This document shows, piece after piece, positions 1 through 64,000 of a stretch of 64,000 nucleotides of DNA (positions within the stretch are counted from its first letter, which is position 1; every line of letters begins with the position of its first letter). The stretch is taken from contig NZ_JAKVIL010000001.1 of NCBI RefSeq assembly GCF_022601675.1, positions 496,001 through 560,000 of the forward strand, given 5' to 3'. The stretch comes from Ancylobacter gelatini. GTDB taxonomy: Bacteria; Pseudomonadota; Alphaproteobacteria; Rhizobiales; Xanthobacteraceae. Position numbers and translations under genes: made by a program. The notes under the pieces are model-generated. The model saw only the letters and a list, made by a program, of their open reading frames with translations, did not search any database and was not told the origin of the DNA.

Positions 1-973
1 CCAGGAGTTCGCGATAGAGCTTTTCCTGCGCGGCGAGGAACGCCACGAAATCCGCCCCGACGATCGGCGCTTCCGTCGCCACGTTGTCGGCGATGTATTT
101 CTTCATGGTGGGGGAGGCGGCGACCTTCTGCATGATGCCTTCCCAATAGGCCTGGGCGGCCGGGTCGACATCCTTGGGCACGGCGATGCCGCGCCACATC
201 TGGAAGTTCGGCACGGAGAGGCCGATTTCCTTCATGGTCGGGACGTCCGGCATGGCGGAGAAGCGCGTGTCACGGAACACGCCCAGCGCGCGGACCTTGC
301 CGGAGGCGAGCTGGCCCATGAACTCCAGCGGATTGCCGATCGTGCCGTCGACATGGCCGCCGAGCAGCGCGGTCAGCGATTCACCGCCCGAGTTGAAGTT
401 GACCGGGTTGATGTCCTTGCCGAGCGCGCGCGAGAACACGGTGATCGCCATGACATCGGTGGTGCCGCCGGTCGAGAAGTTGAACGTCTTGGTCGGCTTC
501 GACTTGATGTCGTCGATCATCTCCTGCGCGGTCTTGTACTTGGAATCCCCCCGCACGAAGAGCAGGAAGTCGTCGAGCATGAAGTTCATGATCGGCTGGA
601 TTTCCGTGAGCGTGCGCGCGGACGGGTTCAGTATCGGCGTGATCTGGGTCGTGCCGTTGATCAGGATGATGGTGTTGGGATCCTTGCGCCGGCTCGCCGC
701 CACATAGCCGAGGCCGACGGCGCCACCGCCACCCGGCCGATTGTTGAGCACCAGCGGCTGCGGGATGAGCTTCTCCTCGACGATGATCTTGCCGACCACG
801 CGGGCGAGCAGATCGGAACCGCCGCCGGCCGCGAACGGAATCACCAGTTCGACGTCACGGGTCGGCGCCCACGCGCTCTGGGCGAAGGCGCTGCCAAGCA
901 TGCCGGAACCGGAGGAAATCAGGCAAGCCGAGGCCGAAGCCCCGAGCACGAAATCTCGGCGTGAAATATTCAT
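1..973 (-). CDS. TctC/Bug-family solute-binding protein, C-terminus cut by window edge
   Basis: Periplasmic receptor of the tripartite tricarboxylate transporter type, which captures carboxylates for TctA/TctB-like permeases. The protein opens with a Tat-like signal (SRRDF at residues 4-8, hydrophobic stretch, cleavage near AFA at about 31). It then shows the family motifs PFAAGGGSD at about 46-54 and NRPGGGG at about 78-84. About 324 residues are visible, which is nearly the family's full length, so only the extreme C-terminus is missing. The ATG at 971-973 is preceded by a strong GGGAGGGG ribosome site. No tctA or tctB is visible next to it; partners may lie outside the window. A beta-propeller gene lies upstream on the same strand. 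The ligand is unknown. Confidence 0.9.
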   Translation of the reverse strand, partial: MNISRRDFVLGASASACLISSGSGMLGSAFAQSAWAPTRDVELVIPFAAGGGSDLLARVVGKIIVEEKLIPQPLVLNNRPGGGGAVGLGYVAASRRKDPNTIILINGTTQITPILNPSARTLTEIQPIMNFMLDDFLLFVRGDSKYKTAQEMIDDIKSKPTKTFNFSTGGTTDVMAITVFSRALGKDINPVNFNSGGESLTALLGGHVDGTIGNPLEFMGQLASGKVRALGVFRDTRFSAMPDVPTMKEIGLSVPNFQMWRGIAVPKDVDPAAQAYWEGIMQKVAASPTMKKYIADNVATEAPIVGADFVAFLAAQEKLYRELL

Positions 974-1033
974 GGTCCCCTCCCAGGGATATGTTTTTTT
1001 AGATTGGCGTCGCGTTGTATTTTTTTGAATTAT

Positions 1034-1075
1034 GAATTCAGTCTGACATTTCCTCTGAGGAATGCAACTGAATTC
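1034..1075. promoter_or_regulatory. Imperfect 42-nt inverted repeat between two genes
   Basis: Outer arms GAATTCAGT (1034-1042) and ACTGAATTC (1067-1075) enclose a second pair, TTCCTC and GAGGAA. The result is a long imperfect hairpin directly after the stop codon of the beta-propeller gene and about 60 bp upstream of the tctC start, both on the minus strand. It has no T-run on the minus-strand side, so it is not a classical terminator. It could be a regulatory operator or a transcript-processing hairpin. Confidence 0.4.
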
Positions 1076-1076
1076 T

Positions 1077-2327
1077 CTATTGCGATGCGGTAGAGGAAAT
1101 CTCAATTACTTCAATGAAATAGGTCTCGTTTCCGACGCCACTTACCCGCGCAAGCATTCGCAGCGTGCGGGCGTCGAGCAGCCAGAGCTGGCTGCTGCCG
1201 GGGGCGCCTCGTGCCCCGCCGGCCACCACGACCAGAGCGCCGTCCCCCGTTACCCCGATCCCGCGCGGGCAGGGCGGCGAGCCGAGCGGATCACACAGGG
1301 CGGCACGCCCGCTCTCCTTCCAGTCGCCCTGCGCGGTACGCTCGATTCGCGAGACGGTGCCGGTCCGAAAGCAGGTGGCGAAGACGCTCAGGCCGTCAGG
1401 CGAAAAGGCGACGCCCATCGGGCGGCTCGGCCGGCCGTCATCGCTGCCGACCACGACGTGGCGCGCAGCCCAGCCGTCGCCGCGCCTCAGCGCCGCGAGA
1501 TCGAGAAAGGTGACGGCGTTGCCCTCCGCGCCGGTGCGCGGGCATTCGCGGCCAGCGACCACCGCCAGCGTGCCGTCGGGACTCGCTGCGATGCCGAACG
1601 GGCCGGTTGGCAATTCAAGGCGTGCCAAGGGGGCGCGCGGTTCGCCCGACAGAACATCGGCGAGCGCGATGGCGGTGACGGTCGAACTGCCGCCATCGGC
1701 GGTGAGCACGAGATCAGGCGAGCCGCGGGCGATGGCGATGCCGGCCGGGTTGGGATAGCGGCCGAAGCCGGGATCAGGCGACCCCGCACGGGTGGGTTCC
1801 CCCTCATGCGGCAGCGCGAAATTGTGCCGGAGCGTGCAGGTGGGGAGATCGATCACGCTGATCTGGTAGCCGCCATCCTCAAGGCCGGGGCCTTCGCCGG
1901 CCGCGACCAGGAGATGGCGGCCATCCGGGGCGACCACGCAACCAACCGGGCCGAACGTCGCCGTTGGCAGGAGCAGGGTCGGGCGGGTGGCGGAGCCGGC
2001 CAGCGTCGCCCGCAGGTCGAACATCGCGAGCGCCCCGGCGTGCCCGTGGGGGTGCGCCTCCAGTGCCTGCGGCGTCGCGCAACCGGCATGGTTGACCACG
2101 ACAAGGCGATCCAGCGCCGGCACGGCCGCGACGCTGACCGGCAGCCCGACAGCCGGAGCGCGGGCACCCGAGGGCAACGCGATGTCCGGTGTGACCCGCG
2201 CGCGGGTGATCACGGCGCGGTCGGTATCGTTATTGGCAGGATCGAGTGCGGCGTCGATATCCACGACCGTCAGCATGGGGTCCCAGCGGCCGCTGACGAG
2301 GGCCAGGCGTCGCGCGCGTGCATCCAT
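1077..2327 (-). CDS. YVTN-type beta-propeller protein of unknown function
   Basis: About 416 residues with recurring SPDG or PDG turns followed by hydrophobic strands (for example [33 protein letters not shown]). This is the pattern of a seven-bladed YVTN or lactonase-like propeller. Such folds serve as sugar-lactone hydrolases or binding scaffolds; I see no residue set that fixes an activity. There is no signal peptide from the chosen start (ATG at 2325-2327, beginning MDARARR), so it looks cytosolic. An in-frame ATG at 2367-2369 is an alternative, and neither has a strong ribosome site. It lies upstream of a solute-receptor gene on the same strand and may process its ligand. Its 5' side abuts a truncated ABC ATPase remnant. 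Confidence 0.6.
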
Positions 2328-2433
2328 GACGGCACTCTCAGATGTGGGGGGACAGGTGGCGCGCACCATGGCGCTTCCGCCGGCGCCGGGCAACCTAAGG
2401 GAAGGCGGGGGCTCCAAGGCGCGGTGCAAAAAT

Positions 2434-2847
2434 CCGTCGCCGGACCATGCCGGGCGCTACCCGCACGAATTCTCCGGTGGCCAGCGCCAGTGTATCTGTA
2501 TCGCCCGCGCGCTCGCGCTGGAGCCGAAACTCATCGTCGCGGATGAAAGCGTGGCGGCGCTCGACGTCTCGGTGCGGGCCCGCGTGCTGGACCTGATGCT
2601 GGAGCTTCAGGAGACCATGGGCCTCGCCTATCTGTTCATCTCCCACGACATGGCGGTCATCGAGCGCATGTGCCACGACGTGGCGGTGATGCGCGGCGGC
2701 GCCATCGTCGAGGCCGGCAGCCGACGGGCGGTGTTCGAGGCGCCGGCCGATGCCTATACGCGCGAACTGATGGCCGCCGTGCCGCTGCCCGACCCCACGC
2801 GGCGCGGCCTCGAAGCTCCCGGACGGCCCGTAGTTCCAGCCGCGTAG
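2434..2847 (+). pseudogene. ABC transporter ATPase fragment (OppF/DppD type), N-terminal half missing
   Basis: The frame encodes only the C-terminal half of a peptide-importer ATPase. Visible parts are the [12 protein letters not shown] signature, a Walker B region ([12 protein letters not shown]), the H-loop ISHD and the usual C-terminal tail. Walker A and the Q-loop are absent, and similarity stops abruptly near 2434, where the divergent propeller gene begins. The signature is followed by CICIARAL, where intact relatives have R-[IV]-x-IARAL, another mark of decay. It resembles but does not match the intact ATPases at 7,678 and 8,508, so it is probably the remnant of another transporter removed by rearrangement. 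Confidence 0.8.
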
Positions 2848-2936
2848 TCCGGTCGTCGCCTTGCGGGCATGGCGGAAAGTGCAACAGGATGGTGCCGGGC
2901 GACTCGCCCACCTTTCAACCTGCCGGGTCGGTTTCG

Positions 2937-3992
2937 ATGCAGCTTGTTTTCGACGGTCACAACGACGTTCTCCTGCGGCTGTGGAAACACGCGGCGGCCG
3001 GCATCGATCCGCTGCGCGAATTCGGCGAGGGCACGACGTCCGGCCACATCGACGCGCCGCGCGCCCGGGCCGGCGGGCTCGGCGGTGGGCTGTGCGCGAT
3101 CTACATTCCCTCCGGCGACCTCGTGCTCAAGGCGCCGGACGCCAACGGCCATTATCTGACGCCGATGGCCGCGCCTCTGGAGCGCGCGCCCTCGCTCGAC
3201 ATCGCGCTCGACATGGCGGCGATCGCGCTGCGGCTGGATCGTGCCGGGCTCTGGCGGCTGTGCCGCTCCACGGCGGATATCCGCGAGGCCATGGCAGCGG
3301 GCACTTTCGCCGCCGTGCTGCACATTGAGGGCTGCGAGGCGATCGACCGCGATCTGGCCGCGCTGGAGACCTTCCATGCCGCCGGCCTGCGCTCGCTCGG
3401 CCCGGTATGGAGCCGGCACAATATCTTCGGCCATGGCGTGCCTTTCGCCTATCCGATGAGCCCGGATACCGGCCCCGGCCTGACCGAGGCCGGCTTCGAT
3501 CTGGTGCGTGCCTGTGACCGGCTCTGCATCGCCATCGACCTCGCCCATATCACCGAGCAGGGGTTCTGGGATGTCGCGCGCACCAGCGACAAGCCGCTGA
3601 TCGTCAGCCATTCCAATGCCCACGCGCTGACCCCGGTGGCGCGCAACCTGACCGACCGCCAGATGGACGCGGTGCGCGAGAGCGCGGGGGTGGTCGGTCT
3701 CAACTACGCGACCACCATGCTGCGGCCGGACGGTGCCGAGAATGCCAACACGCCGCTGGAGTTGATGGTCGCCCATATCCGTTACATGGTGGAGCGCATG
3801 GGCGTGGACTGCGTGGCGCTTGGCTCGGATTATGACGGCGCCACCATCCCGGCGCCGATCGGCGACGCGGCCGGCCAGCAGGCGCTGGTCGACGCGCTGG
3901 CGGCGGACGGATTTTCCGAGGACGACCTCGCCAAGCTGTGCCGGGAGAACTGGCTGCGGGTGCTCGCCCGCGCCTGGCACGAGGCCGGCTGA
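2937..3992 (+). CDS. Membrane dipeptidase, peptidase family M19
   Basis: A 351-residue member of the renal-dipeptidase family, binuclear-zinc enzymes that hydrolyse dipeptides and related amides. The metal-site residues are visible: HND at 8-10, the bridging Glu of HIEG at about 131, His of DLAH at about 204, His of SHSNAH at about 225 and Asp of GSDYDG at about 298. There is no signal peptide, so it is probably cytoplasmic. It precedes a complete Dpp-type importer and an amidase on the same strand, which suggests intracellular cleavage of imported dipeptide-like or amide compounds. The start at ATG 2937 fits the family N-terminus, although the ribosome site there is weak; the frame is open further upstream. 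Confidence 0.9.
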   Translation: MQLVFDGHNDVLLRLWKHAAAGIDPLREFGEGTTSGHIDAPRARAGGLGGGLCAIYIPSGDLVLKAPDANGHYLTPMAAPLERAPSLDIALDMAAIALRLDRAGLWRLCRSTADIREAMAAGTFAAVLHIEGCEAIDRDLAALETFHAAGLRSLGPVWSRHNIFGHGVPFAYPMSPDTGPGLTEAGFDLVRACDRLCIAIDLAHITEQGFWDVARTSDKPLIVSHSNAHALTPVARNLTDRQMDAVRESAGVVGLNYATTMLRPDGAENANTPLELMVAHIRYMVERMGVDCVALGSDYDGATIPAPIGDAAGQQALVDALAADGFSEDDLAKLCRENWLRVLARAWHEAG

Positions 3993-4022
3993 ACATTGCG
4001 AACCATTATAGGGAGACGGGTC

Positions 4023-5663
4023 ATGATCGTGCAGCGACTTCCGCGCCTGGGCCTGCGCACGCTGGGTGCCGCCCTGTGCCTCGCTCTCAGCTATGGGGCG
4101 CCAGCGCTGGCCAAGACGCCGGCCGACACGCTGGTCGAGGGCTTTGCCATCGACGACATCATCTCCATGGACCCGGCGGAATCCTTCGAACTGACCGCCG
4201 GCGAGGTGCTGGGCAATGTCTATTCCTCGCTCGTTCACCTCGACCTCGACGACACCTCGAAGGTGGTGGGCGAACTGGCGGAAAGCTGGACCGTCTCCGA
4301 TGACGGGCTGACCTTCACCTTCAAGCTGAAGCCCCGCCTCGTCTTCGCCTCCGGCAATCCGCTCACCGCCGACGACATCGCCTGGTCGTTCGAGCGCATG
4401 GTGAAGCTCGACAAGAGCCCGGCCTTCCTGCTCAATCAGTTCGGCCTCACCGGCGAGAACGTGACGCAGAAGGTGAAGGCGCTCGACCCCTCGACGCTCG
4501 CGATCACCGTCGACCAGCCCTATGCGCCGAGCTTCGTGCTCAACGTGATGGCGGCGAGCCCGATTTCGGCGGTCGACCGCAAGCTGGTGGAGCCGAATAT
4601 CAAGACGGCGCCGGTCAGCGACACCAATAAATATGGCAGCGATTTCGGCAATGGCTGGCTGAAGACCAATTCCGCCGGCTCAGGCCCGTTCAAGCTGCGG
4701 CAGTGGCGGGCGAACGAGGCGGTGGTGCTGGACCGCAACGACAAATATTTCGGGCCGCAGGCCAAGCTCGCCCGCGTGGTCTATCGCCACATGAAGGAGA
4801 GCGCCGGCCAGCGCCTCGCGCTTGAGGCCGGGGACATCGACGTCGCGCGCAATCTGGAGCCGGGCGACCTCACCGCGGTGCTCGCCAACCCGAAGCTTGC
4901 CGTGGTCACCAAGCCCAAGGGCACGGTCTATTACATCAGCTTCAACCAGAAGAACCCGAACCTCGCCAAGCCCGAAGTGCGCGAGGCGCTCAAATATCTC
5001 ATCGACTACGACGCGATCGGCGCCACGCTGATCAAGGGCATCGGCGAGGTGCACCAGACCTTCCTGCCGGAAGGCGTGCTCGGCGCACTCGATGCCAAAC
5101 CGTACAAGCTCGATGTCGAGAAGGCCAAGGAACTGCTGGCGAGCGCCGGCCTCAAGGACGGCTTCACCGTCACCATCGACGTGCGCAACACCCAGCCCGT
5201 GACCGGCATCGCCGAAGCGTTCCAGCAGAGCGCGGCCAAGGCGGGGGTGAAGGTCGAGATCATTCCCGGTGACGGCAAGCAGACCCTGACCAAGTACCGC
5301 GCCCGCAACCACGACATGTATATCGGCCAGTGGGGCTCGGATTACTGGGATCCCAACTCCAACGCCGAGACCTTCACCGCCAACCCGGACAATTCCGACG
5401 CCGGCAAGATCAAGACGCTGGCGTGGCGCAATGCGTGGGATGTGCCGGAACTCACCGCCCGGACCCGTGCCGCCCTGCTGGAGAAGGATGCCGACAAGCG
5501 GGCGGATCTCTATCGCGAGTTGCAGAAGGATGTGCTGGAGACCGGCCCCTATGCGCTGATCTTCCAGCAGACCGAAGTCGCGGGCATTGGCGGCAATGTC
5601 GAGGGGCTTCGGCTGGGCCCGACCTTCGACACCAATTATGTCGGCCCCGTTTCCAAGAAGTGA
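4023..5663 (+). CDS. Peptide-type ABC transporter substrate-binding protein (SBP family 5)
   Basis: A 546-residue periplasmic receptor of the DppA/OppA class. It begins with a signal peptide (basic residues, hydrophobic core, cleavage near ALA at about 30). It has the family's early features: DPAESFELTAGEVLGNVYSSL, then LAESWTVSDDGLTFTF and a central SAGSGPFKL segment. The ATG at 4023 has GGGAGACGGG just upstream. It is the first transporter gene of an operon with two permeases and two ATPases, and lies 30 bp after the dipeptidase gene. The ligand is probably an oligopeptide or amide-containing compound, judged only from the neighbours. Confidence 0.92.
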   Translation: MIVQRLPRLGLRTLGAALCLALSYGAPALAKTPADTLVEGFAIDDIISMDPAESFELTAGEVLGNVYSSLVHLDLDDTSKVVGELAESWTVSDDGLTFTFKLKPRLVFASGNPLTADDIAWSFERMVKLDKSPAFLLNQFGLTGENVTQKVKALDPSTLAITVDQPYAPSFVLNVMAASPISAVDRKLVEPNIKTAPVSDTNKYGSDFGNGWLKTNSAGSGPFKLRQWRANEAVVLDRNDKYFGPQAKLARVVYRHMKESAGQRLALEAGDIDVARNLEPGDLTAVLANPKLAVVTKPKGTVYYISFNQKNPNLAKPEVREALKYLIDYDAIGATLIKGIGEVHQTFLPEGVLGALDAKPYKLDVEKAKELLASAGLKDGFTVTIDVRNTQPVTGIAEAFQQSAAKAGVKVEIIPGDGKQTLTKYRARNHDMYIGQWGSDYWDPNSNAETFTANPDNSDAGKIKTLAWRNAWDVPELTARTRAALLEKDADKRADLYRELQKDVLETGPYALIFQQTEVAGIGGNVEGLRLGPTFDTNYVGPVSKK

Positions 5664-5678
5664 GCGGGAGCCGGTTCG

Positions 5679-6752
5679 ATGAGCCCGACGGTCGCCGCCG
5701 CCTCACGAACCGGCTCCCGCCCGGCCGCTCGGCTGTGGCGGCCGCTGCTTGGTCTGATCCGCTTTGCCGCCGTGGTCGCCACCACCTTCCTCGGCCTGCT
5801 GGCGGTCACCTTCTTCATCGGCCGGGTGATCCCGGTCGATCCGGTGCTGGCGGTGCTGGGCGATCGGGCGCCGGCCTCGGCCATGGAGCGGGTGCGCGAG
5901 GAGATGGGCCTCAATCTGCCGCTCTGGCAGCAATTCGTGCTGTATGTGCGGCAGGCCCTCTCGGGTGATTTCGGCACCTCGGTGCTGACCACCAACGCGG
6001 TGATGGACGACATCCGCCGGGTGTTCCCCGCCACCATCGAACTCGCGACGCTCGGCACGCTGATCGGCACCGGGCTCGGCGTCCCGCTCGGCGTGCTGGC
6101 GGCGGTGAAGCGCGGCAGTCTCACCGACCAGATCGTGCGCGTCATCGGGCTTGTCGGCTATTCGGTGCCGATCTTCTGGCTGGCGCTGCTGTCGCTGCTG
6201 ATCTTCTACGCCCGCCTCGGATGGGTGGCCTATCCCGGGCGGATCGGGGTCGCCTTCGAGTACAGCTTCACCTCGACCACCGGGCTTTATCTGCTGGATG
6301 CGCTGTGGCAGGGCGAGTGGGAAGTGGCGTGGGACGTGTTCCGCCACATCATCCTGCCGGCTTCGCTGCTCGGCTATTTCTCGCTGGCCTATATCAGCCG
6401 CATGACCCGCAGTTTCATGCTCAACGAGCTGGGGCAGGAATACATCGTCGCCGCCCGCGCCAAGGGCCTGTCGGAGGCGCGCATCATCTGGTGCCACGCC
6501 CTGCGCAACGCGGCGGTGCCGCTGGTGACGGTGATCGCCTTGTCCTACGCCAATCTGCTCGAAGGCTCGGTGCTGACGGAGACCGTGTTCTCCTGGCCCG
6601 GCCTCGGGCTTTACATCACCAACTCGCTCCAGAACGCCGACATGAACGCGGTGCTGGGCGGGACGCTGGTGATCGGCGCGACCTTCATCGGCATCAACCT
6701 GTTGTCCGACCTGCTGTACCGGCTGCTCGACCCGAGGACGCACGCGCGATGA
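5679..6752 (+). CDS. Dpp/Opp-type ABC transporter permease, B subunit
   Basis: A 357-residue inner-membrane permease with about six hydrophobic helices. The EAA-loop segment, at about residues 255-275 (EYIVAARAKGLSEARIIW), contacts the ATPases. The N-terminal half has the family pattern GDRAPASAMERVREEMGLNLPLWQQF followed by GDFGTS. The gene starts 15 bp after the receptor gene and overlaps the next permease by ATGA, so translation is coupled. It forms the membrane channel with the product of the next gene. Confidence 0.93.
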   Translation: MSPTVAAASRTGSRPAARLWRPLLGLIRFAAVVATTFLGLLAVTFFIGRVIPVDPVLAVLGDRAPASAMERVREEMGLNLPLWQQFVLYVRQALSGDFGTSVLTTNAVMDDIRRVFPATIELATLGTLIGTGLGVPLGVLAAVKRGSLTDQIVRVIGLVGYSVPIFWLALLSLLIFYARLGWVAYPGRIGVAFEYSFTSTTGLYLLDALWQGEWEVAWDVFRHIILPASLLGYFSLAYISRMTRSFMLNELGQEYIVAARAKGLSEARIIWCHALRNAAVPLVTVIALSYANLLEGSVLTETVFSWPGLGLYITNSLQNADMNAVLGGTLVIGATFIGINLLSDLLYRLLDPRTHAR

Positions 6753-7681
6753 GCGAGGCCGGAATCGGAAGCGGGCAGGGGACCCGCGCATGGCTGCTCT
6801 CGGAATATCCGGCCTCGCGGATGCAGGCGCGGCTGGGGCGGGCCTATGCGACCTGGCTGCGCTTCGCCGCCAACCGGCTGGCGGTGGTGGGGCTCGCGAT
6901 CCTGATCGCTCTGGTTCTGGTGGCGACGTTTGCCGGGGTACTTGCACCACATTCGCCCTATGCCGGCGATCTTGCCGGCGCGCGGCTGCTGCCGCCACTC
7001 TCGCCCGGCCATCTGCTCGGCACCGATGATCAGGGGCGCGACATTCTTTCCCGGCTGATTTACGGCTCCCGGCTGACGCTTGCCGTGGTGCTCATGGTCG
7101 CCGTGCTGACCGCGCCGGTCGGCCTGCTGGTCGGCACGGTCGCCGGCTATGCCGGCGGCATCATCGATACGGCGCTTATGCGTGTCACCGACATCTTCCT
7201 GGCCTTTCCCAAGCTGGTGCTGGCGCTGGCGCTGGTCGCCGCGCTCGGGCCGGGCATCGAGAACGCGGTGATCGCCATCGCCATCACCTCCTGGCCGCCT
7301 TATGCCCGCATGGCGCGGGCCGAGACGCTGGCGGTGCGCCATGCCGACTATATCGACGCGATCCGGCTGATGGGCGCCTCGCCGCTGCGCATCGTGCTGC
7401 GCCATGTCATGCCGATGTGCCTGTCCTCGCTGATCGTGCGGGTGACGCTCGACATGGCCGGTATCATCCTGATTGCGGCCGGCCTCGGCTTTCTGGGCCT
7501 CGGCGCCCAGCCGCCGGCGCCGGAATGGGGCGCGATGATCGCCTCGGGGCGGCGCTTCATCCTCGATCAATGGTGGGTGGCGACCATGCCGGGCATGGCG
7601 ATCCTGATCGTGAGCCTCGGCTTCAACCTGGTCGGCGATGGCCTGCGCGACGCGCTCGACCCGCGCGAGGCCGAGCGATGA
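6749..7681 (+). CDS. Dpp/Opp-type ABC transporter permease, C subunit
   Basis: A 310-residue permease partner. It has an N-terminal transmembrane helix (about 48-70), the typical HLLGTDDQGRDILSRLIYGSR motif after the first periplasmic segment, and five further helices. The EAA-type loop lies around YIDAIRLMGASPLRIVLRHV. The start codon overlaps the upstream stop (ATGA at 6749-6752), and the same arrangement occurs at its own 3' end, showing a tightly coupled dppBCDF-like order. Confidence 0.93.
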   Translation: MSEAGIGSGQGTRAWLLSEYPASRMQARLGRAYATWLRFAANRLAVVGLAILIALVLVATFAGVLAPHSPYAGDLAGARLLPPLSPGHLLGTDDQGRDILSRLIYGSRLTLAVVLMVAVLTAPVGLLVGTVAGYAGGIIDTALMRVTDIFLAFPKLVLALALVAALGPGIENAVIAIAITSWPPYARMARAETLAVRHADYIDAIRLMGASPLRIVLRHVMPMCLSSLIVRVTLDMAGIILIAAGLGFLGLGAQPPAPEWGAMIASGRRFILDQWWVATMPGMAILIVSLGFNLVGDGLRDALDPREAER

Positions 7682-8511
7682 CCCCGATGCTGACGGTCGA
7701 GGATCTCGCCATCTCCTTCGCCACCCGCACCGGCCGTTTCGAGGCGGTGCGCGGCGTTTCGTTCACGCTCGGGCGCGAGCGGCTCGGCATCGTCGGCGAG
7801 AGCGGCTCGGGCAAGTCGCTGACCGGGCGCGCCATCATGGGGCTGACGCCGCCAAGCGCCGACGTCACCGCCCGGCGGCTGGCCTTCGACGGCATCGACC
7901 TGCTGACCGCGCCGCCGGCACAGCGCCGTGCCTTGCGCGGTGCGCGGCTCTCCATGGTGCTCCAGGACCCGAAATATTCGCTCGACCCGGTGATGAGCAT
8001 CGGCCGCCAGATCGTCGAGACGCTGAGGACCCATGAGCGGGTGTCCCGCCGCGAGGCGCGGGAGCGCGCGCTCGACATGCTGGCGGCGGTGCAGATCGAG
8101 AACCCGGCCCGGGTGTTCGACCTTTATCCGCATGAGGTGTCCGGCGGCATGGGCCAGCGGGCCATGATCGCCATGATGCTGATCGCCAATCCCGAGCTGC
8201 TGATCGCCGACGAGCCGACCTCGGCACTCGACGTCACCGTGCAGCTTGAGGTGTTGGGCATTCTCGACCGGCTGGTGACGGATCGCGGCATGGGGCTGAT
8301 CTTCATCTCGCACGATCTGCGCCTCGTCTCCTCGTTCTGCGACCGGGTGCTGGTGATGTATGCCGGGCGTGTGGTCGAGGAGATCGCCGCCGCCGAACTT
8401 GCCCATGCCCGCCATCCCTATACGCGCGGGTTACTCGCCTGCGTGCCGGTGCCCGGCCATGACCGGCATCCGCTGCCGGTGCTCGACCGCCGGCCGGAGT
8501 GGCGGCTATGA
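7678..8511 (+). CDS. Dpp/Opp-type ABC transporter ATPase, D subunit
   Basis: A 277-residue nucleotide-binding subunit. It has Walker A GESGSGKS at about 40-47, the [15 protein letters not shown] signature, Walker [13 protein letters not shown] and the H-loop ISHD. The signature carries M after SGG in place of the usual Q, a variation common in D-type subunits. It is translationally coupled at both ends (ATGA overlaps). Its C-terminal region contains the [11 protein letters not shown] stretch usual for peptide-importer ATPases. Confidence 0.93.
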
Positions 8512-9293
8512 CCGACGCCGTGCCGGCTCTCTCGCTTGCCGGGGTAAACGTCGCCTATGACGGCTATCGCGCGCTGGCGGATGTCAGCCTGAACGTCGCC
8601 GCCGGCGAGGCGTTCGGGCTGGTTGGGGAATCCGGTTCCGGCAAGTCGACCCTGCTGCGCGCCATCGCCGGCCTCGCGCCGGTGACCGCCGGCACGCTGC
8701 GCGTCGAGGGCGAGACGCTGACCGGCCAGCGCCGGGGCCGAGCGTTCCATGCCCGCGTGCAGATGGTGTTCCAGGACCCCTATGGCTCGCTGCATCCGCG
8801 CCATACCATCGATCGGCAATTGCTGGAGCCGCTCGCGATCCATGGCGTCGACGCCACCAGCCCGCGAATCCTGCGCGCGCTGGACGAGGTGGGGCTCGGC
8901 GCCGGCTTCCGCTTCCGCTACCCGCACCAGCTTTCCGGCGGCCAGCGCCAGCGTGTCGCCATCGCCCGCGCGCTGATCCTCGAACCCGCGATACTGCTGC
9001 TGGACGAACCCACATCGGCGCTCGATGCCTCGGTGCAGGCGGAGGTGCTGAATCTCCTCGAGCAGGTGAGGGCGGAACGGGGGCTCACCTATGTCCTCGT
9101 CAGCCATGATCTCGGCGTCGTCACCCATATGTGCGACCGCCTTGCGGTGATGCACGGCGGGCGCATCGTCGAGGAACTGCCCGCCGACGATCTGGTCGCC
9201 GGGCGCATCGGTACCGACTACACGCGCAAGCTCATGGTGGCGAGCGCGGGATTCCGGCGAGGGAGTGACGGGCATGGACATGCGGACGAGTGA
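8508..9293 (+). CDS. Dpp/Opp-type ABC transporter ATPase, F subunit
   Basis: A 261-residue ATPase pairing with the D-type subunit. Walker [10 protein letters not shown] is at about 40-48, the signature is QLSGGQRQRVAIARAL, Walker B is [12 protein letters not shown] and the H-loop is VSHD. The ATG at 8508 overlaps the preceding stop; two in-frame upstream codons (from 8499) would add only three residues. Its 3' end overlaps the amidase gene by 20 bp, so the amidase belongs to the same operon. Confidence 0.92.
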   Translation: MTDAVPALSLAGVNVAYDGYRALADVSLNVAAGEAFGLVGESGSGKSTLLRAIAGLAPVTAGTLRVEGETLTGQRRGRAFHARVQMVFQDPYGSLHPRHTIDRQLLEPLAIHGVDATSPRILRALDEVGLGAGFRFRYPHQLSGGQRQRVAIARALILEPAILLLDEPTSALDASVQAEVLNLLEQVRAERGLTYVLVSHDLGVVTHMCDRLAVMHGGRIVEELPADDLVAGRIGTDYTRKLMVASAGFRRGSDGHGHADE

Positions 9294-10671
9294 GACAGGC
9301 GGCCTCGACGCCATGGAGACCGGCGCGCTCATCCGCTCCGGCGCGCTGACAAGTGTCGGGGCGGTGCGCGCCAGTCTCGCCCGCATTGACCGTCTCGATC
9401 CGACGCTGCACGCCTTCGTGCTGCGCCTCGACGAACGCGCCCTCGAGATGGCCGCCGAGCGCGACGCCGAACGCGACGCCGGCCGCCTCCGTGGCCCGCT
9501 TCACGGCGTGCCGGTGGCGGTGAAGGACCTGTTCGACATCGAGGGCTTCCGCACCGGATCGGGCTCGCGCTGCTTTCCCGATCACGTCGCGCAGATGAGC
9601 GCGACCGCCGTGCGTCGGCTGGAGGCGGCCGGGGCGATCATTGTCGGGAAGACCCACACCGTGGAGTTCGCCTTCGGCGGATGGGGCACCAATCCGGTGC
9701 TCGGCGCGCCGCGCAACCCGTTCGACGTGGACGTGCACCGCGCGCCCGGCGGCTCCAGCAGCGGCTCGGCGGTCTCGGTAGCAAGCGGCATGGTGCCGCT
9801 GGCGCTCGCCACCGACACCGGCGGCTCTGTGCGTATCCCGGCCGCCTTCTGCGGCCTGTTCGGCCACAAATCGACGCCCGGCCTGATCGGGCGCGGCGGC
9901 ATGCGGTTCCTCTCGCGCTCCCATGACAGCATCGGCGCGCTGGCCAGGAGCGTGCGCGACCTACGCGCGGTGATCGCGCTGCTGGCCGGCCCGGACCCGG
10001 ATGACGCGGCGAGCGGCGATGCGCCGACCGACCTGTTCACGCCGGCCCGCCCCATCGGAGCGTTCCGGCTGGCGACCTTCGACGATCCCGCCTTCGCGCG
10101 CCTCGACGAGGAGGTGAGGGCGATCTTCGAGGCGACGCTGGTGCAGCTTGGCCAGCGCTTTGGCGAGGTGGCGCGGATCGCGCCGCCGGTGCCGATGGAG
10201 ACGCTGTGCGCGCAGGCCGGGCGCCTGATGGCTGCCGAGAGCTACGCCACGCTGCACGCCGTGACCGAAGACCCGGCCACCGACATCGCCCCGGAAATTC
10301 GCGCGCGGATCAATCTCGGCCGCGAGGTGACGGCGACCGAACTGGCCGGGCTTCATGAACTGAAGCGGACGTGGAAGGCGCATTTCGCCACGCTTTTCGC
10401 GCCGTTCGATGTTCTGGTCATGCCCGGTATGCCGATCCTGCCGCCGCCGCTGGCCGAGATCGACCAGTCCAACATGGCGCTGAGCATTTTCGGGCGCTAC
10501 GTCAACATGCTCGACCTGTGCGCGGTGTCGGCGCCCGTCGGCCTATCGCGCGACGGACTGCCGGTCGGCGTGCAACTCATCGGCCGGCCCTTCGCCGATG
10601 CCCACCTGCTCGACCTGGCCGGGGCGCTGGAACAGGAAGGCCTTGCCGCCTGCCGCCCGCCATCGATCTGA
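9274..10671 (+). CDS. Amidase of the amidase-signature (GatA-like) family
   Basis: A 465-residue amidase-signature hydrolase, which cleaves a carboxamide through a Ser-cisSer-Lys triad. All parts are visible: Lys in VAVKDLF at about 84, the GGSSSGSAV loop at 159-167 carrying the cis-Ser, and the nucleophile Ser in DTGGSVRIPA at about 185. ATG 9274 is preceded at suitable distance by GAGGGAG; an in-frame GTG at 9265 is possible. No gatB or gatC is near, so a catabolic role is likelier than tRNA amidation. As the last gene of the dipeptidase and importer operon it may release ammonia from an imported amide. Confidence 0.9.
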   Translation: MDMRTSETGGLDAMETGALIRSGALTSVGAVRASLARIDRLDPTLHAFVLRLDERALEMAAERDAERDAGRLRGPLHGVPVAVKDLFDIEGFRTGSGSRCFPDHVAQMSATAVRRLEAAGAIIVGKTHTVEFAFGGWGTNPVLGAPRNPFDVDVHRAPGGSSSGSAVSVASGMVPLALATDTGGSVRIPAAFCGLFGHKSTPGLIGRGGMRFLSRSHDSIGALARSVRDLRAVIALLAGPDPDDAASGDAPTDLFTPARPIGAFRLATFDDPAFARLDEEVRAIFEATLVQLGQRFGEVARIAPPVPMETLCAQAGRLMAAESYATLHAVTEDPATDIAPEIRARINLGREVTATELAGLHELKRTWKAHFATLFAPFDVLVMPGMPILPPPLAEIDQSNMALSIFGRYVNMLDLCAVSAPVGLSRDGLPVGVQLIGRPFADAHLLDLAGALEQEGLAACRPPSI

Positions 10672-10743
10672 CGCGCGGCGACATGGTTCGGGGTTATGGG
10701 AGGACCGCGGCCGGCTGACGATGGTGCGGGCATGTCGGCCATG

Positions 10744-10828
10744 TGTTCGCTCAAGGCGGGTGTTTGCTCAAGGCGGGTGTTTGCTCAAGGCATGTCTTTG
10801 CTGAAGCAATGCTTTTGCTCCAGCAAGG
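10744..10828. repeat. Five degenerate 17-bp tandem repeats
   Basis: Units begin at 10744, 10761, 10778, 10795 and 10812. The best two are TGTTCGCTCAAGGCGGG and TGTTTGCTCAAGGCGGG, differing at one position; the last two are diverged. The 17-bp period is not a multiple of three and no gene is evident here, so the array is noncoding. It lies about 125 bp upstream of the tRNA-Arg gene. The rest of the gap 10,672-10,954 shows only a possible tRNA promoter. Confidence 0.8.
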
Positions 10829-10915
10829 CGCGTGGGCAGGGGCGGGGACATGCGTCGGGAATCCGGGTCGCCCGGAGCCCGGTTCGAAGGTTTGGCGGAA
10901 ACTGCACGAGAGCCA

Positions 10916-10945
10916 TTGACCCCCGCCGCCCAATCGGGCTAGGCA
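10916..10945 (+). promoter_or_regulatory. Candidate sigma-70 promoter for tRNA-Arg
   Basis: TTGACC at 10916-10921 and TAGGCA at 10940-10945 are separated by 18 bp. The first tRNA base is 10 bp downstream of the second box. The call rests on spacing and position only. Confidence 0.4.
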
Positions 10946-10954
10946 GATGCCGCT

Positions 10955-11022
<68 letters not shown>

Positions 11023-11031
<9 letters not shown>

Positions 11032-11083
11032 ATTCAGAACAGAACTATGAACGCCGTTCGCCGTCGCTCCTGCGCTTGATGCG
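11023..11083. repeat. Left 61-bp direct repeat, candidate attL at the tRNA-Arg 3' end
   Basis: This segment aligns without gaps to 19,292-19,352 at about 53 of 61 positions. The match includes the tRNA terminus GGTGCGCCA and a block identical at 34 of 35 bases (11049-11083). Both copies have the same orientation and on the minus strand encode the tail of a serine recombinase. Together they bracket the acid-sugar island, as expected for site-specific integration at a tRNA gene. Confidence 0.65.
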
Positions 11084-11614
11084 GCTGCTAGGGTGCGCAG
11101 AAGGTCCGACTTGTTCCCCATGGGCCGAATCTCCGACTTGCTCACCACCTCGATGCGCTGCGCGAGCGCGCGAAGATGGTCGCGGTGATACTCGCCGGTC
11201 TCGGTACGCAGCTTGGCGCGGGCGACCTCGGAGAAGTGCTTCAGGCTCTCAGCTTGGCCTCGGCCTCCGTCGCACGCTTGTTGAGCTCGGTGATGTGGCT
11301 GCGCCGCCGCTCGACGCATTCCTTGCGCCGGTCGACAAGCTTTTCCAGAAGGACGGAAAGGCGCTCGGGATCGAGAATGCGTCGCTCCAGATGATCGATG
11401 ACAGCTCGGTCGAGCCGCGCGGACCGGCGATCACGATGCGGTAGCCGATCGGTGGGCGTGAGCCGTTCCAATAGCCCTGACGGGCATTTTCCTTCATCGC
11501 CCGCAGGGTGAGCTTAGCATTCTCCTTGGACTGATACTCGTCGAACAGCGTCATGATCTCGCGCATCATGACGCTCATAGGATCGTCGCCAAGGTCTTGA
11601 CGCAGCTCTCTCGA
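11025..11614 (-). pseudogene. Large serine recombinase remnant (resolvase/recombinase family)
   Basis: Pieces of one recombinase are spread over three minus-strand frames. An internal segment (about 11614-11413) includes MREIMTLFDEYQSKENAK and RAMKENARQGYWNGSRPP. A coiled-coil segment (about 11423-11244) includes VIDHLERRILDPERL. A C-terminal segment (about 11253-11025) includes YHRDHLRALAQRIEVVSKSE. The catalytic N-terminal domain is missing. Between the first two pieces perhaps 200 residues are deleted, and at least one frameshift separates the rest. The 3' end runs into the tRNA-Arg gene. It is non-functional and marks an old integration. Confidence 0.8.
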
Positions 11615-11771
11615 CTGCCAACCAGCGCCCTCAGCGGGTGCATCGCCGCCTCCATAAATTCGGCAGACACCTTCCCCTTCTGTGCGTTGGTCCCCTTCGG
11701 AAGGGGAAGGAGCAAACACGCGCGCCAAAAAGCTAGGAATTCGGACCGAGCAACAAGGCTCGCAGAATAGG

Positions 11772-11814
11772 TTGACGATCAGGCTATCAACCTGTCATAC
11801 CAGAACAGATGACA
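11772..11814 (+). promoter_or_regulatory. Candidate promoter and operator of the acid-sugar operon
   Basis: TTGACG (11772-11777) and TCATAC (11795-11800) are spaced by 17 bp. Overlapping the second box is an inverted repeat, TGTCAT (11793-11798) and ATGACA (11809-11814), with a 10-nt spacer. It contains TGGTAT on the minus strand, a half-site seen for several FadR-class GntR regulators. The operon's own GntR protein is the natural candidate ligand. The first gene starts about 95 bp downstream. Between the recombinase remnant and this site nothing else is recognisable. Confidence 0.4.
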
Positions 11815-11909
11815 ATGCGGCGGCAACAAAGTTCGCGACGGACTCCATTTTGGGCACGCATCAGGGATTGGTTGCCGTGATCACTTGGGATGGCGAGAGG
11901 GCTAAGAGA

Positions 11910-12812
11910 ATGAAGATTGCGATCGTCGGTTGCGGTGTGGTGGGGTCGTCTTGGTCGCTGGTCTTTGCTCGCGCAGGGCACGATCTGGTCATTTACGATC
12001 GCACGCCTGCGGCGGCTGAGGCAGCTGTGGCGTTCGTTGCCAATGCTGACCCTGCGCTCTCCAAGCGCTGTCGCATTGCATCGAGCCTCGCCGATGCGCT
12101 GGGGGCCGCCGACTATGTGCAGGAAAGCGCTCCGGAGCGGCTGCCGATCAAGCTGGCGCTGTATCAGGAGATGGACGCGCTGCTGTCGCCGACCACGATC
12201 GTTGCCAGCTCGACCTCCGGCTTCCCCGCCTCCGCCTTCACCGAGGGACTGAAGAACAGCGCCCGCTGCCTCGTCGCCCATCCGATCAACCCGCCGCATC
12301 TCATCCCGCTGGTGGAGTTGATCCCGGCGCCCTGGACCGCGACCGAGACGCTGGACTTCACCCGCGATCTCATGCGCAGCCTTGGCCAAAGCCCCATCAC
12401 CCTGACCCGCGAAATCAACGGCTTCGTGGTCAACCGTCTACAAAGCGCGCTTCTGGGCGAAGCCTTCCGGCTGGTCGAGGACGGCATCTGCACACCGGCC
12501 GATGTCGACGCGGCCGTAGCCGACGGTCTGGGCCTGCGCTGGTGCTTCATGGGGCCCTTCGCCACCATCGACCTGAATGCCGCCAACGGCGTCGCGGAAT
12601 ATTGCGCCAACCTCGGCCCGATGTATTACGGGCTCGCCAAGGAGCAGGCTGACCCGCGCGAGTGGACGCCCGATCTGGTCTCGGCCATCGAAGCGAAGAT
12701 GCGCGCCAAGGTGCCGTCCGAGGACCTGCCCGCCCGGCGCAAATGGCGTGACGGCTTCCTCGCGGCCATCGTCGCGGCCAAGCGCGACATCACCGGGAAG
12801 TTCGGCGCATGA
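11910..12812 (+). CDS. 3-hydroxyacyl-CoA dehydrogenase-family hydroxyacid dehydrogenase (L-gulonate 3-dehydrogenase-like)
   Basis: A 300-residue NAD-dependent oxidoreductase of the lambda-crystallin / L-gulonate 3-dehydrogenase branch. It has a Rossmann motif at the N-terminus (IAIVGCGVVGSSW), catalytic-type AHPINPPH at about 126-133 and the EINGFVVNRLQ motif opening the C-terminal domain. These enzymes oxidise a beta-hydroxy group next to a carboxylate. The start at ATG 11910 fits the Rossmann strand and has GAGAGG upstream. It overlaps the GntR gene by ATGA. In this operon it probably makes the 3-oxo acid that the OtnK-type kinase phosphorylates; that role is inferred. Confidence 0.85.
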   Translation: MKIAIVGCGVVGSSWSLVFARAGHDLVIYDRTPAAAEAAVAFVANADPALSKRCRIASSLADALGAADYVQESAPERLPIKLALYQEMDALLSPTTIVASSTSGFPASAFTEGLKNSARCLVAHPINPPHLIPLVELIPAPWTATETLDFTRDLMRSLGQSPITLTREINGFVVNRLQSALLGEAFRLVEDGICTPADVDAAVADGLGLRWCFMGPFATIDLNAANGVAEYCANLGPMYYGLAKEQADPREWTPDLVSAIEAKMRAKVPSEDLPARRKWRDGFLAAIVAAKRDITGKFGA

Positions 12813-13537
12813 GTGGCTTCGGGACGCCCGCCCATCTGCGCCGCGACCGCTTGTCGGACAAGATCGCGAAGGACATCCAGGACCGGGTGCTGTCAGGCGA
12901 ACTGACGGTCGGCGATCGGCTGCCTTCGGAACGCGATCTGATGGCGCATTACGGTGTCGGACGTCCCGCCGTGCGCGAGGCCCTGCTCTGGCTGAACAAG
13001 ACCGGCATGCTGTCGGTGTCGAACGGCGACCGCACGCGCGTCACCGAGCCCGACCCGCGGGACATGCTGCAGCTTCTGTCCGGCGCGGCAAAGATGCTGG
13101 TTGCCCGCGCCGAAGGCATCCGCCAGTTCCAGAAGACCCGCATTTTCGTCGAGGTCGCCCTCGCCCGGGAGGCAGCGCGGCTGGCAACGGACGATGATAT
13201 CGCCGATCTGGAAGCTGTGCTGCTGCGCAACGAGAGCTGCGCCGACGATATCCCGGCGTTCTCCGCGACCGACGATGCCTTCCACCATCGCATTGCCCTC
13301 ATCGCCGAGGATCCATTGCTTGATGCGCTTTATCACGTCGTTCTGGAGTTGCTCGAAGAGCAGCGCCGGACGTCGCTCAGTCATCCCGAATCGCTGGGCA
13401 AAGCCCAGGCGGCGCATCGCCGTATCTTCGAGGCTATCCGCGATCACGATGCCGATCGCGCGGAGGCCGCCATGCGCGATCATCTCGAGACGGTGATCCA
13501 CACCTATTGGGGTATTCGCGAGCAAGCCTCGCCCTGA
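12809..13537 (+). CDS. GntR-family (FadR/FCD subfamily) transcriptional regulator
   Basis: A 242-residue repressor or activator. It has an N-terminal winged helix with the typical IQDRVLSGELTVGDRLPSER entry and VGRPAVREAL recognition helix (about 50-59). A C-terminal all-helical FCD domain follows, with metal or ligand-site histidines around DDAFHHRIALIA and AHRRIFEAI. It is coupled to the dehydrogenase gene (ATGA), so it is autoregulated with the operon. The ligand is likely a four-carbon sugar acid or a pathway intermediate. A candidate operator lies at 11,793-11,814. Confidence 0.88.
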   Translation: MSGFGTPAHLRRDRLSDKIAKDIQDRVLSGELTVGDRLPSERDLMAHYGVGRPAVREALLWLNKTGMLSVSNGDRTRVTEPDPRDMLQLLSGAAKMLVARAEGIRQFQKTRIFVEVALAREAARLATDDDIADLEAVLLRNESCADDIPAFSATDDAFHHRIALIAEDPLLDALYHVVLELLEEQRRTSLSHPESLGKAQAAHRRIFEAIRDHDADRAEAAMRDHLETVIHTYWGIREQASP

Positions 13538-13580
13538 TTTTCCGTCTCCAGCACCCGCCTATTCTGTAAAGGTTAAGACG

Positions 13581-14843
13581 ATGCTTCTCGGCTGCATTGG
13601 TGACGACTTCACCGGCTCCAGCGATCTGGCCAACACCCTGTCGAAGCAGGGCATGCGGGTCACGCAATTCTCCGGCGTGCCGACGACCAACGCCGATTCC
13701 TCGGTCGAAGCCGGTGTGGTGGCGTTGAAGTCGCGCAGCATTCCGGCGAAGGATGCAATCGCCCAGTCGTTGCAGGCACTGGAATGGCTGAAGGCGCAGG
13801 GCTGCACGCAGTTTCTGTTCAAATACTGCTCGACCTTCGACAGCACGGCCGAGGGCAATATTGGCCCGGTGGCGGCGGCGCTCGCCGAGGCGCTGGGCGC
13901 CCGCAAGGTCGTGGTCTGCCCGGCGTTTCCGGGCGCGGGTCGCACCATCTATCAGGGCCATCTGTTCGTCCATGACCGGCTGCTGAACGAGAGCGGCATG
14001 GAGCACCACCCGCTCAACCCGATGACAGATGCCGACATCCGCCGCTGGCTGGCGCTGCAGACCGATATGGCGGTCGGGCATGTCGGCTTCAGTGCCGTCC
14101 GCAGGGGCACCGCCGCGATCACGGAGGCGCTGACGCGCGCCGATGCCGAAGGCGCCCGGCTGATCGTGGTGGACGCGCTTTCCGACGACGACCTGATGGC
14201 CATCGGCAGCGCACTGGACGGCCTTCCCCTGCTGACCGGCGGTTCGGGCATCGCGATGGGACTGCCCGCCAATTTCCGCCGTCAGGGTCTGCTGTCGGGC
14301 GAAGGCAGCAGTTGGCAGGGCGTCGACGGCAAATGCATCGTGCTCTCGGGGTCGTGCTCAAGCGCGACCCGAGGCCAGGTCGCGACGCATCGTGCCTCCG
14401 GTCTGCCGATGCGCGAGATCACGGCGGACGATGCCGTCGCCAACCGGCTTGATGCGCAGGAGATCGCCGACTGGGCCATGGCGCAAACCGATCGGCCGCT
14501 GGTGTTCTCCTCCGCAGATCCGGAGAGCGTTCGGGTGGCGCAGGACACCTATGGCCGCGAGAGGGTCGCGGCGGCCATCGAGCAGCTTTTCGCCGGCATC
14601 GCCCGGGCTCTCGTCGCTGGCGGCGTCGGGCGCCTCGTCGTGGCCGGGGGGGAAACCTCCGGCGCCGTGGTCGAGGGCCTCAGCCTGACCTCGCTGGAGA
14701 TCGGGCCGGAAATCGCACCCGGTGCCCCGGCGCTGCGCAGCACCCCGCCGGGCGGCCGCCCGCTCGCCCTGGCGCTGAAATCCGGAAATTTCGGGGGCCC
14801 GAACTTCTTCGCGGAAGCCGACGCCATTCTGCGCGGCATCTGA
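13581..14843 (+). CDS. otnK: Four-carbon acid sugar kinase (OtnK, DUF1537 family)
   Basis: A 420-residue two-domain kinase that phosphorylates 3-oxo-tetronate at O4 using ATP. The N-terminal domain begins LLGCIGDDFTGSSDLAN, the hallmark DDFTG motif of the family, and contains FKYCSTFDSTAEGNIGP. The C-terminal nucleotide-binding domain has VLSGSCSSATRGQV and VAGGETSGAVVEGL. The length is normal for the family. The gene follows the regulator by about 40 bp and precedes the TRAP receptor gene. With the OtnC-like decarboxylase at 17,914 it defines the acid-sugar pathway. 3-Oxo-tetronate kinase activity is established for characterised members; the exact stereochemistry here is unknown. Confidence 0.88.
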   Translation: MLLGCIGDDFTGSSDLANTLSKQGMRVTQFSGVPTTNADSSVEAGVVALKSRSIPAKDAIAQSLQALEWLKAQGCTQFLFKYCSTFDSTAEGNIGPVAAALAEALGARKVVVCPAFPGAGRTIYQGHLFVHDRLLNESGMEHHPLNPMTDADIRRWLALQTDMAVGHVGFSAVRRGTAAITEALTRADAEGARLIVVDALSDDDLMAIGSALDGLPLLTGGSGIAMGLPANFRRQGLLSGEGSSWQGVDGKCIVLSGSCSSATRGQVATHRASGLPMREITADDAVANRLDAQEIADWAMAQTDRPLVFSSADPESVRVAQDTYGRERVAAAIEQLFAGIARALVAGGVGRLVVAGGETSGAVVEGLSLTSLEIGPEIAPGAPALRSTPPGGRPLALALKSGNFGGPNFFAEADAILRGI

Positions 14844-14913
14844 ACTCGACGTCTGCGGATGGCGCTAATTGCTGCCGCAGAGCACAAAACAGAAGACTTA
14901 AGGAGGATACAAC

Positions 14914-15918
14914 ATGTTGAATTTATTCACGAAAACACTCAAGCCGGCGTTTGTCTCGGCGGTGGCGGCTCTGGCCATCGCGTCGGCGCCGACCCCGGGC
15001 GTTGCCCAGGAAGTGTTGAACCTCAAGCTCGGACACATCCAGTCCGAGCAGGATTTGTGGCAGTTCGGCGCTCAGAAGTTCAAGGAAGAGCTGGAAAAGC
15101 GCTCTAACGGCAAGATCACACTGACCATCTATCCAAACTCGACGCTGGGCGGTGACCGCGACCTGGTCGAGGGCATGCAGATGGGCACGGTGGACTTCGG
15201 CCTGATCGCTGGCGTTCTGGGCAATTTCGATCCCTCGATCCAGCTGCTTGAACTGCCCTACCTGTTCAAGTCGCAGGAAGAGTTCGACAAGGTCGTGAAG
15301 GGCCCGCTCGGCGCGGAAATCACCGCCGGCGTGCTCAAGAGCGCCAATGTCCGCATTCTCGACTGGTGGGAGCGTGGCTCGCGCCAGGTTACGTCGAACA
15401 AGCCGATCAACGGCATCGCCGATCTAAAAGGCCTGAAGATACGCGTTCCGGAAATTCCGGCCATGGTCACGACCTGGCGCGCGATCGGCGCGAACCCGAC
15501 GCCGATGGCCTGGAGCGAGGTCTATACCGGCCTCGAGCAGAACGTAATCGAGGCGCAGGAAAACCCGATCCCGTTCATCTTCGGCGGCCGTATCAACGAA
15601 GTTCAGAAGTATCTGGCCTTCACCAACCACAAATATGAGTACGTGACGCTGGCCATGAGCGAACTGCGCTGGAGCCAGCTTACCCCCGAGCAGCAGAAGA
15701 TCATCGTTGAGGCCGCGAATGCCGCGACCAAGGCCGAGAACGAGGCCGTCCGCAGCAAGACCGGCGAGATGCTGAAGACGATGCAGGATGCGGGGCTTCA
15801 GGTCACCAATCCAGACACCGCACCGATCGCGGCGGCAGCGGTGTCGGCCCACAAGGCGTTTGCCGAGAAGGTCAACGTCGATCTCTACAATCGCATCAAC
15901 AAAGAGCTGGGCCGGTAA
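14914..15918 (+). CDS. TRAP transporter solute receptor, DctP family
   Basis: A 334-residue periplasmic receptor with a signal peptide (hydrophobic about 11-28, cleavage near VAQ at 32). The DctP fold is shown by LGHIQSEQDLWQFGAQKFKEEL, the YPNSTLGGDRDLVEGMQMG segment at about 73-91, and the conserved carboxylate-binding Arg in LKIRVPE at about 177. The ribosome site AAGGAGG lies before ATG 14914. It delivers an acid, presumably a tetronate, to the membrane proteins encoded next. A strong hairpin follows the gene and may raise its expression over the membrane subunits. Confidence 0.92.
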   Translation: MLNLFTKTLKPAFVSAVAALAIASAPTPGVAQEVLNLKLGHIQSEQDLWQFGAQKFKEELEKRSNGKITLTIYPNSTLGGDRDLVEGMQMGTVDFGLIAGVLGNFDPSIQLLELPYLFKSQEEFDKVVKGPLGAEITAGVLKSANVRILDWWERGSRQVTSNKPINGIADLKGLKIRVPEIPAMVTTWRAIGANPTPMAWSEVYTGLEQNVIEAQENPIPFIFGGRINEVQKYLAFTNHKYEYVTLAMSELRWSQLTPEQQKIIVEAANAATKAENEAVRSKTGEMLKTMQDAGLQVTNPDTAPIAAAAVSAHKAFAEKVNVDLYNRINKELGR

Positions 15919-15950
15919 CAGCGCCCAAACATTCGGCACAGCCGGCTACA

Positions 15951-15991
15951 CGCCCGGGACGGAAGGAGCGCACGCTCCACCGACCCGGGCG
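15951..15991 (+). promoter_or_regulatory. Intercistronic hairpin after the TRAP receptor gene
   Basis: Arms CGCCCGGG (15951-15958) and CCCGGGCG (15984-15991) enclose a second small stem, GGAGCG with CGCTCC. It sits between the receptor and small membrane-subunit genes and lacks a following T-run. An mRNA-stabilising or attenuating role is inferred. Confidence 0.6.
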
Positions 15992-16043
15992 ACAAGTGTG
16001 AGCGCAATAGTGTCGCGGCATGCCGCCTGAGGGAGAACCCGGC

Positions 16044-16541
16044 TTGGACAAGCTCGATCGCCTGATACACATAATCCTTCTCTGGGCCATCGGTGCGCTG
16101 ATCTTCGCAATGATGGGTGTCACCTTCACGCAGGTGATCGCGCGCTATGCCCTGGCAAATTCGCTGAGCTGGTCCGAAGAGCTCGGCAGATACATATTCG
16201 TCTGGATCACCTTCCTCGGCATGGCCGCCGCCTTCCAGTCCAAGGCCCACATCGCACTGGACTTCCTGGTGTCGCTGCTGCCGTCGAAGTCATCCCATGC
16301 GCTCTCCATACTCAACACGCTGCTCATCGCTGTTGTCGGCCTCGCGCTGGTTGTCGGCGGTATATCGCTGATGAAGTTCGGCATGAACCAGCGCAGCGCA
16401 GCGCTCGGCATCCCGATGTACTGTGTTTACGTGGTGATCCCGTTCAGCGGCGCCATGCTGTTTTACTTCGCGCTGCGCGCGAGCTGGAATCAAATCATCT
16501 CCGGCAGGCAGATGACCTTCGACGAAAAGGGCGCGCTATGA
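16044..16541 (+). CDS. TRAP transporter small permease, DctQ family
   Basis: A membrane protein of about 165 residues with four predicted helices (roughly 10-30, 42-62, 80-105 and 125-150) and the DctQ-type NSLSWSEELGRYIFVW segment after helix 1. I chose TTG 16044 because GAGGGAGA lies at ideal distance. An in-frame ATG at 16020 would add eight residues but has no good ribosome site. It overlaps the large-permease gene by ATGA. It assembles with DctM in the inner membrane and is needed for receptor-dependent uptake. Confidence 0.88.
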   Translation: MDKLDRLIHIILLWAIGALIFAMMGVTFTQVIARYALANSLSWSEELGRYIFVWITFLGMAAAFQSKAHIALDFLVSLLPSKSSHALSILNTLLIAVVGLALVVGGISLMKFGMNQRSAALGIPMYCVYVVIPFSGAMLFYFALRASWNQIISGRQMTFDEKGAL

Positions 16542-17806
16542 TCGCACTTCTGCTTCTTGGAGGCTTCGCGCTCTTTCTCGTTCTGGGCGTTCCCGTCGCC
16601 TTTGGCATCGCCCTCGCCTCGCTGAGCGCGATCGTCTATCAGGGCTATCCTCTGGCGCTGTTCGGCCAGAGGCTGTTCACCTCCGTCGACTCCTTCCCGC
16701 TGATGGCGATCCCGCTGTTCATGCTGGCCGGATCCCTGATGGGGCACGGCGGCATCACCCGGCGTATCATCAACCTCGCGCTGGCGCTGGTCGGCAACAT
16801 CCGCGGTAGCCTCGCTCATGTCGTGGCCTCCAGCGGCGTGATCATGGGCGGCATCTCCGGCTCGGGCGTGGCGGATGTCGCGGCACTCGGCTCGGTGATG
16901 ATCCCCGAGATGAAGAAGCGCAATTATGATGCCGGCTTCTCCGCCGCGCTCGTGGCCTCGTCGGGCAGCCTTGCGCTGATCATTCCGCCCAGCATTGCCA
17001 TCATCATCTATGGCGTCTCCAACCAGGCATCGATCGGCGACCTGTTCCTCGCCGCCATCGCGCCCGGCGTGCTGATCGGCCTCGGCTTCGCGATCTACTC
17101 ATACCTCTTCGCTCTCAAGCACGGCTATCCGACCGAGGGCCGTGTGAGCGGTGCCGAGAAGTGGCAGCGCTTCAAGGAGGCGAGCTGGGCGCTGATGATG
17201 CCGGTCATCATCATCGGCGGCATCCGTATGGGCATTTTCACGCCCACGGAGGGCGGCGCCGTGGTCGCGGTCTACGCCTTCCTGGTTGGCGTCTTCGTCT
17301 ATAAGGAAATCACGCTCGCCAGTATTCCGAAGATCTGCATGGAGGCGGCGATCGCCACAGCGGTGATCGCCTCCATCATCGCCGCGACCTCTCTTTTTGG
17401 TTGGTTGCTGACCAATGCACGTCTGCCGCAGACCATCGCGAGCGCCATTCTCAGCCTGACGGAGAACAAGATCCTACTGCTGCTGCTGATCAACCTCATG
17501 CTGCTGGTCGTCGGCATGTTTCTCGATAGCGGTCCGGCGATCCTTCTCATGACCCCGATCCTGGGCCCGGTTGCGGCACATCTGGGCGTGCATCCCGTGC
17601 AGTTCGGCCTGATCATGGTGATCAACCTCACCATCGGCCTGCTGACGCCACCGGTCGGCACCGCACTCTACCTTGCCAGCAGTATCTCCGGCGTTCCGGT
17701 GATGAAACTGTCCAAGGCCATGCTGCCCTTCATCGGCATCATGCTGGCGGTGCTGGCTCTGGTGACCTATGTGCCCGGCTTCACCAGCTGGGCACTGTCG
17801 AACTAG
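16538..17806 (+). CDS. TRAP transporter large permease, DctM family
   Basis: A 422-residue sodium-coupled permease with about twelve hydrophobic segments. Family motifs visible are the SVDSFPLMAIPLFMLAGSLM stretch near residues 47-66, GGISGSGVADVAALGSVMIP at about 103-122 and IIPPSIAIIIYG. It is translationally coupled to dctQ. It carries the acid delivered by the receptor at 14,914. Confidence 0.94.
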   Translation: MIALLLLGGFALFLVLGVPVAFGIALASLSAIVYQGYPLALFGQRLFTSVDSFPLMAIPLFMLAGSLMGHGGITRRIINLALALVGNIRGSLAHVVASSGVIMGGISGSGVADVAALGSVMIPEMKKRNYDAGFSAALVASSGSLALIIPPSIAIIIYGVSNQASIGDLFLAAIAPGVLIGLGFAIYSYLFALKHGYPTEGRVSGAEKWQRFKEASWALMMPVIIIGGIRMGIFTPTEGGAVVAVYAFLVGVFVYKEITLASIPKICMEAAIATAVIASIIAATSLFGWLLTNARLPQTIASAILSLTENKILLLLLINLMLLVVGMFLDSGPAILLMTPILGPVAAHLGVHPVQFGLIMVINLTIGLLTPPVGTALYLASSISGVPVMKLSKAMLPFIGIMLAVLALVTYVPGFTSWALSN

Positions 17807-17813
17807 TCACCTT

Positions 17814-17852
17814 ATGCCCGGGCGCCGCGTCAATCGGTCGGCGCCCGGGCAT
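17814..17852 (+). promoter_or_regulatory. Perfect 14-bp-stem hairpin between dctM and otnC
   Basis: ATGCCCGGGCGCCG (17814-17827) pairs perfectly with CGGCGCCCGGGCAT (17839-17852) around an 11-nt loop, eight bases after the dctM stop. No T-run follows, so read-through into the decarboxylase gene is likely. It may tune or protect the upstream message. Confidence 0.65.
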
Positions 17853-17913
17853 TGCCTTCCCGGCCCGGGCTCTGATCCGGGGGGACATCATCGCTCCAGC
17901 GCCGAGGGAAGAT

Positions 17914-18555
17914 ATGAGCCGGAACTCCAAGGCAGAGCAGATGTGCAACCTCTGCAACAGCCTTTTCGACCGCGGCTATTCCGTTGGCGGTGCCGGGAAT
18001 GTGTCGGTCCGGCTCGACGAGGGCGGCTTTCTGGTGACACCGACCGGCGGCAGCCTCGGGCGCATTACCCCGGCGGATCTGGCGCGGATCGATGCTGCGG
18101 GAAATCCGGTGGCGGGGCCGAAGCCGTCGAAGGAGTTCGCCTTTCACCTCGCGCTGTTCGAGTGCCGGCCCGAGGCAGGCGCGATCGTGCATCTGCACTC
18201 GACCTATCTCACCGCCCTGTCGTGCCTCGAGGATCTGCCGACGGATAACGCCCTGCGCGCCTTCACCCCTTATTATGTGATGCGCGCCGGCTACATGCCG
18301 GTCATTCCCTATTACCGGCCCGGCGCGCCCGAGATCGGGCGCGACCTGGCGATTGCCGCCAAGGCGCATCCCGTCAATGCCTTCCTCCTCGCCTCGCACG
18401 GCGTGGTCGTGCTTGGAAAGGACCTGGAGGATGCGGTCAACAATGCCGAGGAGCTCGAAGAAACCGCGCGGCTCGCGTTTATTCTACGTGGCGAAAATAT
18501 CCGCTACCTGACTGACCCCGAAATTGCCGAGCTCCGCGCCATGGCGGTGCGCTGA
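17914..18555 (+). CDS. otnC: Class II aldolase-family decarboxylase (OtnC-like, 3-oxo-tetronate 4-phosphate decarboxylase)
   Basis: A 213-residue zinc enzyme of the aldolase II / adducin family. In the OtnC subgroup it decarboxylates 3-oxo-tetronate 4-phosphate to dihydroxyacetone phosphate. Zinc ligands are visible as HLH at 93-95 and His of LASHG at about 162, with the catalytic Glu of SKEF at about 74. GNVSVR and TPTGGSLG form the phosphate-binding region. ATG 17914 is preceded by GAGGGAAG. It lies in the same operon as an OtnK-type kinase, which supports OtnC over fuculose-phosphate aldolase. The product would enter glycolysis. Confidence 0.85.
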   Translation: MSRNSKAEQMCNLCNSLFDRGYSVGGAGNVSVRLDEGGFLVTPTGGSLGRITPADLARIDAAGNPVAGPKPSKEFAFHLALFECRPEAGAIVHLHSTYLTALSCLEDLPTDNALRAFTPYYVMRAGYMPVIPYYRPGAPEIGRDLAIAAKAHPVNAFLLASHGVVVLGKDLEDAVNNAEELEETARLAFILRGENIRYLTDPEIAELRAMAVR

Positions 18556-18975
18556 TGGGTGCGACGGAGAAAAAGGTCGGTTGGAACCGCATGAGCGAAG
18601 TCAGTGCGTGGTGAATGAACGAACAGCGGATTATTCTTTAAGCGACCTTGAGTGTCGAACCGCCATACCCGACTTTTCCCGTTGGCCGACTCATTCCTAA
18701 TACCACTTTTCGCGCATTTGCCCGGTTCCAAGAGTCGCTCGCGGAGGTGAGCCAATGGCTCACGAATCGCCTTTCGCTATGATCAGCTCCTCCTGTCCAA
18801 CGCGACTGGGTCAAGGCCGCCGCCGCGCGAGCGGTGGCGCGAAGTGCCAGCCTTGATGCAGCTGCGGCGGACCGGAACCCTGTTTTGTGCGGAAGCTCTC
18901 TTCCGGCAATGGTGACGGTGCGCGGTGGCATGGTCGGCAGATCAATTGGGAGTGGCCGCCTACGACCCAAAGAGT

Positions 18976-19176
18976 TCACAACCCCACTCCCCTTTGCCGG
19001 CCGAGATCCCACTCGATACCGCCGTCGCTGCGCCTGATGCCGGAGAGGTGCCGGCCGATGTGCTTGTCGAGCACCGGCTGCCAAGGCACGACTTGGAAGC
19101 CGAGCCCGTCCTCCAGAATCGCGAAGCGACTGGGGACGAGCTGAAATTGGCGGGAGACGGTCGGCGGCGTCTGCAA
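18976..19176 (-). pseudogene. C-terminal fragment of a DUF3363-type conjugative relaxase
   Basis: This frame encodes QLVPSRFAILEDGLGFQVVPW, then IGRHLSGI, and ends EWDLGRQRGVGL. That matches the characteristic end of VirD2-like relaxases with a DUF3363 domain, including the stop right after the G-[LV]-G-L tail. A stop codon lies just upstream in frame and the nickase part is absent. It is a scrap of a conjugative element within the gene-poor stretch 18,556-19,624. The remainder of that stretch holds only the right direct repeat and no recognisable gene. Confidence 0.7.
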
Positions 19177-19291
19177 GCGTCAGGAACCAGAGGGATTCGA
19201 ACTGCACCTTACGCCTGTCGTGATCAGCCAAATTGGAATTCGCAGCCTAGAAGGCGGTAGCGAAAACGTAGTTCTCGGTTTCATCAACGCC

Positions 19292-19352
19292 GGTGCGCCA
19301 CTTCGGTACAAAGCTGCGAACGCCGTTCGCCGTCGCTCCTACGCTTGATGCG
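19292..19352. repeat. Right 61-bp direct repeat, candidate attR
   Basis: This is the second copy of the repeat at 11,023-11,083, in the same orientation, starting with GGTGCGCCA as at the tRNA-Arg 3' end. On the minus strand it encodes the recombinase tail VGATANGVRSFVPKWRT. No other recognisable part of the recombinase remains here. Confidence 0.65.
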
Positions 19353-19624
19353 CTGATGCCGCGCGCGGATGGTCTCGCTGTGCTCCCCCCAACGTCTATC
19401 CCGCTGTGAGTTCGCTCTGGCGTTTGGATTTTGTTTCCCGGGCGTGCGGGGCGTCGAACCGTCGCCGCTCCCGGGCGACGGCCGTCTAGGGGCGGCTGCG
19501 GCGTCTCGCATGCCCGGATCTGATGGTTACATGCCCGAAAAGCATTGCCGCTACGGCATTTGGCTCCGGTATTCTTCAGGCATTCCCGGTCGCCGGGGGC
19601 GATGGGTCTGAAGGAGATCAGGTA

Positions 19625-20710
19625 ATGCGGCAGGTCGAAGTAGCGGTGATTGGCACGGGCTGGTGCGGCGGTATCCGCGCCGAGACCCTTTCGCGATCGG
19701 CACTGGTGGACAAGCTGCACATCTGCGAAATCCGTCCCGAAAGGCTCGAGGAGGTGCGCAGGCTTACCAACGCGGCCACGGCGACGCTGGACTATCGCGA
19801 TATCGTCGAGAACGAGGCCATTCAGGTGGTCTACATCTCGACCACGCCCGAGAGCACGCATTACGCGATCGCCCGCGACTGCCTGAAGGCCGGCAAGCAT
19901 GTCCTGCTGGAAAAGCCGATCGCGATGGAGCTGTGGGAGGCCAACGAGCTGATCGAGCTGTCGAACCGGAACAGGGTGAAGTTCACCATCGGCTATTCGC
20001 AGCGCTTCAATCCCAAGATCGCCTACGCCAAGAAGCAGATCGCCGAGGGCACGCTGGGGCGCGTGGTCAATGTGATGGTGTCACGCCATTTGTCGCGCAG
20101 CCTCGGCAAGAAGATCGCCTCGCGCGTGAAGCTGTCGCCGGCCGCGATGGAATCGACCCACGACCTCGATTTCGTGTTCTGGCTGCTGGAGCCGGCCAAA
20201 CCTGTACGGGTCTATTCGCAGGGCGCCTATGGCTACATGCAGGACGTCAACGGCTCCTATGACTGCATGTGGTCCACCGTGACCATGGATAATGGCATGC
20301 TGGTGGTGATCGGCGGCGGCTGGAACCTGCCGCCGGCCTATCCCAATTATTGCGGCACCTGGATCGAGATCACCGGCACCGAGGGCGCGCTGATCCTTGA
20401 TGATACGCAGCGTGACAATTGGCTGAGCACGGTGAGCGGGGGCACGCGGTTCCCGATGTCGACCATGCCCGGCGAGCAGGTCGATCACGTCTTTGCCGGC
20501 CAGATGGGGCCGGAGACGCTGCATTTCCTTGAATCGGTGCTGCTCGACCGTTCGCCCATGGTGGCGCCCGAGCATGCCCGCATGGTGATGGAGAGCTATC
20601 TGGCGGCCGATCTTTCCGCGGCGGTGAACGAACCGGTGGACCTGCCGCTGTCGAACCGCGCCCTGGCCGAGATCAGCGATCTGAAAGCAGCGATGATCGC
20701 CGCTTCCTGA
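19625..20710 (+). CDS. Gfo/Idh/MocA-family oxidoreductase
   Basis: A 361-residue NAD(P)-dependent dehydrogenase, a family that oxidises sugars, inositols and sugar acids. The N-terminal Rossmann motif VAVIGTGWCGGIRAE (6-20) is followed by the family EKP motif (LLEKPIAM, 96-98) carrying the catalytic Lys. A Gfo-type alpha/beta C-terminal domain follows with STHDLDFVFWLL. ATG 19625 has AAGGAGA at suitable distance. The gene is just outside the island and convergent with a TTT operon, separated by a shared terminator. The substrate is unknown. Confidence 0.88.
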   Translation: MRQVEVAVIGTGWCGGIRAETLSRSALVDKLHICEIRPERLEEVRRLTNAATATLDYRDIVENEAIQVVYISTTPESTHYAIARDCLKAGKHVLLEKPIAMELWEANELIELSNRNRVKFTIGYSQRFNPKIAYAKKQIAEGTLGRVVNVMVSRHLSRSLGKKIASRVKLSPAAMESTHDLDFVFWLLEPAKPVRVYSQGAYGYMQDVNGSYDCMWSTVTMDNGMLVVIGGGWNLPPAYPNYCGTWIEITGTEGALILDDTQRDNWLSTVSGGTRFPMSTMPGEQVDHVFAGQMGPETLHFLESVLLDRSPMVAPEHARMVMESYLAADLSAAVNEPVDLPLSNRALAEISDLKAAMIAAS

Positions 20711-20733
20711 CCTCCGACGGCTCCGGCAGGCAG

Positions 20734-20766
20734 ACGACCGGCGTCTTTGGCGCCGGTCGTTTTGTT
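20734..20766. terminator. Rho-independent terminator between convergent genes
   Basis: ACGACCGGCG (20734-20743) pairs with CGCCGGTCGT (20751-20760) around a 7-nt loop, and TTTTGTTT follows on the plus strand. It ends the oxidoreductase transcript and lies against the end of the convergent tctA gene. Confidence 0.85.
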
Positions 20767-22290
20767 TCAGGCGGTCGCGGTGCGTGGGCCGCTCCGCCGG
20801 GCCTTGCGCGAGCGCCGGAAGGCCAGCACCACCGTGATGAAGGCCAGCAGCAGCAGGCCCATGGTGATCGGCCGGGTCAGCATGAAGCTGAGATCGCCGC
20901 CATGGATCACCATGGCCCGGTTGAGATTGGATTCGACGATCGGCCCCATGACGAAGGCGAGCACGATCGGAATGACCGGCATCTGGATCTTGTCGAACCA
21001 GAAGGCGACCGCCCCGAGCATCAGCGCCATGATGATGTGCGGGGTATAGGTCTGGTCGGCGAACACGCCCATGGTCAGAAGGATCAGCACGAACGGGCCG
21101 AGTATGTAGCGCGGGATTTGCGCCACCCGCGCGAAGATGCGGATGCCCGCCATGCCGACGACCAGCATCAGCAGCGCAGAGGCGATGAGGCCGACGAACA
21201 CCGTCATAACGAGGAGGCCGTTGCGCTCGAACAGCAGCGGGCCGGGCACTATGCCCTTGGAGATGAGCAGGCCGAGCAGCACCGCGATGGCGCCGGAGCC
21301 TGGTACGCCCAGCGCCAGAGAGGGGATGAGCGCGCCGGCGACGATGGCGTTGTTGGCGGTCTCCGGCGCGGCGACGCCTTCATCGCAGCCGGTGCCGAAC
21401 CTCTCCGGGTGCTTTGAGACACGGCGCTCCTCATTATAGGCGACGATCGAGGAGACGGTGGCGCCGGGACCGGGGATGGCGCCGATGGCGGTGCCGATCA
21501 CCGTCGCGCGCAGCATGGTCGGCGACAGCTTCTTCATCTCCTTCCAGCCGATATGGTTCTTCTCGCGATCCGCGCCCTTGAGCGACTGCAGGTCGAGCCC
21601 GGCCTCGCCCTTGCGGGCCATCAGCAGGTTGAAGGCCTCCGGCATCGCCATCAGGCCGGTGATGACGACGATGAGCGGTATGCCGTCCATCAGCGATTCC
21701 AGTCCGAAGGTGAAGCGCAGCCCGGCAAAGCCGGAACTGCCGATGGTGGCGAGGAACAGGCCGATGCCGGTGGCGACGAAGCCCTTCACCGGGCTGTTGC
21801 CGAAGAACGAACCGATCATCGACAGGCCGAACACGCCCACCGCGAACATCTCGCTGGGGCCGAACTGCAGGCCGACCCAGGCCAGGCCCGAGGCGGCGAA
21901 CAGGAAGATCAGGCTGGAGGCGATGGAGCCGACGACGCCGGTATAGAGCGAGATCTTGAGCGCGCGGCCCGCCTTGCCCTGCTGTGCCATCGGGTAGCCG
22001 TCGAGCAGAGTGATCGCCGCCGCGGCGGTGCCCGGCGTGCGGATCAGAATGGCCGGGATCGATCCGCCATACTCCGCCGCCGCATAGATCGAGATGAAGA
22101 ACAGCGCTCCCGCTTCCGGCGACATGAAGAAGGTGAAGGGGAACATCAGCGCCAGCGCCTGCGCTGCGCCAAAGCCCGGCAGAGCGCCCAGCACCGTGCC
22201 GACGACGGCGCCGGCCAGCATGATCAGGATATTGGTCGGCGACAGGACCAGAAGGGTCGCCGGGATCAGGTTGTCGAACAGAACCTCCAT
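20767..22290 (-). CDS. TTT transporter large permease, TctA family (system 1)
   Basis: A 507-residue membrane protein with about twelve helices. TctA hallmarks are the N-terminal VLGALPGFGAAQALALMFPFTF segment and YAAAEYGGSIPAILIRTPGTAAA around 69-90. The second half contains the mirrored AIPGPGATVSSIVAY and ALGVPGSGAIAVLLG. It is the last gene of a tctC-tctB-tctA operon on the minus strand and lies 10 bp after tctB. It moves the receptor-delivered carboxylate using the ion gradient. Confidence 0.94.
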   Translation of the reverse strand: MEVLFDNLIPATLLVLSPTNILIMLAGAVVGTVLGALPGFGAAQALALMFPFTFFMSPEAGALFFISIYAAAEYGGSIPAILIRTPGTAAAAITLLDGYPMAQQGKAGRALKISLYTGVVGSIASSLIFLFAASGLAWVGLQFGPSEMFAVGVFGLSMIGSFFGNSPVKGFVATGIGLFLATIGSSGFAGLRFTFGLESLMDGIPLIVVITGLMAMPEAFNLLMARKGEAGLDLQSLKGADREKNHIGWKEMKKLSPTMLRATVIGTAIGAIPGPGATVSSIVAYNEERRVSKHPERFGTGCDEGVAAPETANNAIVAGALIPSLALGVPGSGAIAVLLGLLISKGIVPGPLLFERNGLLVMTVFVGLIASALLMLVVGMAGIRIFARVAQIPRYILGPFVLILLTMGVFADQTYTPHIIMALMLGAVAFWFDKIQMPVIPIVLAFVMGPIVESNLNRAMVIHGGDLSFMLTRPITMGLLLLAFITVVLAFRRSRKARRSGPRTATA

Positions 22291-22300
22291 CGCGGCCTCC

Positions 22301-22825
22301 TCAGAAGGTGATGTAGCTGGGCAGGAAGGCCAGCGGGATCGACACGCCGAGGGCCAGCACGAAGACGAGATAGATCGTCAGCATGGTCGCGACGGCGGCA
22401 AAGGCGCTCATCGCGGGGGAGTCCAGCCGCGGATAGAGCAGCGCGAAGGCAATCGCCACGCACGTGACCTCGAAGCCGACCGTATCGAGACCAACCGCGA
22501 ACAGAAGTCCCGCCCCGATGGCGAGGGCGAAATCGCGATACTCGAAAATGACCGGCGCTGCCTCCGCTTCTGCCTCGGCCGAGCCGGGATCGTGCCGGCT
22601 GCGCGCCCGCCCGAGATAGAGCCGGCCGAGCCAGAGCAGGGCGAAGGTGCCGGTGAAGAGCAGGATGATGCGGGGAATGAAGCCCGGTCCGGGATAGCCG
22701 CGCATGGGCGATGGCGGCAGGCTCAGGCTGTTGATGTAAAGAGTGATGACGGCGGCGAGAACCACGAGGGCGGTGACCGCCTCCGCGACGCCGCGATTGA
22801 TGCGGACGATGCCACGTTCTTCCAT
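22301..22825 (-). CDS. TTT transporter small permease, TctB family (system 1)
   Basis: A 174-residue protein with four hydrophobic helices. The family's GYPGPGFIPRIILLFTG segment follows the first helix, and a charged, Glu/Ala-rich linker (about 80-92) lies between helices 2 and 3. ATG 22825 is preceded by AAGGGAGC. It is the small membrane partner of the TctA protein encoded next. Confidence 0.88.
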   Translation of the reverse strand: MEERGIVRINRGVAEAVTALVVLAAVITLYINSLSLPPSPMRGYPGPGFIPRIILLFTGTFALLWLGRLYLGRARSRHDPGSAEAEAEAAPVIFEYRDFALAIGAGLLFAVGLDTVGFEVTCVAIAFALLYPRLDSPAMSAFAAVATMLTIYLVFVLALGVSIPLAFLPSYITF

Positions 22826-22861
22826 GGCGATGCTCCCTTGGGTCGGGGCCATTGACAGGCC

Positions 22862-22888
22862 GTCCGCGCCCTTTGGCCGGGCGCGGAC
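22862..22888 (-). promoter_or_regulatory. Intercistronic hairpin between tctC and tctB (system 1)
   Basis: GTCCGCGCCC (22862-22871) and GGGCGCGGAC (22879-22888) form a perfect 10-bp stem with a 7-nt loop right after the receptor gene. No T-run follows in the transcript direction. Confidence 0.65.
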
Positions 22889-22903
22889 AGGAGGGGGCAT
22901 GGC

Positions 22904-23872
22904 TCAGAGAATGCCGTTCTGCTGCATGAAGGCGCGATAGCCCTGACGTTCTTCCTCGAACGACTTCTTCAGTTTCGCGCCATCGCTCTCGAACGCCTTT
23001 TCCACATGCGGGCTGTTCTTCAGGTACTCGGCATATTCCGGCCCATCGACCACCTTCTGGAAGGCGGCGCGCACCTTGACCTTGACGTCGTCGGGGGTGC
23101 CCGCCTTGACGAAGATGCCCTGCCATTGATGCGAGATCGGGTAGACGAAGCCGAGCTCCTGAATGGTGGGCACGTCGGGCATTTTGGGGGAGCGCGTCTC
23201 GTTGAGCACGACGAGGGTGCGCAGCTTGCCGGCTTCCTGATGCGGCATGATCTGGCCGATCGTGCCGAGCCCCGCCGGCACATGACCGCCGAGCAGGTCA
23301 CGGATCGCGTCGCCCGAACCTTCATAGGGAATGTGGTTGACGCTCGCGCCCGCCGCCGTGAAGGCGGAAAGGATGTGCTTGTGATGGATCGAGCCGATCT
23401 TGTTGCCGGCAACGCCGATGCTGCCCGGCGCCAGCTTGGCGGCGGTGACGAGATCGCCGAAGGTCTGGTACTTGCTGTCGGAGCGAACGGCGAGCCCGTA
23501 GACGAACTTCTCGACCTTGACCAGGAACTCGAAATCCTCCGGCTTGGCCGAGAAGGTCGGCAGGTTCATGTAGCCCGAGAAACTCGCGCTGGCGTGCAGC
23601 AGCGTGTAGCCATCCGCCGGGCGGCTCATGACATAGACCGCCGCCTCATTGCCGGAGCCGGCGCCCTTGTAGACCACATTCACCGGCTTGCCGAGCACGT
23701 CGGGCTTGGAGAGTACCTGCGCCATCAGTTGGCACCACTGTGCCGCCGTGGAGCCGGGCGAGGTCGAGCAGACAAGTTCAATCGGCTTGGTGGGGTAGGC
23801 CTGCGCATGCGCCGCCGGGGCGGCGGCGACAGAAAGCATCACGGCCGCGAGGCCGGCGGCGAGTTTGATCAT
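22904..23872 (-). CDS. TTT transporter solute receptor, TctC family (system 1)
   Basis: A 322-residue periplasmic receptor with an N-terminal signal peptide (cleavage near AHA at about 24). The first strand is YPTKPIELVCSTSPGSTAAQW, where most relatives have a GG-rich ligand loop; here it reads SPGST. Later motifs include VVYKGAGSGNEA and HIPYEGSGDAIRDLLGGHV. ATG 23872 has GGGAGGAAAAC upstream. The cupin gene at 24,006 lies upstream on the same strand and may be co-transcribed. The altered first loop may reflect a ligand other than a simple dicarboxylate. Confidence 0.9.
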   Translation of the reverse strand: MIKLAAGLAAVMLSVAAAPAAHAQAYPTKPIELVCSTSPGSTAAQWCQLMAQVLSKPDVLGKPVNVVYKGAGSGNEAAVYVMSRPADGYTLLHASASFSGYMNLPTFSAKPEDFEFLVKVEKFVYGLAVRSDSKYQTFGDLVTAAKLAPGSIGVAGNKIGSIHHKHILSAFTAAGASVNHIPYEGSGDAIRDLLGGHVPAGLGTIGQIMPHQEAGKLRTLVVLNETRSPKMPDVPTIQELGFVYPISHQWQGIFVKAGTPDDVKVKVRAAFQKVVDGPEYAEYLKNSPHVEKAFESDGAKLKKSFEEERQGYRAFMQQNGIL

Positions 23873-24005
23873 ATGTTTTCCTCCCAGGTTTTGGCAGCGC
23901 GGTTTTTGTGCGCTTGCCGGCCCGCCACGCATCGGCGCGATGCGGGCGGTCGATAAGAGACGCTTGTCTTGGCGCAGCCGCGTCTCCCGGGGAATCAGCC
24001 TCTCA

Positions 24006-24470
24006 TCATGCCTTGGGCTCGAAGCCCTTCTCATAGAAGGCGCCGGTGTTCTTGCCGTCGGCGGCGACGCCGGCAATGCCGAAGGACAGGTCCTTGGCGA
24101 CGAAGAAGATGACGTCTTCATCCGGCAGGGCGACGGTCGAATGGATCTTGTTGGCGGGGAAGAAGATCAGCGTGCCGGGGCCGGCGATCTGCTCCGGCTG
24201 CCCTTCGATGTTCACGCGCAGCCGTCCCTGAATGACGTAGTTCCACTGCTCGTTGGGGTGCGAATGCGGCCGGGCGCCGGTGCCGCGCGCCTTGCGCATC
24301 AAGCCGACCTGCGTGCGCTCGCCTTCGACCACCGGGCCGATGGCGGTGCTGTAGGTCGGGCCGGCTTCCATCTTGTCGAGGGTGAGCAGGTCGAAAATAT
24401 AGGCGCCGTCGCCGGCTTTCACCGCGCCTTCGTTCTTGGTTTCACGAGACATGGCGGCTTGTGCGGACAT
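24006..24470 (-). CDS. Small cupin-domain protein
   Basis: A 154-residue single-domain cupin. Motif 1 is HSHPNEQWNYVIQG (about 67-80), supplying two His and a Glu-type position, and motif 2 is around PANKIHST. These metal-binding barrels act as isomerases, dioxygenases or sensors. Start ATG 24470 has GGGAGAAG upstream. It stands first in front of the TTT system 1 genes and is divergent from the oxidoreductase at 24,879. A role in handling the imported acid is inferred. Confidence 0.75.
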   Translation of the reverse strand: MSAQAAMSRETKNEGAVKAGDGAYIFDLLTLDKMEAGPTYSTAIGPVVEGERTQVGLMRKARGTGARPHSHPNEQWNYVIQGRLRVNIEGQPEQIAGPGTLIFFPANKIHSTVALPDEDVIFFVAKDLSFGIAGVAADGKNTGAFYEKGFEPKA

Positions 24471-24798
24471 GTGTGGCTTCTCCCGTTGCAGTCCCGCCGG
24501 CCCGGTCTTCGGTTTGCCGTGGCGGGATCAATGTCCGGACTTGTTAAGCGCACGCTCCGGGGCGAAGGGTGCGTCGTGCCGGATCAAATTAACATATGAA
24601 GGATGTTTGAACATTTTTCACAAGTCAATAACTTCCGGCTCATTTTCGAACTGTCTTTCCGAGGTGCCTTTCTGACCTTGGCGCCGGCGATGCATCCATG
24701 CCCTTTCACTATGTCCCAATGGCGAAAGAGCATTTGCGCGGCTTGGAAACGCATGGTCCGCTCAACATCAACAACACTGATTGAGCAGGGTGGAAACC

Positions 24799-24879
24799 AT
24801 GAGGAACACGGGCGACGACGCCAACACTTTGCGTTCGCAGGCCGATGTCTGCGTCGCGGCAGCAGAGGGGGCGTGGTGA
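24799..24879 (+). CDS. Candidate 26-residue ORF coupled to the downstream oxidoreductase
   Basis: ATG 24799 follows GGTGGAAA. The frame ends at TGA 24877-24879, whose final A is the first base of the next gene's ATG. The peptide begins MRNTGDDANTLRS and has no known motif. It may be a coupling leader or chance. The rest of the divergent gap 24,471-24,878 is less GC-rich near 24,590-24,640, consistent with promoters, but I see no clear operator. Confidence 0.25.
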   Translation: MRNTGDDANTLRSQADVCVAAAEGAW

Positions 24880-26015
24880 TGCGTCGCCAGTCTCCCAAGG
24901 GTATCGGCCTCGCCATTGTCGGCGCTGGGCGCGTCGGTCTGTTTCGCGGCGCGGTCGCCGCGCGCCATCCGGCGGTGGAATGGATCGGTCTCGCCGAGAT
25001 CAACCCCGAGCGCGGCCAGCGCGTCGGTGCCGAGATCGGCGCCGACTTCATCACCACCGATCATCGCGAATTGCTGAAGCGGCCGGAAGTGACGGCGGTG
25101 ATCGTCGCCACCGACGAGCATCTGCATGTCGATCCGGTGATGGCGGCGCTCGAGCGCGACCTGCCCATGCTGATCGAGAAGCCGCTCGCCACCCATCTAG
25201 ATGACTCCATGCGCGTGCTGCGCGAGATCGAGACTGCCGGCGTCGATGCCGTGGTGGGCTATACCCAGCGCTTCCGCCGCCGCTGGCTCGCCGCCAAGGA
25301 GAAGGTGCGTACCGGCGCGCTCGGCGACGTGACCATGGTGACGTCCCGCGCCTTCATGAACCGGCTGGTCGCCATCGACAATTACCGGCGTTCCGATGCG
25401 CCCGCGACCATCTCGCCGATGGTGATTTCCGGCACCCATGCGCTCGATATCGTCATGTGGTACCTGGAGGCCAAGACCCCGGTCGAGGTCTATGCCCGCT
25501 CGGTCGACAAGGTGCTCGGTGCCGACTGGCAGGGCATCGACGGCACCGCCGGCATGATCATGATGAGCGACGGCTCGGTCTATCACCTCGCCATCTCCTG
25601 GGCGCTGCCGGTGACCTGGCCCGGCGCGGTCTACAGCCTTGAGGTCGGCATTGTCGGCACCACCGGCGTGCTCACCATCGACGACACTCATCGCGATATC
25701 GTGCTGGCGGTCTCGGCGCCGCAGGAAGAAGGCTATCTGCCGGACAAGACCCGGCTCGTCGACTTCATGGGCAGCTATCCGCCGGGCGACATGGCCCTTG
25801 GCGAGCTGCGCGGCCCGATGCGCACCGAGACCGAATCCTGGCTCAACCGCATCGCGCTCGACCTGCCGACCCAGCACGCGACCGCGGCCGAGGCCCATAA
25901 CCGGCTGATGCTGACCAAGGCGCTCGATCTTTCGGCCAAACTCAAGCGGCCGGTGAAGCTGCCGCTCGAAGTGGAAGGCGAGCGCGAGATGATGCGTGAG
26001 GCCGCCATGGCCTGA
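24879..26015 (+). CDS. Gfo/Idh/MocA-family oxidoreductase
   Basis: A 378-residue dehydrogenase with Rossmann motif LAIVGAGRVGLFRG (about 11-24), the EKP motif (LIEKPLAT, 100-102) and the downstream SGTHALDIVMWYLE segment typical of inositol/sugar-acid members. ATG 24879 is preceded by AGAGGGGG. It is upstream of TTT system 2 on the same strand, about 80 bp before its receptor gene, so the transporter probably feeds this enzyme. The pairing of a Gfo/Idh gene with a TTT operon occurs twice in this region. Confidence 0.88.
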   Translation: MRRQSPKGIGLAIVGAGRVGLFRGAVAARHPAVEWIGLAEINPERGQRVGAEIGADFITTDHRELLKRPEVTAVIVATDEHLHVDPVMAALERDLPMLIEKPLATHLDDSMRVLREIETAGVDAVVGYTQRFRRRWLAAKEKVRTGALGDVTMVTSRAFMNRLVAIDNYRRSDAPATISPMVISGTHALDIVMWYLEAKTPVEVYARSVDKVLGADWQGIDGTAGMIMMSDGSVYHLAISWALPVTWPGAVYSLEVGIVGTTGVLTIDDTHRDIVLAVSAPQEEGYLPDKTRLVDFMGSYPPGDMALGELRGPMRTETESWLNRIALDLPTQHATAAEAHNRLMLTKALDLSAKLKRPVKLPLEVEGEREMMREAAMA

Positions 26016-26094
26016 AGCAACCGTGCCTGACATCGCTAAAGCGAGCCGGCGTCAGCCAGAACAAAAAGCGGCGCGGCTACCCTGGGAGGGAACG

Positions 26095-27105
26095 ATGAAG
26101 ACGTCCGTCACACGCCGTGCCGTGAATTCCTTAGCCGTACTTGCCGCCGCCGCACTCGCCGCCGGCCTGGCCACCGCGCTTCCCGCGTCGGCCCAGTCCG
26201 ACTATCCGAACCAGCCGATCACGCTGATCGTACCCTTCGCACCCGGTGGTGCTTCGGACTTTGCGGCCCGGCTGCTGCAGCCGCGCCTCTCCGAAATCCT
26301 CGGTCAGCAGATCGTCATCGAAAACCGTGACGGCGCGGCCGGTAATGTCGGCATGGACTTCGCCGCGCGGGCCAAGCCGGACGGCTATACGCTGTTCCTC
26401 GGCAATGTCGGCACGGTGTCGATCAACCCGTCGCTGTTCGCCAGTCTGCGGGTGAAGCCGCTGCAGGATTTCATCCCGATCTCCATCGTCGCCGATACGC
26501 CGGGCCTTTTGATCGCCAACCCGCAGTTTCCGCCGAACAACGTCAAGGAACTGGTGGAATATGTGAAGGCGCGCCCCGGGGAGGTGAATTTCGCCTCGCC
26601 CGGCACCGGCTCGGTGAACCGGCTTGAAATGGAGGCGTTTCGCCGCGAGGCGGGGCTCGACATGAACCATGTGCCCTATAAGGGCGGCGCCGGCCCGGCC
26701 ACGGCCGATGTGATGGGCGGCCATGTCAGCCTGATGTTCGTGACCATCTCGTCCGGCATCAACCATGTGAAAGGCGGCCGGCTCAAGGCGCTGGGCGTGT
26801 CCACCAAGGAACGCGTGCCGCAACTGCCCGACGTGCCCACCATGACCGAGCAGGGCTTCCCCAAGAGCGTGTCGTCGTCCTGGCAGGGCATTCTGGCGCC
26901 GGCCGGCACGCCGCAGCCGATCATTGACAAGCTGCATGCCGCGATCGTCGAGGCGATGAAGGATCCGACCATCAAGACGCGCATGGCGGAGGCCGGCGTG
27001 ATGGCGGTGTCGAGCCCCAGCCCGGCGGACTTCAAGGCCTATATCCAGGCCGACGCCGACAAATGGGGTGGCGTCATCAAGGATATCGGCGCGAAGGCCG
27101 ATTGA
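26095..27105 (+). CDS. TTT transporter solute receptor, TctC family (system 2)
   Basis: A 336-residue periplasmic receptor with a signal peptide (cleavage near ASA at about 33). It has the canonical YPNQPITLIVPFAPGGASDFAARL opening and IVIENRDGAAGNVGMDF, where NRDGAAGN replaces the common NRPGAGG. MNHVPYKGGAGPATADVMGGHV follows. GGGAGGG lies four bases before ATG 26095. It is followed by a hairpin, tctB and tctA. Confidence 0.93.
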   Translation: MKTSVTRRAVNSLAVLAAAALAAGLATALPASAQSDYPNQPITLIVPFAPGGASDFAARLLQPRLSEILGQQIVIENRDGAAGNVGMDFAARAKPDGYTLFLGNVGTVSINPSLFASLRVKPLQDFIPISIVADTPGLLIANPQFPPNNVKELVEYVKARPGEVNFASPGTGSVNRLEMEAFRREAGLDMNHVPYKGGAGPATADVMGGHVSLMFVTISSGINHVKGGRLKALGVSTKERVPQLPDVPTMTEQGFPKSVSSSWQGILAPAGTPQPIIDKLHAAIVEAMKDPTIKTRMAEAGVMAVSSPSPADFKAYIQADADKWGGVIKDIGAKAD

Positions 27106-27119
27106 TGTCCCGCAGGCGA

Positions 27120-27147
27120 AGGGGCCGCGCCACAGGCGTCGGCCCCT
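27120..27147 (+). promoter_or_regulatory. Intercistronic hairpin between tctC and tctB (system 2)
   Basis: AGGGGCCG (27120-27127) pairs with CGGCCCCT (27140-27147) around a 12-nt loop, starting 14 bp after the receptor stop. No T-run follows. Confidence 0.55.
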
Positions 27148-27218
27148 CGTCCTTCCGACCGATCCTCCCGCCTCGACGCATCTATGAGGCCGTGGCGGAC
27201 CATCCATTGGGGTTGTCC

Positions 27219-27665
27219 ATGGACATCAAGATTTCTTCCGATTTCGTGACCGGCCTGTTCTTCTGCAGCCTCGGCGCGGTCGCCATGATCATCGGCTCCG
27301 ACTATCCGATCGGCACCGCGGCCCGCATGGGCGCCGGCTATTTCCCGTTGATGATCAGCTGCGGGCTCATCCTGCTCGGCGGCATCCTGATCGTGCGGTC
27401 CTTCGTCACCGAGACCGACGAGGTCGGGTCCATCGACTTCCGACCGTTGGCGCTGCTGATCGTCAGCATCCTGCTGTTCGGCCTGCTGATCGAGGATTGG
27501 GGGTTCCCGGTCGCCGGCCTGGTGGTCGTCATCGGCGCGCGCATCGCCGGCAAGCACTACAAGCCGCTGGAGACCCTGCTGCTCGCGGTCGGGCTGGTCG
27601 GCTTCTGCCTGCTCCTGTTCTCCTATGGGCTGGGCCTGCATTTCCCCGCCACGCGTCTGTGGTGA
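27219..27665 (+). CDS. TTT transporter small permease, TctB family (system 2)
   Basis: A 148-residue protein with four hydrophobic helices. The N-terminal segment contains SSDFVTGLFFCSLGAVAMI and the TctB-type ARMGAGYFPLMISCGLI after it. ATG 27219 fits the family start, but its ribosome site is weak; the frame is open upstream to 27,063. It lies just before tctA. Confidence 0.85.
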   Translation: MDIKISSDFVTGLFFCSLGAVAMIIGSDYPIGTAARMGAGYFPLMISCGLILLGGILIVRSFVTETDEVGSIDFRPLALLIVSILLFGLLIEDWGFPVAGLVVVIGARIAGKHYKPLETLLLAVGLVGFCLLLFSYGLGLHFPATRLW

Positions 27666-27674
27666 GGGTTGGCC

Positions 27675-29183
27675 ATGGAACTCTTCAGCGACGTTCTCCT
27701 TGGTTTCTCGGTGGCGATGACGCCGGCGAATCTGGTCTATGGTTTCCTCGGCGTCCTGCTCGGCACGATCATCGGCGTGCTGCCCGGCCTCGGCCCGGTG
27801 GCGACGATCTCGATCCTGCTGCCGGTCACCTTCGCGCTGCCGGCGCCGGCGGCGCTGATCATGCTCGCCGGCATCTATTACGGCGCGCAATATGGTGGCT
27901 CGACCACCGCGATCCTCGTCAATCTGCCGGGTGAGAGTTCGTCGGTGGTGACCGCCATCGACGGCTATCAGATGGCCCGCAAGGGACAGGCGGGGCTCGC
28001 GCTTGCGACCGCCGCGCTGTGCTCCTTCATCGCCGGAACGCTGGCTACGCTGGTGATCGCGGTGGCGGCGCCGGCGCTGGCGGAGGTGGCGCTCGATTTC
28101 GGGCCAGCGGACTATTTCTCGCTGATGCTGTTCGGCCTCGTCGCCGCGGTGATCCTCGCCCACGGCTCGGTGGTCAAGGCGGTCGGCATGATCCTCGTCG
28201 GCATCCTGTTCGGCACGATGGGCATCGATGCCAATACCAGCCTCGAACGCTACACCTTCGGCGTTCCGTCTTTTGCCGATGGCATCGACTTCGCGGTCAT
28301 CGCCATGGGCATGTTCGGCATTGGCGAGACCATCTCAAACCTCTGCCAGAAGGACGAGGAACGCAGCTTCGTGAAGGAAGTCCGCGGGCTGTGGCCGCGT
28401 TGGGCGGATTTCCGACGCTTCGTGCCGCCGGCCTTGCGCGGCACCCTTCTCGGTGGCGCCCTCGGCCTGCTTCCGGGTGGCGGACCGGTGCTGGCGTCGT
28501 TCTCGACCTATGCGCTGGAGAAGAAGCTCTCGAAGACGCCTGGCGAATTCGGCAAAGGCGCTATTGCCGGCGTCGCCGGGCCGGAGGCGGCCAACAACGC
28601 CGCCGCGCAGACCGCCTTCATCCCGATGCTGACCCTGGGCCTGCCGTCGAGTGCGGTCATGGCGCTGATGATCGGCGCGCTGATGATGCAGGGTCTGTCG
28701 CCCGGCCCGCAGCTGATGACTCAACGACCCGATCTGTTCTGGGGCCTCATCGCCTCGATGTGGTTGGGCAATCTGATGCTCGTCGTGCTCAACCTGCCAC
28801 TGGTCGGCATCTGGGTGAAGCTGCTCTCCGTGCCCTACCGCATGCTCTATCCGGCGATCATGCTGTTCTGCTGCATCGGCGTGTACAGCATCAACAACAA
28901 CGCGCTCGACGTGGTGCTGGCGGCGATCTTCGGGGCGTTCGGCTATCTGATGAAGCGGCTGCACTGCGAGCCGGCGCCGCTGCTGCTCGGCTTCATTCTC
29001 GGCCCGATGATCGAGGAGACGCTGCGCCGCGCTCTGCTGATCTCGCACGGCAATCCGATGGTGTTCGTCCAGCGGCCGATCAGCCTCAGCTTCCTGGTGC
29101 TGACGGTCCTGCTGCTGATCGTGCTGGTGGCGCCGATGATCCGCATGACGCGCCAGCGCGCCTTCGAGGAGAGCACGGACTGA
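27675..29183 (+). CDS. TTT transporter large permease, TctA family (system 2)
   Basis: A 502-residue, twelve-helix permease. TctA signatures are [22 protein letters not shown] near the N-terminus, [20 protein letters not shown] at about 70-89, and the repeated [18 protein letters not shown] and [14 protein letters not shown] in the second half. ATG 27675 is preceded by GAGGG; an in-frame TTG at 27669 is less likely. It ends at a strong bidirectional terminator. Confidence 0.94.
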
Positions 29184-29206
29184 AGCCCGCCCTCTGGGCT
29201 CACATG

Positions 29207-29237
29207 AAAACGGCCGGGCATGGTGCCCGGCCGTTTT
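29207..29237. terminator. Bidirectional rho-independent terminator
   Basis: AAAACGGCCGGGC (29207-29219) pairs perfectly with GCCCGGCCGTTTT (29225-29237), leaving a five-base loop. Both strands end in a T-run, so it can serve the tctA gene on the plus strand and the convergent LysR gene on the minus strand. Confidence 0.9.
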
Positions 29238-29259
29238 GTTTCAGGAAACGCGATCCTGT

Positions 29260-30222
29260 TCAGGCGACGCCGGCCAGGATCCGGTGCTGCGGGGCGGCCC
29301 AGTGCGAGGCGTTGGTGTCGGGGAGGGCGCTGAAGATGCCGCGCTGCGCCAGCGCATCGATCTCCGCGCGCAGCAGCCCCATCACCGCATGCGCCGCAGC
29401 GCTGACCTTGTCGCCGACATGGGAGAGCATGATGGTGCGGCTTATGTTTACCCCGCCGACCGCGAGACCGGTGAGCTGGCCTTCATCGATCTCCTTTCGG
29501 AAGGTCGAGATCGGCATGATCGAGGCGCCGCGCCCCTGCAGCAGCATCCGGCGGATAGCCTCCACCGCGTCGATCTCGCAATCCACCTCGACACAGACGC
29601 CGTGCGAGGCGAGTTGCTCGTCGACCAGCGCGCGAATGCCGCGCGTGACCAGCATCGGTGTGGAGGCCAGCTCATCCAGCGTCACCACAGGCGAGACACC
29701 GCGCTGCTGGCGCGGCATCACCACGACGATCGGCTCGGTCAGCACGGCGGTGAATCGCAGGGCGCGGTTCGGCGGCGGGTTGGTGAGCAGAGCGAGATCG
29801 ACCTGAGCATTCATGAGATCGACCTGCAGGCGCCGGGTGAATTCCTCGACGATGGTCAGGTTGATCGCCGGATAGCTCGTCGCGCAACGCTCGATCAGGC
29901 CGGGGGCCAGCAGCGAGGAGAGCGTCGGCGAGATGCCGACCACGACCTTGCCGGACACGCCGTCACCGCCAATGTTCATCTCCTGCGCAGCGCGCGCCAC
30001 TTCCTGAAGGATGCGCCGGCTGTGCTGGAGGAAGCGGCGGCCGGCGAGGGTGAGTTGCACCCCGCGCGGCAGGCGCACCAGAAGCGGCGTGCCGATCTCG
30101 GTTTCGATGCGCTGGATATGCCGGCTCAGTGCTGGCTGGACGATACCGAGATCACGGGAGGCGCGTGTGATGCTGCCAAGTTCGGCAACGCGCACGAAGG
30201 CTTCGATGCTACGCAATTCCAT
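29260..30222 (-). CDS. LysR-family transcriptional regulator
   Basis: A 320-residue regulator. The N-terminal winged helix-turn-helix (about 1-60) includes LRSIEAFVRVAELGSITRAS and QPALSRHIQRIE. The C-terminal effector-binding domain includes VVGISPTLSSLLAPGLI. ATG 30222 has GGAGGAAG upstream. It lies downstream of, and in line with, the flavin-monooxygenase operon (33,600-30,290), separated by a hairpin, so it may regulate that operon or be its last member. Confidence 0.9.
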   Translation of the reverse strand: MELRSIEAFVRVAELGSITRASRDLGIVQPALSRHIQRIETEIGTPLLVRLPRGVQLTLAGRRFLQHSRRILQEVARAAQEMNIGGDGVSGKVVVGISPTLSSLLAPGLIERCATSYPAINLTIVEEFTRRLQVDLMNAQVDLALLTNPPPNRALRFTAVLTEPIVVVMPRQQRGVSPVVTLDELASTPMLVTRGIRALVDEQLASHGVCVEVDCEIDAVEAIRRMLLQGRGASIMPISTFRKEIDEGQLTGLAVGGVNISRTIMLSHVGDKVSAAAHAVMGLLRAEIDALAQRGIFSALPDTNASHWAAPQHRILAGVA

Positions 30223-30237
30223 GGCGTCTTCCTCCGG

Positions 30238-30270
30238 GAAGGGCGCCTATTATTTTGTGGCGCGCCCTTC
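30238..30270 (-). promoter_or_regulatory. Inverted repeat between the AhpD-like and LysR genes
   Basis: GAAGGGCGC (30238-30246) and GCGCCCTTC (30262-30270) form a perfect 9-bp stem with a 15-nt AT-rich spacer, immediately upstream of the LysR ribosome site. It could be an attenuator between the operon and LysR, or an autoregulatory site. Confidence 0.4.
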
Positions 30271-30289
30271 GTGCTGAACGCAAACCCTC

Positions 30290-30838
30290 TCACGCGGGGG
30301 AGGGAACCCGAAACACCCGCAGGGCGATGGCAAGCATCGAGTAGTAGCCGAGCAATCCGGTCAACTCGATCACCGTGCGACGGCCGAAGCGCGTCACCGC
30401 CGCCGCGAACAGATCATCCGGCACATCCTTGTGCTGGTAGATCGCGGCGGAAAAATCATGCACCAGCGCGGCGTCGTCATCCGTGAAATCCGGCCGGCGG
30501 CCGCCGGCGAGCGCCTCGATCTCGAATTCCGGAACCCCGGCCTTGCGCGCCTCGCAGGCATGCACGCCGAACTCATATTCCGCGCCCCAGAAGGAGGCGG
30601 TTGTGAGAATGGCGAGTTCCGACAGGCGCGGCGACAGGCCGGTGCGATAGCGGCAGAAGGCACCGACCGCCTGCGCGGTCTCGGCCAGCTCCGGGCTCTC
30701 GACATAGATGTGGAACGGCGCCGGCACCGCGCCGGCCCGCGGACGGCCGATGGCTTCGAAGATGCGGAGCTGCTCGGCGTCGAGATCGGCGGGGTTCAAT
30801 TCGCGGTAGCGCGGGGGCGCGTCGGTCAGGCTGTCCAT
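30290..30838 (-). CDS. AhpD/carboxymuconolactone decarboxylase-like protein
   Basis: A 182-residue helical protein of the CMD fold (FRYRTGLSPRLSELAIL-like segment at about 63-78 and a following EYEFGVHACEARKAG helix). The redox CxxC pair of AhpD is absent: the expected site reads GVHAC. Thiol-peroxidase reductase activity is therefore unlikely. Relatives without the pair occur in aromatic-acid catabolic operons. It starts nine bases after the Gfo/Idh gene, with GAGGAAG upstream, so it shares that operon. Confidence 0.75.
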   Translation of the reverse strand: MDSLTDAPPRYRELNPADLDAEQLRIFEAIGRPRAGAVPAPFHIYVESPELAETAQAVGAFCRYRTGLSPRLSELAILTTASFWGAEYEFGVHACEARKAGVPEFEIEALAGGRRPDFTDDDAALVHDFSAAIYQHKDVPDDLFAAAVTRFGRRTVIELTGLLGYYSMLAIALRVFRVPSPA

Positions 30839-30847
30839 GTCACTTCC

Positions 30848-31882
30848 TCAGGCGCTGGCGGCGAGGGAGGGACGGTCGGACTGCACGACGGCCTCGACCG
30901 CGACCGGCATGTTGGTCGCCACCGAGCGGCAGATCGCTTCGAGCACGGCGATGTTGCCGATCTTCTGTTCGTCGGTGAACACATAGGGCGCGCCGGTCTC
31001 GATGGAGCGGGCGAAGGCCTCGAGATTGGCGCGCACCGTGTCGGTCCACTCATATTCGCGCACGTCCCGCCGCCCGTCCTTGTACTGGATGGTCAGCGTC
31101 GTCGGACCGGGGGTGTCGGGGTGCGTCTGGTTGCGCGCCTCGACCCAGGCATCGGTGCCGAACACGGTGATGCCGATATAGAGCGGCGTCACCAGAATGG
31201 CATTGAGATAGCCGGTGGCGCCGGAGGCAAAGCGCGTGTGGACCGAGACCACATCGCCATTCGGCCGGTCGGTCGCCCGTGTCGAGGTCGCGGCATAGAC
31301 CTCGCTGATCGGGCCGAACAGTTCGAGAAAACCGTCGGTGAGATGAATGCCCATGGCGGTCATGCCGGCGGCGGGGGCGTCCACGGTGGAGGCGCGCCAG
31401 TCGGTCTTCGGCACGGCAGCGAGCTTGTCGTGGCTGAAATTCGCCTCGACATGCATGATGGTGCCGAGCGCGCCGGACTGCACGAGTTCCTTGATCTGCA
31501 GCATGGCGAGCTCGTAGCGGCGCTCATGCCCGATGCCGAGCTTGACACCTGCCGCGCGGCAGGCGGCGACCGAACGTTCGGCGTCGGCACGGGTCAGCGC
31601 CAGCGGCTTCTCGCAGAACACATGCTTGCCCGCATGCGCGACCATCGCGACCTGCGCGGTGTGCAGCGAATGCGGGGTGCACAGGATCACCGCGTCGATC
31701 GAGGGATCGGACAGCACGTCGTCCCAGTTCGTGGTGAGCGGGATGCCATGCTCGGCGGCAAAGGCGGCCTGCGCGTCCGAGGTGTCGATGGCGGCGACGA
31801 TGCGGAGCTGGTCGGAATCCGCCATGCGGCGGATCATGTGCTTGCCCCACCAGCCGAGGCCGGCGATTGCGGCGCGGATCAT
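30848..31882 (-). CDS. Gfo/Idh/MocA-family oxidoreductase
   Basis: A 344-residue dehydrogenase with a slightly altered Rossmann loop (AAIAGLGWWGKHMIRRM at 4-20), the EKP motif (VFCEKPLAL, Lys near 95) and the MTAMGIHLTDGFLELFG segment of the C-terminal domain. It is most like the gene at 54,316 by eye: both have GLGxWG and TGLGIHL/TAMGIHL motifs. GGGAGGACC precedes ATG 31882. It follows the LLM monooxygenase gene, suggesting that it handles an oxidised intermediate. Confidence 0.87.
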   Translation of the reverse strand: MIRAAIAGLGWWGKHMIRRMADSDQLRIVAAIDTSDAQAAFAAEHGIPLTTNWDDVLSDPSIDAVILCTPHSLHTAQVAMVAHAGKHVFCEKPLALTRADAERSVAACRAAGVKLGIGHERRYELAMLQIKELVQSGALGTIMHVEANFSHDKLAAVPKTDWRASTVDAPAAGMTAMGIHLTDGFLELFGPISEVYAATSTRATDRPNGDVVSVHTRFASGATGYLNAILVTPLYIGITVFGTDAWVEARNQTHPDTPGPTTLTIQYKDGRRDVREYEWTDTVRANLEAFARSIETGAPYVFTDEQKIGNIAVLEAICRSVATNMPVAVEAVVQSDRPSLAASA

Positions 31883-31930
31883 ATGGTCCTCCCTTGCCGC
31901 CTTGGCCGGCGGCTTTTGATCTTGAACATG

Positions 31931-33031
31931 CTATTCGGCGGCAGCGGAGTGGCGCCCGGCATTCACCGCCGGCATCACCTTCTCCGCCATCAGCTCAAGG
32001 GAACGTATGGCGAGCTGCTTGTCGGCCCAGTCATGGCCGGCATAGAGCAGGGTACCGAATTCGCCGATCTCATCCTGAAACGCGGCGAGTTCGTCGGCAA
32101 CCTTGTCAGGCGTGCCCCAGATGACGAGATCCGACAGCACGCTGTCGACCGTCACCGAACTGTCCGGCGCGTTCTGGTCGTGCTTGAACAGGTTCGCCCG
32201 GCCGTTGCCGACCAGCTTGGTCGCGAGCGAGCTGTAATAGGCATAATAGGGGCTGCCGGGCTCGGTCGCATAGCGCTTCGCCGTGGCGAGGTCATCGGCG
32301 ACGAAGATGCTCTTGGCGACGCGCCAGTTGGCAGGGTCGGCCGGCCGACCGCCCTTCTCGCACCCCTCGACATATTTCGGCCAGTGGGTCTTTACCCAGC
32401 ACGGCAGCAGGAAGTTCGCCGAGATCGGGTCCCAGCCGCGCTGCGCGGCCTCGGCTACGCCCTTGGAGAACGGCGCGACCGCGGTGACCACGATGGGCGG
32501 GTGCGGCGTTTGATAGGGCTTGTGCATCGCACCCTGTCCGAGCGCGGGGATGTGGGTCCGCTCGGTGGTGATGTTCCAGTACTTGCCTTCCCGCCTGTAG
32601 GGCGGCTCGCCCGACCAGATGGCGAGGATGTGGTCGATGGCCTCGACGAACATCTCCGTGCGGTTCTTGTCGAGATTGCCGAACACTTCGGCGTCGGACA
32701 GAAGGCCGCCAGGGCTGATGCCCATGAGATAGCGGCCCTTGGCCATGTGATCGAGCATCGCCACCTCGCCGGCGACGCGCGCGGGGTGCTGGTTCGGCAG
32801 GTTGATGGTGCCGGAGCCGAGCTTGATGGTCTTGGTCTCGTTCAGCAGCCAGGCGATGAAGATCAGCGAAGAGGTGATGGTCTCGGCGCCGTCGGTGACA
32901 TGCTCGCCGAAATAGCCCTCGCAGAACCCCAGCTTCTCGGCGATGAGGCAGAATTCTCGATCTTCCTGCAGCGTCTCGGTCAGCGGACGGTGCAGCGGGT
33001 GGATCGGCATGGTGAAGAAACCGAGTTTCAT
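31931..33031 (-). CDS. LLM-class flavin-dependent monooxygenase (luciferase-like)
   Basis: A 366-residue flavin-dependent oxygenase of the bacterial-luciferase fold. The start MKLGFFTMPIHP is typical, followed by SLIFIAWLLNETKTIKLGSG, the QHPARVAGEVAMLDHMAKGR helix at about 81-101 and LMGISPGGLLSD. Proteins of this group, such as limonene or long-chain hydrocarbon oxygenases, need reduced FMN from a partner reductase. Such a reductase is encoded immediately upstream with an ATGA overlap. The pair therefore forms a two-component monooxygenase; the substrate is unknown. Confidence 0.9.
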   Translation of the reverse strand: MKLGFFTMPIHPLHRPLTETLQEDREFCLIAEKLGFCEGYFGEHVTDGAETITSSLIFIAWLLNETKTIKLGSGTINLPNQHPARVAGEVAMLDHMAKGRYLMGISPGGLLSDAEVFGNLDKNRTEMFVEAIDHILAIWSGEPPYRREGKYWNITTERTHIPALGQGAMHKPYQTPHPPIVVTAVAPFSKGVAEAAQRGWDPISANFLLPCWVKTHWPKYVEGCEKGGRPADPANWRVAKSIFVADDLATAKRYATEPGSPYYAYYSSLATKLVGNGRANLFKHDQNAPDSSVTVDSVLSDLVIWGTPDKVADELAAFQDEIGEFGTLLYAGHDWADKQLAIRSLELMAEKVMPAVNAGRHSAAAE

Positions 33032-33600
33032 GATGCGCGTTCCCGGTTCGCGAAAGCGTTGTTCGCGGTGCTGTCATTGGCCGCCGTGTCGGCCGGCAAA
33101 GTTGCGGCGCTGCAAAGGGCGCCGGTGGCGAAAATCAGCGGTTCGCCGTCGCGATGCGCGGCGCGCAGCACCCGGCCAAGGAAGATGAGATGGTCACCGG
33201 CCTCGATGATCTGCTCGGTGCGGCATTCGAACCGGGCGATGGTGTCCTCGATCAGCGGGGCGCCGTGATCGCCGATGCGGTGCGCGACGGTCTCGAACTT
33301 GTCGGGATGCGGGGTCGCGAAATGCCGGCACAGATGCTTCTGATGAGTGCCGAGCACATTGACCGCGAAATGGCCGGCCGTTGTGAAGTTCGCCAGTGAA
33401 GGGGCCTGTCGGCGCAGGCTCCACAGCACCAGCGGCGGGTCGAGCGAGACCGACGAGAAGCTGTTGGCGGTCAACCCTTCGAGCTTTCCGTCGGCAGTGC
33501 GCGTGGTGACGATGGTGACACCGGTGGCGAAGCGCCCGAGCGCCCGTCGGAAGTGACCATGATCGTCGGTAGATCGGAAATCGATGACATGTTCGCTCAT
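33028..33600 (-). CDS. Flavin reductase domain protein, partner of the LLM monooxygenase
   Basis: A 190-residue split-barrel flavin reductase (HpaC-like). It has FRRALGRFATGVTIVTT, the LTANSFSSVSLDPPLVLWSLRR motif at about 43-63 and GHFAVNVLGTHQ. It supplies FMNH2 or FADH2 from NAD(P)H to the oxygenase encoded next, with which it overlaps by ATGA. ATG 33600 gives the family N-terminus; an upstream in-frame ATG at 33660 would add 20 atypical residues. It is divergent from a LysR gene, with a 71-bp shared promoter region. Confidence 0.9.
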   Translation of the reverse strand: MSEHVIDFRSTDDHGHFRRALGRFATGVTIVTTRTADGKLEGLTANSFSSVSLDPPLVLWSLRRQAPSLANFTTAGHFAVNVLGTHQKHLCRHFATPHPDKFETVAHRIGDHGAPLIEDTIARFECRTEQIIEAGDHLIFLGRVLRAAHRDGEPLIFATGALCSAATLPADTAANDSTANNAFANRERAS

Positions 33601-33671
33601 GAGGATGAGCTTAAGGTGGTGGCGCTCGCTGTAGAAATGATATGATCTACTTGTCTCCATCAGGAAATGTA

Positions 33672-34646
33672 ATGGCGATGAGCGACACCCTGCGCGATAT
33701 CCGGCTGTTCGTGGCGGCTTATGAGGAGCGCTCCTTCACGGCCGCAGCCGAGCGCGAGAACGCCACGCAGTCCGGCGTCTCCCAGCACATCCGCAAGATC
33801 GAGGACCGCTTCGGGGTGAAACTGTTCGCGCGCGGTGGTGGCACGGTGCAGCCGACGCCAGCCGGTGAGAGCTATTACCGGCACTGCATCGAGCTGTTGC
33901 GGCTCAACGAGGCGGCTAATCGCTCGGTGGGCCGGTTCGGCACGGGTCTCGACGGCGAGATGGTGGTGGGGCTGATGCCGACCATGACCCGCTCCGTGCT
34001 GGCACCGTCGCTCGCCCGCTTTGTAGCGATGCACCCCAATGTGGTGGTGCGGGTGACAGAAGCCTATTCGGCGATCCTCACCCAGCAGGTGCGGGCCGGA
34101 GAGCTTGCTTTCGCCATCGTGCCGGCCTCGACCGGGACGGTGGGCGTGAAGACCACGCGCTTCGCCTACACGCCGGAGGTTCTGGTCTCGGCGGCGGATG
34201 CCCGGCGGGAGCATATGAGACCGGTGCGGCTCGCCGATCTGGGCCCTCTGAAAGTGGTGGTGCCCAGCGCGCAAAACGCCCGGAGGGCGAGCATCGAGAC
34301 CTATCTCGCCTCGAATGGTGTCGCCGTGGAGCAGCGGCTTGAGCTCGACGCCATGATGGGCACGCTGGATTTCGTCGCCTCAACCGACTGGGTGGCGATC
34401 CTGCCCGGGCTGATGATGGCGCAGGAGGTCGAATGGTCGGCCGGATCCGACGCCATGCGCCGCTTGACCGTCAACCCGTTCGACGATCCCCCGCTCGGCA
34501 TCGACCTTGTTCAGATCGAGCCGGCGCGGCGGTCGCTGGCGCCGGCCGCCGCGGCCTTTCTCGACATTCTCGCGCAGGAGACGGCGCGGATCGGCCGGGT
34601 GTGGGGCGCGCGCGCCGGCCTCTATGAGGAAGTCGGCGTGCCGTAG
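33672..34646 (+). CDS. LysR-family transcriptional regulator
   Basis: A 324-residue regulator. The helix-turn-helix region LFVAAYEERSFTAAAERENATQSGVSQHIRKIED lies near residues 10-43, and a co-inducer domain follows. AGGAAA lies before ATG 33672; ATG 33678 is also possible. It is transcribed divergently from the flavin reductase/monooxygenase operon, the classical layout for a LysR activator of that operon. It is also convergent with the third TTT operon. Confidence 0.9.
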   Translation: MAMSDTLRDIRLFVAAYEERSFTAAAERENATQSGVSQHIRKIEDRFGVKLFARGGGTVQPTPAGESYYRHCIELLRLNEAANRSVGRFGTGLDGEMVVGLMPTMTRSVLAPSLARFVAMHPNVVVRVTEAYSAILTQQVRAGELAFAIVPASTGTVGVKTTRFAYTPEVLVSAADARREHMRPVRLADLGPLKVVVPSAQNARRASIETYLASNGVAVEQRLELDAMMGTLDFVASTDWVAILPGLMMAQEVEWSAGSDAMRRLTVNPFDDPPLGIDLVQIEPARRSLAPAAAAFLDILAQETARIGRVWGARAGLYEEVGVP

Positions 34647-34706
34647 TCACCGCCGGACGTCATGCCGTCGGCGGCCTTCCGATCTGGCGCCGGTCGATGA
34701 ACTCCA

Positions 34707-35801
34707 TCACACGCGGCGGGCGAGCGGGGGAATGGCGAGATCGGCGGCGAGCGTATCGAGCTGGCGTTGCAGCGCCGCCGGCATCGGCACGCCGTCGCGG
34801 GCGCGGGCCGCGCGCAGGGCGGCGCGGCGGTCGCCGGGAATGCGCACGCCGTCGGTGCCGGGCAGCGGTGTGTCGTTGCGCAGCTCATCGAGATGCGTTG
34901 CCAGCAGCGCCGCGAAGGCATCCGGCTTCATGAAGCGGGCGACATCCAGCGCCAGGATGAAATGGCCGGTATTGGATTCGGTCGAGGAATCGGCGTTGAA
35001 GTCGACCACCTCGCTGCCGAACGCTGCGCCATTCAGCGTGCCGGCCAGCAGGCCGAGCATCAAGGCGATGCCGGAGCCCTTATAGCCCCCGATCGGCAGC
35101 AGCAGGCCTTCGCTGCTCTGTCTGGGGTCGGTGATGGCGCTGCCATCGGCCTTGCTCACCATCCAGCCCTCGGGCATCGGGGCGTCGTTCAGCAGGTGCT
35201 TCTTCACTGTGCCGTAGGAGACGACGGTGGTGGCGATGTCGAGCAACACCGGCGGCTTGCCCTCGCCGGCGGGGATGGCGATGGCGAGCGGGTTGGTGCC
35301 GAGCAGGGACGAGGTGCCGCCCCAGATCGCCATATGGTTCGCGCTCGCGACCACGGAATAGATGCCGACCATGCCGCGCCTGGCGAGCATGTCGACATAG
35401 AGCGAGGCCGGGCCGGCGTGGTTTGAACGGCGCACGCCGACCCAGGCGACGCCGATCTCGCGGGCCAGCGCTAGCGCCGTGTCGACGGCCGTCGACATCA
35501 CCAGATGGCCCATACCGTTATCGCCATCGACCAGCGCGACGCCGGGGGCGGCCCGCTCGACGGCGATGGTCGGGGTCGGATTGACCGCACCACCCTTCAG
35601 CCGCCTCACATATTGCGCCAGGCGGAAGATGCCGTGGCCGTCGGCCCCGGTAAGGTCGGCCTCGACCATGAGGGTCGCGACGCGTTGCGCTTCCGTGGCC
35701 GGCAGGCCGCACGCCCGCATCGCGTCGGTGATCAGGCCTTCCAGGGCGGACGGCGGAAGAGTGGCGGAGGAGCCGGGCTCCGGCTTCACGGCAGCATTCA
35801 T
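34707..35801 (-). CDS. Malate/L-lactate dehydrogenase-family (Ldh2) oxidoreductase
   Basis: A 364-residue NAD(P)-dependent dehydrogenase of the MDH2/LDH2 fold, which oxidises 2-hydroxyacids such as malate, ureidoglycolate, sulfolactate or diketogulonate. Family motifs are EADLTGADGHGIFRLAQY at about 48-65, VRRSNHAGPASLYVDML with the catalytic His, TNPLAIAIPA and GGYKGSGIALMLGLL. The start overlaps the cupin stop (ATGA). As last gene of the TTT system 3 operon it probably oxidises the imported acid. Confidence 0.9.
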   Translation of the reverse strand: MNAAVKPEPGSSATLPPSALEGLITDAMRACGLPATEAQRVATLMVEADLTGADGHGIFRLAQYVRRLKGGAVNPTPTIAVERAAPGVALVDGDNGMGHLVMSTAVDTALALAREIGVAWVGVRRSNHAGPASLYVDMLARRGMVGIYSVVASANHMAIWGGTSSLLGTNPLAIAIPAGEGKPPVLLDIATTVVSYGTVKKHLLNDAPMPEGWMVSKADGSAITDPRQSSEGLLLPIGGYKGSGIALMLGLLAGTLNGAAFGSEVVDFNADSSTESNTGHFILALDVARFMKPDAFAALLATHLDELRNDTPLPGTDGVRIPGDRRAALRAARARDGVPMPAALQRQLDTLAADLAIPPLARRV

Positions 35802-36244
35802 TGTGGCGTACCTGCGGAATGGGTTTTCGGGCCTGCCGAGTGTTCGGAGGCGATGGAGCGTGTCTCGCCGCTTGCCGACAAGGTGCGGGTGGCCTCGACA
35901 TCGGCGTAGGTCCAGAAGATGGCGAGCGGCGCGCTGTCCGAAGCGTTGCGGAAGCGGTGCGGCACGTCCGGGGGAATCCAGGTCGTGTCGTGCTGCGACA
36001 ACTCATGGGTGACGCCGTCGATTTCGAACACCGCGTCGCCTTCGAGGATGATCACGCTCTCCTCGCAATTATGACTGTGCAGGGGGATCGCCGCGCCGGG
36101 GCCGAAGCGGGTGATGCCGTTCAGCAGTTTCTGCGAGCCGATCTCGGCGGTGACGAGCCGGACCGTGCGGGCACCACCGCCACGCTCGGTCACGGGCAAC
36201 TCGCGCGGGCGCAGGATGGCGGGAGCGGGTGTCTGCGCGCTCAT
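35798..36244 (-). CDS. Small cupin-domain protein
   Basis: A 148-residue cupin. Motif 1, PLHSHNCEESVIILEG, supplies two His and a Glu; motif 2 is PPDVPHRFRN. The chosen ATG (36242-36244) overlaps the amidohydrolase stop by ATGA, and its 3' end overlaps the dehydrogenase in the same way, so the three are co-translated. Its likely role is metal-dependent isomerisation or sensing in the pathway; not provable from sequence. Confidence 0.82.
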   Translation of the reverse strand: MSAQTPAPAILRPRELPVTERGGGARTVRLVTAEIGSQKLLNGITRFGPGAAIPLHSHNCEESVIILEGDAVFEIDGVTHELSQHDTTWIPPDVPHRFRNASDSAPLAIFWTYADVEATRTLSASGETRSIASEHSAGPKTHSAGTPQ

Positions 36245-37281
36245 GCGTTCACCGCCTTGCGGATCTGCGCGTCGAGGCCGAACCAGCTCGCGGCTGTGCT
36301 GCCAAGGATCGCGGTCTCGTCCGCTTTCGACAGGCCGGCGTCGCGGACCTGCCGGGCACCTTCCAGTGTGCCCATGTCGAACGGGTAGTCGCTGCCCAGC
36401 AGCACATGATCGGCACCGAACGTGTCGGTGAGATAGCGCAGCGCCGGGCCGAAATGGGTCAGCGTGTCGAAATGGAGCCGGCGGATCGAGACTTCCGGGC
36501 TCTCGCTGATGAACTGCCGGCATTCAGGCCGCTCCTTCCAGCCATGGATCATGCGGCCGGTCTGGAACGGCAGGAAGCCGCCGCCATGCACCAGGCAGAT
36601 CTTCAGGTCGGGGTAGCGCTCAAGCACACCGCCAAACACCAGCGAGGCTGCCGCGATGGTGGTTTCCAGCGGATTGCCGATCAGGTTCTTGAGATAGAAC
36701 TCGCTGGTCCGGTTGGCGGCCGCGGTCTTCTGCGGGTGGATCAGGATGAAGGCGCCCAGTTCCTCGGCGGTGGCCCAGATCGGTTCCAGCGCCGGATCGT
36801 CGAGATTCTTGCCTTCGATATGCGAGCCGATCTGCGCGCCTTTCAGCCCCAGCTTGGTCATGGCACGCCGCAGCTCGTCCGCCGCGCGGGGGGGATCCTG
36901 CATCGGCAGGGTGGCGATGCCGAGGAAGCGGGACGGGTGGCGCCGCACCAGATCGGCGATCGCCTCGTTCTGAATCTGGCAGAGCGCGGCGGTGAGCGCC
37001 GCCTCGCGCTCATAAAGGAAGGTCTGCGGGCAGTTGGAGAGCACCTGCAGATCGAAGCCGGCGTGATCGAGATCGGCGAAGCGCCGGTCGAGGTCCCAGC
37101 CGCCGCGCGGAAACGGCCGCTGCACGATGTCGCCGACTTTCAGGACGCCGCCCTCCTCGTCGACCTCGGAAAGTGTCGGTCCGATCTCGGGCGCCTCGCG
37201 CCGCATGCGGGCCATCATTTCCTCGGTGAGGATATGGGCGTGGACGTCGATGACGGGAGCGACAGGCAGGAGAGGGGTCAT
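36241..37281 (-). CDS. Amidohydrolase 2-family protein (ACMSD-like decarboxylase or hydrolase)
   Basis: A 346-residue TIM-barrel metal enzyme. Visible metal-site residues are VIDVHAHI (His at 14 and 16), a His in FILIHPQ, the CLVHGGGFLPF segment and the Asp of LLGSDYPFD. The spacing is that of the ACMSD/gamma-resorcylate decarboxylase group, which performs non-oxidative decarboxylations of aromatic or unsaturated acids; some relatives are hydrolases. It starts nine bases after tctA of system 3, linking it to an imported acid. Confidence 0.85.
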   Translation of the reverse strand: MTPLLPVAPVIDVHAHILTEEMMARMRREAPEIGPTLSEVDEEGGVLKVGDIVQRPFPRGGWDLDRRFADLDHAGFDLQVLSNCPQTFLYEREAALTAALCQIQNEAIADLVRRHPSRFLGIATLPMQDPPRAADELRRAMTKLGLKGAQIGSHIEGKNLDDPALEPIWATAEELGAFILIHPQKTAAANRTSEFYLKNLIGNPLETTIAAASLVFGGVLERYPDLKICLVHGGGFLPFQTGRMIHGWKERPECRQFISESPEVSIRRLHFDTLTHFGPALRYLTDTFGADHVLLGSDYPFDMGTLEGARQVRDAGLSKADETAILGSTAASWFGLDAQIRKAVNA

Positions 37282-37290
37282 GCTGATGTC

Positions 37291-38820
37291 CTAGTCAGGG
37301 GAATGCGACAGGGCCTCGGCGACGCCGGCACGGCGCGCCGCGCGGCGGGCGAGGAGAAAGCTGAGCAGCGGCAGGCAGAGCGAGCCGATGACGAGCAGGG
37401 CCAGCACGGCGGAAAGCGGACGCTGCACGAAGATCACCCCGCTGCCTTCCGACAGCATCAGGCTCTGGCGCAGCGCGCTTTCCATCATCGGCGCCAGCAC
37501 CACGGCGAGCACCAGCGGCGCCCGCGGGATGTCGGCGCGGATCATGAGATAGCCGACCATTCCGAACACCAGCGTCAGCCCGACATTGAACAGGCTGAGA
37601 CTGATGGCGTAGGCGCCGACCAGCGACACGATGAGGATGCCGGCGACAAGGTAGGAGTAGGGGATGCGCAGCACGCTCGCGAAAAGCGGGGCGAGCGGCA
37701 GGTTCATGATCAGCAGGATCACATTGCCGATGAACATGGAGGCGATGAGCCCCCAGACCAGATCGGCCTGCTCGGTGAGCAGCATCGGTCCCGGCCGGAT
37801 GCCCAGCAGCACCAGCGCGGCGAGCAGCACGGCGGTCGATGCCGAGCCGGGAATGCCGAGCGCAAGCATCGGGATCATGGCGCCATGAGCGGCCGAGTTG
37901 TTGGCGGATTCCGATGCCGCCACGCCATCGAGCGCGCCATGACCGAATTTCTCGGGGTGGCGGCTCGCCTTTTTCTCCACGACATAAGCCAGCAGGGCCG
38001 CAACCGTCGGCCCCGCGCCGGGCATCAGGCCGATGAGCAGGCCGATGAAGCCGCCGCGTACGATCGCCATGCGGCACTCCGCCCAGTCCTTCCCGGTCAG
38101 CCACATATCCTTGAGCCGGGTGCGGACGACCTGTCCCGACTGGGTCTGCTCCATCGACACCAGGATCTCGGCGATGCCGAACACGCCGATGGCCACGGGA
38201 AGGAAGTCGATGCCTTCCAGCAGATCCAGCGAGCCGAAGGTGAGCCGCGACGTGCCCTGAATCGGGTCGGTGCCGATCAGGGCGATCATCAGGCCGAGCG
38301 TGGCGCCGATCATCGCCTTGAGCGCCGAGCCGGTGCCGAGGCTCGCCGTGGCCGTGATGCCGAGCAACGCCAGCAGGAAATATTCCGGCGCGGAGAAGTT
38401 GAGCGCGAAAGAACTGAGCGCCGGCGTCAGGAACACAAGGGCGGTCACGGAGCCGATGCCGGCAAGGAACGAGCCGATCGCTGCCACCGCAAGCGCCTGT
38501 CCGGCGCGCCCCTGCTTCGCGAGCTGGTTGCCGTCGATCGCGGTCATCACGCTCGCGGCTTCGCCCGGCACGTTCACCAGCACCGAGGTGAGCGTGCCGC
38601 CATACATGCCGCCATACATGATGCCGGACAGCATCACGAGCGCGGTGACGGGATCGAGGCCGAAGGTGACGGGGAGCAGCAGCGCCATGCCGGCCGATGG
38701 CCCGATGCCGGGCAGGGCGCCGATGAGCTGCCCGAGCGTCACGCCGATCAGCACGAAGAGCAGGTTGGTGGGCGTCATCGCGATGGCGAAGCCGTTGGCG
38801 AGCGAGGCGAGGGCGTCCAT
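37291..38820 (-). CDS. TTT transporter large permease, TctA family (system 3)
   Basis: A 509-residue permease with about twelve helices. It has the opening LIGALPGIGPSAGMALLLPVTF, MYGGMYGGTLTSVLVNVPGEAAS at about 68-90, GLMPGAGPTVAALLAYVVE and LGIPGSASTAVLLAAL. It is the third gene of a tctC-tctB-tctA-amidohydrolase-cupin-dehydrogenase operon running on the minus strand from 40,390 to 34,707. Confidence 0.94.
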   Translation of the reverse strand: MDALASLANGFAIAMTPTNLLFVLIGVTLGQLIGALPGIGPSAGMALLLPVTFGLDPVTALVMLSGIMYGGMYGGTLTSVLVNVPGEAASVMTAIDGNQLAKQGRAGQALAVAAIGSFLAGIGSVTALVFLTPALSSFALNFSAPEYFLLALLGITATASLGTGSALKAMIGATLGLMIALIGTDPIQGTSRLTFGSLDLLEGIDFLPVAIGVFGIAEILVSMEQTQSGQVVRTRLKDMWLTGKDWAECRMAIVRGGFIGLLIGLMPGAGPTVAALLAYVVEKKASRHPEKFGHGALDGVAASESANNSAAHGAMIPMLALGIPGSASTAVLLAALVLLGIRPGPMLLTEQADLVWGLIASMFIGNVILLIMNLPLAPLFASVLRIPYSYLVAGILIVSLVGAYAISLSLFNVGLTLVFGMVGYLMIRADIPRAPLVLAVVLAPMMESALRQSLMLSEGSGVIFVQRPLSAVLALLVIGSLCLPLLSFLLARRAARRAGVAEALSHSPD

Positions 38821-38835
38821 GTGCGATCCCTCGTC

Positions 38836-39288
38836 TCAGATGCCAAGCGGGCCGGTCGGCAAAGCGATGCCGAGCCACGCGATGAACACGCCATAGACCA
38901 CTCCAACCACGATCACGGTGGTGAACAGGCTGGGCACGATCGGCCGCCGCTCGATGCCGAGCAGCAGGAACAGGCAGAACAGGATGCTGGCGGTGACGAA
39001 ACCCAGCGGCGGGATCAAGAGCACCAACAGCCAGAGCCCGGCGGTGAGCGCGACAATGCGCAGGATGCCGGACCGATCGGGGAAGCTGTGAGGCTCGGTG
39101 CTGTCATCCATCACCGCGGTGACGAGAAGGCTGAGCGCCAACACGATGCCGATGATTCCGACCCAGAACGCGGTGAATGAGGAGCCCGGAGCGAAGTCCG
39201 CCCAATAGGGCAGTTGCCATGTCCCGAGCAGCACCGTGGCGGAGAGGCCGAGCAGCACCAGCGCTGCGATGATGTTGGTTAAGCGCAT
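38836..39288 (-). CDS. TTT transporter small permease, TctB family (system 3)
   Basis: A 150-residue protein with four helices, typical small-subunit size. The segment PYWADFAPGSSFTAFWVGIIG follows helix 1, as in other TctB proteins. ATG 39288 matches the family start, and the gene ends 15 bp before tctA. The ribosome site (AAGGG) is somewhat far, leaving the start slightly uncertain. Confidence 0.86.
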   Translation of the reverse strand: MRLTNIIAALVLLGLSATVLLGTWQLPYWADFAPGSSFTAFWVGIIGIVLALSLLVTAVMDDSTEPHSFPDRSGILRIVALTAGLWLLVLLIPPLGFVTASILFCLFLLLGIERRPIVPSLFTTVIVVGVVYGVFIAWLGIALPTGPLGI

Positions 39289-39316
39289 GCCGAACCCTTG
39301 CCTGAAGGCGGAGATT

Positions 39317-39344
39317 GGCGGGCCGGGGACACGCCCGGCCCGCC
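39317..39344 (-). promoter_or_regulatory. Intercistronic hairpin between tctC and tctB (system 3)
   Basis: GGCGGGCCGGG (39317-39327) and CCCGGCCCGCC (39334-39344) form a perfect 11-bp stem with a 6-nt loop, eleven bases after the receptor stop. No T-run follows on the minus strand. Confidence 0.65.
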
Positions 39345-39355
39345 GGCTCAGCGGC

Positions 39356-40390
39356 TCACTGCACCGCGGGCTGTTTGGCGAGGCCGAGATCGCGCAGCAG
39401 CGCGAGATGCTCGTCATGCAGCTTCTGCATGTAGGGCTTCACCTCGGCGGCCGGGATCATCTGGCTGCGCAGGAAGTTCTCCTTCAGGCTCGCCTGCCAT
39501 TCCGGATTGGCGACCAGCTTGGCGATGGCCTCGTCCCAGAACTTCACGGTCTCGGCGTCGAGGCCGGGAGGGCCGGCGAGGCCCCAGGCCTGGCCCCACA
39601 CCACGTCGTAGCCCTGCTCCTTCGCGGTCGGGATGTCCTTCAGCTCGGGCGCGGTGCGACGCTCGCTGGCGAGAATGGCGATGATGCGCGCCTTGCCGCC
39701 CTTCACCAGAGGCAGCGCCTCGCCCGGCGTGAGGGTCATGAAGTCGACATTGCCGCCGAGGAAGGCCGCCTGTGCGGCGCCGCCACCGTCGAACGGCACA
39801 TAATTGAGCTTCACATTGCCGGCCTTCTCGACCAGCCCGGACACCATGTGGTCGGTCGAGCCCGACTGGGCACCGGCGACCTTGACCGAGCGCTCGCGCT
39901 TGGCGGCCAGCTCGACGAGCTGCTTCATGTCCTTGATCGGCGAGCTTTCCGGAACCACCAGAACCAGATCGCCCTGGATGAACATGCTGATCGGGGTCAG
40001 CTTGTCATAGAGCGTCGGCAGGCCCTGCGTGATCGGCGTCGTCAAGATCGGCTGGGCGATGCACAGCACGACGTTGCGGTCGCCCTGCTTGCCCATGACG
40101 AAATTGGCCGCGACCATCCAGGAGCCGCCCGTGCGGTTCTGCACCACCAGCGGGTTGGTGATGATCTTCTGCTCGTTCAGGATTTTGGCGGCCCGGCGCA
40201 TCAGCACATCCGGCGTGCCGCCGGGGCTGGTGCCCGTGGTGATTTCGATCGGGCCGGTGGGGGCACCCTGCGCCTGCAGGGCGGTCGGCGCGGCGAGGCA
40301 GGCGGCGCCAAGCGCGAACGCTATGGCCGTGTGCTTCAGGCGCAGATGAAGCGGCACGCTCGACCGCATCTCAGTGTTTGTCTGGATCAT
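39356..40390 (-). CDS. TTT transporter solute receptor, TctC family (system 3)
   Basis: A 344-residue periplasmic receptor. The signal peptide follows a long basic leader (MIQTNTEMRSSVPLHLRLKH), with cleavage near LQA at about 40. The mature part opens PIEITTGTSPGGTPDVLMRRAA and has VVQNRTGGSWMVAANF, a more diverged ligand loop than in systems 1 and 2. ATG 40390 has GGGAAGGAA upstream. It is the first gene of the six-gene operon. Confidence 0.9.
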   Translation of the reverse strand: MIQTNTEMRSSVPLHLRLKHTAIAFALGAACLAAPTALQAQGAPTGPIEITTGTSPGGTPDVLMRRAAKILNEQKIITNPLVVQNRTGGSWMVAANFVMGKQGDRNVVLCIAQPILTTPITQGLPTLYDKLTPISMFIQGDLVLVVPESSPIKDMKQLVELAAKRERSVKVAGAQSGSTDHMVSGLVEKAGNVKLNYVPFDGGGAAQAAFLGGNVDFMTLTPGEALPLVKGGKARIIAILASERRTAPELKDIPTAKEQGYDVVWGQAWGLAGPPGLDAETVKFWDEAIAKLVANPEWQASLKENFLRSQMIPAAEVKPYMQKLHDEHLALLRDLGLAKQPAVQ

Positions 40391-40772
40391 GTGGCGTTCC
40401 TTCCCAGGCTTGCAGCGGCACAGCGTCTTTTGACGTCTTGTATTGCGGAGCAAATGGCGACAACTGGGTGGTGTCAAGTCAAACTTAGATAATTACATCA
40501 GGAAACCGATGCCGATTTGGCATGCATATAGTACAACTCGGCATGTATCGTGTAGTGCGAACTCAAAAATACAATATCATGAGTCTTATGAAGCTTTCGT
40601 TCCGTTGAGTCGCGACTTGCGGCGCGCGCTGACGGTAGTGCGGTGTGGTGAGTGCGGCATAAACTTCAACGCATTCGCGTTCAAAATTAAAATAGACGGT
40701 GCGTGTTTGTTTGATGCACGAATTGTTTATGCTACGATCCAAAAATAAAAAAACTGCTCGGAGGAACGCAAA
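40391..40772. other. AT-rich intergenic region upstream of TTT system 3
   Basis: This stretch is distinctly richer in A and T than the rest of the window, especially 40,480-40,770. It contains a small inverted repeat, ATGCC-GATTT-GGCAT (40509-40523), and GGCATG(C/T)AT occurs twice within 30 bp. It presumably holds the promoter of the tctC operon. I see no gene in it; a 101-codon open frame from 40,443 has no ribosome site or recognisable features. Confidence 0.5.
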
Positions 40773-40898
40773 ATGTCAGTACTGCTTACAAGAATATTGA
40801 ATTATGTATGCCAATGCTTGATCGTTACTGGCGCCTCGCACTGTGTGGTGACCGATGAGTCCGTCGCGGCAGGTCATTCCAATGGTTGCGATCCGGGA

Positions 40899-41912
<1,014 letters not shown>

Positions 41913-41928
41913 GGCGACGCCTCCCGGT

Positions 41929-42029
41929 AGAGCGTTTTCGAGTGAAGTGGATTCCGGTTCGCGTAAAGAACGCGCGTCGGAACAATCAGCCAGAGCCTTC
42001 CCGGCGAATGCGCGTTCACCGGAATGGCC
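41929..42029. repeat. Extragenic palindromic repeat of the Hyphomicrobiales type
   Basis: Starts AGAGCGTTTTCGAG and continues GTGGATTCCGGTTCGCG, a wording that recurs between genes in many Hyphomicrobiales genomes. The far end contains the reverse complement (CGCGTTCACCGGAAT), so the element folds into a long imperfect hairpin. It fills the gap between the LVIVD-repeat and CobW-type genes. The family assignment is from memory. Confidence 0.5.
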
Positions 42030-43268
42030 CTAGAGGTCGAGCTCCAATATGTAGAGCCCGCCGGCGTGACGGTCGGCGCAATAGACGATGCCGTTCTCGT
42101 CGACATAGACCTCGTTGATCTGGGTCGCCGGCAGGCGGGCGCCGGGGGCCGCGGCGGGCACGAAGGCGCCGACCTCACGCGGGATCAGCGGGTCGCTGAT
42201 GTCGTGGACGCGCAGGCCGCCATTGAACAGCGTCGAGAACAGCAGGTTTTCGGAGTGCAGCGCCGTGTCGCGCGGCGGGTTCTCATGCAGATTATGGCAG
42301 CCGAACCGGCCGCCCTTGCGGGAATATTCCTCGAAGGAGGGCATGGGCAGAGTGGACAGCGCCACCGGATTGTCCTCGCAGCGAATGTCGAGGAGCCAGG
42401 TCAGCTTCGGCCAGTCGAACCCGTCATCATGGATGCACTCATGGCTCGCGACCGCAAGATCGCGGCCGAACAACGGCATCAGCGTATGGGCGAAGCCGGG
42501 GAAGGGCGGATTGGGGCTGAAGCGGGAGATGACGGTCGGGCGCGACTTGTCCGAGATGTCCATCACGAAGAAGCCGCCGTCGATATAGCCGACATAGGCG
42601 CGGTCCGGGCGGGCCGGGTAGACATTGGTGTTGTGGCAGCGAATGCCGGTGTCGATCTTCAGGCGTGGCGGCGGCGCGGCGTCATCGCCTTCTGCCGTAC
42701 CCGGCATCCACCAGCGACCGGCCTCGACCGGCTTCGACGGATTGCGCACGTCGATGATGCGGTAGGGCTGGTCGTCGAGCGGATTGCGCGGGGTGAAGTC
42801 AGGCGCCCCGGCGGCGCAGTGAACGAATTCGCCATCGACGAACCAGACCTGATGCACGCCGCGCGAATGCGGGCCGGAACAGTCGAAGAAGCTGATGGAG
42901 CGCGGGTTCTCCGGCACCGAGATATCGAACAGCTCGATGCCCGCGGGCTGCTCGCCATGCTGGTAGGACTGATAGGCCACGGCCATCAGATCGCCGGTCG
43001 TCTCCAGCGAATTCGAACGCACCCTGTTATGCGGCAGATCGGTCTGGACGATCACCTTGGGGCGGGTCGGATCGGTGACGTCGACGCCGCTGAAGTTCTT
43101 CGGCGGGCCTTCATGCGCCAGCCAGAGAATGCGGCGGCCATCCGGGGCCTTCTGGAGCGACATGCCCTCGCCGATGCCGCCGAAGCCGGCAATCGGGTCA
43201 TGGGCGATCAGCTTCATGCCGGAGATCAGGTCGATCTTAACGTCGGCAACCCTGGTGTGGTCGAGCAT
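42030..43268 (-). CDS. LVIVD-repeat beta-propeller protein
   Basis: A 412-residue propeller with recurrent [IV]-D-[IV]-S/T-x-P strand ends, such as VDVTDPTRPKVI, FDISVPENPRSISF, IDVRNPSKPVEAG, MDISDKSRPTVIS and HDISDPLIPREVG. These are LVIVD repeats. There is no signal peptide and it contains several surface His/Cys residues, so cytosolic location is likely. ATG 43268 has GGGAGGACC upstream. A perfect palindrome at 43,318-43,336 lies about 50 bp upstream, with the GntR gene beyond it. A role as ligand scaffold or lactonase-like enzyme is possible but unproven. Confidence 0.8.
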   Translation of the reverse strand: MLDHTRVADVKIDLISGMKLIAHDPIAGFGGIGEGMSLQKAPDGRRILWLAHEGPPKNFSGVDVTDPTRPKVIVQTDLPHNRVRSNSLETTGDLMAVAYQSYQHGEQPAGIELFDISVPENPRSISFFDCSGPHSRGVHQVWFVDGEFVHCAAGAPDFTPRNPLDDQPYRIIDVRNPSKPVEAGRWWMPGTAEGDDAAPPPRLKIDTGIRCHNTNVYPARPDRAYVGYIDGGFFVMDISDKSRPTVISRFSPNPPFPGFAHTLMPLFGRDLAVASHECIHDDGFDWPKLTWLLDIRCEDNPVALSTLPMPSFEEYSRKGGRFGCHNLHENPPRDTALHSENLLFSTLFNGGLRVHDISDPLIPREVGAFVPAAAPGARLPATQINEVYVDENGIVYCADRHAGGLYILELDL

Positions 43269-43317
43269 GCACGGTCCTCCCGGTGGACCAGCGCGGGCAA
43301 GACCCGTCGAACGGTCC

Positions 43318-43336
43318 TTGTGATTGTTAATCACAA
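43318..43336. promoter_or_regulatory. Perfect 8-bp-arm palindrome, candidate GntR operator
   Basis: TTGTGATTGTTAATCACAA has arms TTGTGATT and AATCACAA around GTT. It sits in the 127-bp gap between the GntR gene (43,396-44,139) and the LVIVD-repeat gene, close to the latter's expected promoter. Confidence 0.55.
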
Positions 43337-43395
43337 GAATGTTCGAACAAAAATACTATGTCAATAAAAGCGGGCCTTGTTTGTTCGTTTGGCAG

Positions 43396-44139
43396 CTAGT
43401 TTGCCTCGTCGCCATTGCCCGCCGAGAGGCTCAGGGAGACCTCTTCATAGTTGCGGATCACCACCTCGACGCTCCCCTGAAAATGCTCCGCGAGCACGGC
43501 GGTGGCGCGATCCGCGTCGCGGGCGATGGCCGCTTCCGCGATGGTGCGATGCTGGTCTCGCACGCGCTTCAGAAGCTCCTGCGAAGACGAGGTAACGACG
43601 ATCACGCCGCGCCGATAGCGCTGGAAATGATCGGACAACGCCCCGCAGAAATGCAGCAGCCAGGGCGAGTCGCAGGCGGCGATCAGGCTGTAATGGAAGC
43701 GGTCGTGACGCAGTTCCCATTCGTCGACGATCTTGCGGTCCTCGACCGAATGCGGCAGCGGCGTGCGCTCCAGCCGGTGCAGGGCGGCAAGAATCTCCGC
43801 CTCCCAATCCTCGTCGCCGCGGGTGATGGAGCGGCGCAGGGCGTTGCAGCTCAGCTCGGTACGCAGCGCACACAGATCATGCAGATCCGACAGCGACAGC
43901 GGGGCGACGGTGTAGCCACGGTGGCCTTCGAAGCGCACCAGTTGATCGGATACCAGACGCGACAGCGCCTCGCGCAGTGGCGCGATGCCGACCCCATAGA
44001 TGGAACTGAGCTGGCGAAAGCGCAGCCGCTCGCCGGGCTTGAGATGACCGGCGATCAGGTCGCGGCGCAGCCGGGCGTAGATCTCGATGCCTAGCGTTGT
44101 CGATTCGTCGTCCGCGACCGCGACGGGCTGAAGGGACAC
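43396..44139 (-). CDS. GntR-family (FCD subfamily) transcriptional regulator
   Basis: A 247-residue regulator. The N-terminal winged helix has YARLRRDLIAGHLKPGERLRF (about 21-41) and IYGVGIAPLREALSRL. The C-terminal FCD domain has metal-site residues around WELRHDRFHYSLIAAC and QHRTIAEAAI. It is on the same strand as the LVIVD-repeat gene downstream and TetR upstream, but separated from each by about 100 bp, so it is probably its own unit. The palindrome at 43,318 is a plausible target. Confidence 0.88.
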   Translation of the reverse strand: MSLQPVAVADDESTTLGIEIYARLRRDLIAGHLKPGERLRFRQLSSIYGVGIAPLREALSRLVSDQLVRFEGHRGYTVAPLSLSDLHDLCALRTELSCNALRRSITRGDEDWEAEILAALHRLERTPLPHSVEDRKIVDEWELRHDRFHYSLIAACDSPWLLHFCGALSDHFQRYRRGVIVVTSSSQELLKRVRDQHRTIAEAAIARDADRATAVLAEHFQGSVEVVIRNYEEVSLSLSAGNGDEAN

Positions 44140-44233
44140 AGGGCGTTCTCCACGGCTGAAATCACCGGTAGATCATACCCGCGGCCGACGTTCGATCAAA
44201 GCGAAGATGTTCGAGGCTCTCTTGGCCAATCGT

Positions 44234-44935
44234 CTAGCGCGTTGAGTTGTCCTTTGTTTCCTGATCGGCGAGGCGCTTCAGCACCGGGCCGACGCCGGTG
44301 AGGAAGGTGTCGACCGCATTGCGGATCATGGTCGGCCGATCGACCGGCATCGGGAACTGGTAAACGATCTCGCGGACGCCGTAGTAGAAAATGCCGCCCT
44401 GAAGGGTCCAGAACAACTCGACCTCCTGCGGACTCGGCGGTTCGGCCCCGCCGAGACCGAAGCTCTGCCGGGTCGCCAATGTGATGGGGCGCAGGATTTC
44501 CGTCTCCACCGTCGCCGCATAGCGCCGGTTGATGTCGACGCCGCGCAGGCCCGCGAAGATGTAGATGCGGATCCATTCCGGCGTGAAGATGGTGTGCGTG
44601 TAGTCCTCATAGAAGGCGATGATGCGCTCGCGGATCGGGCGGCTGTCATCCATCAATCCCTCGCGCCACTCGCTCTTCCAGCGGTTGACGTAGATCTCCT
44701 GATAGACCGCGGCGATCAGGTCGTCCTTGCTCGGAAAATAGCGGTAGAGCAGCGGCTGGGTGACGCCAAGGCGCTGGGCGAGTTCGCGGGTGCCGGCTTC
44801 GAACCCGACCTCCGCGAACAGCTCGATGGCCTTGCGGACGAATTCGCGATGCCGATCCTCGGGCTTGTTGCGGGTGCGCCGGGCCGCGCGAACCGTGCCG
44901 GTGGCCTCAGCGGAGGGAGATGACGAGCCGTCCAT
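44234..44935 (-). CDS. TetR-family transcriptional repressor, probable regulator of the 44-60 kb regulon
   Basis: A 233-residue TetR protein. Its N-terminal DNA-binding domain (about 24-70) has REFVRKAIELFAEVGFEAGTRELAQRLGV and QPLLYRYFPSKDDLIAAVY, the classical helix-turn-helix. The ligand domain is of ordinary length. ATG 44935 is chosen because it begins the family's disordered, basic N-terminus; the frame is open much further upstream. It starts 35 bp after the flavin-monooxygenase gene, so it is the last gene of the VOC-monooxygenase-TetR operon. A TetR-type palindrome lies in that operon's promoter and in two other intergenic regions nearby. Confidence 0.9.
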   Translation of the reverse strand: MDGSSSPSAEATGTVRAARRTRNKPEDRHREFVRKAIELFAEVGFEAGTRELAQRLGVTQPLLYRYFPSKDDLIAAVYQEIYVNRWKSEWREGLMDDSRPIRERIIAFYEDYTHTIFTPEWIRIYIFAGLRGVDINRRYAATVETEILRPITLATRQSFGLGGAEPPSPQEVELFWTLQGGIFYYGVREIVYQFPMPVDRPTMIRNAVDTFLTGVGPVLKRLADQETKDNSTR

Positions 44936-44970
44936 TGATCTTGCGTCGATGTCCTTGTCGAGACTGCGTC

Positions 44971-46185
44971 TCACACGACCGGGTTGTCGGCTTCCATGCC
45001 GAGCGCAAGGCGCCCGAAGGCGGCGTTGGCGACATCGGAGCTGAAGGCGATATGGGCACTTATAGCATGGGCGTCGCGAAAGCGGCGCTGCGGGCTTCCT
45101 GAAAGATAGAGCGACTGCGCGCCACCCGCGCCATTGATCTCGTCCACCGCCTGCGTCGCCAGGCCGGTCGCGAAGGCCAGATCCCGGCGATAGGCGAACT
45201 TCGTCACCGGATCGGGGACATGCCCGCGCTCGGCATCGCACATCGCCTCGTTGCAGATCGCCAGCATCATGCGCCGGGAGTGGGACAGCCGGGTCGCGGC
45301 GCTGCCGATGTGGATCTGCACGCTCTGCAGTTCCGCCAGCCGCGCGCCGGTGTAGCTCGCCGCACGCTTGCGGGTGGACGCGACATGATCGGTGAGGGCG
45401 CCTTCGCCATTGCCGAGCCCGACGCCAGAGAGAATGGCCGGGAACAGGGCGAACACCGGCAGCCGGTAGAGCGGCGCGGGATGCCGCTCCGAGCCCGGCG
45501 TCTCGCCGCCTTTCAGATGCGCGGCGGAGACGGTCATCTCCTCCGGCACGAAGACGTCCTCGCACATCACATCGTTTGAGCCAGTGCCCTTGAGCCCCGT
45601 GACCTGCCAGGTATCGAGAATCCGATAGTCGGAGCGGGGGAGCAGGAACACACGGTGGTCCGGCGCCTCGCCGTCCTCGCGCACGATGCCGGCAAGCATG
45701 TTCCAGCCGCAGACATCGACCCCCGAGGAGAACGGCCAGCGGCCGGACAGCACATAGCCGCCGGGCGCCTTCGTCACCTTGGCGGCGGGAAAGACGAAGG
45801 AGGAGGCGATCAGCGCGTCGCGGTCCTCGTTCCAGATACGGTCCTGCGCGGCCGGCGGGAACATGGCCAGCATCCAGTGATGGCTGGCGAGGTTGGTGAG
45901 GTTCCATGCGGTCGAGGCGCAGCCGGCCGCCAGCGCGGCCCCGATGGTGATCAGGCTTTCATAGCCGAGTTCGGCGCCGCCGATCGCCTGCGGCTGAAGC
46001 ATCCGGTAGAGGCCGCTGTCATGCAGGTCGCGCTCGCTTTCCGGCGGCAGGCGACGCAAGTCTTCGGTACGCGGGGCGCGTGCGGCAAACACCGAGGCGA
46101 GTTCGACGGCGCGCCCGAGCAGTTCATCGTGGCGCTGTTCCACGGGCGAGCGGGCAATGGCGGGTGCAGCGATCGTGTCGATCAT
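44971..46185 (-). CDS. Acyl-CoA dehydrogenase-fold flavin monooxygenase (group D, HsaA/DszC-like)
   Basis: A 404-residue flavoprotein of the acyl-CoA-dehydrogenase fold. Segments typical of the monooxygenase branch are RRLPPESERDLHDSGLYRMLQP (about 44-65), GCASTAWNLTNLASHHWMLAMF and VTGLKGTGSNDVMCEDVFVPEE. The catalytic Glu of true acyl-CoA dehydrogenases is not evident, and the SxHH pattern agrees with flavin hydroxylases of phenols, steroids or dibenzothiophene. ATG 46185 is placed after GAGGGAGG; a GTG at 46200 overlapping the VOC stop is an alternative. It probably starts ring oxidation using reduced flavin from a reductase elsewhere. Confidence 0.82.
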   Translation of the reverse strand: MIDTIAAPAIARSPVEQRHDELLGRAVELASVFAARAPRTEDLRRLPPESERDLHDSGLYRMLQPQAIGGAELGYESLITIGAALAAGCASTAWNLTNLASHHWMLAMFPPAAQDRIWNEDRDALIASSFVFPAAKVTKAPGGYVLSGRWPFSSGVDVCGWNMLAGIVREDGEAPDHRVFLLPRSDYRILDTWQVTGLKGTGSNDVMCEDVFVPEEMTVSAAHLKGGETPGSERHPAPLYRLPVFALFPAILSGVGLGNGEGALTDHVASTRKRAASYTGARLAELQSVQIHIGSAATRLSHSRRMMLAICNEAMCDAERGHVPDPVTKFAYRRDLAFATGLATQAVDEINGAGGAQSLYLSGSPQRRFRDAHAISAHIAFSSDVANAAFGRLALGMEADNPVV

Positions 46186-46196
46186 CACGGCCTCCC

Positions 46197-46676
46197 TCAC
46201 GCGCGCCCGCGGCGGTCGAGGTAAAGCGTCGCTTCGAGGTTCTCGCCGACCTGTTCGAAGCGATCGGCGAGGCGCTTGAGTTCGGGAATCCGGGAGGTAT
46301 CGAGGCTCGAAACATCCGGCCAGTCGACCTCGACGAGATTGCCGCCGGGATCGCGCAGATAAAGCTGCACCGTGCCATCGGGCATCTCGTTCACGCCATT
46401 GCCGAAGGTCGCGTGGTCGATGAGGCCGGCGTCACGCGCCCGCTCATACACGCCCATGAAATCATCCACGTTGAGAGCGAAATGCTGGTAGTGCGGCGTG
46501 GCGTCGGGCAGGCCGAAGATGTGCAGCTGCTGGTTGCCGCAGCGCAGATACTGGGTGCGAAAGCCGAAATTATAGGTCGGGATGATCTCCATCCCGAACA
46601 GCGCGACATAGAAGCGAACGGACTCCTCGACATCGCGGGCGCCGATCGACAGATGGTTCAGGCCGGTGGCGTGCAT
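46197..46676 (-). CDS. VOC-superfamily protein (extradiol dioxygenase/glyoxalase fold)
   Basis: A 159-residue, one-module VOC protein. The start GLNHLSIGARDVEESVRFY gives His at about 8, YQHFALNVDDF gives a second His, and VQLYLRDPGGNLVEVDWPD gives the Glu, the usual 2-His-1-Glu metal site. Single-module members include type I extradiol dioxygenases, isomerases and resistance proteins. It is the first gene of the VOC-monooxygenase-TetR operon; a perfect palindrome lies 20 bp upstream of its start. Ring cleavage after the monooxygenase step is a reasonable guess. Confidence 0.82.
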   Translation of the reverse strand: MHATGLNHLSIGARDVEESVRFYVALFGMEIIPTYNFGFRTQYLRCGNQQLHIFGLPDATPHYQHFALNVDDFMGVYERARDAGLIDHATFGNGVNEMPDGTVQLYLRDPGGNLVEVDWPDVSSLDTSRIPELKRLADRFEQVGENLEATLYLDRRGRA

Positions 46677-46695
46677 GGCGCTCCCTTATATTTTT

Positions 46696-46713
46696 ACTTA
46701 TCGATCGATAAAT
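46696..46713. promoter_or_regulatory. Palindromic operator 1 of the candidate TetR regulon
   Basis: ACTTATCGATCGATAAAT contains the perfect 14-bp palindrome TTATCGATCGATAA (46698-46711). It lies in the divergent promoter region between the VOC operon (minus) and the HisD-like operon (plus), 20 bp from the VOC start. The same motif recurs at 53,444 and 57,420. Confidence 0.75.
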
Positions 46714-46740
46714 AACATTGGAAGTGGACCCCGGCAAGGC

Positions 46741-46778
46741 TTGACACTTGTCGGTAATTTAGTTTTCACTCGATAAAT
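46741..46778 (+). promoter_or_regulatory. Candidate promoter with a degenerate second operator
   Basis: A perfect TTGACA at 46741-46746 is followed by AGTTTTCACTCGATAAAT at 46761-46778, which matches the regulon consensus at about 15 of 18 positions and has an intact right half (TCGATAAAT). The operator-like half covers the expected second promoter box, as repressors often do. The gene served would be the HisD-like dehydrogenase. Confidence 0.45.
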
Positions 46779-46858
46779 AACAACAGATATCGACGGATCG
46801 CGCTGAGCCTCGCCGCTCGCGTCAACGTTTGGCCCCGCCAAGGCGCCAGGAGGAAAAC

Positions 46859-48178
46859 ATGCCCCGCCATTTGAAGACCGCCCGCTCCATCGAGGAACGG
46901 GCCGACGCCGATGCGCAGGTGCGCGCCACGGTCGAGACCATCCTCAGGGAGATCGAGAACGGCGGCGACGCGGCCGTCCGCTCCTATTCCGAGCGCTTCG
47001 ACAAATGGTCGCCGGCGAGCTTCAAGCTGTCCGAACAGGATATCGAAGCGGCGCTGTCCAAGGTCTCGAAGTCCGATCTCGACGACATCCGCTTCGCACA
47101 GGCGCAGGTGCGCAACTTCGCCGAGAAGCAGCGCGCCTGTATCACCGACCTTGAGGTGGAAACCCTGCCGGGCGTGATCCTCGGCCACCGCAATGTGCCG
47201 GTGGAGCGTGTCGGCTGCTATGTGCCGGGCGGCAAATATCCCATGGTCGCCTCCGCCCATATGAGCGTGGTCACCGCAAAGGTCGCGGGCGTGAAGAGCG
47301 TCGTGGCAGCGGCCCCGCCGTTTCACAACGGACCGCATCCCGCCATCGTGGCGGCGATGCATCTGGCGGGGGCCGACGAGATTCTCGTGCTCGGCGGCGT
47401 TCAGGCCGTGGCGGCCATGGCGCTGGGCACCGAGACGGTCTTGCCGGTCGACATGCTGGTGGGGCCGGGCAATGCCTTCGTCGCGGAGGCCAAGCGGCAG
47501 CTCTATGGCCGCGTCGGCATCGACCTGTTCGCCGGCCCGACCGAGACGCTGGTGATCGCCGACGACACGGTGGATGCCGAGATCTGCGCGACCGACCTTC
47601 TGGGCCAGGCCGAACACGGGCCGACGTCGCCCGCGGTGCTGCTCACCAATTCCGAGAAGCTGGCGCGCGCGACCATGGCGGAAATCGAGCGACTGCTCAA
47701 AATCCTGCCGACCAGTGAGATCGCCTCGGTTTCCTGGCGCGATTTCGGCGAGGTGATTGTCTGCGACAGCGTCGACGAGATGGTCGCCGAGGCCGACCGC
47801 ATCGCGTCCGAGCACGTGCAGGTGATGACGGCAGACCCGGACTACTTCCTGAACAATATCCGCAATTACGGCGCTCTGTTCCTCGGCCCGCGCACCAATG
47901 TCGCCTATGGCGACAAGGTGATCGGCACCAATCACACGCTGCCGACCAAGAAGGCGGCGCGCTACACGGGTGGGCTCTGGGTCGGCAAATTCCTCAAGAC
48001 CTGCACCTATCAGAAGGTGACCAGCGACACGGCGAGCGCGGAAGTTGGCGAGTACTGCTCGCGGCTCTGCGTGCTCGAAGGCTTCCTTGGCCATGCCGAG
48101 CAGGCCAATGTCCGGGTGCGCCGTTATGGCGGCGGCAATGTCGAGTATGCGACGGCGGCGGCCCGCAAGGTCGGGTGA
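46859..48178 (+). CDS. Histidinol dehydrogenase-family protein, probably catabolic (HpsN-like)
   Basis: A 439-residue NAD-dependent zinc dehydrogenase. It keeps the family's key residues: Gln and His of GQAEHG (250 and 253), Glu-His of ASEHV (318-319), the Asp of [10 protein letters not shown] and the late His of [35 protein letters not shown] is the central motif. Context is catabolic: it sits beside a deacetylase and monooxygenase with regulon operators in its promoter, and no his genes are near. A branch of this family includes sulfopropanediol 3-dehydrogenase HpsN, so an alcohol-to-carboxylate oxidation of a small polyol is likelier than histidine synthesis. CAGGAGGAAAAC precedes the ATG. 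Confidence 0.82.
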
Positions 48179-48230
48179 CACCGGCCCGCCGAGCCCCTCC
48201 CATCAGACCTGACATGCCCGGAGCCGCAGC

Positions 48231-49103
48231 ATGAGCCTTCTCAGCGAACGTGCGCCTTATCTCGCCTTTCCCGACCGCCCGCGCCTGCATTTGCCCGATG
48301 ATGCCCGCGTCGCGGTCTGGATCATCGTCAATGTCGAGGAATGGTCCATCGCCCGGGCCATGCCGCGCACCGTGCTGCCGCCGCCCATGGGCCAGCCGCT
48401 CATGCCCGATCTGCCCAACTGGGCCTGGCATGAATACGGGATGCGGGTTGGCTTCTGGCGGCTGCTGAAGGCGATCGAATCCCGCGGTCTGCGCGCCACT
48501 TTCGCGGTGAACGGCCATGTCTGCCATTCCTATGAGCGGGTGACGCGGGCGGCACGCGATGCCGGCTGGGAGTTCATGGGCCACGGCTACGTGCAGCAGC
48601 CGATGCATCATGTGGAGGACCAGCGCAAAGCGATCTTCGACACGGTGGAGGCGATCCGTGATTTCACCGGCCGCCCGCCGCCCGGCTGGGAAAGCCCCGG
48701 CCTCACCGAGAACGATGCGACGCTCGACCTCCTGAAGGAGGCCGGCGTGGGCTATGTCGCCAATTGGGTGATCGACGACCTGCCGTTGGAACTCGCCACC
48801 GGCCATGGGCCGATGCTGTCGGTGCCCTATTCGGTGGAGACCAACGACATTGTCGTGCATGCCGTGCAGCATCAGCCTTCCGACGCCTTCCTGCGCCGCT
48901 GCACGCTGCAGTTCGACCGGTTATGGGAGGAGGGCGCACAGAACGCCAAGGTGATGGCGATCAGCACGCATCCCTATCTGACCGGCGTGCCGCACCGCAT
49001 CGGCTATTTCGAACAATTGCTGGACTATGTGCTGGCGCGGCCGCATGTGGCGATGATGACCGGCGAGGAGATCGCCGATTGGTACCGCGCCGCGAGCCTT
49101 TAA
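48231..49103 (+). CDS. Polysaccharide deacetylase-family hydrolase (PuuE allantoinase-like)
   Basis: A 290-residue NodB-fold protein with the arrangement of the cytosolic amidase branch (PuuE allantoinase, peptidoglycan deacetylase HP0310 type). It has VWIIVNVEEWSIARAMP at the first strand, VGFWRLLKAIESRGLRATFAVNG, the GWEFMGHGYVQQPMHH segment at about 114-129 with two metal-type His positions, and ISTHPYLTGVPHRI near the end. There is no signal peptide. It probably hydrolyses a cyclic or linear amide. It follows the HisD-like gene by 52 bp and is convergent with the ABC operon. Confidence 0.82.
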   Translation: MSLLSERAPYLAFPDRPRLHLPDDARVAVWIIVNVEEWSIARAMPRTVLPPPMGQPLMPDLPNWAWHEYGMRVGFWRLLKAIESRGLRATFAVNGHVCHSYERVTRAARDAGWEFMGHGYVQQPMHHVEDQRKAIFDTVEAIRDFTGRPPPGWESPGLTENDATLDLLKEAGVGYVANWVIDDLPLELATGHGPMLSVPYSVETNDIVVHAVQHQPSDAFLRRCTLQFDRLWEEGAQNAKVMAISTHPYLTGVPHRIGYFEQLLDYVLARPHVAMMTGEEIADWYRAASL

Positions 49104-49110
49104 GGCCGGT

Positions 49111-49788
49111 CTAGAAGCTCGGCAACCGGGGCGCTCCCGGCGCGATGGGCAGCAGCTCGTCGCGCCAGAAGCCGTTGCCGCGTTCGCCGAGCAGTTCGGC
49201 GAAGATGCCGGGTCGAGCAAGATCGGCACCGGTGATCATCCGTACCGTTATCCCCGCCGCAGCCAGTTGCTCCTGCCGTCGGCGTTCGGCCGCCGGGAGC
49301 AGGGCTGAGGGTGCGAAAAGCACGGCCACGGCTGTTTCGCCAAGCCACAGGAACATGTCCACCGGGACATGGCCCCCCGCTTCCAGCGGCAGCACTGCGC
49401 GCGGCAGCGGAAGGGGGGCGGAGTAGAGCACATCCTCCGGCACGAAAAGCCCGGCCATCCCGTCCAGCCGCTCCCCGATCTCCTCGCGATGGCTGGCGAT
49501 GATCGACCGGAGATGCGCGAAATAGCCGTCGATGAACAGGCCGGCGCTGCGGTTCCACCCGCCGGCCAGCCGTTTCAGATGCTCGGCCAGCCTCATATCG
49601 GTTGGCGTGTTCTCCTGTCCGATTGCCGGCGCCGGCAGGTCGAGCGCCTCATCGCTGAGACGCAGCAACTCCCCCGGATGTACGGGCACCCAGGGGAGGC
49701 TGTCGAGGGAGCCCGTCGCCGGTGCCTTCTCGGCGCCATAGGCGACGAGCGGCGGCAAGCCGGCGAGGGCGGGGAGGCGGCGTGTCAC
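49111..49788 (-). CDS. Uncharacterised 225-residue protein, last gene of the ABC importer operon
   Basis: I recognise no family with confidence. The GTG start (49786-49788) overlaps the permease stop, so it is translated with the importer. The sequence is soluble and mixed alpha/beta. A segment near 147-200 (VPVDMFLWLGETAVAVLF, then ERRRQEQLAAAGITVRMITGADL) resembles the core of small restriction-like nuclease folds, but the acidic and Lys catalytic positions are not visible. Earlier parts contain HLKRLAGGWNRSAGLFIDGYF. It could be an accessory factor of the transporter; function unknown. Confidence 0.65.
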   Translation of the reverse strand: MTRRLPALAGLPPLVAYGAEKAPATGSLDSLPWVPVHPGELLRLSDEALDLPAPAIGQENTPTDMRLAEHLKRLAGGWNRSAGLFIDGYFAHLRSIIASHREEIGERLDGMAGLFVPEDVLYSAPLPLPRAVLPLEAGGHVPVDMFLWLGETAVAVLFAPSALLPAAERRRQEQLAAAGITVRMITGADLARPGIFAELLGERGNGFWRDELLPIAPGAPRLPSF

Positions 49789-50633
49789 CGCCGGCTCTCG
49801 GGATGCCAGATCAGCAGGCGGCGGCGGACGATCTCGAGACTCTTCACCACCACGAAGCCCAGGATGATGATCTGCACGATGCCGGCGAACACACCGACCG
49901 AGTCGGCGAAGCGCCCGGCCATGATCATCGAGCCACCCACGCCGCGCCCGCCCATCAGCATCTCCGTGACGATGGTGGTGATCATGCCGGTCGGCAGTGC
50001 GACCTGAAGGCCGGTGATGATCTGCGGCATGGCCATGGGCAGATACACTTCCCACAGCAGCTCGCGCTCCTTGGCTCCCAGCGAGCGGGCCGACCAGATC
50101 GGCCATTTGTCGAGGCCGGAGCAGCCGGCATAGGTCGCCGCGACGATCGGGAAGAAGCAGGAGAACGACACCATGATGATCTTCGAGGTGTCGTAAATGT
50201 CGAACCACAGGATGAAGATCGGGAGGAAGGCGATCTTCGGCATCGGGAAGCCGATGGACACCAGCGGGTCGAGGAACCAGCGCATCACCGCCGAGCGCGC
50301 CATCAGAATGCCGGCGGGAATGCCGATCACCGCGCCGATGACGAAGCCGAGCAAGGCGCGATAGAGCGTGAGGCCGAGATCGACCAGCACCGTGCCCGCG
50401 AGCAAATCTTCCCAGATCCGCCCCAGCACCACGCTGAGCGGCGGCAGCAGGAAGGGGTTGAGCGCGCCAAAGCGTGCGCTGAACTCCCAGATGCCGGCGA
50501 GCAGGGCGACCACCGCGATCTGAACGAGGGTATCGACCGTCTTCGGCGAGATCGCGCGGGCCGCACGAGGCGCCGGAACCTTCCTGGTGGGCATGTTCGG
50601 AGCGATGTGGCGGGCCTGAGCCATGTTCATCAT
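49785..50633 (-). CDS. SsuC/TauC-type ABC transporter permease (second of two)
   Basis: A 282-residue permease of the nitrate/taurine/sulfonate class with about six helices. The binding-protein-dependent transport motif is LGAKERELLWEVYLPMAMPQIITGL (about 175-199). GFPMPKIAFLPIFILWFDIYDTSKI is the usual central segment. The first ATG (50631-50633) overlaps the preceding stop as ATGA and has GGAGGGAGG upstream. It pairs with the permease encoded just before it, giving a heterodimeric channel. Confidence 0.91.
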   Translation of the reverse strand: MMNMAQARHIAPNMPTRKVPAPRAARAISPKTVDTLVQIAVVALLAGIWEFSARFGALNPFLLPPLSVVLGRIWEDLLAGTVLVDLGLTLYRALLGFVIGAVIGIPAGILMARSAVMRWFLDPLVSIGFPMPKIAFLPIFILWFDIYDTSKIIMVSFSCFFPIVAATYAGCSGLDKWPIWSARSLGAKERELLWEVYLPMAMPQIITGLQVALPTGMITTIVTEMLMGGRGVGGSMIMAGRFADSVGVFAGIVQIIILGFVVVKSLEIVRRRLLIWHPESRR

Positions 50634-51427
50634 GCCTCCCTCCAGCGCAGCGAGCGCCGAGCGAACATCGCGTAGAGGCGGTCCGCCCCGAACCCGATGC
50701 CGGCGACGAAAAAGATGGCGGCGAACATGGCCGGATACTGTCCGCCATCGCCGAGCGAGGAAATCATGAAGCCGACGCCATCGGTGGCGATGACGAATTC
50801 CGAACTCACCATCAGGATGAAGGAGAAGGCAAGCGCGGTGCGGCAGCCGTTGATAATGTCCGGCATCGCGCCGCGCAGTACCACTTCGCGCAGCACGTCG
50901 AAGCGCGAGGCGCCGAGGCTTGCCGCCGACCACAGCAGAAACGGATTGACGCCACGGGCGCCATTATAGGTGCCGACCACGACGGGGAGCAGGCAACCGA
51001 GAAAGATCAGCAGGATTTTTGACGAATCCCCCAGGCCAAGCCAGATCATGACCACGGGGATCAGAGCGGATTTCGGCATGGGGTAGAAGATCTGCACGAT
51101 CGGATTGACCAGCAGCCGGGCGATACGGAACTGCGCCATCATCAGCCCGACGACCACGCCGACAATCACCGCAGCGGCCAGTCCCCCCGCCGCGCGGCTG
51201 ACCGAGCGGGCGGTGTTGTAGAGCAGGTCGCCATTGACCAGCATCTGGACGAAGGCGGAAAACACCTCTCCGAGCCCGGGCAACATCTGCTGCGAGACGA
51301 TGCCGCTAAGGCCCAGGAACTCCCAGAAGAAGGCCAGCAGCAGCAGCGGCGAGAAGCGGAATGCCAGCTCGATGAGGGTGTAGCCAAAACCGGGCGGGCG
51401 CCGGCGACCGGCGAGAGTGTCGCTCAT
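50630..51427 (-). CDS. SsuC/TauC-type ABC transporter permease (first of two)
   Basis: A 265-residue permease with the family's FYPMPKSALIPVVMIWLGLGDSSKILLIFLG segment and the transport motif LGASRFDVLREVVLRGAMPDIINGC. ATG 51427 shares its A with the stop of the ATPase gene; a TTG one codon upstream is possible. Two distinct permease genes, where the sulfonate systems usually have one, point to the related aromatic or pyrimidine-type importers. Confidence 0.91.
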   Translation of the reverse strand: MSDTLAGRRRPPGFGYTLIELAFRFSPLLLLAFFWEFLGLSGIVSQQMLPGLGEVFSAFVQMLVNGDLLYNTARSVSRAAGGLAAAVIVGVVVGLMMAQFRIARLLVNPIVQIFYPMPKSALIPVVMIWLGLGDSSKILLIFLGCLLPVVVGTYNGARGVNPFLLWSAASLGASRFDVLREVVLRGAMPDIINGCRTALAFSFILMVSSEFVIATDGVGFMISSLGDGGQYPAMFAAIFFVAGIGFGADRLYAMFARRSLRWREA

Positions 51428-52260
51428 CAATGCACCCCCCGCGTCGCCGCCACCGCCTGCTCGCGCACCAGACGCCAGATGTGCTCGCTGAGCCCGATGA
51501 ATTCGCGGTTCTCGAGGATCTCCTCGCCGCGGTCCTTGGGCAGGTTGACGTCGATGATGTGCTGGATGCGGCCGGGCCGCGCGCTCATGATCGAGATGCG
51601 GTCGGCGAGGAACACCGCCTCCTGCACGTCATGGGTCACGAACACCACGGTCTTGCGGCTGTCGCGCCAGATTGCGCGCAGCTCTTCCTGCATGACGCGC
51701 CTTGTCTGCGCGTCGAGCGCGCCGAATGGCTCGTCCATCAACAGGATGCCCGGATCGACCGCCAGCGTGCGGGCGATGGCGGCGCGTTGCTGCATGCCGC
51801 CGGAGAGCTGCGAGGGATAGGAGTTCTCGAACCCGGTGAGATGCACCATGTCGATGTAGCGCTGGGCGCGCTCCTCGCGCTCGGCGCTGGGGTAGCCGGC
51901 TTTCTTCAGGCCGTAGAGCACATTGTCCTTCACGGTCTTCCACGGGAACAGCGCGAAGTTCTGGAACACGATGCTGCGGTCCGGCCCCGGCGCCGTCACC
52001 GGGCCGGCGGCGGTGGAGATCACCCCGGACTGCACCGGGATGAAGCCGCCGACGAGATAGAGCAGCGTGCTCTTGCCGCAGCCCGAGGGGCCGAGCAGGC
52101 AATGGAACTCGCCATCGCCAATCTCGAGATTGATGCCGTCCAGAGCCAGCATCCCGCCGCCGCCCTGCGCGCCATAGCTGTGCGATACATTGCTGATCGA
52201 GATGCCGCTGGCGAGGTGTGCGCCCTGTCGCGGGGCGGCCGATGCGTGGGTCATGCTCAT
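51427..52260 (-). CDS. SsuB/TauB-type ABC transporter ATPase
   Basis: A 277-residue ATPase. Walker A is GPSGCGKST (about 58-66), the Q-loop QNFALFPWKTVKDNV, the signature QLSGGMQQRAAIARTL, Walker B ILLMDEPFGALD and the H-loop VTHD. The LFPW segment and the MQQR signature are characteristic of the nitrate/sulfonate/taurine class. It energises both permeases and overlaps the receptor gene by ATGA. Confidence 0.94.
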   Translation of the reverse strand: MSMTHASAAPRQGAHLASGISISNVSHSYGAQGGGGMLALDGINLEIGDGEFHCLLGPSGCGKSTLLYLVGGFIPVQSGVISTAAGPVTAPGPDRSIVFQNFALFPWKTVKDNVLYGLKKAGYPSAEREERAQRYIDMVHLTGFENSYPSQLSGGMQQRAAIARTLAVDPGILLMDEPFGALDAQTRRVMQEELRAIWRDSRKTVVFVTHDVQEAVFLADRISIMSARPGRIQHIIDVNLPKDRGEEILENREFIGLSEHIWRLVREQAVAATRGVH

Positions 52261-53285
52261 TGGCTGGCCTCGATCCGCTTCTGTGCCTCCTTGACGAAGC
52301 TCAGGTCGACATAGTCGGGATCGACCTTGATGCCGCGCTGGGCGAGGCCGAGATCAACCGCGATATCAATGCTTTCCTGGATGGCGTTAATGTTCGGCAC
52401 CATGAAGGGATCGCGGAAATAGTCTTCCTTGGTGAACAGGTAGCTCAGCGATTCCGGCGACTGCTGCATGAAGTTGGCGATGATCTTCACCGCCTCGTCG
52501 TGGTTCTTCGGGTCGGTGAACCAGCGCACGGCGCGGACATGGTCCTCGAAGAAGTCCATCAGCGCCTGGCGGTTATCCGCGAGGAACTTGCCATTGGCGA
52601 CCAGGAAGACGAGCTGGGACGGCCCCATCGCATCCTTGGAGGTGAACAGCACCTTGTAATTCCCGGTGGCGATCATCTGCTTCGACATCGGCTGCAGCAC
52701 GGTGCCGAGGTCGATCTTCTTCTCATCCAGCATCGCCGGGATGTTGGGGAAGGCGACCTCGACCATCGTGTAGTCGCGCTTGTCCTGCATGTTGTTCTTG
52801 CGGAACATGGCGCGGATGCCGGTGTCGGAAGCCGAGCCGATGGCGTTGGTGCCGACCCGCTTGCCCTTCATGTCGGCGATGGTGTTGATCCCGGAATCGG
52901 CACGGACCATGAAGGTCTCGCTGTGGCTGTCGCCGACGCCGTCCTGAATGATGTCGGCCACCACCTTCACGTCCAGCCGGGCATTGGTCGCGGCGAGCGC
53001 GAGCACCAGGGGGCCGAAGGCGGCCATGTCGATCTCGTTCGCCGCCATGGCGGTGATCTGCGGCGAGGACCCGCGGAACCGAATCGGCTCTACCGTGTAG
53101 CTCTTGCCGTAGTATTTGAGGATTTCCGGCTTGCTGTAGAGCACCGGGATGAGATGGCCCGGCATGGTGGACCAGCCGATGCGGATCTTGACCGGGTCGG
53201 CCTTTGCCGGGGTCAGACCGCCGGGGGCGATGATGAGGGCCGCCATCGCGGCCGCGAGCGCCAAGGCGCCGCGTCGTGTTGCCAT
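52257..53285 (-). CDS. ABC transporter substrate-binding protein (NMT1/THI5-like, SsuA class)
   Basis: A 342-residue periplasmic receptor and first gene of the five-gene importer operon. The signal peptide ends near AKA at about 29. The mature part opens VKIRIGWSTMPGHLIPVLYS and carries the GSSPQITAMAANEIDMAAFGPLVLALAATN segment (about 72-101). DMKGKRVGTNAIGSASDTGIRAMF forms the second-lobe ligand loop. This class binds sulfonates, nitrate, pyrimidines or aromatic acids; specificity cannot be read here. A regulon palindrome lies about 160 bp upstream. Confidence 0.9.
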   Translation of the reverse strand: MATRRGALALAAAMAALIIAPGGLTPAKADPVKIRIGWSTMPGHLIPVLYSKPEILKYYGKSYTVEPIRFRGSSPQITAMAANEIDMAAFGPLVLALAATNARLDVKVVADIIQDGVGDSHSETFMVRADSGINTIADMKGKRVGTNAIGSASDTGIRAMFRKNNMQDKRDYTMVEVAFPNIPAMLDEKKIDLGTVLQPMSKQMIATGNYKVLFTSKDAMGPSQLVFLVANGKFLADNRQALMDFFEDHVRAVRWFTDPKNHDEAVKIIANFMQQSPESLSYLFTKEDYFRDPFMVPNINAIQESIDIAVDLGLAQRGIKVDPDYVDLSFVKEAQKRIEASQ

Positions 53286-53443
53286 GATCGTTTTCTCCCG
53301 ATGCGCCCGGGCTTTGGCCGGGTCGCTTGTTGTTCTGGGCAGAGAAGATCGGGGCGTCCCACGGACTCCGCGCGGGAGAAGTTGGGCGTCCCGGTCGGCT
53401 TGGCGTCACCCGCCGCTGGTACTTTGCGCGGCAGCTCCTGCTT

Positions 53444-53461
53444 ATTTATCGATTGATAATC
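53444..53461. promoter_or_regulatory. Palindromic operator 2 of the candidate TetR regulon
   Basis: ATTTATCGATTGATAATC matches the consensus ATTTATCGATCGATAAAT at 15 of 18 positions, including the full left half. It lies between the importer operon and the upstream SDR gene, in the expected promoter region of the importer. The rest of the gap 53,286-53,542 shows no gene. Confidence 0.7.
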
Positions 53462-53542
53462 TCTTGGATTTTCGATCATGTCAACGATGCAAGATGATCT
53501 CGGCATCGCTCGCAAGTCCTAAAGTGCGGATCGCGATGCCGG

Positions 53543-54304
53543 CTAACGCCCGCCGCCGACGGGAATAATCGCGCCCGTGACATAGCCGCTGGCGGGCGAG
53601 GCCAGCCACATCACAACATCGGCAACTTCCGTTGCTGTACCGGGCCGCTGCATCGGGATCATCGGGCCGAGCCGCTCCAGCCGTTCCGGCGCGCCGGCGG
53701 CGGCGTGCAGATTGGTGGCGATGAGGCCCGGAGCGACGGCGTTGACGCGAATGCCTTCCGCCGCAACCTCGCGCGCAAGACCGATGGTGAGGCTGTCCAC
53801 CGCGCCCTTGCTGGCCGCGTAATGCACCCACTCGCCGGCACCGCCGAGTTCGGCGGCGCGGGAGGACATGTTGATGATGACGCCGCCCCGTCCGCCGTGA
53901 CGCGTCGACATGCGTTTCACCGCTTCCCGGCAGCACAGGAAGCTGCCGACGACGTTCACGGCCATGATGTCGGTGAGCGCGCGGGCGGTGATCGCCTCGA
54001 CCCGGCCGAGCGGACCGACACCGCCGGCATTGTTGACCAGTATGTCGGGCGGGCCGAAGTGGGTATCCACCTTGCGGAACAGCGCGAGGACATCGGCCTC
54101 ATCGGCGACATCCGCCTTGACGATGAACGCGTCGCCGCCGGCCGTCGAGACAGCCTCGGCGACCGCTTCGGCGCCGGCCGCGTCGCCCTTGTAGGTGAGG
54201 GCGACCCGGTAGCCCGCGGCACCCGCGGCACCGGCGATGGCCGCGCCGATACCCTTGGAGGCGCCCGTGACGATGATGGTCCGAGACGTGGCGGATAAAG
54301 GCAT
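53543..54304 (-). CDS. Short-chain dehydrogenase/reductase
   Basis: A 253-residue classical SDR. It has cofactor motif TGASKGIG (13-20), NNAGG at about 91-95, the catalytic Ser in NMSSRAAE, YAASK giving Tyr and Lys (about 157 and 161), and the C-terminal VGGGR. It is the last gene of the cyclase/BKACE/Gfo-Idh/SDR operon, 11 bp after the Gfo/Idh gene. It likely oxidises or reduces a hydroxy or keto intermediate. Confidence 0.92.
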   Translation of the reverse strand: MPLSATSRTIIVTGASKGIGAAIAGAAGAAGYRVALTYKGDAAGAEAVAEAVSTAGGDAFIVKADVADEADVLALFRKVDTHFGPPDILVNNAGGVGPLGRVEAITARALTDIMAVNVVGSFLCCREAVKRMSTRHGGRGGVIINMSSRAAELGGAGEWVHYAASKGAVDSLTIGLAREVAAEGIRVNAVAPGLIATNLHAAAGAPERLERLGPMIPMQRPGTATEVADVVMWLASPASGYVTGAIIPVGGGR

Positions 54305-54315
54305 GGCAGTTCTCC

Positions 54316-55317
54316 TCAGGAGACGGTGACGAAGCGATCCTTCCCGACGACGGCGACGATGGCTTCCAGCACCGCGACGCCGTGGATCATCTCAGCGGGT
54401 GTTATGGGATAGGGCGTACCGCCCTGGGCAGCCTGGGCAAAGGCGTCGAGTTCCGCCCGCAACGTATCGAAGCCTTCGACCGTGTCGTGCGTCGCCGGCG
54501 CCGCGGGCGCGCCGGGTGTGGTCAGTACCGGCTGCAGGCTGAAACGGTCCAGCGTCGCGCCGGTGATGGTCACGGTGGCGGCCGAGCCGGCGACCATGAA
54601 GCGATAGGTCGGCGCCGTGGCGGTGAAGGCGAGCAGCGAGCCGGTCTGCCCGCTCCTGAAGCGCAGCAACACCGAGGTGGTGTCCTCGGCGCCCGAGGGT
54701 GCGGCGCGGTGAACGCTCTGGCAGGCAACGGCCTCTACCTCGCCGAACAGGTCGATCATGCCATCCACGAGGTGGATGCCGAGCCCGGTCATCCCGCCGG
54801 CAGGCGACTGATCGGGATCGGTGCGCCACCCGCCGGCCCGCATGAACAGGCCGGTCGGCGAGGCCATCTCGCCATGGCAATGCAGTACCGTGCCGAGTTC
54901 GCCCGACCGCACGAGAGCACGCAGCCGGTGCATGTTGGGATGGAAGCGCCGGTTATGGCCGAGCGCCAGCGTCACGCCGGCGCGCTCCGTCGCGGCGACG
55001 GCTTCCCGGGCGCTCGCCTTCGTCATGGTGAAGGGCTTTTCGACGAAGATGTGCTTGCCGGCTGCCGCCGCCAGCGCGATCTGCTCGGCGTGCTGGAGAT
55101 GCGGGGTCGCCAGCACCACCGCCTCGACCGAGGGCTCGGCGAGCACGGCCTCAAAACTGTCCTTGAGTTCGATGCCGGCGGAGGACGCGAAGTCCTCCGC
55201 CTTGGCGCGGGTGCCGGTGGCGGCACATGTGAAGCGGATGAGGTCGCTCTTGCCCTGCGCCGAAGTGACGAGAGACTGCCCCCAGCGGCCGAGCCCGATG
55301 ATCGCGGTGTTCAGCAC
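54316..55317 (-). CDS. Gfo/Idh/MocA-family oxidoreductase
   Basis: A 333-residue dehydrogenase with Rossmann motif TAIIGLGRWGQSLV (4-17), the EKP motif (IFVEKPFTM, Lys near 96) and MTGLGIHLVDGMIDLFG in the C-terminal domain. It has the same layout as the gene at 30,848 and is the third of four operon genes. It starts three bases after the BKACE stop, so translation is coupled. Confidence 0.88.
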   Translation of the reverse strand: MLNTAIIGLGRWGQSLVTSAQGKSDLIRFTCAATGTRAKAEDFASSAGIELKDSFEAVLAEPSVEAVVLATPHLQHAEQIALAAAAGKHIFVEKPFTMTKASAREAVAATERAGVTLALGHNRRFHPNMHRLRALVRSGELGTVLHCHGEMASPTGLFMRAGGWRTDPDQSPAGGMTGLGIHLVDGMIDLFGEVEAVACQSVHRAAPSGAEDTTSVLLRFRSGQTGSLLAFTATAPTYRFMVAGSAATVTITGATLDRFSLQPVLTTPGAPAAPATHDTVEGFDTLRAELDAFAQAAQGGTPYPITPAEMIHGVAVLEAIVAVVGKDRFVTVS

Positions 55318-55320
55318 GGC

Positions 55321-56253
55321 CTAGAAATCCACCTGGTCCGCGCCCTTGAGCGCGAGCATGTCGCGGGCCTCATCGGGCGTGGCGAGTTCAAGCCCCATGC
55401 CTTCGAGGATCTGCCGCGCCTTGCGCACCTGCGCAGCGCTGGATGGCGCGAGTTCGCCCGGCCCGAGCCACAGCGAATCCTCCAGTCCTACGCGGACATT
55501 GGCCCCCATCGAGGCGGCCATGGCGGCGACTCGAAGCTGCGAGGCCCCCGCGCCGAGCACCGACCAGCGATACTGGTCGCCGAACAGCCGGTCGGCCGTG
55601 CGCTTCATGTGGATGATGTCTTCGGGGTGCGTGCCGATGCCACCGAGAATGCCGAACACCGACTGCACGAAGAGCGGCGGCTTGACGAGGCCGCGATCGA
55701 GGAAGTGCTTGAGATTGTAGAGATGGGCGATGTCGTAGCACTCGAACTCGAAGCGCGTGCCATTGCCGTAACAGGTCTCGAGTATGTACTCGATGTCTTT
55801 GAAGGAATTACGGAATACCAGATCCCGCGTCGCTTCGAGATGCTGACGCTCCCACTCGAACTTGAAGTCCTTGTAGCGGTCGAGCAGGTGGTACAGGCCG
55901 AAATTGATCGACCCCATATTGAGCGAGGCGACCTCCGGCTTGAAATGCGCCGCCGGCAGCACACGCTCTTCCACCTTCATATAGGGGCTGCCGCCGGTGG
56001 TGATGTTGATGGCGGCATTGGTGCGCTGCTTGAGCTGCGGCAGGAAACGCCCGAACGCCTTGGGCGTCTGGTCCGGCTTGCCGGTCTCCGGGTTGCGGGC
56101 GTGCAGATGCAGGATCGCGGCACCGGCTTCGGCGGCGCCGATGGCGTCGGCGATGATCTCGTCCGGCGTGATCGGCAGATGCGGCGACATGGAAGGCGTG
56201 TGAATCGCGCCGGTGCAGGCGCAGGTGACGATGACCTTGCGGGCGGCAGCCAT
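55321..56253 (-). CDS. Beta-keto acid cleavage enzyme (BKACE, DUF849 family)
   Basis: A 310-residue TIM-barrel zinc enzyme. Members condense a beta-keto acid with acetyl-CoA and cleave it to acetoacetate and a CoA ester. Visible motifs are VTCACTGAIHTPSMSPHLP (His near 18 and 25), HLHARNPETGKP with the two zinc His (about 49 and 51), ASLNMGSINFG, and a late Glu in RVGLEDSLWLG. The substrate side pocket differs among subfamilies and cannot be read by eye. It implies that the pathway of this regulon passes through a beta-keto acid. Confidence 0.9.
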   Translation of the reverse strand: MAAARKVIVTCACTGAIHTPSMSPHLPITPDEIIADAIGAAEAGAAILHLHARNPETGKPDQTPKAFGRFLPQLKQRTNAAINITTGGSPYMKVEERVLPAAHFKPEVASLNMGSINFGLYHLLDRYKDFKFEWERQHLEATRDLVFRNSFKDIEYILETCYGNGTRFEFECYDIAHLYNLKHFLDRGLVKPPLFVQSVFGILGGIGTHPEDIIHMKRTADRLFGDQYRWSVLGAGASQLRVAAMAASMGANVRVGLEDSLWLGPGELAPSSAAQVRKARQILEGMGLELATPDEARDMLALKGADQVDF

Positions 56254-56331
56254 GATCGGCTCCAGTGATTCGAGCGGCGAGGGGACGGCGCGGGTCTGCG
56301 CCGTCCTGCGATATCAGCCTATACGGCGGCG

Positions 56332-57285
56332 CTACTTGATCGCCTGCGGATTGATCGGCGAGCCGGTGCCGCCGGTGATGATCAGCGGCGGACCACAGAA
56401 GAAGAACTCGTAGATGCCATCCCTGGCGCAGTCCTCGGCGAGTTCCTTGACGTAGAAGATCTCGCCCATGCACAGGCCCATGGCGGGGATCACCACCCAG
56501 TGCCAGGGCTGGTTGGCTTCGGTGGTCTCGTTCGGCCGCACCTCGACACCCCAGGTGTCGGAGCAGATCGCTGCGACCTCCTTCTCGTGGCACCAGTAGC
56601 AATTCTCGAACTTCACACCCGGCGCGTCGCCACCGGCATAGCCGCCCCATTCGCCTTCGGCGAGGCAGCGTTCCATCTGGCCGGTGCGGACGATCACGAA
56701 ATCGGCCCGGCGGATTTCGACACCCTGCTTCCTGGCGCAGGCGTCGAGTTCGTCATTGGAGATGGATTCTCCGTCCTTCAGCCAGTCGACGCCGCGGAAA
56801 CGGGCAATGTCCAGCAGCACGCCGCGCCCGTTCATCTTCGACTTGGAATGTTCGATGCCGAGAACGTTGAGACCGCGCGAATCGATGTGACGGGGATCGT
56901 GGCCGTTATAGGCCTTGTCCTCATAGAAGATGTGGCCGAGCGCATCCCAATGGGTGGCCCCCTGCACGCACAGATTCAGCGTGTCGTCGGCATAGCGGAT
57001 CTTGTTCCAATCCTGCTGGCCGGTGACGGCATCGGTGCCGGTGGCGAGCATCTGGTGGATCGGATTGAAACGCCCGCCGAACAGACCGTTCTGCGGCCCT
57101 TCGCGGTCGAGCGGGATGCCGAGCGAGAATACCCGGCCGGTTTTGATAAGCCCGGCAGCGGCGACGATGTCCTCCGGCTGGATGTGATTGAGCGTGCCGC
57201 TGTGATCGTCCTTGCCCCAGCGCCCCCAGTTGGAGAGCTTGCGGGAGGCCTCTTCTATGGCGGCGAGGCCGACATTGATGTCCAT
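56332..57285 (-). CDS. Cyclase-family metal-dependent hydrolase (PF04199, kynurenine formamidase-like fold)
   Basis: A 317-residue member of the cyclase family, which includes kynurenine formamidase and isatin hydrolase and cleaves amide or lactam bonds in aromatic-like compounds. The metal motif is recognisable as CVQGATHWDALGHIFY (about 110-125), with a further His in KAYNGH. The family's usual HxGTHxDxPxH is modified to ATHWDALGH. ATG 57285 follows AGGAAA. It is the first gene of the minus-strand operon driven from the region holding operator 3. Confidence 0.85.
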   Translation of the reverse strand: MDINVGLAAIEEASRKLSNWGRWGKDDHSGTLNHIQPEDIVAAAGLIKTGRVFSLGIPLDREGPQNGLFGGRFNPIHQMLATGTDAVTGQQDWNKIRYADDTLNLCVQGATHWDALGHIFYEDKAYNGHDPRHIDSRGLNVLGIEHSKSKMNGRGVLLDIARFRGVDWLKDGESISNDELDACARKQGVEIRRADFVIVRTGQMERCLAEGEWGGYAGGDAPGVKFENCYWCHEKEVAAICSDTWGVEVRPNETTEANQPWHWVVIPAMGLCMGEIFYVKELAEDCARDGIYEFFFCGPPLIITGGTGSPINPQAIK

Positions 57286-57419
57286 GGGTTTCCTCACTTT
57301 TCTGGTTTTTCGATCGCCGGCCGCAAGAACTGGCGTTGGCCGGGTGGCAGTTCAGGGCACGCGGATTGGTTTTCTCGGCGGGACTAATCACGTCCGGGCT
57401 TTTCAAGCTCGTGCGATTT

Positions 57420-57437
57420 GTTTATCGTTCGATAAAT
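57420..57437. promoter_or_regulatory. Palindromic operator 3 of the candidate TetR regulon
   Basis: GTTTATCGTTCGATAAAT matches the consensus at 16 of 18 positions and has perfect 7-bp arms TTTATCG and CGATAAA around TT. It lies in the 338-bp divergent gap between the cyclase operon (minus) and the hydrolase operon (plus), so it could control both. Confidence 0.75.
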
Positions 57438-57494
57438 ATCAGGGTGGCGTGACGGTTTTGTCAATCGCTCACAGTGGGTCGAAGCCAAAGTCGT

Positions 57495-57519
57495 CGCCGA
57501 TCAGCATTGATGATCGGCG
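57495..57519 (+). promoter_or_regulatory. Hairpin in the leader of the hydrolase operon
   Basis: CGCCGATCA (57495-57503) pairs perfectly with TGATCGGCG (57511-57519) around seven bases. It lies about 105 bp before the first gene. No T-run follows. It may be a second regulator site or a leader structure; the rest of this gap shows no gene. Confidence 0.5.
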
Positions 57520-57623
57520 GGATCAGAACTCATGGTTTCGCACCCCAAGGGGGAGGTCGTTAGCGTTCACCCGGACCGGAGGCGGCAAACGCCCCGGAAA
57601 TAACAATTGGAGAGGAGCCGCCC

Positions 57624-58436
57624 ATGACGACCGAATTCGTCACTTCCGGCGACGCCGAGATCGCCGTGCGCATTGATGGGGCGGAGCATCTGCCCTGGAT
57701 TGTGCTGTCGAACTCGCTCGCCGCCGATCTCACCATGTGGGACGACCAGATCCCGTTCCTGACCCGCAGCTACCGAGTGCTGCGCTACGATACGCGCGGC
57801 CATGGGAAGAGTTCTGCGCCGGCCGGGCCTTACAGCTTCGACATTCTCGTTGGCGATCTCCTCGCGGTCATGGACCATTTCGCCATCAGGCAGGCGGATA
57901 TTCTCGGTCTGTCGATGGGGGGTATGACGGCTCTGGGCCTCGCCCTTGGCCATCCCGAGCGCGTCGGCCGGCTGATCTGCGCGGATGCGCGTGCCGATGC
58001 GCCGCCGCCTTTTGTGGCCGGCTGGGAGCAGCGCATCGCGGCGGTGGAAGCCGGCGGCATGGCGGCGATCCTCTCCGGCACCATGGAGCGCTGGTTTACC
58101 GCCGCGACGCGCAAGCAGCGGCCGGAGGTCGTCGATCGCGCGGCACGCATGCTGCTGTCGACGTCGCCCGTCGGCTATATCGGCTGCGCCAACGCCCTGA
58201 GGGGGCTGGATTATCTGCGCCACCTCCAGCGTATGCAGCCGCCGACGCTCTACATCGTCGGCGCCGAGGATGGCGCCGCGCCGGCCGACGCGATGCGCAA
58301 CATGGCGGCCGCAACGCCGGGCGGACAGTTCGAAATCCTGCCGGCCGTCGCACATGTCGCGAACATGGAAGACGTTGACGGTTTCAACACGGCGGTAGCC
58401 AATTTTCTCAACATTTCCCGACAAGCGGCGGAGTGA
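57624..58436 (+). CDS. Alpha/beta hydrolase, 3-oxoadipate enol-lactonase (PcaD)-like
   Basis: A 270-residue alpha/beta hydrolase. The nucleophile elbow is GLSMGGMT (Ser near 97), the catalytic Asp probably lies in VGAEDGAAP and the His in VAHVANMED. The early RYDTRGHGKSSAP segment is typical of the PcaD group. GGAGAGGAG precedes the ATG. It is the first gene of a four-gene plus-strand operon and may open a lactone or hydrolyse a ring-cleavage product. No pca genes accompany it, so the true substrate is probably different. Confidence 0.87.
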   Translation: MTTEFVTSGDAEIAVRIDGAEHLPWIVLSNSLAADLTMWDDQIPFLTRSYRVLRYDTRGHGKSSAPAGPYSFDILVGDLLAVMDHFAIRQADILGLSMGGMTALGLALGHPERVGRLICADARADAPPPFVAGWEQRIAAVEAGGMAAILSGTMERWFTAATRKQRPEVVDRAARMLLSTSPVGYIGCANALRGLDYLRHLQRMQPPTLYIVGAEDGAAPADAMRNMAAATPGGQFEILPAVAHVANMEDVDGFNTAVANFLNISRQAAE

Positions 58437-58441
58437 GACGC

Positions 58442-59341
58442 GTGACGAGCGAGACCAAGGGGACCGTTGGCATCATCGGTCTCGGCATTATGGGTTCGGC
58501 CTATGCCAGTAATCTGCTGGCGCACGGCTTTAGGGTAATCGGCACCGATATCGCGGAAGAGGCGATGGCAACGCTTGCGCAGCAGGGCGGCCAGCCGGTC
58601 GGCTCGGCCGGGGAGGTGGCGGCGGGGGCCGATATTCTCCTGCTCGCGCTACCCTCTGTGAAGGCACTGGAGAAGGTGACGGCCGAGATCGCCGACACCC
58701 TTCGTCCGGGAGCGGTGGCCTGCGAGATGGGCACCCTGCCGATCGAGGCGAAAGAGGCGTGCCGCGTCGCGCTGGAAGCGAAGGGCGCCGATGTGCTCGA
58801 TTGCCCGGTGAGCGGCACCGGCGCACAGGCGGCACGGCGCGACCTCTCCATCTATGCCAGCGGCGACGAGGCCGCATTCCGGAAGGTTGAAGCGTCCTTC
58901 GGCGCCTTCGCCCGAGACGTCCGCTATTGCGGCAGCTTCGGAACCGGAATGAAGCTGAAATACATCGCGAACCTGCTGGTCACCATACACAACCTTTCGA
59001 CGGCTGAGGCGCTGTTGCTCGCCGAGCGCTCGGGGCTCGATCTCAACCTTGTCTATGACGCGATCCGTCCGGGTGCCGGCGGCTCGCGCATGTTCGACGT
59101 GCGCGCGCCGATGATGATCGAGAACCGCTACGAGCCGGCCACGATGAAGATGGACATCTACATCAAGGACTTGCAGCTCATCATGGACTTCGCCCGCGAG
59201 ATGCGCACGCCCACCCCGCTCATGGCGGCGAGCCTGCCATTCTATTACGCGGCGCTGGCGGAAGGCCGCGGCAAGCAGGACACCGCCTCGCTGTTCGCGG
59301 TGCTCAAGGGCATGACCGAGCCGCGCGACAAGGGAGAGTGA
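58442..59341 (+). CDS. Beta-hydroxyacid dehydrogenase (6PGDH/HIBADH family)
   Basis: A 299-residue NAD-dependent dehydrogenase with Rossmann motif VGIIGLGIMGSAYASNL near the start, the substrate motif DCPVSGTGAQAARRDLSIYASG at about 120-141 and the catalytic Lys in GTGMKLKYIANLL. I chose GTG 58442, which has GGAG eight bases upstream; GTG 58433, overlapping the hydrolase stop, is the alternative. It oxidises a beta-hydroxy acid, which would feed a beta-keto acid to the BKACE encoded in the divergent operon. Confidence 0.88.
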   Translation: MTSETKGTVGIIGLGIMGSAYASNLLAHGFRVIGTDIAEEAMATLAQQGGQPVGSAGEVAAGADILLLALPSVKALEKVTAEIADTLRPGAVACEMGTLPIEAKEACRVALEAKGADVLDCPVSGTGAQAARRDLSIYASGDEAAFRKVEASFGAFARDVRYCGSFGTGMKLKYIANLLVTIHNLSTAEALLLAERSGLDLNLVYDAIRPGAGGSRMFDVRAPMMIENRYEPATMKMDIYIKDLQLIMDFAREMRTPTPLMAASLPFYYAALAEGRGKQDTASLFAVLKGMTEPRDKGE

Positions 59342-59342
59342 C

Positions 59343-59783
59343 ATGGGGGATCTTACTCTGGCTCAGGCCGATGTGATCGGCCGTGCCGCCCTGGAGGACG
59401 GCCGGCGGCGCGACGCCAAGCCCCTCACCGTGGTGGTTCTCGATGCCGGCGGCCATGTGACGCTGGTGCGCCGTGAGGACGGCAGCGGGATCGCGCGGTT
59501 CGACATCGCCTTTGGCAAGGCCTGGGGCGCTCTGGGCATGGGCATTTCCTCGCGGGGCCTGTCGGTACGCGCCGCGAAGATGCCCGGCTTCTTCGCCGCG
59601 CTCGCCGCGGCGACCGATGGCCGTATGGTGCCGGTGCCGGGCGGCGTGCTGGTCCGCGACGGAGCGGACGGGCCGATCATCGGCGCGGTTGGCATCAGCG
59701 GCGACACCTCCGATGTCGACGAATTCTGCGCGGTCGCCGGCATCGAGGCCGCCGGTCTCGTGGCGGATATCGAGGAGCGCTGA
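59343..59783 (+). CDS. GlcG/HbpS-family small protein
   Basis: A 146-residue single-domain protein (PF03928), beginning LTLAQADVIGRAALEDGRRRDAKPLTVVVLDAGGHVTLVRR and containing IIGAVGISGDTSDVDEF. This is the usual signature, ending in the conserved G-[VI]-S-G-x-x-x-x-x-D loop. Its biochemical role is poorly defined: HbpS binds haem, and GlcG and related members accompany glycolate or aromatic catabolic genes. It lies between dehydrogenase and SDR genes with spacing of one to three bases. Confidence 0.85.
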   Translation: MGDLTLAQADVIGRAALEDGRRRDAKPLTVVVLDAGGHVTLVRREDGSGIARFDIAFGKAWGALGMGISSRGLSVRAAKMPGFFAALAAATDGRMVPVPGGVLVRDGADGPIIGAVGISGDTSDVDEFCAVAGIEAAGLVADIEER

Positions 59784-59786
59784 ACC

Positions 59787-60506
59787 ATGCGTCTCGAGGG
59801 CAAGACGGCGCTGGTCACCGGCGCCGGCCGTGGCATCGGACGGGCGACGGCGCTCGCCTTGGCCGAGGCGGGGGCAAAGGTAATCGCGGTTGCCCGCACG
59901 CAGGCCGATCTCGACGAACTCGCGCAGCAAGGCCACGGTCGCATTGAACCGTGGGCCACGGATGTGCGCGACGAGGCTTTTCTCACGCGGATCGAGGCGA
60001 TGCCCGGTCTCGACATTCTCGTGAACAATGCGGGCGGCAATCGTCCCAAGCTGATGGCCGATGTCGACGATGAGGCGCTCGACTGGATGATCGATCTCAA
60101 TATCCGCTCGGTCTACCGGGTGGCGCGGGCAGCCGTGCGGGCCATGGGCAAGGGCGGCGTCATCGTCAACATGTCCTCGCAGATGGGCCATGTCGGGTCG
60201 CCCAAGCGCACCGTCTACTGCATGACCAAGCATGCGGTGGAGGGCCTGACCAAGGCGATGGCCGTTGAACTCGCCCCGCGCGGCATCCGGGTCGTCTCGA
60301 TCGCGCCGACTTTCGTGATGACGCCGATGACCCACGGCATGTTCGAGGATGAGGAGTTCAGGCGCTTCGTCTACGACATGGTACCGCTGAACGATCTGCC
60401 GACGCCAGAGGATATCGCGGAGGGCATCCTGTTCCTCGTGTCGCCGGGGGCGCGCTTCATCACCGGCGACAGCCTGCGCGTCGATGGGGGCTGGACGGCG
60501 CGCTAG
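59787..60506 (+). CDS. Short-chain dehydrogenase/reductase
   Basis: A 239-residue classical SDR. It has cofactor motif TGAGRGIG (11-18), NNAGG (80-84), Ser of NMSSQ (about 130), YCMTK giving Tyr 144 and Lys 148, and the C-terminal DGGWTAR. It is the last gene of the hydrolase operon, starting three bases after the GlcG-type gene. It resembles carbohydrate-type SDRs such as L-xylulose reductase by length and motif spacing. The substrate is unknown. Confidence 0.92.
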   Translation: MRLEGKTALVTGAGRGIGRATALALAEAGAKVIAVARTQADLDELAQQGHGRIEPWATDVRDEAFLTRIEAMPGLDILVNNAGGNRPKLMADVDDEALDWMIDLNIRSVYRVARAAVRAMGKGGVIVNMSSQMGHVGSPKRTVYCMTKHAVEGLTKAMAVELAPRGIRVVSIAPTFVMTPMTHGMFEDEEFRRFVYDMVPLNDLPTPEDIAEGILFLVSPGARFITGDSLRVDGGWTAR

Positions 60507-60589
60507 GTCACATACCCAAAAACGGGATTCCCCCTGGGGCCGGTGTTCGCCCTCAGCCCTGAAGGTTGAGATGGCTCGCTTTGGCGTGC

Positions 60590-60688
60590 GTCAACCGCTT
60601 CAGCCGCTGGCTCAAGGCCGGCCGTTGGGCGCGCATTCTGCGGGCTATATCCGACGCTCACGATGGCGGCATCCAGATGCCCGGTTAG
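60590..60688 (+). pseudogene. IS5-type transposase scrap
   Basis: A short frame reads VNRFSRWLKAGRWARIL, then SDAHDGGIQM, before a stop. This matches the RFxRWxxxGxWxRI segment of IS5-family (IS427-like) transposases. Nothing else of the element is recognisable, and no terminal repeats were seen. It occupies the middle of the 60,507-60,757 gap, separating the catabolic regulon from the chemosensory operon. Confidence 0.6.
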
Positions 60689-60757
60689 GCTTCCTCAACG
60701 ATTGATGTCTAGAATTTTCGGCAGGGCGCCGGGTGCCTTTTAGTGGCGAGAGTGCAT

Positions 60758-62371
60758 ATGAGTGGCATCACAATCCGTACGCGTATTCTTGCGAGTTTCC
60801 TGGCGATACTCGCGGTGCTTTCGGCGATTGCCGCCATCAACCTCTATGGCTTCCTAGTCACCGAGCGAGAGGGTGTGCGGGTCGAGACGCAGACCGTGCC
60901 GGCCCTCTCGTCCAGCCTGCGCTTGGCAACCGCGTGGGTCGAGGCGCACAGGCTGCTCGACAGTTACGTGCTTCAGGCGGATCAGGCCGGCCGCGATCAG
61001 GTGCTTCGGCGTATCGAGGACAACCGCAGGATTATCGCAGAGTTGATGGCCGCCTATGAGGCCACCATCGAGACCGAAGTTGAGGAGCGGACGTTTGCCG
61101 GCATCCGGCAGCTTTCGGAGCGGCTGATCCCGGCCGAGGATGCTATTCTCCAGCGTGATCCGAGTCAGATTGTCGCCGCGGTGCGGACGGAACTCGGCCC
61201 CCAGTTCGACCAGCTCCAGGCGCAGCTCGCGGCCGCGCTCGAGCACGAGCAGGCGGAAGCCTCGCAATCGGTCGCAACGATCGTATCCACGGTGCGGCAG
61301 GCCGAGCTGGCGCTGACGATCGGGTTCGTCGTGGCGCTCGCCCTGTCCATCCTCTGCGGTTATCTGCTGTTCCGCGCGGTTGCCATTCCGCTCGGCAAGC
61401 TTCAGCGCTTCGTTGGCGTCCTGCGCGGCGGCGATTTCAGCGAGCGCCTCAACCTTGAGGGTCGCGACGAGTTCGGCGTGCTCGCTGACGGGTTCAACAG
61501 CATGGCGGATGATCTCGCCACCCTGATCGGTCAGGTTCAGCGCTCCAGTATTCAGGTCAACACCTCGATCACCGAGGTCGCGGCGACCTCCAAGGAGCAG
61601 CAGGCGACCGCGAGCGAGATTGCGGCCACCACCACGGAGATCGGCGCAACCGCCAAGGAGATTTCCGCGACCTCCAATGAACTCGTGCGCACCATGGCGG
61701 AGGTGTCGGGCGTCGCCGAGCAGACGGCGACACTTGCCGGCGGCGGACAAAGCGGACTTTCGCGTATGGAGGACACCATGCGCCGTGTCATGGAGGCGGC
61801 TGGCGCGATCAATACCAAGCTGTCGGTATTGAGCGAGAAAGCCGGCGACATCAACCAGATGGTCACCACCATCACCAAAGTGGCCGACCAGACCAATCTG
61901 CTCTCGCTGAACGCCGCCATCGAAGCCGAGAAGGCCGGGCAATATGGTCGCGGCTTCGCCGTGGTGGCGACCGAGATCCGCCGCCTCGCCGATCAGACGG
62001 CTGCCTCGACCTACGACATCGAGCAGATGGTCAAGGATATTCAGTCGGCCGTCGCCGCAGGCGTCATGGGGATGGACAAGTTTTCCGAGGAAGTGCGCCG
62101 CGGCATTCTCGACGTTCAGGATGTCGGCGGCCAGCTGTCGCAGATCATCCATCAGGTGCAGGGGCTGGTGCCGCGCTTCGATGTGGTGAACGAGGGCATG
62201 CAGGCTCAGGCGACCGGTGCCGAGCAGATCAGTGACGCTCTCGGCCAGCTCAGCGAGGCGGCACAGCAGACAGTTGAATCCCTGCACCAGTCGAGCGTCG
62301 CGATGGACGAACTGAATCAGGTGTCGAGCGGATTGCGCAACTCGATCTCACGGTTCAAGCTCCGAGCATGA
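60758..62371 (+). CDS. Methyl-accepting chemotaxis protein, WspA-like
   Basis: A 537-residue receptor. TM1 spans about 9-31, a helical periplasmic four-helix-bundle sensor about 32-183, TM2 about 184-206 and a HAMP domain about 207-260. A long coiled-coil signalling domain follows, whose hairpin tip (EIRRLADQTAASTYDIEQMV after LLSLNAAIEAEKAGQYGRGFAVVATEIR) is highly conserved. GAGAG lies before ATG 60758. CheW and CheR-TPR genes follow directly. This order and the receptor architecture match WspA-WspB-WspC of surface-sensing systems that drive a diguanylate cyclase. Confidence 0.9.
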   Translation: MSGITIRTRILASFLAILAVLSAIAAINLYGFLVTEREGVRVETQTVPALSSSLRLATAWVEAHRLLDSYVLQADQAGRDQVLRRIEDNRRIIAELMAAYEATIETEVEERTFAGIRQLSERLIPAEDAILQRDPSQIVAAVRTELGPQFDQLQAQLAAALEHEQAEASQSVATIVSTVRQAELALTIGFVVALALSILCGYLLFRAVAIPLGKLQRFVGVLRGGDFSERLNLEGRDEFGVLADGFNSMADDLATLIGQVQRSSIQVNTSITEVAATSKEQQATASEIAATTTEIGATAKEISATSNELVRTMAEVSGVAEQTATLAGGGQSGLSRMEDTMRRVMEAAGAINTKLSVLSEKAGDINQMVTTITKVADQTNLLSLNAAIEAEKAGQYGRGFAVVATEIRRLADQTAASTYDIEQMVKDIQSAVAAGVMGMDKFSEEVRRGILDVQDVGGQLSQIIHQVQGLVPRFDVVNEGMQAQATGAEQISDALGQLSEAAQQTVESLHQSSVAMDELNQVSSGLRNSISRFKLRA

Positions 62372-62387
62372 CACCGGGAGAGCGGTG

Positions 62388-62852
62388 ATGCTGTTCCTGA
62401 TGTTCCGTATCGGCGCTGACCGCTATGTGCTCGACGTCGACCAGATCGAGCAGGTCCTGCCGCTGATGGCGGCCAAGGAGGTGCCGGGTGCGCCTTATGG
62501 GGTGGTGGGCGTCATCAACTATCACGGTGACCCGGTGCCGCTGGTCGATCTCAGCCAGATGGCCACGGGAACGCCGTCGACGCCGGTAATGAGCACGCGC
62601 ATCATCCTGGTGCGCTATCCCATGCCAGAGGGCGAGCCCGTGCGGCTGGCCCTGTGCGCGGAGCGCGCGATCGAAGCCATCAAGCGCGAGCCGGCCGACT
62701 TTGTCGCTACCGGCCTTGAAGCAGGCACCCCAGCCTTTCTCGGCCCCGTCGCGGCCGACGAGCAGGGCCTTATCCAGTGGGTGAAGGCGCAGGCGCTGCT
62801 GACCGACGAGATACGCGAAATCCTGTTCCGGCACGCAGGAGCGCCGGTATGA
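62388..62852 (+). CDS. CheW-domain scaffold protein, WspB-like
   Basis: A 154-residue CheW-fold coupling protein. It has LFLMFRIGADRYVLDVDQIEQVLPLM at the N-terminus, APYGVVGVINYHGDPVPLVDLSQM at about 39-62 in place of the usual GVINLRG strand, and ends around LIQWVKAQALLTDEI. It would link the receptor to a CheA-type kinase, expected beyond the window. It overlaps the cheR-like gene by ATGA. Confidence 0.87.
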   Translation: MLFLMFRIGADRYVLDVDQIEQVLPLMAAKEVPGAPYGVVGVINYHGDPVPLVDLSQMATGTPSTPVMSTRIILVRYPMPEGEPVRLALCAERAIEAIKREPADFVATGLEAGTPAFLGPVAADEQGLIQWVKAQALLTDEIREILFRHAGAPV

Positions 62853-64000
62853 GCCTCGACAACGTTGAAAAGCTGTTGAAGGACGCAATCGGTCTCGACC
62901 GCGAAACGGTCGGCGCCTCGACCGTGCAGTACGCCGTCAAGCAGCGCATGGCGGCCTGTGGCGCCACTGATGCGGCGGCCTATTGGCGTCATCTAACCAC
63001 GACTGAACAGGAGCTTCAGGAGCTCGTCAACGCGGTCATCGTGCCGGAAACCTGGTTCTTTCGCGATCCCAAGGCCTTTGACGTCATGACGGCGCATGCC
63101 CGCGCTCGTTTGTCGGTCAGCCAACCGCTACGTCTGCTCAGCCTGCCATGTTCCACCGGCGAGGAGCCGTATTCCATGGCGATGGCACTGTTCGACGCCG
63201 GCTTCGAAGCCGGCCAGTTTCAGATCGACGCGATCGATATCTCCACCCGCAACCTCGCCGGTGCCGCGCACGCCGTTTATGGCCGAAACTCGTTCCGCGG
63301 CGCCGATATCGACTTTCGCGCGCGGCATTTTGAGAAACTGGAGGCCGGTTTCCGGCCCCATGCCGCGATCCGCGACGCGGTGCGCTTCCGGCTCGGCAAT
63401 CTTCTGGATCCCGCCGTCCCGCCGAGCGAGACGATCTACGACATGATTTTCTGCCGGAACCTGCTGATCTATTTCGATCGCGACCTGCAACATCGCGCGC
63501 TGGTTCGGCTGAAACAGATGCTGGCCACCGATGGATTGCTGCTCGTTGGCCCGGCCGAGGCCGGGCTGATGGGGTTGCACGGCTTCTCATCGCTTCGCAC
63601 TCCTATGGCCTTCGCATTCGTGAAGGGCGGGCGCGTGACGGCGCCTGCGGATTCCAGCCGTCCACAGCCAACCGCCGTGTCCATCGCCGCCCGCGCCGCG
63701 CCGCGCACTGCGGAAACCGGGGCACGACCGACGCCGAGCCGGCGTCCCTTTTCCCCGCCGAGAGCCCTGCCGGCTGCGACAAACGCCGCGACGGACGAGC
63801 GACCCACGGCGGCGGCCGGAGACGGCCTGTCCGCGATCCGCCGTGCGGCGGATGCCGGTCGGCTGGCCGAGGCTCGGGCGGCAGCGCAGGGCCATGTTGA
63901 GATTCACGGGCCATCGGGCGATGCCTTTTATCTGCTCGGGCTGATTTGCGATGCCGAGAACAACCTCGCCGAGGCCGCCAAGCATTATCGCAAGGCGTTG
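62849..64000 (+). CDS. CheR methyltransferase with C-terminal TPR, WspC-like, cut by window end
   Basis: 384 codons are present with no stop. The N-terminal CheR helical domain contains VIVPETWFFRDPKAF (64-78). The SAM-binding motif is LLSLPCSTGEEPYSMAMAL (about 97-115), followed by a DAIDIS acidic loop and IFCRNLLIYF near 205. A Pro/Ala-rich linker (about 265-325) leads to a repeat resembling a TPR (GDAFYLLGLICDAENNLAEAAKHYRKAL). CheR with TPRs is characteristic of WspC/FrzF-type receptor methyltransferases. The start overlaps the CheW stop. Confidence 0.88.
   Translation, partial: MSLDNVEKLLKDAIGLDRETVGASTVQYAVKQRMAACGATDAAAYWRHLTTTEQELQELVNAVIVPETWFFRDPKAFDVMTAHARARLSVSQPLRLLSLPCSTGEEPYSMAMALFDAGFEAGQFQIDAIDISTRNLAGAAHAVYGRNSFRGADIDFRARHFEKLEAGFRPHAAIRDAVRFRLGNLLDPAVPPSETIYDMIFCRNLLIYFDRDLQHRALVRLKQMLATDGLLLVGPAEAGLMGLHGFSSLRTPMAFAFVKGGRVTAPADSSRPQPTAVSIAARAAPRTAETGARPTPSRRPFSPPRALPAATNAATDERPTAAAGDGLSAIRRAADAGRLAEARAAAQGHVEIHGPSGDAFYLLGLICDAENNLAEAAKHYRKAL

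Follow-up and report, generated by a model that had tools for sequence, protein, structure and literature searches.

A TetR-family regulator and a conserved palindromic operator probably define a catabolic regulon in Ancylobacter gelatini and its relatives

TetR-type repressors of the AcuR, RutR and KstR families recognize palindromic operators and control adjacent catabolic and uptake operons. They share the TetR_N DNA-binding domain with the regulator described here, which matched the AcuR, RutR and KstR NCBIfam profiles weakly, with all listed equivalogs far under their cut-offs. On the enzyme side, the phloroglucinol pathway of Clostridium scatologenes, according to the excerpted text of its description, likewise rests on a single cluster encoding a C-C hydrolase of the 'cyclase' family, a lyase of the BKACE family and a reductase of the SDR family (PMC10470551). 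On plasmid pRL8 of Rhizobium leguminosarum 3841, pRL80036 was reported, in the excerpt used, to be 6- to 10-fold and pRL80037 2.5- to 3.5-fold upregulated in the pea rhizosphere (PMC3333776). We analysed a window of 64,000 nucleotides from Ancylobacter gelatini (contig NZ_JAKVIL010000001.1, positions 496,001 to 560,000), in which the following genes are relevant.

43396–44139: GntR/FCD regulator
44234–44935, minus strand: TetR-family regulator with a TetR_N helix-turn-helix domain (PF00440, 55.9 bits against a cut-off of 24; helix GVTQPLLYRYF)
44971–46200, minus strand: HsaA/HpaH-type flavin-dependent monooxygenase, oxygenase component (NF045629, 297.8 bits, under the 450 cut-off; PDB 2rfq, 225 bits)
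46197–46676, minus strand: VOC-fold (glyoxalase/extradiol-type) protein (PF00903)
46829–48178 (longest ORF; ATG likely at 46859), plus strand: HisD-family dehydrogenase (PF00815; 8v35, 400 bits), whose closest solved relatives are sulfopropanediol 3-dehydrogenases
48231–49103, plus strand: PuuE-like polysaccharide-deacetylase-family protein (PF01522; 1z7a, 3cl6)
49785–53285, minus strand: ABC importer with an SsuA/NMT1-type binding protein, an ATPase and two permeases (profile matches)
53543–57297, minus strand: operon of a PF04199 cyclase/hydrolase, a BKACE protein, a Gfo/Idh oxidoreductase and an SDR (profile matches)
57624–60506, plus strand: operon of a PcaD-like alpha/beta hydrolase, a HIBADH-family dehydrogenase, a GlcG/HbpS-like protein and an SDR (profile matches)

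The initial annotation had described three palindromes in intergenic promoter positions, and both the palindromes and their placement held up. Exactly three matches to ATTTATCGATCGATAAAT with up to three mismatches were found in the window, at 46696, 53444 and 57420 (one, three and two mismatches, respectively), against a mean of 0.00 in shuffled windows (n = 100). In the whole genome (4.31 Mb), TTTATCGATCGATAAA with up to two mismatches matched solely at these three positions, and the genome scan thus did not find many equal matches elsewhere. At three mismatches, two extra matches appeared genome-wide, C4:108070 and C16:53510, against one for the reversed-pattern control; both scored less than 8 bits by a refined matrix and were rejected as regulon members. 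When the genome was scanned more permissively with a 20-mer, the four window sites and two others were returned (reversed-pattern control, two). The refined operator is TTATTTATCG-nn-CGATAAATAA. By this sequence definition, the copy near 46761, which had been called degenerate, is a fourth operator, because its matrix score of 31.5 compares with 34.4, 31.5 and 33.4 for the others; its 22 letters were identical in seven of ten related loci checked, with one to three changes in the remaining three. All four putative operators are intergenic and lie 5' of genes.

46694–46715, no strand assigned: operator 1, 22 bp, 5' of the VOC-monooxygenase-TetR operon (score 34.4)
46759–46780, no strand assigned: operator 4, lying on the −10 position that goes with a HisD-directed TTGACA (46741)
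53442–53463, no strand assigned: operator 2, 5' of the ABC importer operon, overlapping the −10 of TTGACA-17-GATTAT on the minus strand
57418–57439, no strand assigned: operator 3, between the divergent cyclase and hydrolase operons, overlapping the −10 of TTGACA-18-GATATT on the minus strand (cyclase)

The phylogenetic footprinting proposed in the initial annotation showed that the operator is conserved at orthologous loci. Among the best 80 of at least 431 TetR relatives in genome records, the palindrome with up to three mismatches was present at 71 of 80 loci, whereas permuted palindromes (n = 300) at the same loci gave a mean of 1.3 loci and a maximum of 29. All eight best-scoring other genomes (TetR identity 46–74%) had a site within three mismatches in the stretch around tetR, and four of four outgroup TetR loci (39–41% identity) were without a site within 20 kb; five of the eight contigs seem identical to ones already among the 80 loci. 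The refined matrix, which was trained on the same loci that it then scored, detected sites at score 20 in 80 of 82 loci and none in two. Independent of this training are the permuted-palindrome footprint, the scan of 120 kb of non-regulon sequence together with pRL8, and the plasmid loci. No match scoring 16 or more was found in the 120 kb, and three plasmid loci outside the training set, fairly close kin of pRL8 (79% and 83% DNA identity for two of the three), carried three sites each with scores of 26–34. The palindrome accompanied TetR orthologues, mostly in Rhizobiales and Rhodobacterales, far above controls, and stood 5' of the same gene families. In the single same-genus genome searched, neither a TetR match at E 1e-40 nor a site with up to two mismatches was detected. 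At this latter threshold the motif occurred in 107 of 297 genomes of the order, many without a close TetR; single matches therefore carry little weight, and such matches in other genomes would be in keeping with palindromes that are chance AT-rich repeats. That explanation is extremely improbable and was rejected on the shuffle test, the genome scan and the footprinting, since zero matches are expected in the window, none lies elsewhere in the genome itself at up to two mismatches, and conservation at related loci is strong.

Two sister TetR clades, B and C, whose proteins group apart in the tree, have other recognition helices and carry palindromes of the same layout with other letters. Their own palindrome was found in 17 of 17 clade B and 14 of 14 clade C loci, with consensus strings that were derived from some of these loci and then tested; the clade C tree held 13 of 14 proteins (one was lost in extraction), and 12 of 14 yielded a helix sequence. 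Operator and helix thus change together. The 20-position consensus within 1.5 kb of tetR separated clade A poorly (single best match A 28, ties 27, C 18 and B 7 of 80), because Bradyrhizobium-type operators have one divergent half, and the inner core over whole loci separated it better (A 66, ties 12, B 1 and C 1 of 80), clade A loci being longer than those of B and C and so offering more chance matches for A. Searches across the class recovered few sister TetRs, in 4 and 8 of 289 genomes.

The TetR protein at 44234–44935 is very probably the regulator of these palindromes, as initially proposed, since the palindrome tracks its orthologues, stands at the same families and changes with the helix. 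From the computed sites, their uniqueness in the genome, their co-occurrence with the TetR clade, their placement at the same families and their covariation with the helix, we infer binding, repression rather than activation, a ligand and a substrate. We assign a probability of about 0.9 to the reading that TetR binds the four operators, represses four operons and probably the hydrolase operon too, and is released by a ligand. TetR dimers would bind the four 22-bp operators at the promoters of the VOC-monooxygenase-tetR, HisD-deacetylase, ABC-importer and cyclase-BKACE-Gfo/Idh-SDR operons, probably also at that of the divergent hydrolase operon, and would obstruct RNA polymerase. The C-terminal domain would bind a small molecule, for which the imported ring compound or one of its early breakdown products is the likeliest candidate, and the repressor would then be released, upon which importer and enzymes would be switched on together. 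The circuit would be self-limiting because tetR is last in one of the repressed operons.

The same operator lies 5' of each operon and is conserved at orthologues, less clearly for the hydrolase operon; of the five operons initially placed in the regulon, predicted control of the VOC-monooxygenase, HisD, ABC importer and cyclase operons is well supported. For the latter three, a plausible and correctly oriented promoter overlaps the site. Operator 1 is without a good −35, and the site of the VOC-monooxygenase operon recurs at the same place in relatives. At operator 4 the −10 for the TTGACA matches at only three of six positions; a promoter tool run on 46650–46880 found no promoter, and a terminator-like hairpin in this stretch includes the TTGACA. 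Across loci, 32 of 418 site-orientations have a TTGAC that starts 17 or 18 bases 5' of the operator (expectation, about 0.3 per position), and TTGAC lies 14–27 bases 5' in only 48 of 209 sites.

Control of the hydrolase-dehydrogenase-GlcG-SDR operon by operator 3 is likely but weaker, because the divergent cyclase operon shares this site and lies on the side that the best promoter faces. A regulon of the other four operons, with the hydrolase operon merely sharing the intergenic region, is unlikely but far from negligible: the plus-strand promoter match at operator 3 is poor, and the hydrolase family was found in a site-headed operon in only two of six loci, yet the HIBADH family of its second gene was in such an operon in seven of 24 loci and first at the site in six. 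These operon-family counts are approximate, as gene calls were crude (codon-position GC), as was clustering.

Some TetR-family proteins, such as FasR, are activators, and FasR was among the weak NCBIfam matches; activation instead of repression, or both, is nevertheless improbable here, since repressors classically act at the −10 position, and in the window three of four operators overlap this position of a TTGACA promoter. Of the 71 loci in which tetR was clustered, 44 have it inside an operon headed by a site (approximate, given the crude gene calls). FCD-type GntR proteins also bind short palindromes, and the GntR/FCD gene directly adjoins tetR here and in several relatives. That this protein, not TetR, binds the palindromes is still less probable, and we rejected it: by crude clustering its family occurs in eight of 82 loci against sites in 80 of 82, the gene table for the pRL8 stretch, which is incomplete, lists none, and the palindromes change with the TetR helix.

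The orthologous pRL8 locus carries three sites of the same operator, beside genes reported as pea-rhizosphere-induced (PMC3333776). The region likewise holds an orthologous TetR (RL_RS25340), a HisD and a cyclase, which we take to be pRL80036; where the window has the VOC-monooxygenase pair and an SsuA-type importer, pRL8 has an SDR following the cyclase, a Mo-hydroxylase, CoxG and an importer of the branched-chain type. No site lies upstream of the pea-induced pRL80021-30 genes on pRL8, of which pRL80023 and pRL80026 are also named in PMC7105596, and we therefore rejected the notion that the operator is common to every pea-induced gene of this plasmid. Rhodococcus plasmid pDK1 has a cyclase relative, with no TetR among the listed genes and no operator scoring 18 or more. 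We tentatively envisage, at somewhat less than even odds, one TetR subfamily with a simple helix code at fixed spacing (QPL[LI]YRYF for TTATCG, Q[SA]L[LI][FY]xYF for TGATCA and HSAI[YF]R[HY]F for TGACCA half-site cores), whose first clade would control a so far undescribed but widespread pathway acting on a plant-derived ring compound, the pRL8 ligand being a pea-root exudate substance or its breakdown product. The three-clade helix-operator series is a natural data set on TetR specificity shifts. On pRL8 the regulon genes lie in a pea-rhizosphere-specific plasmid region, the excerpted account of which names no inducer (PMC3333776), and a reporter driven by the operator would make it possible to identify the inducing root compound directly.

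The encoded enzymes presumably serve the breakdown of a ring compound. As profile membership only, the BKACE protein passes NF053538 (3,5-dioxohexanoate; 545.6 against 430), comparable to the C. scatologenes lyase, and so agrees with the triacetate/3,5-dioxohexanoate BKACE step of the phloroglucinol route (PGR-DPGC-TfD-TAL). The PF04199 protein and the SDRs are family-level candidates for the dihydrophloroglucinol cyclohydrolase, phloroglucinol reductase and triacetate-forming dehydrogenase roles. Literature searches for the palindrome string, for a cyclase-BKACE-HisD pathway and for a TetR/cyclase/Mo-hydroxylase system in Bradyrhizobium found no paper. Unlike the C. scatologenes cluster, the window adds monooxygenase and ABC importer genes, and its gene set differs from those of the AcuR, RutR and KstR systems. 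The system is of an ordinary kind and is a new, well-defined member of it, providing a defined operator and candidate regulator for a catabolic regulon of dozens of alphaproteobacteria.

The three near-identical palindromes that the initial annotation reported at 46696, 53444 and 57420 are present at those positions, where chance would be expected to give none in the window. A scan of the whole Ancylobacter gelatini genome (4,308,108 bases in 20 contigs) with the 16-mer core at up to two mismatches returned only these three palindromes, with no further match outside the window sites. Allowing three mismatches gave two extra matches, with one from a reversed-pattern control; both were rejected as operators, each scoring below 8 bits with the refined matrix described below. 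The window sites scored 34.4, 31.5, 31.5 and 33.4 with this matrix. The copy at 46761, initially labeled degenerate, is better described as a fourth predicted operator scored alongside the other three, and its 22 letters are identical in seven of ten related loci examined, the remaining three differing by one to three changes.

Predicted operators and operons of the proposed TetR regulon
44234-44935, minus strand: TetR gene, at the end of the VOC-monooxygenase-TetR operon
46696, 46761, 53444 and 57420: predicted operators
VOC-monooxygenase-TetR operon: HsaA-type flavin monooxygenase and VOC protein
HisD operon: HisD-family dehydrogenase and PuuE-like deacetylase
Importer operon: SsuA/NMT1-type ABC importer
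Cyclase operon: PF04199 cyclase, BKACE, Gfo/Idh and SDR
Hydrolase operon: PcaD-like hydrolase, HIBADH-type dehydrogenase, GlcG and SDR

The TetR protein carries a TetR_N domain, and an NCBIfam-type profile search gave no close named equivalog for it. The closest solved structures to the HisD-family dehydrogenase are sulfopropanediol 3-dehydrogenases, and the BKACE exceeds the cut-off of NF053538 (3,5-dioxohexanoate). After the hydrolase operon, at 60743-62888, two ORFs were recognized from translation only, one methyl-accepting-chemotaxis-like and the other CheW-like.

Among 297 genomes of the order, the window's own counted, 34 gave a hit to the TetR with an E value of 1e-40 or lower. All eight top-scoring other genomes (46-74% identity) carried one or more palindromes with no more than three mismatches in the stretch around tetR, adjoining relatives of the window HisD, HsaA, VOC, cyclase or BKACE genes. 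No palindrome was found within 20 kb of four outgroup TetR loci (39-41% identity), and in the single same-genus genome sampled no TetR match reached E 1e-40 and no site appeared when up to two mismatches were allowed. Since 107 of the 297 genomes have matches at up to two mismatches, the motif alone is not diagnostic. Named genome records yielded at least 431 TetR relatives, of which the best 80 were retained; the closest among the matches listed was from Ancylobacter, and five of the 80 apparently lie on the same contigs as five of the eight top-scoring genomes. In the best 80 the palindrome occurred at 38 loci (up to two mismatches) and 71 loci (up to three), versus means of 0.09 and 1.3 loci (maxima 7 and 29) for 300 permuted palindromes; the site-richest permutation evidently reads these same sites in a shifted register.

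Refinement on the 80 loci and the window gave a matrix with the consensus nTTATTTATCGnnCGATAAATAAn. At score 11 it matched 80 of 81 loci, whereas 100 column-shuffled matrices matched 12.2 on average and 32 at most; at score 20, with a further genome (G058) added, 80 of 82 loci had a site (209 sites in total). Because training and test loci overlap, the scan was extended to three plasmid loci that had not been used for training, and those of Rhizobium CIAT894, CB3060 and Ancylobacter polymorphus had three sites each, scoring 26-34. No match scoring 16 or more was found in 120 kb of non-regulon sequence.

Recognition helix and operator were compared between the window TetR's orthologues (clade A) and two sister clades, B and C, drawn from more distant TetR homologues of about 37-46% identity. 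In a midpoint-rooted FastTree tree the clades form separate groups of 80, 17 and 13 leaves, with supports of 0.74, 1.0 and 1.0. The clade A helix QPL[LI]YRYF was read in 80/80 loci. In clade B (17 loci) the helix is Q[SA]L[LI][FY]xYF and the palindromes resemble TTATTGATCA-nn-TGATCAATAA; in clade C the helix, read in 12 of its 14 loci, is HSAI[YF]R[HY]F and the palindromes resemble TTTGTGACCA-nn-TGGTCACAAA. The clade's own palindrome was the single best in 17/17 B and 14/14 C loci, while shuffled half-sites reached five mismatches in only 0.04 (B) and 0.13 (C) loci on average. Among the 80 clade A loci, the type A inner core was single best in 66, shared first place in 12 and was outscored in 2, and the corresponding cores were best in 16/17 B loci, with one tie, and in 14/14 C loci. 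Near tetR, the full consensus is a poor discriminator for clade A: of the 80 loci, 28 fit type A best, 18 type C and 7 type B, with 27 ties. The residues that differ between clades fall in the stretch aligned to the tetracycline repressor's helix-turn-helix, at positions that contact bases in TetR.

When genes were mapped crudely across 82 loci, the same families recurred at or behind sites. Site-headed operons contained the HsaA-like gene in 38 of the 50 loci possessing one, the cyclase was the first gene at a site in 28 of the 33 loci with a cyclase, and genes at or behind a site included a molybdenum-hydroxylase FAD subunit (37/39), HisD (13/21), VOC (10/12) and the window's ABC binding-protein family (3/3, window counted). 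A PRK07236-type FAD monooxygenase was the first gene at an operator in all nine loci that carry one (for example L113, L127, L145, L151 and L157). Importers beside the same regulator clade vary by genome (ABC NMT1-type in L086, TRAP in L107, branched-chain type in L110 and L126). GntR, LVIVD-repeat, CobW and Bug/TctC-type genes mostly stay near tetR in Ancylobacter-type relatives (L086-L092), and the window stretch holding them, 39356-44139, has no operator match. Three window operators overlap the -10 position of perfect-TTGACA promoters whose -10 hexamers match three to four of six. Of 418 site-orientations, 32 have TTGAC beginning 17 or 18 bases ahead of the operator (about 0.3 expected per position), and at 48 of 209 sites it lies anywhere 14-27 bases ahead; since the loci are related, such counts are not independent across them. 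A promoter scan tool found no promoter in 46650-46880, where a terminator-like hairpin contains the TTGACA.

On pRL8, a plasmid of R. johnstonii 3841 (R. leguminosarum 3841 in PMC3333776), the TetR orthologue RL_RS25340 lies between predicted operators at 37025 and 37924, and a third is at 39816. These precede, respectively, moaA (about 700 bases off, with no gene between in an incomplete gene table), a cyclase-SDR pair and an XdhC-family gene. Ramachandran and colleagues (PMC3333776) report induction in the pea rhizosphere of 6- to 10-fold for pRL80036 and 2.5- to 3.5-fold for pRL80037; they term pRL80036 an N-formylkynurenine formamidase and pRL8 pea-rhizosphere specific. From gene order and annotation, we read pRL80036 as the cyclase RL_RS25345. 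In the operator scan of the pRL8 stretch, no operator precedes pRL80021-30, which are likewise pea-induced, and therefore another regulator must act on them. The pea-induced CoxG/Mo-hydroxylase/branched-chain-type importer genes at 4657-16390 of this locus (L172) are without an operator, and a LysR gene lies near them at 16394-17374.

The initial annotation had tied five operons to one TetR through three sites. Our comparisons of sequence support one TetR that would act at four predicted operators, with good support for four operons; the fifth, the hydrolase operon, is a likely member. The system is of an ordinary type, and the useful additions are a defined predicted operator, its spread and the link to pRL8. 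In the literature searched, the palindrome string had no match and the gene set no evident match. The monooxygenase, C-C hydrolase, BKACE, dehydrogenases and importer suggest that a ring compound is degraded step by step to a beta-keto acid, and this putative route would resemble the end of phloroglucinol degradation (PMC10470551).
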